Shown piece by piece: positions 1-25,159 of a DNA stretch of 25,159 nucleotides. Made by a program: the position numbers and the translations under genes. The stretch is taken from positions 1 to 25,159 of the IMG/VR virus record IMGVR_UViG_3300025598_000164; one strand, 5' to 3'. Numbering within the stretch: position 1 is the stretch's first letter; each line of letters starts with the position of its first letter. Source of the DNA: a virus. The notes beneath the pieces are model-generated. The model was given only the letters and a program-made list of their open reading frames with translations, was not told where the DNA came from and ran no database searches.

Positions 1-57
1 GTTATCGGTAACCATAGTGTGTTACGTATCAAAGGGTTTTCATGGGTTATTTTCTAA
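1..57 (+). CDS. C-terminal end of an upstream gene (partial)
   Basis: The first frame is open from the window edge and closes at TAA 55-57, giving the last 18 residues of a protein (VIGNHSVLRIKGFSWVIF). The tail overlaps the next gene's ATG at 42 by 16 bases, a spacing normal for this tightly packed genome. The residue composition looks like real protein, but a second frame is also open here, so the assignment rests on plausibility and overlap style. The product cannot be named; a head or neck structural gene would fit the downstream context. Confidence 0.5.
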   Translation, partial: VIGNHSVLRIKGFSWVIF

Positions 58-1223
58 ATTTCTTAAAAGAAGAAGCTGAAGCTGAGTCTAGTGGCCAGCT
101 TAAGCATATTCATCATGCGGAAGATAGACCATTAATGCATGGTAAAAAAGGTTACGAACATGCAGTCGGTGCTTTAAATCAGGCACACGAACACACCAAA
201 GAAGGTCTACACAATTCCAATCTAACAATGAAATATGATGGTTCACCATCAATTGTTTTTGGCCATCACCCTAAAACTGGTAAGTTTTTTGTTGCTTCAA
301 AGTCAGCATTCAATAAAACTCCAAAAATTAACTACAACCACGCAGACATATTAAAAAATCACGGCCACGCTCCAGGTCTTGTGGATGCTCTACATGCCGG
401 ATTAACACATTTACCTAAAGTTACACCTAAACATGGTGTATATCAAGGTGATGTTATGTTCAAACATGACACCAAACATGAGTCAAAAAAAGGTGTTTCT
501 TTTACCCCAAACACTATCACATATACTGCAAAAGGTGATGGGGGTGATAAAATAAGAAAAGCGAAGTTTGGTGTTGTTGTCCACCAACAGTATCATGGGG
601 ATAATATTGCGACCATGAAAGCTGATCCACATCCAGACCACCATAACTTTAGTTCTCATCCTGACGTTTGGCACAAATCTGCTGAACACGATACGAAACA
701 AGTACATTATTCTCCACACGACCAAGAAGAATTTCATAAACACATGGCAGCAGCCAAAGAAATTCATGATAAAAATAAGAATAAAATGTACAAAGCTACA
801 GAGATGCATCAAGGAGAAGGTGGCCGTTTAGCAACATATATCAATCATACTGTACGTACCGATGAAAATCCTACAGCTGAAGGCTTGAAAAATCATATAC
901 AAGGCATGTATAATAAGGCTTCCGCAAAGTTAAAGACACCAGCTGCACAATCTCGTAAATCGTCTGAAGCTAAAGTCCACATGTCTCACATTGATAAGAA
1001 CAAGGAACAGTATGACAATATATTGAAAATGCATCATCATTTACAGAAAGCTAAAGATACTTTAGTCAATGTTTTAAACCAACATCCAGGTGGTCTAGAA
1101 CATCACATCGATGGCAAAGCAACTGATCCAGAAGGATTCGTTGTGAACCACGAAAATGAACCAACAAAATTAGTTAATCGTAAAGAATTCGCAAAAGCAA
1201 ATTTGTTAAAGGTAAGAAAATGA
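42..1223 (+). CDS. Nucleotidyltransferase/ligase-like phage protein (DUF6267-type)
   Basis: The 393-aa product shows motifs of the covalent nucleotidyltransferase (DNA/RNA ligase) superfamily. These are a KxDG motif at K64-Y-D66-G67, a strand reading VYQGDVMF near 133-140 that sits where motif III is expected, KFGVVV near 175-180 (motif IIIa-like), EGFVV at 364-368 (motif IV-like) and K376-L-V (motif V-like). It resembles the DUF6267 family of T4-like phages, from memory. If active, K64 would be the adenylated lysine. The product is strikingly His-rich, about 43 histidines. The N-terminus MGYFLNFLKE/E fits the leader pattern shared by neighbouring genes and ends in an L-K-E site. AAAGGG at 31-36 is the ribosome site. 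The stop overlaps the next ATG (ATGA at 1220). The reaction and substrate are unknown; RNA or DNA end-joining is an inference. Confidence 0.75.
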   Translation: MGYFLNFLKEEAEAESSGQLKHIHHAEDRPLMHGKKGYEHAVGALNQAHEHTKEGLHNSNLTMKYDGSPSIVFGHHPKTGKFFVASKSAFNKTPKINYNHADILKNHGHAPGLVDALHAGLTHLPKVTPKHGVYQGDVMFKHDTKHESKKGVSFTPNTITYTAKGDGGDKIRKAKFGVVVHQQYHGDNIATMKADPHPDHHNFSSHPDVWHKSAEHDTKQVHYSPHDQEEFHKHMAAAKEIHDKNKNKMYKATEMHQGEGGRLATYINHTVRTDENPTAEGLKNHIQGMYNKASAKLKTPAAQSRKSSEAKVHMSHIDKNKEQYDNILKMHHHLQKAKDTLVNVLNQHPGGLEHHIDGKATDPEGFVVNHENEPTKLVNRKEFAKANLLKVRK

Positions 1224-2515
1224 AAAGGTTTTTAACAGTAATACTTGAATCTGAAGGTAAAATTGCAAAACATACTTTTTTTCATCCAATCAGAGGAATG
1301 TACAAAGTTCACCAAGAAGGTGATATGCATCATGTAAAAAATGATGAAGGTGAAGAAACACACACATTTGTTGGAAAAACTGATAATGAAGTTATCGACA
1401 TACTCAAAACACATCACGATTTAATTTACGCTGGTAAATTACACGAAGGAATGATAACAGAACTTAGAAAACCCAAAGAAGTACTATCCGATGAAGAACA
1501 AGCACGTAAAGCTGCAGCCAAAAAAGCTTCTGCTGGTATCAACATTCATCGTGGAAGTTACAATGAAGCTAGAGTAGCTTATCACTTAAATGGTAATAAA
1601 TGGATTGATGCAGAACACAAACAGATGGCTGACCATCACAAATCTATGTTGGCTGCTCATGATAAGAAGTATGGAACGAATGAAGTTAAGACTCAAGAAG
1701 CAAGAGCACCCGAGCAAGCAAAATCATTCTTAGAACACGCCAAACAAAGAGGCTATGAACAGGTTGAAAAAGTTCATTTGACTGCTAAACCTGGCGATAT
1801 CGAAAGACATACCGGTATTAAAGCTACACAACAAGAGAATCCTTCAGACTTGGTTGCAAAATTTAAAAAGAAACCAGAATCAGCAGCACATCATTATTTT
1901 GGTAATTCTCTAAAATCTTCTGGTGCAAAAGCAATTGGATTTCATAATGGTGGAACAAAAGAGATTGGTAATTTAATTGGACATGATTTGTTGGGTCATG
2001 CTGAAAAACGCCACCAAGAATTTATGAAAAAGAATGGTCTAGGTACAAATAAATCAGCCGCAGCTAAAGCTGTTGCTGGTGAAAAGAAAGATGCTGCTGG
2101 TAATGATAATCCAGAATATCGTAATAATGAACTATACCACAAAGCATCTGAACATGCTCGTAAAGTTAATACTGAAATACGTGATAAGTTGCATGAAGGT
2201 TATTCTCAAATGAGTCAAAAAGATTTGAAAAATCATTTATTAAAAACCTACATAAAAGGTAATACAGCACACGCTTTACCATATGTAAAAACACATGGAA
2301 CTGGTGGTGATGGCAAGAAGCCAGCTTCAGCACACACAGAAGATCCTTCAGATAACGATATGTATCACAAAATTAAAAAGGCCAAAAAAATCGAACTACA
2401 TAAAGCTGGCGAAGGCCAAATTAATGTTCATGCTGATGGACATAGAGTATTCGGTTTACAAGTTAAACATAACAATGGTCCTTTAACAAACATGAAGATT
2501 GGTGCACAACCCTAA
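1220..2515 (+). CDS. Modular His-rich phage protein, possible PD-(D/E)xK-like nuclease
   Basis: This 431-aa protein is not firmly recognised. It starts MKRFLTVILE/S, matching the leader seen in its neighbours, with an I-L-E/S site at residue 10. The segment 106-245 contains E116 in a helix (NEARVAYHL), an NPSDLVAKF strand with D210 and a GNSLKSSG segment with S230-L-K232. The C-terminal end has a matching GLQVKHNNG stretch. This E...D...SLK layout is what some phage-encoded PD-(D/E)xK-fold nucleases show, but the match is weak. Histidine is high (about 36 residues). A low-complexity A/K/E linker lies at 85-105 and another at 275-295. The start overlaps the upstream stop as ATGA, which suggests translational coupling, and the stop abuts the next ATG directly. 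The gene call is secure; the function is tentative. Confidence 0.65.
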   Translation: MKRFLTVILESEGKIAKHTFFHPIRGMYKVHQEGDMHHVKNDEGEETHTFVGKTDNEVIDILKTHHDLIYAGKLHEGMITELRKPKEVLSDEEQARKAAAKKASAGINIHRGSYNEARVAYHLNGNKWIDAEHKQMADHHKSMLAAHDKKYGTNEVKTQEARAPEQAKSFLEHAKQRGYEQVEKVHLTAKPGDIERHTGIKATQQENPSDLVAKFKKKPESAAHHYFGNSLKSSGAKAIGFHNGGTKEIGNLIGHDLLGHAEKRHQEFMKKNGLGTNKSAAAKAVAGEKKDAAGNDNPEYRNNELYHKASEHARKVNTEIRDKLHEGYSQMSQKDLKNHLLKTYIKGNTAHALPYVKTHGTGGDGKKPASAHTEDPSDNDMYHKIKKAKKIELHKAGEGQINVHADGHRVFGLQVKHNNGPLTNMKIGAQP

Positions 2516-4294
2516 ATGAAATCGTTTCTCCAGTTAGTAGTAGAAGAATCAAAGACACACAAGCCGGTGGTGATGGCCTTTGGCCGTATGAATCCACCTA
2601 CTACTGGTCATTTGAAGATGATAGATAAGGTTCGTTCAGAAGCGGAAAAACGTGGTGCTGCACATACAATAGTTGTATCACATTCACAAGATTCCAAGAA
2701 GAATCCATTGTCATCGGAACAGAAAATAAAGCACCTAAAAAGATATTCACCCGGTACTAAGTTTGAAGCTTCATCCAAAGAACATCCAACTATTATGCAT
2801 CATGCAGCTAGATTGAATGCTAAAGGACATGACCATTTGGTAGTCGTAGCGGGTTCAGACCGTGTTAAAGAATATCACGACTTGTTACACAAATATAATG
2901 GAGTGCCTGATAAATCTGGTAAAGCACCTTATAACTACAAAAAAATAGAGGTCGTTTCTGCTGGTCACCGTGATCCTGATGCTGAAGGTTCAGAAGGTAT
3001 GTCCGGTACTAAGATGAGAGAACATGCCAAGAATAAAGATTTTTCATCATTTAGAACTGGTGTACCCTCACACGTTTCAGATGAACATGCAAAAGAATTG
3101 ATGCACGATGTACGTCATGGCATGGGTTTAAATGAAAGTTACAATCGTGGTATTTTCAAAGCGGTATTTGTAACTGGTGGACCTGGTTCTGGTAAGGATA
3201 TCGTAATCCGAGAAGCCATCGCTGAACAAAAAATGGTGGAAATAAATACAGTACAAGCTTTTGATTATTTGGCTGATAAACAGAAATTATCCGAAAAGAC
3301 TCATGATGTACGTAGAGAAGCAATTCGTCATCGTCTACCATTAATTATTAATGGACCAGCAGATGATAGTGAAAGAATATCACACATTAAGGAAGAATTA
3401 GAAGATTTAGGATATCAGACATTAATGATTTTTGTTGATACTGACAATGAGGTTAGTAAAGAGAGAAATGAAAAATTAAAAAGAATGATGAGTGAATCTG
3501 TAAGGCAAGATAAATGGTTACAAGCCCAACAGATTAGAGAATCGTTCTCACAAAATTTTAAAAAGTTTGTGTATTTTGACAATAGTGGTTCTTATGATAC
3601 TATTGAAGAAAGTATTACTGAAACATACCAAAACATTAGCCAATTTTTGGATAGTAAATGGTATAGTGACGTAGCAGGGTCATGGTTACAAAACCGTGAT
3701 AAATTAAGAAGTGAAAATTATCTCTTTAAGGAAGACAAAAATGTTAAAAAAGATTCTAGACATATTCAGGCTAAAACCGTTGCCAAATACAACCCAAGTT
3801 TCAAACTCGCAGCCAGAGGCCCAAGTGACATTACCCCCAGTAACGCAGGAATCGGTAGTGACACAGACCAAATCAGAGGAAACACCAATCCAAGAAAAAA
3901 TCCAAACGGAACAACCTACACCTTTGGTTCAGGAACAGGAGTCTACGCCGAAAGCAGCCCCAGCCTCAAAATCAGCGCCCCGCCAAAAGAGAGCAACTTC
4001 TCCAAGGACAAAGAAAAAGACAAAATAAAGAAGTCTAGATGGATCAATTCACCAGCCAAAGTTATGAAACCGGATGGTGTTGGCCGTGAATTTGAACCAA
4101 GAAGTGGATTGCCTGCAGGCCTTGGAGACCAAACTTATGGTGAGTCCATAGATGACCCAGGTATTGTTGACTCTGGCGTTGGTGGTGTTCTTGGGGGTTC
4201 TGGTAATAAAGAACCTATGAAGACATATAGTGATTTGGATAAGAAGTTAATTGGCTACGAAATCAAAAAGAAAAAGAAAAAAACAGGAGAATAA
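2516..4294 (+). CDS. NMN-adenylyltransferase-like domain fused to P-loop kinase (NadR-like order)
   Basis: The 592-aa protein has three parts. Residues 15-200 form a HIGH-type nucleotidyltransferase: PPTTGH at 27-32 is the T/HxGH site, AGSDR at 112-116 follows, and MSGTKMR at 162-168 is the ISSTxxR-like C-terminal motif. Residues 213-385 form a P-loop kinase with Walker A GGPGSGKD at 221-228 and a strand IFVDTD at 305-310. The order adenylyltransferase then kinase is that of NadR (NMN adenylyltransferase / ribosylnicotinamide kinase), so a role in NAD or nucleotide-cofactor synthesis is plausible. The substrate is not proven; cytidylyltransferase activity is an alternative. Residues about 405-592 are disordered, Pro/Ser/Lys-rich and not catalytic in appearance. 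The start MKSFLQLVVE/E follows the leader pattern of this region. A second frame (3741-4028) is embedded in the tail-coding part, where codon use becomes unusually C-rich. Confidence 0.8.
   Translation: MKSFLQLVVEESKTHKPVVMAFGRMNPPTTGHLKMIDKVRSEAEKRGAAHTIVVSHSQDSKKNPLSSEQKIKHLKRYSPGTKFEASSKEHPTIMHHAARLNAKGHDHLVVVAGSDRVKEYHDLLHKYNGVPDKSGKAPYNYKKIEVVSAGHRDPDAEGSEGMSGTKMREHAKNKDFSSFRTGVPSHVSDEHAKELMHDVRHGMGLNESYNRGIFKAVFVTGGPGSGKDIVIREAIAEQKMVEINTVQAFDYLADKQKLSEKTHDVRREAIRHRLPLIINGPADDSERISHIKEELEDLGYQTLMIFVDTDNEVSKERNEKLKRMMSESVRQDKWLQAQQIRESFSQNFKKFVYFDNSGSYDTIEESITETYQNISQFLDSKWYSDVAGSWLQNRDKLRSENYLFKEDKNVKKDSRHIQAKTVAKYNPSFKLAARGPSDITPSNAGIGSDTDQIRGNTNPRKNPNGTTYTFGSGTGVYAESSPSLKISAPPKESNFSKDKEKDKIKKSRWINSPAKVMKPDGVGREFEPRSGLPAGLGDQTYGESIDDPGIVDSGVGGVLGGSGNKEPMKTYSDLDKKLIGYEIKKKKKKTGE
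3741..4028 (+). CDS. Candidate overprinted gene inside the NadR-like CDS
   Basis: A 95-codon frame lies entirely within the preceding gene, shifted by +1. It begins at ATG 3741 behind AAGGAAG at 3728-3734 with a 6-base gap, a better ribosome site than many accepted genes here. The product would start MLKKILDIFRLKPLP (an amphipathic helix). It continues as a Pro/Gln/Thr/Glu-rich disordered stretch and ends in a basic tail, PRQKRATSPRTKKKTK. The host frame in this interval encodes low-complexity sequence with a sudden rise in C-ending codons, as expected if a second frame constrains it. A longer form from GTG 3711 is possible but has no good ribosome site. No homology is recognised. It may be real or a chance open frame. 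Confidence 0.45.
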   Translation: MLKKILDIFRLKPLPNTTQVSNSQPEAQVTLPPVTQESVVTQTKSEETPIQEKIQTEQPTPLVQEQESTPKAAPASKSAPRQKRATSPRTKKKTK

Positions 4295-4295
4295 T

Positions 4296-5651
4296 ATGTT
4301 CGAAAAAAACAAAGTATCAAAATCTATGATTGACGCCGTTAACATGGTGCTGGAAGATAAAAAAAGAATGATTACTGATGCTGAGGTTGATGAAACAGGT
4401 TTTCACAAAGCTGCACATGCTGCTAAGAGAGCAAACCAATCTCACTTTGAATTTCAGGGTAAAAAATATCCTGTAACTGCAAAGTCACACAAAGAAGCCA
4501 TTGAAATGGAAGAAGGTTGGGACGATATGATGAAGGCTGTCAAAGACAAGGCAGGTCCGCAACCATCTGGTGGTTCCGGTGTTAAGCAAGGTCATCGTTA
4601 TGGTGGCAGCAAACAAAAAGATAAACCAGAACACGATGAACCAAAAGATAAAATGAAGAAAGAAGAAGTATCTTTCAAAGAAAGACTATTGGAGTCGATG
4701 AAACAACTCCAAGAAAAAGAAATGTCTGATAAACAAATGAAAAAACGTGAAGACATTGTTATGTCAATGAAAGACAAAACTAGTTACTTCAAAAAGAAAT
4801 ATGGTAAAGACTGGAAATCGGTTATGTATGCTACTGCTACAAAACAAGCCATGAAAGAAGAATTGGACGAATTAGAAGAAAAAATAGATCCAGCTAAAAA
4901 GACAGTTGATATGTTACGTGGTCGTGTTGCTATGCCAAAAGGTTTTGATGATGGTAACGAACATAAGAGTACTAAAGTTAAATTAAGTGCAGAAGAAGCT
5001 GATTGTGTAACACCATCACAAGCAAAGAAAATTGCCGACAAAGAAGCTAAAAAAGAAGTAAGTCACCACAATACTAGTATGCACAAAGGTCAAAAGAACA
5101 CAGTTAAGATGGAATCTGTTGATGATTTGGACGAAGGTATGATGGACACCATGAAAAAAGTTGGTAGTAAAGTTCTATCAAAATTAGGTCATGGTGACGA
5201 TGAAGCTATGCGTAAAAACCTTCAAAAGAAAATGGGTATGCCACAAACTGGTAAAAAACCAACTAAAGAAGAAGTTGAGTTGACTGAAGGTCATCATATG
5301 CATACTCACACAGTACACTTTTCTTGTCCTATGACGGGTGAGTGGAAAGGTAAAATGATTTACAATGCTGACCATGACAAAGAAGCTATTGAGATGGCAA
5401 AAGATATGGCTAAGAAACAAGACTTAAAAGTTATGAAAGTTTCCAAAAACAATGTCATTATGTCGGATAAGACTATGGGTGAAGAAACTATATTTGAAGC
5501 TTTCAAAGGACCAGAGTCTGGTTCAGGCACAGGTGATAATCCTTTTGTTACTAACGAAAGTAAGCCTTTAGTTAATGCCAAAGCAATTGCTCATAAAGCT
5601 TTACAGAGAGTTAAAAATGAGATGATGGGTAAAGCACCAGGAAATAATTAA
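4296..5651 (+). CDS. Modular prohead/virion-associated protein with L-x-E linkers
   Basis: The start ATG 4296 is chosen over the in-frame TTG at 4251 because AGGAG at 4285-4289 sits six bases before it and the earlier codons overlap the upstream gene. The 451-aa product is Lys/Glu/Met-rich and modular. A helix at 145-185 carries a YGKDWKSVMYATATKQA segment that I recognise from T4-like aquatic phage proteins. A small His-rich beta module at 332-390 (HTHTVHFSCPMTGEW) is set off by linkers. Candidate prohead-protease sites are LLE/S at 131-133, LDE/G at 278-280, LTE/G at 329-331 and IFE/A at 399-401. SFKERLLES at 126-134 looks like an internal copy of the leader. Likely a head-core or internal protein; no enzymatic motif is seen. 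Confidence 0.7.
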   Translation: MFEKNKVSKSMIDAVNMVLEDKKRMITDAEVDETGFHKAAHAAKRANQSHFEFQGKKYPVTAKSHKEAIEMEEGWDDMMKAVKDKAGPQPSGGSGVKQGHRYGGSKQKDKPEHDEPKDKMKKEEVSFKERLLESMKQLQEKEMSDKQMKKREDIVMSMKDKTSYFKKKYGKDWKSVMYATATKQAMKEELDELEEKIDPAKKTVDMLRGRVAMPKGFDDGNEHKSTKVKLSAEEADCVTPSQAKKIADKEAKKEVSHHNTSMHKGQKNTVKMESVDDLDEGMMDTMKKVGSKVLSKLGHGDDEAMRKNLQKKMGMPQTGKKPTKEEVELTEGHHMHTHTVHFSCPMTGEWKGKMIYNADHDKEAIEMAKDMAKKQDLKVMKVSKNNVIMSDKTMGEETIFEAFKGPESGSGTGDNPFVTNESKPLVNAKAIAHKALQRVKNEMMGKAPGNN

Positions 5652-5652
5652 A

Positions 5653-6774
5653 ATGAATAAAGTAGAAAAGTTAAAGGCCATCGTTAAGAATAAGACTGTA
5701 AGACCAACTTTTGGTACCAATCCTTCTGATCCATGGTCTGCAAAAGCAAACATTGCTGAGTCTCCAGGTTTAGATGCATACCTCAAATCAAGAGGTATCA
5801 ATCCAGAATTTGCTTCTAAAGATGTGAAGATTGCACATTCAAAATCTAATGCTTTCTTGCAATGGCAACGTGCTCATATGAGAGAAGATGTTGCTGAGCC
5901 TTTGGATGAAGTATCTGTAAATACTTTGGCTAGTTATAAAAAGAAAGCTGGCCAAGATGTCAATGCACGTGCTTTAAAAGTTGCTATGCAGAAGGATGAT
6001 CCTTTACGTCATCCTTCAACACCAGACAGTCGTGAAAAAGATGCAAAAAAGAGAGCTTCTAGAATCACTTCTATTGTTAAAGCTGGAGAAAAACTAAAAT
6101 CAAAAGGTTACCAAGAACCAAAGCCTGCACCAGATACAGCTGATAGGGGTTATGGTAAAGGTCGTTACATGGGTGATTCTGTTGAACTAGAAGGTGATAC
6201 TTTAGATGAAGTTTCTTCAGAATTACTTGGTCGTTACAAAGAAAAAGCCAAGAAGTCCGCTGATTCTTTGACTTCTGCTGGTCAACACAAGAAAGCTACA
6301 GACCGTCATATGAACGTAATGAAGGCTACTGGTAAACAGATGTCAAAAACAATATCAAATCTGAAAAAATCATTACGTGTTGAAGATAAGTATGAAGATC
6401 CAAAAGCTGCAACACAAACACCTGATGTTATGGCTGAAAAGAAAAAATCTATGTCAAAATCTGCTGAACTCATCAAATCTATCTACAAAAATAAGAAGAT
6501 GATGAAAGAAGATTTGTATGACCATGAAAAAGCAGATAAATCAGTAGCTACATATGGCAAAAAGCCTAAATTTGATGCGGCTGATAAGAAAGATTCTCAA
6601 GGCGAAAACAAACCTAAAGCCGCAGCGGTTCTATCAGGCGGTACAACATTGACTGGTCAAAGTAGAGATACTATTGAGATTGACCCTATGATGAGAGTAC
6701 GTCCAGGTCAACCTGATCCTACAAAGGATAAAGACAAGGACAAGAAAAAAGAAGAAGATAAATCCAAAAAATAA
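5653..6774 (+). CDS. Modular Lys-rich prohead/virion-associated protein with duplicated module
   Basis: The 373-aa product starts one base after the previous stop, with AGGAAA at about 5639-5644 upstream. It contains two copies of a module. LDEVSVNTLASYKKKAG starts at residue 84 and LDEVSSELLGRYKEKAK at residue 184, exactly 100 residues apart; the second is followed by AGQHKKATDRHMNVMKATGKQ. Similar 'LxRYKEKA...KRxxGxxxA' segments occur in other T4-like phage proteins, from memory. Each copy is preceded by an L-D-E site, and an I-A-E/S site lies at 34-36. The last 20 residues are almost all Lys/Asp/Glu, likely disordered. It is probably a head-internal or core protein made of short helical units. 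A late promoter follows directly, so this gene may close the upstream operon. Confidence 0.7.
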   Translation: MNKVEKLKAIVKNKTVRPTFGTNPSDPWSAKANIAESPGLDAYLKSRGINPEFASKDVKIAHSKSNAFLQWQRAHMREDVAEPLDEVSVNTLASYKKKAGQDVNARALKVAMQKDDPLRHPSTPDSREKDAKKRASRITSIVKAGEKLKSKGYQEPKPAPDTADRGYGKGRYMGDSVELEGDTLDEVSSELLGRYKEKAKKSADSLTSAGQHKKATDRHMNVMKATGKQMSKTISNLKKSLRVEDKYEDPKAATQTPDVMAEKKKSMSKSAELIKSIYKNKKMMKEDLYDHEKADKSVATYGKKPKFDAADKKDSQGENKPKAAAVLSGGTTLTGQSRDTIEIDPMMRVRPGQPDPTKDKDKDKKKEEDKSKK

Positions 6775-6779
6775 TAACA

Positions 6780-6787
6780 GATAAATA
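6780..6787 (+). promoter_or_regulatory. Late promoter, gATAAATA
   Basis: The octamer matches the T4 late promoter TATAAATA at seven of eight positions; the first base is G, and T4-like cyanophages are reported to tolerate NATAAATA. It lies between two genes, on the right strand, 31 bases before the ATG of the Ig-like virion gene, which leaves room for a short leader carrying AAAGGAGA. Confidence 0.6.
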
Positions 6788-6818
6788 TAGAATAACCCAC
6801 GGTTAAAAGGAGAATAAC

Positions 6819-7514
6819 ATGTCATCTTGGGGCAATAACGACAACGCAGCTAACGCACCACATTGGGCCGTTAACTCTACAATTACTTATGGTGCTGGCG
6901 TAGCAGCATCTGCCGCCAGAGCAACAGCGGCAAACGTAGCTTTTCTTTATGGAAATACTACACCTAATGTGTATATTCAAGACGCAACGGTTGGTCTTTA
7001 TGCTGTAGATAACCAAGAAATTGGTGCAGCTGAAGCCATAGCTCATCCAACACATTCAGGATGGATACTAAGAACAACTGGTTCTGGTGGCCGTGCGGGT
7101 CGAGTTACACATGAAGTTTTGGTTGCTTTGGCTAATGTGATTGGTGACGGTGATGGTCAATTCTACGCCAACGTTGCAATTGATGTAACAACTTTCACAA
7201 CATCTCAAACTGTTACACACAGTTCATCTAATGCCAACTCTGCTATCTTTACTGTATCTCCAATTTTGACTGGTAATACATCTGCAGCATTGACTTATCA
7301 ATGGCAAGTGAATAGTAATACAGGTGGATTAGGTTGGACAAACGTTGCAAACAATACTCCAACTGCAACTGGTTATTTGGGTGGTACAACAAATACATTG
7401 TCTGTTTACCCATATAATGCTACAGCAAACGCTTATGTATTCCGTGTAAAAGTAACCGCAGCTGATGAAGGTGTTTCAGCAACATCTGCAAACGCTACAA
7501 TTACTATTCTGTAA
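6819..7514 (+). CDS. Virion protein with C-terminal Ig-like domain
   Basis: The 231-aa product is Ala/Thr/Asn/Gly-rich and short on lysine, unlike its neighbours, and looks like an abundant beta-structured virion protein. Residues 1-120 begin MSSWGNND, a start I know from small structural proteins of T4-like aquatic phages. Residues about 125-231 form an Ig-like domain with the usual YQWQVNS strand, a GWTNVANNTPTATGY stretch, and a terminal YVFRVKVTAADEGVSATSANATITI strand pair. Such domains often decorate capsids, tails or fibres and bind surfaces weakly. A strong AAAGGAGA ribosome site precedes the ATG, a late promoter lies at 6780 and a terminator follows at 7522, so it forms its own late transcription unit. 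The exact virion position is unknown. Confidence 0.75.
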   Translation: MSSWGNNDNAANAPHWAVNSTITYGAGVAASAARATAANVAFLYGNTTPNVYIQDATVGLYAVDNQEIGAAEAIAHPTHSGWILRTTGSGGRAGRVTHEVLVALANVIGDGDGQFYANVAIDVTTFTTSQTVTHSSSNANSAIFTVSPILTGNTSAALTYQWQVNSNTGGLGWTNVANNTPTATGYLGGTTNTLSVYPYNATANAYVFRVKVTAADEGVSATSANATITIL

Positions 7515-7521
7515 TATAATT

Positions 7522-7551
7522 AAAAGGGGTGGCGAGAGTCACCTCTTTTTT
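7522..7551 (+). terminator. Intrinsic terminator after the Ig-like gene
   Basis: GGGGTG at 7526-7531 pairs with CACCTC at 7540-7545 (one G-T pair) around an 8-base loop. The stem is extended by AAAA/TTTT and runs into a T6 tract. It sits 8 bases after the stop of the Ig-like gene and immediately before the next gene. Confidence 0.8.
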
Positions 7552-7556
7552 GTTAA

Positions 7557-7943
7557 ATGTTTGATAATTTAAATGATGACAATTTTATGTTATATGCTGT
7601 GAAATGCTATAATTCACCGCATTGTATCATGTCAGAATTTGAAGGAGATATCAAAAGAACAAAGTATTTGAAAAGATTGTTCCGTAGATACAAGACTACA
7701 AAAGTACTTAAAGAGAGATTGATATTAAACCATATAATTTTATTGAACAATGTTTTTGGCTTAGAAGCAAACGCAAGAGTATTGTTCTATAAAATAGATG
7801 AACGTGATTATGATATATTAAAAACATTTTTATGTTACTTGAACATTATGCCAAAAATGATTTATGGAATAAACGGTAAAAATATTAATGGTTATGATAT
7901 ACCATTAGATTTAAATGTTGCAGAGGTGTTAAAAAATCTATGA
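7557..7943 (+). CDS. Conserved T4-like phage protein (DUF7207-like)
   Basis: The 128-aa, mainly helical protein resembles a family common in T4-like aquatic phages. Its recognisable core is MLYAVKCYNSPHC, then a KRTKYLKRLFRRYK basic helix, LKERLILNHIILLNNVFG, and a RVLFYKIDERDYDILKTFL segment. The family name DUF7207 is from memory. The function is unknown. No clear ribosome site stands before ATG 7557, which begins 5 bases after a terminator T-tract, so its message must come from readthrough or an unseen promoter. An internal ATG at 7587 is a possible alternative start. The stop overlaps the next ATG (7940). Confidence 0.7.
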   Translation: MFDNLNDDNFMLYAVKCYNSPHCIMSEFEGDIKRTKYLKRLFRRYKTTKVLKERLILNHIILLNNVFGLEANARVLFYKIDERDYDILKTFLCYLNIMPKMIYGINGKNINGYDIPLDLNVAEVLKNL

Positions 7944-9082
7944 AAAGCTTTAAACAATACTTAGACGAAGTAAAAAAACCAACAGGTGATTTAAAGAGCG
8001 CTTGTTGGACAGGTTATACTGCTGTTGGTATGAAAATGAAAAATGGTAGAAAAGTACCTAATTGTGTACCTGAAGAAGTTGAACTAGATGAGATGGATAA
8101 ATCTCAAACTCCTCCAGGTCGTGCCGCTGATTATCCTCTTGGTGTCAAAGGCACTACCGTAAAACCAACTACTAAAAAGAAAGTTCTTAAAGATTTAACT
8201 AAATTATTAAATAAGTCATTTGATAAAGTTAAAGAAGAAGTCGAATTGGATGAAGCCACAAAAATAATTACTGATGGAGGAGTGATGAATGTACATCATA
8301 ATGGCCATCATATTGGTAACATCATGAAATCTCCTTCCAATAAAAAAACACCATATAAAGCATATTCCAAACATTGGGATATGAAAAAGTTATATAAATC
8401 TAAAAAAGACGCCACTGATTGGTTGGTACAGACACATAATACAGCTATGAAAGAAGAAGTTGAAATGGAAGCTTACCATGATCCTTGGAAAGACAAATAT
8501 TTTGGTCCAGGAGAAGTAGTCAAACAAAAATATAGAGTTAAGACAGATGACAAAACATATAATGTTAGAGCTGATACTGAAAAACACGCACACGAATTGA
8601 TAACTAAACATGCTCCTGACTCAACAATTATTTCTATTCAACATAAAGGTTCCGCAAGATGGTCGGAACAAGTTGAAGCAGTTGAATTTTATGAAGAATA
8701 TAATCCGGAAGAATTGTTTGATATTTTAGAAGAAGTTATTAATGATATTGCAGAAGTAAATAGAATTGATCCTGAACAAATTTGGGAAGACTTTGAAGAT
8801 GTTTCAGATGAAGAATTGTTTGAAACTGCTGCATGGCGTAGAAAAGAAGGCAAGAGTCCTACTGGTGGTTTAAATGCAAAAGGTATTGCATCTTATCGTA
8901 GAGAAAACCCAGGTTCTAAATTGAAGAAAGCTGTAACAGGTAAAGTAAAACCTGGAAGTAAAGCAGCAAAGCGTAGAAAATCATTTTGTGCTCGTATGTC
9001 TGGCATGAAAGGTCCTATGAAAAAACCAAATGGTGAACCATCCAGAAAAGCATTAGCTTTGAGAAAGTGGAAATGCAGATAA
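7940..9082 (+). CDS. Modular prohead-targeted protein with DUF6321-like C-terminus
   Basis: This 380-aa protein gives the clearest view of the region's architecture. It starts with the leader MKSFKQYLDE/V. A small Cys/Gly unit at 17-43 (SACWTGYTAVGMKMKNGRKV) follows. EEVELDE occurs at 45-51 and again at 99-105, with a variant EEVEMEA at 172-178. Between these lie a His-rich module (106-170) and a KYRVKTDDKTYNVRAD beta module (197-240). An acidic helix covers 245-295. The basic C-terminus 297-380 (AAWRRKEGKSPTGGLNAKG..., FCARMSGMKG) resembles DUF6321 of phages. The acidic linkers end in L-D-E or M-E, matching the T4 gp21 prohead-protease pattern. It is likely packaged in the head and cut into separate modules. 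No catalytic motif is evident; the basic tail could bind DNA. Confidence 0.72.
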   Translation: MKSFKQYLDEVKKPTGDLKSACWTGYTAVGMKMKNGRKVPNCVPEEVELDEMDKSQTPPGRAADYPLGVKGTTVKPTTKKKVLKDLTKLLNKSFDKVKEEVELDEATKIITDGGVMNVHHNGHHIGNIMKSPSNKKTPYKAYSKHWDMKKLYKSKKDATDWLVQTHNTAMKEEVEMEAYHDPWKDKYFGPGEVVKQKYRVKTDDKTYNVRADTEKHAHELITKHAPDSTIISIQHKGSARWSEQVEAVEFYEEYNPEELFDILEEVINDIAEVNRIDPEQIWEDFEDVSDEELFETAAWRRKEGKSPTGGLNAKGIASYRRENPGSKLKKAVTGKVKPGSKAAKRRKSFCARMSGMKGPMKKPNGEPSRKALALRKWKCR

Positions 9083-9285
9083 AATCATTTAAACAATACG
9101 TAGATGAAATGGCCGGTGGTGGCGGTGGAGGTGGTGCAGTTGCTGCAGGTCCAACTAATGTAGTAGGTGGTGGTGCAATCGCTGGTACTGGAGGCAAAGG
9201 TGGTGAACCTGGTGTTGATATGAGAAAACGTAAAAAACACAATCCAATTATGATGTCTATGGGAAGTAGGAAAGCACCAAAGTGA
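9073..9285 (+). CDS. Gly-rich small protein with shared leader
   Basis: ATG 9073 is preferred to the GTG at 9067. It overlaps the preceding stop (TAA 9080-9082). The 70-aa product opens MQIKSFKQYVDE/M, nearly the same leader as the preceding gene, which makes it a likely duplicate of that 5' end. It then runs into a Gly/Ala-rich stretch (seven glycines in a row at residues 15-21) and ends in a basic RKRKKHNP segment followed by MMSMGSRKAPK. It has no fold that I recognise. Like the larger leader-bearing proteins it may be a head-internal peptide. The start is not certain. Confidence 0.6.
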   Translation: MQIKSFKQYVDEMAGGGGGGGAVAAGPTNVVGGGAIAGTGGKGGEPGVDMRKRKKHNPIMMSMGSRKAPK

Positions 9286-9524
9286 CCGATTTTAAAGAGA
9301 TAGTTTCTTTTTTAGAAAGCAAATTCGGACTCACCGTTGAATCTGAAATAACTGCTAATCTAATGATGTTGAAAGTAAATGGTTTAGATAATGCTAGTAT
9401 TCGAAGATATATAGAAAACGAATTTGATGATATATCTGTTTATTGCCAAGAAAAAGAAGGTTATAAATTTCATAATACGTGGATTAAAATAGAAAAGAAA
9501 CAAAATGTTAATATGGTTACTTAA
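9282..9524 (+). CDS. Hypothetical 80-aa phage protein
   Basis: GTG 9282 overlaps the previous TGA (GTGA), with AGGAAA about nine bases upstream. The product is a small, mildly acidic protein with predicted helix-strand-helix-strand segments (FKEIVSFLESKFGL, NLMMLKVNGL, ASIRRYIENEFDDISVY, KFHNTWIKIEK). No family is recognised. It overlaps the next gene by 20 bases, tying it to the lysis cassette by coupling. Confidence 0.55.
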   Translation: MTDFKEIVSFLESKFGLTVESEITANLMMLKVNGLDNASIRRYIENEFDDISVYCQEKEGYKFHNTWIKIEKKQNVNMVT

Positions 9525-9927
9525 TCAGATACCTTTAATAATAGTACATGGTATTTTTGCTATTGGTGTTGCAATTCTCATTCTATCAAACTTTGTTGGT
9601 AAACTATATTCATTACCAGCAACAGCAATAGGCATAGCCGTTCTCACAATCTCCATATTCCTAGAAGGTCTAATCTTTGGCAATCATGAACTGCTTGCCG
9701 AGATGCAAAGAGCCAAAGACAAAGTGGCTCAAATGGAAAAAGAAGGAAAAGAACAAACAGCCAAGATTGATTCAAAGGTTGTTACTAGAACCAAAGTAAT
9801 ACATGAACGTGGCCAAGTTATAAAACAATACATTGACCGAGAAATCACCAAGTATGATAGTCAATGTGTCATACCACAAGAATTTGTCAAAGCACATAAT
9901 GATGCAGCTGAGGTACCACCAAAATGA
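9505..9927 (+). CDS. Rz-like inner-membrane spanin candidate
   Basis: The 140-aa protein has two hydrophobic segments (about 8-28 and 38-58) followed by a charged coiled coil (62-118) and a conserved-looking end, YDSQCVIPQEFVKAHNDAA, as in many phage Rz-type spanins. Its role would be to bridge the periplasm with an outer-membrane lipoprotein and disrupt the outer membrane at lysis. Supporting context: the next gene is a lipoprotein overlapping by ATGA, and an endolysin lies downstream. Two TM segments instead of the single one of lambda Rz is odd. If both span the membrane, the N-terminus must be outside for the coiled coil to be periplasmic. Confidence 0.65.
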   Translation: MLIWLLNQIPLIIVHGIFAIGVAILILSNFVGKLYSLPATAIGIAVLTISIFLEGLIFGNHELLAEMQRAKDKVAQMEKEGKEQTAKIDSKVVTRTKVIHERGQVIKQYIDREITKYDSQCVIPQEFVKAHNDAAEVPPK

Positions 9928-10184
9928 AATATCTATTATTGTCATTATTGCTGGTTGGTTGTACAACACCTGTTACAGTCATACCTACATTTCCGGAAGC
10001 ACCACAATCAATCATTACACCTTGTCCACCACTACAAAAAGTTGTTGAAGATGTTAAATTAAGTGGTGTCGCTCAAACTGTTACTACTAATTATACTACA
10101 TACTATGAATGCTCTACAAAAGTAGATGGCTGGATAGAATGGTATACTGTACAAAAGAAAATATTTGATGGAGCTAAAAAATGA
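9924..10184 (+). CDS. Lipoprotein, probable outer-membrane spanin partner
   Basis: The 86-aa product begins MKYLLLSLLLVGC; L-V-G-C13 is a lipobox, so mature lipoprotein starts at Cys13. The mature part has FPEAP, CPPL and a C-terminal NYTTYYECSTKVDGWIEWY segment that I recall from phage proteins encoded next to Rz-like genes. The start overlaps the Rz-like stop as ATGA. Position and signal suggest the o-spanin, although it is longer than lambda Rz1 and less proline-rich. Confidence 0.6.
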   Translation: MKYLLLSLLLVGCTTPVTVIPTFPEAPQSIITPCPPLQKVVEDVKLSGVAQTVTTNYTTYYECSTKVDGWIEWYTVQKKIFDGAKK

Positions 10185-10555
10185 AAAAGATTTTATGTTT
10201 AATGTTACTTACTTTATTGACCTCATGTTCATCCGTGAAAGAAATTATCTTTGCTTCACCATATGATCCACATGAATATACATTGATTACAAAAATTAGA
10301 ACAGAATCAACTTTTATGAGTTGCTCTAAAGATGAAGTTACAACATTGTATAGAGATGCATTAGAATTAAAAAATACAAGTCAATATATACCACACAATG
10401 AGAGAATTGCTGAAGTCACATCAGACTTTTTAACAATTGTTGATGAACTATATAAGAAAGATAAACCAGGTGATGTATATTGCAAAGCCAAATTGAGTGT
10501 TATAGCATTCAACGCAGAAAAACTACAAAAAACTATTGGAGGTAAATCAAGATGA
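10181..10555 (+). CDS. Second lipoprotein of the lysis region
   Basis: The 124-aa product has a signal of 15 residues and a lipobox L-T-S-C16 (MKKILCLMLLTLLTSC). The mature part has two further cysteines (in FMSCSKDE and DVYCKAK), which could form a disulphide, and is mostly helical. No family is recognised. It overlaps both neighbours as ATGA, so all three lysis-region genes are likely coupled. It could be the true outer-membrane spanin, a superinfection-exclusion lipoprotein or an accessory factor. Confidence 0.6.
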   Translation: MKKILCLMLLTLLTSCSSVKEIIFASPYDPHEYTLITKIRTESTFMSCSKDEVTTLYRDALELKNTSQYIPHNERIAEVTSDFLTIVDELYKKDKPGDVYCKAKLSVIAFNAEKLQKTIGGKSR

Positions 10556-10758
10556 GCGCATTATACGAAGCAGCCAATTTGGCACAACAATATCAAAATG
10601 CATACCAGACTGGCCAAATGTCAGCTGAAGAATTTAAAGAATTGATTAACGATTTGCAAATTACAGACAGAATCAATGCCAACTTGGAAGAATTTGAACA
10701 GAATCAAGAATATCACAGTATTTTAATGGGTGCAGTACAGTTAGCTTCCGCTATTTAA
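10552..10758 (+). CDS. Hypothetical 68-aa helical phage protein
   Basis: The ATG overlaps the preceding stop (ATGA). The product (MSALYEAANLAQQYQNAYQTG...) is acidic, Gln/Glu/Ala-rich and predicted to be helical, with a possible weakly hydrophobic C-terminus (ILMGAVQLASAI). Small proteins of this type sit beside lysis genes in other aquatic phages, from memory. The function is unknown. Confidence 0.6.
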   Translation: MSALYEAANLAQQYQNAYQTGQMSAEEFKELINDLQITDRINANLEEFEQNQEYHSILMGAVQLASAI

Positions 10759-10760
10759 AC

Positions 10761-10768
10761 TATAAATA
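10761..10768 (+). promoter_or_regulatory. Late promoter, TATAAATA, before the endolysin
   Basis: This is an exact match to the T4 late promoter octamer, lying in a 17-base gap between genes. Only seven bases separate it from the endolysin ATG at 10776, so transcription would start at or next to the start codon and give a leaderless or almost leaderless message. Confidence 0.65.
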
Positions 10769-10775
10769 AAATATT

Positions 10776-11399
10776 ATGGAATTAACTAAAGAACAACTAC
10801 GACAAATCATTCCTAAGAATCCATATTTGGATCATTGGTTTGATGTATTGTCACAATTATTGCCAGATTATGATATCAATACACCACAACGTATTGCTTC
10901 TTTCTTGGCTCAATGTACACATGAGTCAAATGATTTTACCGCTCTCAAAGAAAATCTAAATTACAGACCTGCTTCTTTACGTAAGTTGTTTCCTACACAC
11001 TTTGAGACAGATGAGATAGCAAACCATTACGCAAGTCTTCCCAATAAACAGGAAGCGATTGCCAACAGAATGTATGCCAATCGTATGGGTAATGGCGATG
11101 AAGCGTCTGGTGATGGTTACAGATATTGTGGCCGTGGTGCCATTCAAATTACCGGTAAAGACAATTACTTTTGGTTCGCAGCCAGTATCTCAATCACACC
11201 AGAAGAAGCATCTGAATACATGCAAACCTTTGAAGGTGCGTTACAATCTGCCTGTTGGTTCTGGGAAAATAATAACCTAAACAAGTGGGCTGATGCCGGT
11301 GATGATGACAAGATGACACACATAATTAATGGTGGTACTATTGGAATAGAAGACCGTAAAGCACGTAAAGCAAGAATTCTAAAAATTCTAGGTGCATAA
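10776..11399 (+). CDS. GH19 chitinase-like endolysin
   Basis: The 207-aa product is a glycoside-hydrolase family 19 type phage lysozyme/endolysin that would cleave peptidoglycan glycan strands. The helix AQCTHESNDF holds the expected catalytic Glu50 (HES), a second acid is Glu59 (KEN), and GRGAIQITGKDNY at 119-131 is the hallmark substrate-binding segment. WFWENNNLNKWAD and the IINGG stretch complete the fold. No signal peptide is present, so export depends on a holin. No Shine-Dalgarno stands before ATG 10776, and the next Met is residue 100, so this start is retained. A late promoter lies immediately upstream. Confidence 0.9.
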   Translation: MELTKEQLRQIIPKNPYLDHWFDVLSQLLPDYDINTPQRIASFLAQCTHESNDFTALKENLNYRPASLRKLFPTHFETDEIANHYASLPNKQEAIANRMYANRMGNGDEASGDGYRYCGRGAIQITGKDNYFWFAASISITPEEASEYMQTFEGALQSACWFWENNNLNKWADAGDDDKMTHIINGGTIGIEDRKARKARILKILGA

Positions 11400-11672
11400 A
11401 TGAGTGATAAGAAATTATTTCTTTGGGCTTCTGTTGTATTGGTATTACCATTAACCTTAGCGTTCTGTGGCCACGACCAATTTAGATATCCTTGCCAAGA
11501 CCCAGCCAACTGGGATAAACCTGAATGTAAATTACCTATCTGCGATGTTACAAGAACCTGTCCTGAACAAATTTTCAAAGGCCAAAGAGACCCTCGTTTG
11601 GGTCCTCCAGCAGTTGAAACACAAACTCAAATCCCCAAAACTTCATCAGGAGTCTACTGTGGACCAAAATAA
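11400..11672 (+). CDS. Small secreted or membrane-anchored Cys-rich protein
   Basis: The 90-aa product starts directly after the endolysin stop. A hydrophobic segment (residues 6-22) is followed by a Cys-rich part: FRYPCQDPANWDKPEC, LPICDVTRTCPEQ and a final YCGPK. I recall this 'FRYPCQDPxNW' family from T4-like aquatic phages near lysis genes. The sequence before Cys23 (L-A-F-C) is close to a lipobox but has Phe at -1, so lipidation is doubtful. The function is unknown. The end overlaps the next gene by 14 bases. Confidence 0.65.
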   Translation: MSDKKLFLWASVVLVLPLTLAFCGHDQFRYPCQDPANWDKPECKLPICDVTRTCPEQIFKGQRDPRLGPPAVETQTQIPKTSSGVYCGPK

Positions 11673-12192
11673 TAATGTACCTTTCATGTATACCGAAGAG
11701 CAGCTTATGGCTCGCCTTAAATTCTTCATCGGTATTTGCCTTGCAATGACACTCACGGGTATCGTGTTTGTTGTATTGTATTCCATTATCTTTATCACTC
11801 AACCATTGAATGCTATTAGTCCTATCGACCAAAAGTTCTTTGAGATGATTATTCCTATTGCTACATTCTTGACTGGTACCTTATCTGGTATCATGTTGGC
11901 TGGTGGCGACAAGGATTTAAAAGCAAAGGCATTAGATGCAGCAAATAGACCACCCCCAGGTACCTCACCATTTTCACCAACTGGATTCAACTCACCAGCC
12001 GGCTTTGCAACAGGCCTTGCAGCATCTGCATTATCTTCAGCAGGATCAATGTCTGGATCAAGTTTCAATCGTACATCAAACGGCGGATCAACAAGTGTTA
12101 CAGTCGTTGAAGAAGTTATCAACTCAGGACCACCAATCGTAGGTTACGGTGGTAAATTAGGTCCTCCTGCTGCAACACAACCATTAATTTAA
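11659..12192 (+). CDS. Holin candidate: two-TM membrane protein
   Basis: The start is taken as GTG 11659 because AGGAG at 11648-11652 lies six bases before it; the upstream extension to 11467 has no such site and overlaps the previous gene completely. The 177-aa product has a short polar N-terminus, TM helices at about 22-47 and 63-82, then AGGDKDLKAK and a long Pro/Ser/Gly-rich disordered tail (95-177). Two TMs next to an endolysin fit a holin, but the long tail is unusual and nothing proves pore formation. Confidence 0.6.
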   Translation: MDQNNNVPFMYTEEQLMARLKFFIGICLAMTLTGIVFVVLYSIIFITQPLNAISPIDQKFFEMIIPIATFLTGTLSGIMLAGGDKDLKAKALDAANRPPPGTSPFSPTGFNSPAGFATGLAASALSSAGSMSGSSFNRTSNGGSTSVTVVEEVINSGPPIVGYGGKLGPPAATQPLI

Positions 12193-12201
12193 GGAACTAA
12201 A

Positions 12202-12387
12202 ATGAAAAAAATTATATTTGCGTTAGTAATGGCTTTTGTATGTGTTAGTGCCTCTTATGCTGAACCTTTAGAAGTTAAGAAGGTATGTGAGACAACAAAA
12301 GATGCCAAAGGTAAAGAAAAAGAAGTTTGCAAACAAGTCAAGATTCATAAGAAACTTGAAGGCACACCATTACCAGAAAAGAAATAA
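12202..12387 (+). CDS. Small periplasmic protein with signal peptide
   Basis: The 61-aa product has a signal peptide (MKKIIFALVMAFVCVSASYA, cleavage expected after Ala20) and a mature 41-residue Lys-rich part with two cysteines (C29, C43) that could pair. AAGGA lies ahead of the ATG. I recall similar secreted miniproteins in aquatic phages. It probably acts in the host periplasm; the function is unknown. Confidence 0.65.
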   Translation: MKKIIFALVMAFVCVSASYAEPLEVKKVCETTKDAKGKEKEVCKQVKIHKKLEGTPLPEKK

Positions 12388-12813
12388 ATGGCAGACGATG
12401 ACAGCATAAAATTAAAGATAGATGTTGGGGTACTAAAAGAACAAGTTAGTACCATAATGTCTCTTTGCTCAAAAATGGATGCTGTCATCGAAAAATTATC
12501 CGAACAACACGAGAGACATATTGTAAAAGTCTATGATGACATGGAAGATAGAAGACTGGAAACCGAAACTGATATCAAAGAAATCCATGATAGAATAGAT
12601 ACTGTTTTGGAAAAAGTACAAGAATCCGAAAGAAGACTTATGCAGGAATTAAAATCTCTCAAACAAGATATCACCGAACACAATAAAAAAGAAAAAGAAT
12701 CCTTGGATCAATTACTCCAATGGAAATGGATGGTTGCAGGTGGTATACTTGTAATGTCATGGTTGCTTTCTCACGTAAACTTTGATACAATAAGAGGTGT
12801 GTTAATCAAATAA
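12388..12813 (+). CDS. Coiled-coil protein with C-terminal membrane anchor
   Basis: The ATG follows the previous TAA without a gap. The 141-aa product is an acidic coiled coil over about 15-110 with a single TM helix at 111-131 (WKWMVAGGILVMSWLLSHV). The layout resembles XhlA-type haemolysin/lysis accessory proteins, which assist the holin, but the sequence match is only in style. As the last gene of the lysis cluster it is likely inserted in the host inner membrane. Confidence 0.65.
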   Translation: MADDDSIKLKIDVGVLKEQVSTIMSLCSKMDAVIEKLSEQHERHIVKVYDDMEDRRLETETDIKEIHDRIDTVLEKVQESERRLMQELKSLKQDITEHNKKEKESLDQLLQWKWMVAGGILVMSWLLSHVNFDTIRGVLIK

Positions 12814-12828
12814 GTTGTTTATTGTATT

Positions 12829-13839
12829 ATGTCCGTTTTTATTGATAGAGAATTCCTGTACAAAATATCACCTAAGCTTGATAGGTTCAAAAAGAAAGAT
12901 GACGACCTATTCAACTTCAGATGTCCGCTCTGTGGCGACTCACAGAAAAACAAAACAAAAGCACGAGGATTTATTTTCCGCAAAGGCAATGACTACTTCT
13001 ATAAGTGTCACAATTGCCATGCGTGTATCTCTTTTTACAACTTCCTAGATAAGGTCGATTCTGCTCTACTCAAAGAATATCAACTAGAAAGATACAAGAA
13101 TGGCGACAACAACAAAACGAACCATAAAGTTCCCACTTTTGAAGAATTCAAGAGTAAACCCGTATTCAAAAAAGCATTATCAATTCCTAGTATTGAATCG
13201 CTTCCGGAAGAACACTATGCTAAAGCTTATGTTAGGTCTAGGAAAATCCCAGACAAGTTCCACAAAATGTTGTATTTTGCGGAAGACTTTAAGAAGTTTG
13301 TTGAGTCCTGCGAAGTACAGAAAGATGGATTACAGGAACAGGAACCGAGGCTTGTAATACCTTTCTATGATGAGAATATGAATTTGGTTTCATTTCAAGG
13401 ACGAGCACTAGGTGATTCTAAAATACGGTATATTACAATTAAGATTGATAAAGATAATTATAAAGTATTTGGACTCGATAGAGTTGATAAAGAAAGGATG
13501 ATATATGTTACAGAAGGTCCTATTGATTCTATGTTTCTCGATAATGCTGTGGCGACTGCTGATGCTAATCTAACATCAATTACAAAGTTATTTGATAAAT
13601 CAAATGTGACATTAATCTTTGATAATGAACCTAGAAATAAAGATATTGTTAAGATTATGGAAAAAGCCATTGATGAACATTATAATATTGTCATTTGGCC
13701 TGATATGATACCTTATAAAGATATCAATGAAATGGTTTTACATGATTTTGATTCTGAAGAAATTCAAGATATCATTGAAAGTAATACGTTTGTTAACCTG
13801 AGAGCTAAAATGGAGTTTATAAATTGGAAGAAAATTTAG
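12829..13839 (+). CDS. 61: DNA primase, T4 gp61-like
   Basis: The 336-aa product has the T4 gp61 plan. An N-terminal zinc finger uses C32-x2-C35 and C60-x2-C63. A Toprim core follows with the invariant Glu229 in YVTEGPIDS, an acidic IFDNEPRN (D265) and KDINEM (D298). Length matches T4 gp61 (342 aa). It makes RNA primers for lagging-strand synthesis with the gp41 helicase, which is not in this window. A clear ribosome site is lacking before ATG 12829. It marks the switch from lysis genes to DNA metabolism. Confidence 0.92.
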   Translation: MSVFIDREFLYKISPKLDRFKKKDDDLFNFRCPLCGDSQKNKTKARGFIFRKGNDYFYKCHNCHACISFYNFLDKVDSALLKEYQLERYKNGDNNKTNHKVPTFEEFKSKPVFKKALSIPSIESLPEEHYAKAYVRSRKIPDKFHKMLYFAEDFKKFVESCEVQKDGLQEQEPRLVIPFYDENMNLVSFQGRALGDSKIRYITIKIDKDNYKVFGLDRVDKERMIYVTEGPIDSMFLDNAVATADANLTSITKLFDKSNVTLIFDNEPRNKDIVKIMEKAIDEHYNIVIWPDMIPYKDINEMVLHDFDSEEIQDIIESNTFVNLRAKMEFINWKKI

Positions 13840-14297
13840 TTAATTGGATATCACGACTAACAAAGACAAGAGATGAACTAGGTGGATTTTCAATATGTCC
13901 ATTTGCAAAGAAAGCAATGGAAGAACACAAAGTATTTTTCTATTATATTGGTTATCAAGTAGAGAATCAAATCACACAATATATCGATTTAACACCAAAT
14001 GATTTTGAAGTGATATGTTTCATTAACTTAGAAAAGAATTTGACAGATGATGATTTATTGTCAATCATAAGTAAGTTACAACAAAAACTACCTCAATATA
14101 TTTTTCTTAAAGACCATCCTGATAATCCAGGTTTTATCAATGGTGTATCTACGGGTAACGGTGAATTTCCTTTAGTACTCGCACAACCTAGACAGAAATT
14201 AGAAGAAGCTAGAGAGAGATTGAAGAAGACCAAATATTATGATTCTTGGTCAGAAGAATATAAACAAGAAATATGGAGTTACGGATATGGAAGTTAA
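13824..14297 (+). CDS. Conserved phage protein with CPFA motif
   Basis: The start is TTG 13824, overlapping the end of the primase by 16 bases, with TGGAG eight bases upstream; the next Met is residue 32, so a later start would lose conserved sequence. The 157-aa product contains WISRLTKTRDELGGFSICPFAKKA, whose CPFAK resembles the DUF1415-type motif seen in small bacterial and T4-like phage proteins. Helical segments at the C-terminus (RQKLEEARERLKKTKYYDSW) are basic. The function is unknown; the place between primase and thyX suggests DNA metabolism. Confidence 0.7.
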   Translation: MEENLVNWISRLTKTRDELGGFSICPFAKKAMEEHKVFFYYIGYQVENQITQYIDLTPNDFEVICFINLEKNLTDDDLLSIISKLQQKLPQYIFLKDHPDNPGFINGVSTGNGEFPLVLAQPRQKLEEARERLKKTKYYDSWSEEYKQEIWSYGYGS

Positions 14298-14979
14298 TTT
14301 AATTAGTTATTCACAAGGACCTTTTACTAATGTAATGGGTGTTGATGTACCAAGCAAAAGCAATTTATTAGAACAGATTGCTTATTGCGCTAGAGTATCA
14401 AATCCAGCCAACCAAAACAACACGGAGACCAACGATAAATTAATTCGATATCTGATTAAGAATGAGCATTGGTCGCCATTTGAGATGGTTTCGGTGTGTT
14501 TGGAGATTAACACTACAAGAGATATTGCCAGACAGATTCTAAGACATAGGTCATTCTCATTTCAAGAATTTAGCCAAAGATATGCTGATGCATCTCAATT
14601 AGGTTTTGAAAATAGAGAAGCAAGATATCAAGATACCAAAAATCGTCAGAATAGTACCGAATTGGACTTGGATGTAGATAAAGATAGAATACTTGCATAT
14701 CAATGGGAATTGATGCAACAAAATATAATTGAGAGAGTAAAAGATTCTTATGAATGGGCTTTGCAACATGGTATTGCCAAGGAACAAGCCAGAGCCATCT
14801 TGCCAGAAGGCATGACAAAGAGTACAATGTATATGAACGGAACCCTTCGGTCATGGATCCACTATATACAACTCCGAAGCGGGAACGGAACCCAAAAGGA
14901 ACACAGAGAAGTAGCAGTTGCCTGTGCTAAAGCTTTAGAACCTGTGTTTCCTATGATTACCGAATTTATTACACAATAA
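14287..14979 (+). CDS. thyX: Flavin-dependent thymidylate synthase
   Basis: The 230-aa product carries the ThyX signature RHRSFSFQEFSQRY at 86-99 and an RSGNGTQKEHRE segment at 197-208 typical of the substrate site. ThyX makes dTMP from dUMP with FADH2, NADPH and methylenetetrahydrofolate. The start is set at ATG 14287 with GGAG upstream; the in-frame codon at 14239 would add 16 residues inside the previous gene. It stands immediately upstream of nrdA, so deoxynucleotide supply genes are grouped. Confidence 0.95.
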   Translation: MEVNLISYSQGPFTNVMGVDVPSKSNLLEQIAYCARVSNPANQNNTETNDKLIRYLIKNEHWSPFEMVSVCLEINTTRDIARQILRHRSFSFQEFSQRYADASQLGFENREARYQDTKNRQNSTELDLDVDKDRILAYQWELMQQNIIERVKDSYEWALQHGIAKEQARAILPEGMTKSTMYMNGTLRSWIHYIQLRSGNGTQKEHREVAVACAKALEPVFPMITEFITQ

Positions 14980-14997
14980 CAACTATAAGGCAAAGAT

Positions 14998-16794
14998 ATG
15001 ACCGAAAAATACTTAGGTATAAAGATAGATTTAGAGAGAGATAAACTTTTTGACGAATTAGGAATAAAACGATTACAAGAATCGTACATGAAAGAAGATG
15101 AAACAAGCCCACAACATAGATTCGCTTTCGTATCAAAAGCTTTTGGTACAAATCTTGCACATTCCCAAAGGTTGTATGATTATTCTTCTCGTCATTGGCT
15201 TAGCTATTCTACACCTATTCTTAGCTTTGGTCGCAGCAAGCGTGGTCTACCCATATCTTGCTTTCTTAACTATATTGAAGATACTGCGGAGGGTCTAGTT
15301 GATAACCTATCAGAAACAAATTGGCTTTCTATGCTCGGGGGTGGTGTCGGTATTGGGTTTGGCATTCGCTCTGCTGACGATAAGTCTACTGGCATTATGC
15401 CTCACCTTAAAATATATGATGCTTCTTCTTTGGCTTATCGTCAAGGTCGTACTCGCCGTGGTTCTTATGCCGCTTATCTCGATATTAGCCATCCCGATAT
15501 TATTCCTTTCCTTGAGATGCGAAAACCAACAGGAGACCCCAACGTCCGATGCCTAAACTTACATCATGGTATTAATATCACCGATGACTTTATGAGTATC
15601 ATTGAAAAGTGTATGTTGGATCCAGAAGCAGATGATTCTTGGCAATTGATTGATCCACATTCAAATGAAGTGAGAGAAACAGTATCGGCTAAGATGTTGT
15701 GGCAAATGATTCTTGAGCTTCGTATGCATACTGGTGAACCATACATTCACTTTATTGATACAAGCAATAGAGCAATGCCACAACACTTGAAAGACTTAGG
15801 TTTGAAGATTAATCAATCAAATCTTTGTTCTGAAATTATTTTACCTACTAATGAAGAACGCACAGCTGTATGTTGTTTATCTTCTTTGAACTTGGAGACT
15901 TATGATGATTGGAAAGATAACAAACTTTTTCTTAGGGACGTCGCTGAGATGTTGGACAACGTTCTCCAGTATTTCATTGACAATGCTCCTGATAGCATAT
16001 CTAGAGCAAGATATAGCGCCAGTCGTGAGCGCAGTATTGGTATTGGTGCACTTGGATTTCATGCTTATCTCCAACGAAATAAAGTGGCCTTTGAAGGAGT
16101 AATGGCAAAAGTTGCCAACAATAAAATATTTAAACATATTAAAGAAGGTTTAGATGATGCAAACAAACAACTCGGAGCCGAGCGTGGGGAAGCTCCTGAT
16201 GCAATGGGTACTGGGAACCGCTTTTCTCATGTTATGGCCATTGCTCCTAATGCAAGTTCTTCCATTATCATGGGTAATACTAGCCCTAGCATTGAACCTT
16301 ATAGGGCAAATGCTTACCGTCAAGATACTCTATCAGGCTCTTACTTAAATAAGAATCGTTGGTTGGATGAATTGATTATTGCAGCATCAAATGAAAAACC
16401 ACAAGGTTGGTATGACGATGTTTGGTCTTCCATTATTGCAAACGATGGTTCTGTTCAACATTTAGATTGGATGTCAGAACACGATAAAGATGTATTTAAA
16501 ACATCAATGGAGATTGACCAACGTTGGGTGATTGACTTGGCTGCAGATAGACAAAACTATATAGACCAAGCACAGTCATTGAATCTATTTTTTAGACCTG
16601 ATGCTAATATTAAATATCTACATGCCATTCATTTCATGGCATGGAAAAAAGGATTAAAGACCTTATATTATTGCCGTTCTGAGAAGATTGGTAAAGCTGA
16701 TAAGGTTTCAAAGAAAATTGAAAGACAAGTTATTAAAGAACTAGATATGGCCGAAATTGCCCAAGGCAATGACTGTATCGCATGTGAGGGTTAA
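14998..16794 (+). CDS. nrdA: Ribonucleotide reductase class I large subunit
   Basis: The 598-aa NrdA reduces ribonucleotides together with NrdB. Visible active-site residues are C88 (SCF), the N275-x-C277-x-E279 triad (NQSNLCSEI), C293 in CCLSSLNL, the radical-transfer pair Y557-Y558 (LYYCRS) and the C-terminal redox pair C593-x2-C596. The N-terminal ATP-cone of E. coli NrdA (761 aa) is absent: the protein starts directly at the substrate domain. Absence of the cone normally means no dATP shut-off, which would suit a phage. AAGG lies upstream of ATG. Codon use shifts locally around 15169-15560. Confidence 0.96.
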   Translation: MTEKYLGIKIDLERDKLFDELGIKRLQESYMKEDETSPQHRFAFVSKAFGTNLAHSQRLYDYSSRHWLSYSTPILSFGRSKRGLPISCFLNYIEDTAEGLVDNLSETNWLSMLGGGVGIGFGIRSADDKSTGIMPHLKIYDASSLAYRQGRTRRGSYAAYLDISHPDIIPFLEMRKPTGDPNVRCLNLHHGINITDDFMSIIEKCMLDPEADDSWQLIDPHSNEVRETVSAKMLWQMILELRMHTGEPYIHFIDTSNRAMPQHLKDLGLKINQSNLCSEIILPTNEERTAVCCLSSLNLETYDDWKDNKLFLRDVAEMLDNVLQYFIDNAPDSISRARYSASRERSIGIGALGFHAYLQRNKVAFEGVMAKVANNKIFKHIKEGLDDANKQLGAERGEAPDAMGTGNRFSHVMAIAPNASSSIIMGNTSPSIEPYRANAYRQDTLSGSYLNKNRWLDELIIAASNEKPQGWYDDVWSSIIANDGSVQHLDWMSEHDKDVFKTSMEIDQRWVIDLAADRQNYIDQAQSLNLFFRPDANIKYLHAIHFMAWKKGLKTLYYCRSEKIGKADKVSKKIERQVIKELDMAEIAQGNDCIACEG

Positions 16795-16795
16795 A

Positions 16796-17041
16796 ATGAA
16801 AAGACTATTGAGATTTACAGCGTCATGGTGTCAGCCATGTAAAGTGTTAGAAGCAAATTTGGAAAGAGCAGATTTAAATATGCCTATCGAAGTTATTGAT
16901 ATCGACAAACATGAAGATATTGCTAATCAGTATGGCATTAGGTCTGTTCCTACTTTAGTCATGTTAGACGAGAATATTGAAGTGAAACGTAATGTTGGAG
17001 TCAAAACACCAAAACTTTTAAAAGAGTGGGCAGAAGCATGA
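16796..17041 (+). CDS. Thioredoxin-like protein
   Basis: The 81-aa product is a short thioredoxin fold with W-C-Q-P-C at residues 11-15 and the cis-proline segment SVPTL. It probably reduces NrdA's C-terminal cysteines, because it lies between nrdA and nrdB, one base after the nrdA stop and overlapping nrdB as ATGA. GAGGG is its ribosome site. Without the in-frame extension from 16757 it matches the compact length of phage NrdC-like reductants. Confidence 0.88.
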   Translation: MKRLLRFTASWCQPCKVLEANLERADLNMPIEVIDIDKHEDIANQYGIRSVPTLVMLDENIEVKRNVGVKTPKLLKEWAEA

Positions 17042-18021
17042 TTAAAAAAACAGATACGAGGATTACAGATGAAAGAGCATATTTCAAGCCGTTCAACTAT
17101 GCTTGGGCATACGATGCATGGCTTAAGCACGAGCAGTCTCATTGGATGCACACAGAGGTTCCTATGCATGAGGATGTTAAAGATTGGAAAAAGAAACTTA
17201 CTGAAGAAGAAAAGAAGTTCCTCACACACATCTTTAGATTCTTTACTCAAGGAGACATTGATGTTGCCGGTGGGTACGTTAGAAATTATTTACCCTATTT
17301 CCCTCAACCTGAGATAAGAATGATGCTCATGGGCTTTGCTGCTCGTGAAGCATTACACATTGCTGCTTATTCACATTTGATTGAAACACTTGGTTTGCCA
17401 GAAACCACTTATAATGATTTCATGGAATATAAAGAGATGGTTGAGAAACATGATTATGTACTTGATATTTCTAGACAAAATACAACAAGAGAAAACACAG
17501 CAACACACATTGCAGTATTCTCTGCTTTTACTGAAGGTATGCAGTTGTTCTCATCATTCATTATGTTGTTGAATTTCCCAAGACATGGTAAAATGAAAGG
17601 CATGGGTCAAATCGTTACTTGGTCTATTGTTGATGAGACACAACATGCTGAGAATATGATTAAATTGTTTAGGACATATATTGAAGAAAATCGTGAGATA
17701 TGGACTGATGAATTAAAGAGTCGCATATATACGATTGCAGAGAAGATGGTTGAACTTGAAGATAAGTTTATTGACTTAGCATTTCAAATGGGACCAATGG
17801 AAGATTTAACACCGGAAGATGTTAAAAAGTATATTCGTTATATTGCTGACAGACGTTTGATTTCTTTAGGACTCAAAGGTGTGTTTAGAGTAAAAAGGAA
17901 TCCTTTGCCTTGGGTAGAGGAAATGATTAACGCACCGACACACACAAATTTCTTTGAGAACCGTGCTACAGATTATGCAAAAGGAGCATTATCAGGCAAT
18001 TGGAGTGATGTTTGGGCTTAA
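17038..18021 (+). CDS. nrdB: Ribonucleotide reductase class I small subunit
   Basis: The 327-aa NrdB carries the di-metal ligands D73, E104, H107, E166, E200 and H203. Tyr111 lies in the E-x2-H-x3-Y arrangement of E. coli R2, where this tyrosine is the radical (Y122). It therefore looks like a tyrosyl-radical type, not a tyrosine-lacking variant. The start ATG 17038 overlaps the thioredoxin stop, so the three proteins are coupled. An in-frame GTG at 17026 adds four residues and is less likely. Confidence 0.96.
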   Translation: MIKKTDTRITDERAYFKPFNYAWAYDAWLKHEQSHWMHTEVPMHEDVKDWKKKLTEEEKKFLTHIFRFFTQGDIDVAGGYVRNYLPYFPQPEIRMMLMGFAAREALHIAAYSHLIETLGLPETTYNDFMEYKEMVEKHDYVLDISRQNTTRENTATHIAVFSAFTEGMQLFSSFIMLLNFPRHGKMKGMGQIVTWSIVDETQHAENMIKLFRTYIEENREIWTDELKSRIYTIAEKMVELEDKFIDLAFQMGPMEDLTPEDVKKYIRYIADRRLISLGLKGVFRVKRNPLPWVEEMINAPTHTNFFENRATDYAKGALSGNWSDVWA

Positions 18022-18037
18022 CACATAGGAAACAAAA

Positions 18038-18220
18038 ATGAATAGAATAGTAACCGGAGAATGTGAAAGCTGTGAATCAACTTATGAGGTATCGTATATG
18101 GAAGAATTAGTATCACAAGATTTGCCAGAAAGATGCCCCTTTTGCGGTGAACCCATCCAAGAATTATCAGAAGACTATATAGAAGATGATGATTCTGAGG
18201 ATGAGGATGAATGGGAATAA
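18038..18220 (+). CDS. Small zinc-ribbon protein with acidic tail
   Basis: The 60-aa product has C9-x2-C12 and C33-x2-C36 (RCPFCGEP), a zinc-ribbon spacing, followed by a very acidic C-terminus (residues 45-60). AGGAAA precedes the ATG. Zinc ribbons of this size occur in many phages without known function; they may bind nucleic acid or polymerase. The end overlaps the next start by ten bases. Confidence 0.7.
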   Translation: MNRIVTGECESCESTYEVSYMEELVSQDLPERCPFCGEPIQELSEDYIEDDDSEDEDEWE

Positions 18221-18627
18221 GTGATTGGACATATGAAGGTGAATCTTTTACTGAAGACATGATTGGTGACAATTATGGATTTGTTTATTGTATAAAAAAT
18301 CTTACCAATGGAAAAAAGTACATTGGTAAAAAATTCTTTTATTCATCTAGAACAAAACAAGTAAAAGGTAAGAAAAAGAAATTTAAAGTATCAAGTGATT
18401 GGTTAACATATTTTGGTTCTAATGAAGAATTAAAAAAAGATGTTATGACTAATGGCAAAGATACTTTTACACGAGAAATTATACACCTTTGTAAAACAAA
18501 AGGTTTGTGTGGTTATCTTGAAGCGAAAGAACAGTTTGTGAATGGAGTATTGGAGAATGAAGATTACTACAATACATGGATTATGGTTAGAGTGAGAAAA
18601 TCACATATTAAGGATTTAAATGTTTGA
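18211..18627 (+). CDS. GIY-YIG-like nuclease domain protein
   Basis: The 138-aa protein shows GFVY at 23-26 and KKYIGKK at 35-41, a GIY-YIG pair in variant form. SSDWLTYFGSN at 61-71, R88 and a candidate catalytic Glu104 (LEAKEQF) follow. Short versions like this are common in T4-like phages and are taken to be DNA nucleases or former homing enzymes. It has no separate DNA-binding domain. The ATG lies within the previous gene's end and the C-terminus overlaps the following gene. Confidence 0.75.
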   Translation: MGISDWTYEGESFTEDMIGDNYGFVYCIKNLTNGKKYIGKKFFYSSRTKQVKGKKKKFKVSSDWLTYFGSNEELKKDVMTNGKDTFTREIIHLCKTKGLCGYLEAKEQFVNGVLENEDYYNTWIMVRVRKSHIKDLNV

Positions 18628-18961
18628 ATTTTTTAAAGATATGTCAAATGATTATGATATCATGTTCTTTTTACCACATGAAGAACTAGAATCTAATGTA
18701 GAAGTACACCTAAAGAAATTTGCCGATCCTGGTGAACCTGTGGGAGGAAGTGATATTGGATCCGAATGGCACGTGGTACTATTTAAAATTGACGAAGAAG
18801 GATTAGCCGAAGATATTGACACATTTGATGCCATCTTTTCGGATCCTAAAGAATATGTTTCAACATTGATACCACTTAACTTTTTTGGCGTTGTAGCCAG
18901 AAAAACCACAAAATCTAAAATATTCCTGGACGACTTTATTGACAAACTTTCACCTGCATGA
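18620..18961 (+). CDS. Hypothetical 113-aa acidic phage protein
   Basis: The product (MFEFFKDMSNDYDIMFFLPH...) is acidic with alternating hydrophobic strands (EWHVVLFKIDE, LIPLNFFGVVARK) and has no recognised domain. AAGG lies seven bases before the ATG, which overlaps the GIY-YIG gene. Its 3' end contains a perfect consensus promoter (18939-18967) serving the next gene, so this gene closes a transcription unit. Confidence 0.65.
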   Translation: MFEFFKDMSNDYDIMFFLPHEELESNVEVHLKKFADPGEPVGGSDIGSEWHVVLFKIDEEGLAEDIDTFDAIFSDPKEYVSTLIPLNFFGVVARKTTKSKIFLDDFIDKLSPA

Positions 18962-18967
18962 TATAAT
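18939..18967 (+). promoter_or_regulatory. Consensus sigma-70 promoter for the rnh gene
   Basis: TTGACA at 18939-18944 and TATAAT at 18962-18967 are separated by exactly 17 bases, with TG at 18959-18960 making an extended -10. Both hexamers are exact. It overlaps the 3' end of the 113-aa gene and points at the ATG at 18996, leaving a leader of about 20 bases. This is a strong host-polymerase promoter typical of early phage genes. Confidence 0.85.
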
Positions 18968-18995
18968 GCAATTTTGAAACTACTGAAAGTTTATT

Positions 18996-19865
18996 ATGAT
19001 TCTCGTTGACTTGAACCAAGTCTTATTGTCTGGTTTAATGGCTCAAATCTCAAACCAAAAAGGCGCAAAGTTAGAAGAAGACTTAGTTCGCCACATGATT
19101 CTAAACATCATTAGGACGCACCTAAAAAACTTCCGTGGTGAATATGGTGAAGTGGTGTTATGTTCTGACAATCGTAAATACTGGCGTAAGGATTTCTTTC
19201 CTTTCTACAAAGCCGGACGTAAAAAAACCCGTGAGAAATCCGATTTAGATTGGCACTTAATCTTTGATATGTTAGCCAAATTCAAAGTTGAGCTTAGAGA
19301 AAACTTCCCATACAAAGTATTGGATGTTGAAGGTGCTGAAGCTGATGACATTATTGGTATCTTAGCACCAATTGCTGTCAAGAATGAAAACGTACTAATT
19401 ATTTCCAGTGATGGTGATTTCATTCAGTTGCAAATGTACAACAATGAGTTTAACAATCCATACTCAATTAAACAATACAATCCAGCACAAAAGAAATTCA
19501 TTATCTCTACTGATCCAGTAAGAGACTTGAAAGAGAAGATTATCACTGGTGATAAAGGTGATGGTATTCCTAACGTGTTATCAACAGCAGATTGTTTTGC
19601 TCGTGGTGTAAGGCAAACACCTATCACCAAAGGCAAATTAGAGAAAATGATGTCCGAAGAATATGATTTGTGGACTGATGATGTGGCAAAAACAGGTTTC
19701 TCTCGTAATCAAGTATTGATTGACCTGAGAAACATTCCTGGTGATATTAAGACTAAAATTATAAATAGTTATGAAGAAACTAAACCTGCACCTAAAGGCA
19801 AAATTCTTAACTATCTTATCCAAAATCGACTTAAAAACCTAATTGATGTAATCGAGGAATTTTGA
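18996..19865 (+). CDS. rnh: RNase H / 5'-3' exonuclease (T4 Rnh-like FEN)
   Basis: The 289-aa product has the FEN/5'-nuclease metal sites in order: D5, D58 (LCSDN), E115-A-D117-D118 (GAEADDII), S-S-D139-G-D141 and the GDKGDGIPN helix-hairpin-helix start (D186, D189). T4 Rnh is 305 aa. It removes RNA primers from Okazaki fragments, working after the gp61 primase encoded 6 kb upstream. A consensus promoter lies just upstream. A TATAAATA octamer at 19760 lies inside its 3' end. Confidence 0.93.
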   Translation: MILVDLNQVLLSGLMAQISNQKGAKLEEDLVRHMILNIIRTHLKNFRGEYGEVVLCSDNRKYWRKDFFPFYKAGRKKTREKSDLDWHLIFDMLAKFKVELRENFPYKVLDVEGAEADDIIGILAPIAVKNENVLIISSDGDFIQLQMYNNEFNNPYSIKQYNPAQKKFIISTDPVRDLKEKIITGDKGDGIPNVLSTADCFARGVRQTPITKGKLEKMMSEEYDLWTDDVAKTGFSRNQVLIDLRNIPGDIKTKIINSYEETKPAPKGKILNYLIQNRLKNLIDVIEEF

Positions 19866-20290
19866 TGAAAAATATACATGAAGTATTTGATGAGTTTGAA
19901 GAAGCAAAAAACAAAAAAGAAAGAATGGCAGTTATTGAAAGAAATTTGTCACCTACACTTTTAAAAGTTTTAGAATTGGCTTTTCATCCAAATTATAAAT
20001 TTAAGATAAAAGAAATACCCGATAACTATAAAATTCCAACAGATGTATTACCTGGAATTACATTTGACGGATTACCTAGTCAATTGAGAAGATTGTATAT
20101 GTTTCAGGAAGGTAATCCAACAGCAGAAACATTAACGCCTAGAAGAAGAAACGAATTATTAATACAGATGTTAGAATCTATTGAACCGAGAGAAGCCGAA
20201 GTTATTTTTGGTATTTTATGTAAAGATTTAGGTGTAAAAGGTTTAGATTATAAATTTGTTAAAGAAGCATTTCCAAATTTGTTACCGTAA
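19865..20290 (+). CDS. Conserved T4-like phage protein (DUF6433-like)
   Basis: The ATG overlaps the rnh stop (TGATG), with GAGGA six bases before it. The 141-aa, mostly helical product has segments I recognise from the phage family DUF6433: SPTLLKVLELAFHPNYKF, the TFDGLPSQLRRLYMF stretch and IEPREAEVIFGILCKDL. It follows rnh and so is likely an early replication-associated gene. The function is unknown. Confidence 0.75.
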   Translation: MKNIHEVFDEFEEAKNKKERMAVIERNLSPTLLKVLELAFHPNYKFKIKEIPDNYKIPTDVLPGITFDGLPSQLRRLYMFQEGNPTAETLTPRRRNELLIQMLESIEPREAEVIFGILCKDLGVKGLDYKFVKEAFPNLLP

Positions 20291-20299
20291 GGAGAGAAG

Positions 20300-20488
20300 G
20301 TGTCGAAGTTTGTAGGTAAATTCCGTAAAAATAGGGATTATAATGATGATTATAAGTTTTCAGCAGAGAAAAGAAAGAAAAATGAGCATGCTGAATTGAA
20401 GAAAATAAAAAACTATACTTATGATAGTTTATTAGATACATTTGAAAATGAGATATACGATAAACGTAAAGAAAAAAGAGTGTTGTAA
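20300..20488 (+). CDS. Small basic phage protein (SKFVGKFRKNRDYNDD family)
   Basis: The 62-aa product starts at GTG 20300 with AGGAG at 20290-20294. The N-terminus MSKFVGKFRKNRDYNDDY is a segment I recognise from T4-like aquatic phages. It is very Lys/Arg-rich and probably helical, and may bind nucleic acid. It is the last gene before a promoter. The function is unknown. Confidence 0.7.
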   Translation: MSKFVGKFRKNRDYNDDYKFSAEKRKKNEHAELKKIKNYTYDSLLDTFENEIYDKRKEKRVL

Positions 20489-20502
20489 AAAACATACACC
20501 TC

Positions 20503-20531
20503 TTGATTCCTACCTTCAAATGTGTTATAAT
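20503..20531 (+). promoter_or_regulatory. Extended -10 sigma-70 promoter
   Basis: TTGATT at 20503-20508 and TATAAT at 20526-20531 are 17 bases apart, and TG at 20523-20524 gives an extended -10. The block ATGTGTTATAATA recurs at the promoter at 21404. The next ATG is 20554, behind AAGGAG. Confidence 0.75.
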
Positions 20532-20553
20532 ATACCTATTCGAAGGAGTTTGT

Positions 20554-20883
20554 ATGATTTACGTGAGAATACCCAAGTCAAAACCTAAGCTTAAACCTAA
20601 AGCTGAGCGTGAGCAATATGACAAATGGCTCAAAAGTCATGAGCCTACTAAAAAAGTTGTATTTCCTAAGAGTCAACCTTTAGTTTATTCTCTAAAGGCG
20701 CCTGCTGGTCGTGAGACAAAACACATTCCTTCATTAAATAGTGGTCTAGGTGTAGCAACCAAGGCGCCGGCTAAGATTTATACTGGCGACAAAATGCTCG
20801 GAATTGCAACTTTACACAAATCTAACGCTGTTCCTGTTTTTAATAGTGAAGCAGCAGTCGAAATTTCAAAAATGAGGCGTTAA
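20554..20883 (+). CDS. Conserved phage protein with KSNAVPVF motif
   Basis: ATG 20554 is preferred to the codon at 20503 because AGGAG at 20544-20548 and a promoter at 20503-20531 precede it. The 109-aa product has a basic N-terminus (MIYVRIPKSKPKLKPKAE) and a C-terminal block KIYTGDKMLGIATLHKSNAVPVF ending ISKMRR. This is a strongly conserved pattern of small proteins in many tailed phages. The function is unknown; the context is early genes. Confidence 0.8.
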   Translation: MIYVRIPKSKPKLKPKAEREQYDKWLKSHEPTKKVVFPKSQPLVYSLKAPAGRETKHIPSLNSGLGVATKAPAKIYTGDKMLGIATLHKSNAVPVFNSEAAVEISKMRR

Positions 20884-20884
20884 A

Positions 20885-21055
20885 ATGGATAAAAAAATTA
20901 GTTTTGTCATAAAATTACAAAAACCGGTGTGTCGTACACCAATCAAACCTATACAAAAGCACAAAAGTGTCGCTGATTTTAGTCGAAAATCTAAACACAA
21001 AGCAAATTTGACGCATTTTTTTAACGAGGAGCGCTCAAATGACGGAAACTTTTGA
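20885..21055 (+). CDS. Small basic 56-aa protein
   Basis: The ATG lies one base after the previous stop (TAAA-ATG). The product, MDKKISFVIKLQKPVCRTPI followed by a Lys/His/Ser-rich part, is highly basic and ends in ERSNDGNF. It overlaps the following strong start by 17 bases. It fills what would otherwise be a gap. Similar small basic proteins follow the KSNAVPVF gene in other phages, but this is not certain. Confidence 0.5.
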   Translation: MDKKISFVIKLQKPVCRTPIKPIQKHKSVADFSRKSKHKANLTHFFNEERSNDGNF

Positions 21056-21185
21056 TTCGGAAACCGAAAAAACTGAAAATTTAGATTTTTCCGAAGTTGA
21101 ATTAGCAGTCCGGAGATGGGCTGCTCAAACCGGACATGAAAATGACCAAGAATGGTACAAAAAATTAAAGGAAAGTTATGAGTAA
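21039..21185 (+). CDS. Small acidic 48-aa protein
   Basis: The ATG at 21039 has GAGGAG at 21026-21031, seven bases upstream, one of the best ribosome sites in the window. The product begins MTETFDSETEKTENLDFSEV and ends in a helical part, ELAVRRWAAQTGHENDQEWY, then KKLKESYE. It overlaps the next gene (ATG 21178). The function is unknown. Confidence 0.6.
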   Translation: MTETFDSETEKTENLDFSEVELAVRRWAAQTGHENDQEWYKKLKESYE

Positions 21186-21369
21186 CAAGAAATTTTATGA
21201 CTATACTGAAATTTTTCAGGAAATTCCTGAGGATCCTCAGCACATCATGTTAAAATTTCCCGAGGAATTGCTGGAACAGACAGGATGGACTGAAGGAACA
21301 GTAGTGAACGTGAGTGTAGAAGATACCGGCTCAGGAAATGTGTTAATTATCACGCCTGTTGCTAAGTAA
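21178..21369 (+). CDS. AbrB/SpoVT-like small protein
   Basis: The 63-aa product has the layout of a swapped-hairpin AbrB domain: IMLKFPEELLEQTGWTEGTVVNVSVED... and a terminal VLIITPVAK strand. Such domains are DNA-binding antitoxin or regulator modules, and related miniproteins occur in T4-like aquatic phages. AAGGAAAG precedes the ATG. It may regulate transcription, but no target is visible here and no toxin lies beside it. Confidence 0.65.
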   Translation: MSNKKFYDYTEIFQEIPEDPQHIMLKFPEELLEQTGWTEGTVVNVSVEDTGSGNVLIITPVAK

Positions 21370-21380
21370 CAACACAGGAT

Positions 21381-21409
21381 TTTTTAACCGAATGAATATG
21401 TGTTATAAT
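21381..21409 (+). promoter_or_regulatory. Extended -10 promoter for the VWA gene
   Basis: TATAAT at 21404-21409 is preceded by TG (21401-21402) in the block ATGTGTTATAATA, identical to that at 20519-20531. The -35 region is weak (TTTTTA at 21381-21386, 17-base gap). It lies between genes and leads to ATG 21435 with AGGAG upstream. Confidence 0.65.
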
Positions 21410-21434
21410 AAACGTTATCAACACAGGAGTTTAT

Positions 21435-23546
21435 ATGATTGCAAGTGAGTCTTTATCAGTTTCCAAGTCTTTGTTAGCTAAATTGATGGCTACAGAGAAT
21501 TTAACAGTTGAAGAAAAGAATGTTAGAACAGCTTCATTCGATGTTAAGAATCGTGTATTGACAATTCCAATTCTAGACCAATCATTATCACCTAGTTTAT
21601 ATGATTTATTTACAGGCCATGAAGTAGGTCATGCTTTATGGACAACTGAAGAAGGTATTAGAAAGGCAATGGCCTTAGAAATTCCAACTCCAATTCTCAA
21701 TTTGGTTGAAGACTCACGTATTGAACGTAAAATCAAAAACAAATATCCAGGTCTTAGAAAATCTTTTGTACAAGCTTATTCTGAGTTGGTTGACCGTGAC
21801 TTCTTTGGCACCAAAGATGTTGACCTAAACGAATTGAATTTTATTGACCGCACCAACATGCATTGTAAAGGTGGTGCTGGCCTTAACATCAAATTCAATG
21901 ATATAGAAAAACAATTAGTTAAAGAAATTGAATCCACCGAAACTTTTGATGAAGTGATTCAAGTGTCTTTGCGTGTTTATGACTATTGTAAAGAATTACA
22001 AGATAAACAAGAAGAACTCAAAAAGATGTTGGGTGCCGATGAAGGTGAAAATGATAGTGATGATTATGAATATAGTGATGAATCGGAAGATCCACAATAT
22101 GATGAAGAAGAATCTTCTGATGTAGAAGAACAAAACGATAAACCAGGTGATTCTGGTACTGAAGAAGATTCTGGTTCTGGTGGCGGCGATTCAACAAATG
22201 CTTCCGGAAACAAAAGCTCTGGCCAACAATTCCGTTCTTTCACAGACGAAGCCTATAAACGCAATGAAGAAAAATTGTTTAAAGGTGGCAATACAAATTA
22301 CACCTATGTCAACATTCCAAAAGTTGATACTAAACAGGCAATTTTAGATTGCAAAGACTTTGTTAGAAGGTATAGGAAAGAAACTGCCGATTCTATTAAT
22401 CCTTCCTACTATGAACCAGATTATGCTCAATTCTTAAAGATGAAAAAAGATATATCAAAGGTTGTATCTTACCTTGTCAAAGAATTTGAAATGCGTAAGA
22501 ATGCTGAACAGCTTAAACGAGCCACGGTTGCAAAGACTGGTGAATTGAATATGTCTAAGATTTATTCTTATAAATTTAGTGAAGATATATTCAAGAAAAT
22601 CTCCGTTGTTCCTGGTGGCAAGTCACACGGTCTGGTCATGTTCTTAGACTGGTCAGGTTCAATGTCCAATCACCTTTCAAATACAGTAAAACAATTACTC
22701 TCATTGGTTATGTTTTGCAAGAAAGTTAATATTCCTTATGAAGTATATGCTTTCACAAACAACGACTATTTGGAGTTGTATCAACCAGAAAAGAAAGCTG
22801 GCGACCTTAGATTGGGTAGATTTAGATTGATGAATATTCTATCAAGTAGAATGACAGCATCCGAATTTACCTATTCTGCTTCTGTATTAACAACTGTAGG
22901 CAGTAGAGAAGGTCGTAGATGTTTAGATTTCTTTTGTCTTTCTGGAACTCCTCTGAATGAAACTGTAATTGCTGCATTAGAAATTGTTCCTGAATTTCAA
23001 AAGAAAAACAAACTTCAAATTGTCAACACAATTTTCCTAACTGATGGTGATGGCCATCCATTGAGAAACTTCTATGAAAACGTTTCTGGTGAAATTGTAG
23101 AAAATTCTTTTGATTACAGAGGCACTATCATTTTGCGTGATCCAGAAACAAAGACACAAGAAATGTGTGATGCGACCAAATGGGGTAGTACTGACATGAC
23201 CAAGTCTCTCATTAAAATGTTGAGAAGTAAAACTGGTTCACATGTAATTGGATTTTATATTCTTTTCTCTAGAGAATTTCATAGTGCAGGAAAGTTCTTT
23301 TCTGGCGGCGTTGACATGTTTATAAAGAAAGAAGAATTCAAGAAAAACAAATTCTGTATCGTAAAGAATTCTGGTTACGATGAATACTATTTGTTAAAAT
23401 CCGAACTGCGAGATGATGATGAACCTGAATTCACAGTTAGAGAGAATGCCACAACAAAAGGTCTAGTAAATGCGTTTACTAAGTATACCAATGGTCGTGT
23501 GACCAACAGAGTAGTATTGAATAGATTTATCGGTTTAATTTCTTAA
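21435..23546 (+). CDS. HExxH metalloprotease-like protein with VWA domain (CobT-like)
   Basis: The 703-aa product has an N-terminal zinc-peptidase-like site H62-E63-V-G-H66 followed by N-L-V-E92-D93-S-R-I-E97, which could supply the third ligand. An acidic low-complexity linker covers 200-250. A von Willebrand A domain then has the MIDAS D405-W-S407-G-S409 and a later TDGDGHP. This plan resembles the CobT/CoxE-type VWA proteins of T4-like aquatic phages, which elsewhere pair with a MoxR/CobS-type AAA+ ATPase. Such an ATPase is not in this window. It could be a chaperone or protease acting on a host target. The gene has its own promoter. Confidence 0.8.
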   Translation: MIASESLSVSKSLLAKLMATENLTVEEKNVRTASFDVKNRVLTIPILDQSLSPSLYDLFTGHEVGHALWTTEEGIRKAMALEIPTPILNLVEDSRIERKIKNKYPGLRKSFVQAYSELVDRDFFGTKDVDLNELNFIDRTNMHCKGGAGLNIKFNDIEKQLVKEIESTETFDEVIQVSLRVYDYCKELQDKQEELKKMLGADEGENDSDDYEYSDESEDPQYDEEESSDVEEQNDKPGDSGTEEDSGSGGGDSTNASGNKSSGQQFRSFTDEAYKRNEEKLFKGGNTNYTYVNIPKVDTKQAILDCKDFVRRYRKETADSINPSYYEPDYAQFLKMKKDISKVVSYLVKEFEMRKNAEQLKRATVAKTGELNMSKIYSYKFSEDIFKKISVVPGGKSHGLVMFLDWSGSMSNHLSNTVKQLLSLVMFCKKVNIPYEVYAFTNNDYLELYQPEKKAGDLRLGRFRLMNILSSRMTASEFTYSASVLTTVGSREGRRCLDFFCLSGTPLNETVIAALEIVPEFQKKNKLQIVNTIFLTDGDGHPLRNFYENVSGEIVENSFDYRGTIILRDPETKTQEMCDATKWGSTDMTKSLIKMLRSKTGSHVIGFYILFSREFHSAGKFFSGGVDMFIKKEEFKKNKFCIVKNSGYDEYYLLKSELRDDDEPEFTVRENATTKGLVNAFTKYTNGRVTNRVVLNRFIGLIS

Positions 23547-23558
23547 ATAGGAGAAGAT

Positions 23559-23780
23559 ATGAGTGATGCAGTACACCACATTACATTGACAACACAAGAT
23601 AGAAAATCGGAAGTTAAAAGATCCGGTACAAACTATATTGTTGAAATGTATGATACTAATAATAGTAAAAAAGAATTCAGATTAGTTATGTCAGCAACAT
23701 TTAATTCTGAAGATGAAGCTCAACATGTTGCAGAACAATTTGCATGGGGTGGTGCTAAACCAGAATTATTGAGTGAATGA
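23559..23780 (+). CDS. Hypothetical 73-aa phage protein
   Basis: TAGGAGA lies six bases before the ATG, a strong site. The product has strands (HHITLTTQDRKSEVKR, NYIVEMYD, KEFRLVMSATF) and a helix (EDEAQHVAEQFAWGG), consistent with a small alpha/beta fold. No family is recognised. The stop overlaps the MazG-like start. Confidence 0.65.
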   Translation: MSDAVHHITLTTQDRKSEVKRSGTNYIVEMYDTNNSKKEFRLVMSATFNSEDEAQHVAEQFAWGGAKPELLSE

Positions 23781-24055
23781 TTATGAATGATGAGACAAAA
23801 GAAATCCTGTGTATTGCTCAGGAAGAATGTGCTGAAGTGACACAGGCGATTTCAAAGATTTTTAGATTTGGTCCTGACCAGATTAAATACAATCAGGATA
23901 GGACCAACAGAGAGCACTTAGAGGAAGAAATTGGTGACCTTCTTTGCATGATTGATATACTGGTTGAGAAAACTATTATTTCTGATTCCAATATCAATCA
24001 AGCAAGGAAAAACAAACGTGATAAGCTTAGACAATGGTCTAACATAAAGCTTTGA
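23777..24055 (+). CDS. MazG-like nucleotide pyrophosphohydrolase
   Basis: The 92-aa product has the MazG/all-alpha NTP-PPase pattern: E16-E17-x2-E20 (QEECAEV) and E51-x2-D54 (EEEIGDLLCMID), with a final basic stretch NKRDKLRQW. It would hydrolyse (d)NTPs to monophosphates, binding magnesium through these acids. The ATG overlaps the preceding stop; Met at 23783 is another possible start. Phage MazG proteins may act on alarmone or modified nucleotides. Its 3' end overlaps a minus-strand microgene. Confidence 0.85.
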   Translation: MIMNDETKEILCIAQEECAEVTQAISKIFRFGPDQIKYNQDRTNREHLEEEIGDLLCMIDILVEKTIISDSNINQARKNKRDKLRQWSNIKL

Positions 24056-24125
24056 CAAGAGCAAAATCTAAAATCACCATTACAGCTATTGCTATAGTCG
24101 TGATGATTGTATCAGTAAGTACCAT
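24039..24125 (-). CDS. Candidate 28-aa membrane microprotein
   Basis: On the minus strand, ATG at 24125 opens a 28-codon frame (MVLTDTIITTIAIAVMVILD... ending FALVKALC) that is almost one TM helix. It overlaps the 3' end of the minus-strand 55-aa gene by 14 bases and the end of the MazG-like gene on the other strand. No ribosome site is obvious, so translation would depend on coupling. It is short and may be chance, but the hydrophobic run and overlap are suggestive. Confidence 0.35.
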   Translation of the reverse strand: MVLTDTIITTIAIAVMVILDFALVKALC

Positions 24126-24279
24126 ATGCACGTTTTCTGTTGTATGAATTGATTAGTGATTCGACTTCAGCAGTAGACTTTGGATTATGTGAACGGAGAA
24201 AAAACTCCAATTCAGATTGATACATAGATTTACGGGCTTGAATAATTGATTGGAAGAATTGGCCGATTGCGGATAACAT
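24112..24279 (-). CDS. Small minus-strand 55-aa phage protein
   Basis: ATG at 24279 on the minus strand is preceded by AAGGAG (plus-strand 24286-24291) with a 6-base gap, an excellent site. The product begins MLSAIGQFFQSIIQARKSMY, continues QSELEFFLRSHNPKSTAEVE and ends SLINSYNRKRAYGTY. This helical 'ExxFLxxxNPxxxAEVExLxxxY' pattern is familiar from small phage proteins. It fills most of the otherwise gene-free interval 24056-24357. A minus-strand promoter candidate lies at 24343-24371. It is one of only two minus-strand genes in the window. Confidence 0.7.
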   Translation of the reverse strand: MLSAIGQFFQSIIQARKSMYQSELEFFLRSHNPKSTAEVESLINSYNRKRAYGTY

Positions 24280-24301
24280 GAGAAACTCCTTGTGAGAATT
24301 G

Positions 24302-24329
24302 TTGATTAAATAAGTAGAAACGATATAAG
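24302..24329 (+). promoter_or_regulatory. Candidate plus-strand promoter
   Basis: TTGATT at 24302-24307 and TATAAG at 24324-24329 are 16 bases apart and precede ATG 24358. Each hexamer deviates from consensus, so this is only a plausible call, in a region where genes diverge. Confidence 0.35.
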
Positions 24330-24342
24330 TGTTACTACTAAT

Positions 24343-24371
24343 AGTATATAGTTAATTATGGAAGACTACAA
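24343..24371 (-). promoter_or_regulatory. Candidate minus-strand promoter
   Basis: Read on the minus strand, TTGTAG (plus 24366-24371) and TATACT (plus 24343-24348) are 17 bases apart and lead toward the ATG at 24279. The -10 matches five of six positions; the -35 keeps only TTG. It overlaps the start of the divergent plus-strand gene. Confidence 0.35.
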
Positions 24372-24531
24372 CTTGACAAACGAAGAAGCATTAGAACTGT
24401 ATCAAAAAATGATGGATGTATACGGAGAGCACTTACCTCATCCTATACATGAACCGGTTCGTTTTGCCTATTATGTAAGAATTTTTAAAAGGTATCACAA
24501 TGATGACTCCAGTACAAAAGAGAATGTCTGA
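24358..24531 (+). CDS. Small 57-aa conserved phage protein
   Basis: The product begins MEDYNLTNEEALELYQKMMD, continues VYGEHLPHPIHEPVRFAYYV and ends RIFKRYHNDDSSTKENV. The segment EPxRFAYYVRIFKRY is one I associate with small T4-like phage proteins. No strong ribosome site is seen. It overlaps the next gene by 32 bases. The function is unknown. Confidence 0.6.
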   Translation: MEDYNLTNEEALELYQKMMDVYGEHLPHPIHEPVRFAYYVRIFKRYHNDDSSTKENV

Positions 24532-24688
24532 GATGATGGTGTTAATTGATGACTCTATCATGTTGACAGACAATCCAAAAGATTTATTGATGTTATCGTG
24601 TGCTATGTTACAGAGAGCCAGAGAAATCATGGATCATACGATTGGTGAAGATGCAAGAAAACGACTATTCTCGGATTTATCCGAATAA
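24500..24688 (+). CDS. Small conserved phage protein, 62 aa
   Basis: The product starts MMTPVQKRMSEMMVLIDDSI and is helical, with MLTDNPKDLLMLSCAMLQRA and a REIMDHTIGEDARKRLF end. It resembles a small protein family present in many T4-like aquatic phages. AAAGG lies ahead of the paired ATGs (24500 and 24503; either may serve). The function is unknown. Confidence 0.7.
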   Translation: MMTPVQKRMSEMMVLIDDSIMLTDNPKDLLMLSCAMLQRAREIMDHTIGEDARKRLFSDLSE

Positions 24689-24705
24689 CTTAATGGAGAT
24701 ATATT

Positions 24706-25159
24706 ATGCCTAATTGGTGCTCAAACATGGTGACAATCAGCCATGAAGAAAAAGAAAAGATTGATGTGATTCAAACCGAATTGGAGAAAAAAGAACCAAA
24801 GCTCTTTAATCTTCTACGTCCAATGCCAGAAAACTTAATTGAAGGTGATGGTTGGTATTGGTGGTGTGTTGAAAACTGGGGTACCAAATGGGAACCAAAT
24901 ATCATGAACTTCAATCGTATCGATGATAACAGCATCTATATTTCAATGGACACCGCCTGGAGCCCACCAATTTCTCTCTACATGCACATTGAAGAATATG
25001 GTTACAATATCGATGCACACTACAACGAAGATGGTCTGGCCTTTGCTGGTGAATACAACGAAGGTTATGATGACCATTATGAATATGGTGGAATGTCTGC
25101 TGACGAGATGGAGGACAATCTACCAAAAAAGTTGGATGAGCTATTCGGTCTTTCTGACA
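24706..25159 (+). CDS. YubB-like (DUF1281-type) protein, 3' end beyond window
   Basis: The ATG at 24706 follows GGAG at 24695-24698; the frame stays open to the window end, giving 151 residues. MPNWCSNMVTI at the N-terminus, an RPMPENL segment, the Trp-rich WYWWCVENWGTKW at 50-62 and TAWSPP at 83-88 are the typical blocks of the YubB ferredoxin-like family found on phages and plasmids. The last residues (DELFGLSD) suggest that the protein is almost complete. The function of the family is unknown. Confidence 0.8.
   Translation, partial: MPNWCSNMVTISHEEKEKIDVIQTELEKKEPKLFNLLRPMPENLIEGDGWYWWCVENWGTKWEPNIMNFNRIDDNSIYISMDTAWSPPISLYMHIEEYGYNIDAHYNEDGLAFAGEYNEGYDDHYEYGGMSADEMEDNLPKKLDELFGLSD

Follow-up and report, generated by a model that had tools for sequence, protein, structure and literature searches.

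A T4-type head-targeting tag on the unrelated proteins of one operon points to a probable gp21-processed payload in a T4-like freshwater phage

Introduction

Why should several proteins with unrelated bodies, encoded in one row of genes, begin with much the same ten residues? This question is raised by the first 9,285 nucleotides of a stretch of viral DNA (IMG/VR record IMGVR_UViG_3300025598_000164; 25,159 nucleotides, hereafter the window), for which an earlier note had proposed that six leader-tagged gene products are sent into the phage head in the manner of phage T4 and cut there by the gp21 protease. We assign a probability of about 0.86 to the reading that this is a T4-type, head-loaded and gp21-processed payload operon in a T4-like freshwater phage, with packaging, cutting, injection and function all predicted here. 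Genes are named by their first nucleotide, and their coordinates are collected in Table 1.

Table 1. Features of the putative payload operon; tag peptides are those read in frame.
Feature	Position	Strand	Basis or remark
RNA hairpin GTAAC-CATAGTGT-GTTAC within the operon's 5' leader	8..25	+	covariation
DUF6267 protein, ligase/nucleotidyltransferase-like body; tag codons 42-71 (MGYFLNFLKE)	42..1223	+	Pfam PF19782
Restriction-endonuclease-like protein; tag codons 1220-1249 (MKRFLTVILE)	1220..2515	+	fold match, invariant residues
NadR-like protein; tag codons 2516-2545 (MKSFLQLVVE)	2516..4294	+	Pfam PF01467, PF06414
Modular Lys/Glu-rich protein with internal L-x-E; its conserved N-terminal tag is of another type and closes with VLE (residues 18-20)	4296..5651	+	
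Modular protein, no N-terminal tag, two repeat modules	5653..6774	+	modules right after LDE
Protein like a PHROG head-protein family, within the gene row	6819..7514	+	phrog_613 'head protein', E=4.1e-11
DUF7207 protein without a tag, overlapping tagged gene 7940	7557..7943	+	Pfam PF23837, E=2.8e-36
DUF6321 protein; tag codons 7940-7969 (MKSFKQYLDE); L-x-E also at several internal sites	7940..9082	+	Pfam PF19846
Small protein in which the tag is followed by a segment like the N-arm of mature gp23 and a basic tail	9073..9285	+	tag codons 9073-9108, arm-like part about 9142-9180

Results

The pattern that we counted, M-x(2-4)-[FYW]-x-x-[FYLVIM]-[LIVM]-x-E, stands at the start of five of the 39 window genes (42, 1220, 2516, 7940 and 9073), and every leader peptide quoted in the earlier note was recovered in frame at its gene. 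Shuffling residues 2-21 of the same 39 genes in 5,000 rounds gave 0.07 tagged genes on average and never more than two; a chance origin of the shared tag is excluded. The N-terminal consensus reads M-x-x-F-x-x-hydrophobic-[LIV]-x-E, with a full fit at residues 4, 7, 8 and 10 in proteins 42 (F4, F7, L8, E10) and 7940 (F4, Y7, L8, E10), while 1220 has V7/I8 and 2516 has L7/V8 at the two middle positions. The tag of 9073 (MQIKSFKQYVDE), in which KSF is preceded by two additional residues, matches once shifted by two positions and has V where [LI] is expected. The set of six thus held for these five genes but not for 4296, whose N-terminus (MFxKxxVSxSMIDAVxxVLxE) fails to match the motif and represents another type of tag: among its orthologues with an MF-like start, [LIV]xE falls within residues 13-24 in 45 of 47, versus 430 of 3,166 other proteins.

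The training sequences of our main profile were chosen by motif, and profiles trained on single families (DUF6267, 2516 or 9073 orthologues) without the motif served as the control. Each of them placed the five genes at the top of the 39, with a wide score gap for DUF6267 training and a smaller one for 2516 and 9073. Among proteins of related phages, 217 of 3,214 carry the tag (1.4 expected); internal Met positions served as control sites, and only 15 of 15,820 had it.

The T4 proteome offered a blind comparison. With a profile trained without T4, gp61.1 ranked first among 264 T4 proteins, followed by the internal proteins IPIII, IPII and IPI in places two to four, with gp24 in eighth place; under single-family training the internal proteins rank high as well, but by small margins. 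The conserved tag columns 4, 7, 8 and 10 are the very positions defined by mutagenesis of the T4 capsid targeting sequence, where residues 4 and 7 target and residues 8 and 10 process (PMC9026906). Length, position, these four residues and the use on unrelated proteins are shared with the targeting sequence of IPI, IPII and IPIII. Alt is also loaded into the T4 head. The likeness claimed for both internal proteins and Alt was borne out for the former only, since Alt ranks 42nd and lacks the motif; an Alt-type ART domain gave no Pfam match in the ten proteins scanned. The T4 internal proteins are small and basic, whereas the tag here precedes large enzyme-like proteins and polyprotein-like modules of one conserved operon, which occurs in Kyanoviridae-like phages, unlike the T4 proteins, and whose processing is predicted from sequence.

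Neither gp21 (profile search with PF03420) nor gp23 was found in the window, which is only a fragment of 25 kb, and long relatives were used instead. All six of them encode gp21 (PF03420) and gp23 (PF07068). At the position of T4 LTE65, gp23 has LNE in G001, G002, G003 and G005, the four of the six long relatives for which it was read, LGE in HTVC008M and LSE in Melnitz; in all nine gp23 sequences read, L-x-E occupies the T4 E65 processing position. The capsid protein of the relatives thus carries the [LI]-x-E pattern at its predicted cleavage site, and not a different motif. A tag that merely docks proteins in the head, [LIV]-x-E being part of the docking segment and gp21 leaving it untouched, would agree with the T4 data, in which residues 4 and 7 are the main determinants of targeting, and targeting is separable from processing and tolerates Asp at residue 10 (PMC9026906). 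We nevertheless regard it as unlikely: E10, the T4 processing position, is conserved like F4 (M1, F4 and E10 are invariant in 16 DUF6267 orthologues), and the gp23 of the relatives shows the same L-x-E pattern.

Genomic context and published virion proteomes are consistent with head targeting followed by gp21 cutting. A T4-type late promoter (TATAAATA) lies just beyond the window edge (L007:5254; start codon at L007:5304); in 100 of 106 loci such a promoter is no more than 100 nt away from the first gene. Relatives of this phage possess both the gp21 gene and the late promoter of the T4 system. Of 71 distinct regions upstream of orthologues, 64 contain the leader hairpin, with four of its five pairs covarying; it has no Rfam match. 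In G005 and G002 a small tagged gene separates gp20 from gp21; in G003 this gene is degenerate. HTVC008M yielded a single clear tag match (MKSFKDFQ), which lacks E10, and the Methylophilales phage Melnitz encodes a tagged RimK-like ATP-grasp protein with a body unrelated to the others.

Cytidylyltransferase/NMNAT proteins of the same enzyme family as 2516 (T4-GC190) are reported from virions of cyanophages S-SM1, S-CREM2, S-SCSM1, S-CBWM1 and S-SZBM1. GC190 of S-SM1 (PMC3037559) and ORF154 of S-CREM2 (PMC10665884, Table 3) were both detected by virion mass spectrometry, the latter through three peptides and with the authors' warning of possible carry-over in CsCl purification. Their N-termini read MKKFSAFLNE/A and MKNFSSFLTE/A, and the same type of tag starts the cytidylyltransferases of S-SM1, S-SSM5, S-CREM1 and S-CREM2. 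In S-SM1 and S-SSM5 this gene adjoins a DUF6267 gene (GC71); the S-SM1 DUF6267 homologue as annotated is without the tag (score -25.5). An equation of DUF6267 with the cyanophage virion protein T4-GC15 was dropped, the records giving GC71. Unlike the cyanophage virion enzymes, 2516 is fused to a P-loop kinase domain. The virion detections concern published cyanophage homologues; none comes from this phage or from the freshwater group, and the accessible text of these reports proposes virion carriage but no targeting signal.

Alternatively, the tag might serve another end, such as control of translation or contact with a shared partner during infection, and its bearers might act in the cell and stay out of the head. 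Most tagged gene families are annotated as hypothetical, and the NMNAT-like proteins in cyanophage virions could, as their authors note, be contamination; even so, this explanation is quite improbable in view of the blind recovery of the T4 internal proteins, the tagged protein between gp20 and gp21 in relatives and the reports of homologues from virions of several cyanophages.

The bodies behind the tags differ. Protein 42 matches PF19782 far above the curated cut-off (E=7.6e-94, 315.6 bits versus 27); its model has a well-folded body behind residues 1-21 (pLDDT about 32), and K64-Y-D66-G67, in which K64, D66 and G67 are invariant, recalls the KxDG of ligase motif I. Its best fold matches are RNA ligases, albeit weak (E=0.19), and our literature search on DUF6267 found no paper. 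The place of 1220, between the DUF6267 gene and 2516, is an optional one that stands empty in 33 of 61 loci, and several members of the 1220 family are untagged. Protein 1220 has no Pfam match; its model (pLDDT 71.9) best matches MspI (E=4.6e-3, probability 0.82), and the invariant E116, D210 and S230-x-K232 resemble the D...(E/S/N)xK of PD-(D/E)XK nucleases. Protein 2516 combines a cytidylyltransferase/NMNAT domain (phrog_3041 cytidyltransferase, E=9.6e-62) with a P-loop kinase. Sequence searches of solved structures with the DUF6267, 2516 and 1220 proteins gave nothing useful, and PADLOC no convincing defence match. The tagged proteins of related phages form 13 body clusters, corresponding to at least 10 unrelated bodies because one cluster may be due to chance and the largest merges three window families. 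That the tags are alike through duplication of one tagged ancestor, rather than through a portable tag, is hardly credible, for although single-linkage clustering merges the 2516, 7940 and 9073 families, the Pfam bodies (DUF6267, cytidylyltransferase plus P-loop, DUF6321) are unrelated, as are further tagged ones such as the ATP-grasp protein of Melnitz.

The earlier note had also pointed to internal [LI]-x-E sites. Relative to shuffled sequences, and at this spacing, internal [LI]xE sites are enriched 2.5-fold in the 7940 family (the 7940 protein matches PF19846 with E=9.2e-23 and 81.1 bits; curated cut-off 28.5), 1.9-fold in the 2516 family, 1.6-fold in the 4296 family and 1.3-fold in the 5653 family; the corresponding ratio for 1,000 other proteins is 1.1. 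The z-scores are inflated because orthologues are not independent. DUF6267 is depleted (0.30) and the 1220 family at expectation (0.98), and the idea of enrichment everywhere was dropped. The 4296, 5653 and 7940 proteins are plausible candidates for internal cutting; DUF6267 and 1220 are not. Small repeat modules of the form [VL]S-x-x-L-x-x-Y-x-x-KA directly follow [LI]xE in 14 of 20 cases, versus a background of 1.1%, and the two modules of 5653 each start right after LDE (LDE/VSVNTLASYKKKA, LDE/VSSELLGRYKEKA). All three candidates have the look of polyproteins in which gp21 sites separate small basic modules.

The last gene of the row, 9073, contains a segment, AVAAGPTNVVGGGAI, that aligns with gp23 directly after LNE/ (IADAGPTNATGSGV). 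This arm-like stretch scores z 3.1-5.6 against the gp23 arms of four relatives and 0 against that of T4. Conversely, the T4 gp23 arm searched in the T4 proteome finds gp61.1 as its best match (82, next 46). Protein gp61.1 has the same build as 9073, namely tag, gp23 N-arm-like stretch and basic tail, and each of the two resembles the gp23 of its own lineage only. The database record of gp61.1 assigns no function, and a paper dealing with it (PMC3468402) has nothing on virions. In G001 and G003, gp23 does not single out the 9073 orthologue as its clear best match within the genome, so the case for mimicry is built on T4, S-CREM2 and the table of lineage-matched scores. What is new is that 9073, gp61.1 and two cyanophage proteins, one of them found in virions, appear to imitate the mature gp23 N-arm of their own lineage; the first two carry the capsid tag in front, while the S-CREM2 virion protein ORF160 and S-SM1 GC426 do not.

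Discussion

The proposal of T4-style head targeting and gp21 cutting of unrelated proteins is upheld by the T4 motif columns, the blind recovery of the internal proteins and the gp21 and gp23 of the relatives, and further by the late promoter, the tagged gene between gp20 and gp21 and the published virion detection of tagged homologues. The late operon would express internal, head-loaded proteins whose tag residues 4 and 7 dock them on the assembling prohead core; during head maturation gp21 would cut behind the E of [LIV]-x-E, which is residue 10, or residue 12 in the case of 9073, and the released proteins would remain with the DNA and enter the host along with it. The payload would comprise the ligase-like DUF6267 protein, the optional restriction-endonuclease-like protein, the NadR-like NMNAT/kinase, the DUF6321 protein and the 9073 protein, which, as an imitator of the gp23 N-arm, may sit against the inner shell. 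Since the tag is that of head-loaded, injected T4 proteins, the phage probably delivers a toolkit at infection, consisting of an NAD-making enzyme and ligase-like and nuclease-like proteins, with early counter-defence and host takeover, for instance through NAD+ restoration, as its likely use. A parallel in working, not in kinship, is provided by DarB of phage P1 and the polyvalent proteins, where an N-terminal signal also sends antirestriction proteins into the head and multi-domain effectors arrive with the DNA (PMC9024508, PMC5512222), although signal, protease and proteins of the DarB system are different.

More tentatively, and at slightly less than even odds, we propose that T4-like phages possess an unrecognised class of internal head protein that combines a copy of their own gp23 N-arm with a basic stretch, binds the inner capsid surface at the gp23 arm site and links the shell to DNA or other payload; the tagged enzymes would form an exchangeable injection kit, and gp21 would also dice polyproteins into small basic modules.

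The ten-residue motif may serve as a predictor of phage proteins that are co-injected with DNA, covering a widespread group of lake and sea phages whose virions can seldom be studied by proteomics. It offers a mechanism for why NMNAT-like enzymes have repeatedly, and without explanation, turned up in the virions of cyanophages. Ligase-like, nuclease-like and NAD-related proteins become candidates for countering host defence in the first minutes of infection, and gp61.1 is predicted to have a role in phage T4, where this is directly testable.

A shared N-terminal tag in the window genes

According to the earlier note, six genes open with a common leader ending in [LIV]-x-E. All of the quoted leaders are found in frame, and the claim holds for five of the genes: the motif M-x(2-4)-[FYW]-x-x-hydrophobic-[LIVM]-x-E is matched by 5 of the 39 window genes (42, 1220, 2516, 7940 and 9073), with a mean of 0.07 matches (maximum 2; 5,000 rounds) among shuffled N-termini of these genes. 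Leader profiles trained on one orthologue family each, without a motif filter, placed exactly these five genes at the top of the window ranking. With the DUF6267-trained profile, the lowest of them scored 3.2 and the next window gene -10.0; the margin was small (3.2 vs. 1.6) with the profile trained on the 9073 family. The sixth gene, 4296, has to be set apart, as its family carries an N-terminus of another type (MFxKxxVSxSMIDAVxxVLxE): 45 of its 47 members have [LIV]xE within residues 13-24, compared with 13.6% of other proteins.

Spread of the tag among relatives

The window is a piece of a T4-like phage. Its proteins have matches in Kyanoviridae (cyanophages, HTVC008M, Melnitz; about 30-44% identity), and many IMG/VR contigs match them at 53-70% identity, two fragments even at 100%. 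By eye, window positions 14998-18021 hold apparent ribonucleotide reductase subunits flanking a thioredoxin-like gene, and positions 21435-23546 encode a large protein of 703 residues that may be the counterpart of the cyanophage CobT/peptidase-position gene.

A gene row orthologous to that of the window was present in all four long relatives read, with one to five clear tags per row in the genes as called. The strict motif with E at position 10 occurs in 217 of 3,214 non-identical proteins of relatives (shuffled 1.4; maximum 5, 200 rounds) and at 15 of 15,820 internal Met positions used as a control. Single-linkage clustering of the tagged bodies gave 13 clusters; since the largest fuses three window families held separate by Pfam and one of the small ones (G003_140950) could have arisen by chance, at least ten unrelated bodies stand behind the tag. 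The slot that separates the DUF6267 gene from the 2516 gene is optional: it is empty in 33 of 61 loci and otherwise mostly holds one of two unrelated families, with or without the tag. An additional small tagged gene lies between gp20 and gp21 (MKSFKEFISE in G005, MKTLKEFLSE in G002; degenerate in G003), a position that ties the tag to head assembly.

Several other N-termini were noticed. Melnitz-2 (L004) has tag-like ones on a RimK-like ATP-grasp protein (82-1131; MTQKFSQFITEE) and, more weakly, on an HhaI-like DNA methylase (4010-5227; MKYFRYTLDEM). Four 1220-family proteins without the standard tag (L091, L088, L101 and L013) have a different N-terminus in common (e.g., MISIQTKMWLDRAGLLNE), which may be a third tag type. 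Shorter variants (e.g., MRASEFITEA, MKSSEFITES, MKITEIITE) occur on DUF6321 proteins of seven loci (L110, L114, L115, L116, L122, L124, L143), some of them on long contigs.

Correspondence to the T4 capsid targeting sequence

A tag profile trained without T4 and then scored on 264 T4 proteins ranked gp61.1, IPIII, IPII and IPI as the first four; gp24 came eighth and Alt 42nd. Mutagenesis of the T4 IPIII tag assigned residues 4 and 7 to targeting and residues 8 and 10 to processing, and gp21 cleaves after L/I-X-E (review, PMC9026906); the same four columns are conserved in the present tags. The earlier note had pointed to T4 gp21, which removes an N-terminal tag after an [LI]-x-E motif. Both gp21 and gp23 are encoded by all long relatives (G001-G006; 95-168 kb), and every gp23 read, from freshwater relatives, HTVC008M, Melnitz, S-CREM2 and S-SM1, keeps L-x-E at the boundary equivalent to T4 E65. 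A late promoter of the TATAAATA type lies within 100 nt upstream of the first operon gene in 100 of 106 loci.

Between this promoter and the start codon, the leader carries an RNA hairpin with a five-pair stem and the loop CWWAGTGT, found in 64 of 71 distinct upstream regions and in one copy upstream of DUF6267 in every long relative read. Of the cells in a 20-member sample, 97% are paired, and both sides change in four of the five pairs (variants GCAAC/GTTGC, GTAGC/GCTAC, GCAAT/ATTGC and GTAAC/GTTAC); sliding the partner strand destroyed the pairing. An Rfam search with the hairpin matched no family.

Features located in the window, in its relatives and in T4 (L007 gives the sequence just upstream of the window operon in the window's own phage, with the start codon at L007:5304; L211 and L212 are the records of S-CREM2 and S-SM1)
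Feature	Position	Remark
RNA hairpin	window 8-25; L007:5254-5303	in the late operon's 5' leader, after the promoter and ahead of the start codon
Late promoter of the window phage's operon	L007:5254	just outside the window
T4 gene 61.1	NC_000866 18966-19130	top tag score among the 264 T4 proteins; resembles mature gp23 N-arm
S-CREM2 ORF160	L211:13343-14236	near copy of own gp23 N-arm close to the N-terminus
S-SM1 GC426	L212:7806-8354	near copy of own gp23 N-arm close to the N-terminus

Tagged homologues in virions

Homologues of the 2516 protein (NMNAT/cytidylyltransferase) were detected in purified virions of S-SM1 (PMC3037559), S-CREM2 (PMC10665884) and S-SCSM1 (PMC9602691), and, as cited in the last of these, in those of S-CBWM1 and S-SZBM1. 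The text available from these cyanophage studies proposes virion carriage without a targeting signal and names carry-over as another possibility. The cytidylyltransferases of the four records read begin with MKKFSAFLNE/A (S-SM1), MKNFSSFLTE/A (S-CREM2), MKRYTNFLSE/A (S-CREM1) and MKKFSAFLTE/A (S-SSM5), and that of S-CREM2 has the top tag score among 36 genes scored around its locus.

Mimics of the gp23 arm

T4 gp61.1 consists of the tag, GGNPENISIGTTSGAVVNKGP and a lysine-rich tail; mature T4 gp23 starts with AEIGGDHGYNATNIAAGQTSGAVTQIGP. Searches with the gp23 arm, the N-arm of the mature protein, returned gp61.1 at the top of the T4 proteome (82; next 46) and ORF160 at the top of the S-CREM2 region (95; next 29); ORF160 is listed among the virion proteins in PMC10665884. 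The likeness is specific to the phage group: gp61.1 matches the T4 arm only (z 11.5; other arms 1.3 or less), the mimics from cyanophages match arms from that group (z 9.7 to 14.9), and the 9073 family matches the arms of freshwater relatives (z 2.7 to 7.6 across all pairs), with no match to the T4 arm (z -0.7 to 0). When a freshwater genome is taken by itself, the match is weaker and does not come first every time. Gp61.1, an uncharacterised protein, is conserved in many T4-type records (1,441 at an E limit of 10, a count that may include gp23 matches), some of which are annotated as major capsid protein; from its sequence, we predict that it is an internal head protein.

Putative internal cleavage sites and the proposed payload proteins

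The idea that internal [LI]xE sites also mark these proteins was borne out in part: an excess was found in the 7940, 2516, 4296 and 5653 families, and none in the DUF6267 and 1220 families. [LI]xE immediately precedes 14 of 20 copies of a small repeat module, [VL]S-x-x-L-x-x-Y-x-x-KA (background 1.1%), and the window's 5653 protein has two copies, each right after LDE. Such module boundaries would fit polyproteins that are cut into modules; the DUF6267 protein would lose its tag, with the remainder kept whole.

The DUF6267 protein has a KYDG motif and weak best fold matches to RNA ligases, and is likely an enzyme; the very low model confidence for its first 21 residues is as expected of a detachable tag. 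In the 1220 protein, E, D and SxK are invariant and MspI is the best match; the 2516 protein combines an NMNAT domain with a P-loop kinase domain. These three assignments serve as leads. Judged from sequence comparison, targeting by a T4-type capsid system that would serve an operon of enzyme payloads is strongly supported, and processing of the tagged proteins is, by motif, well supported.
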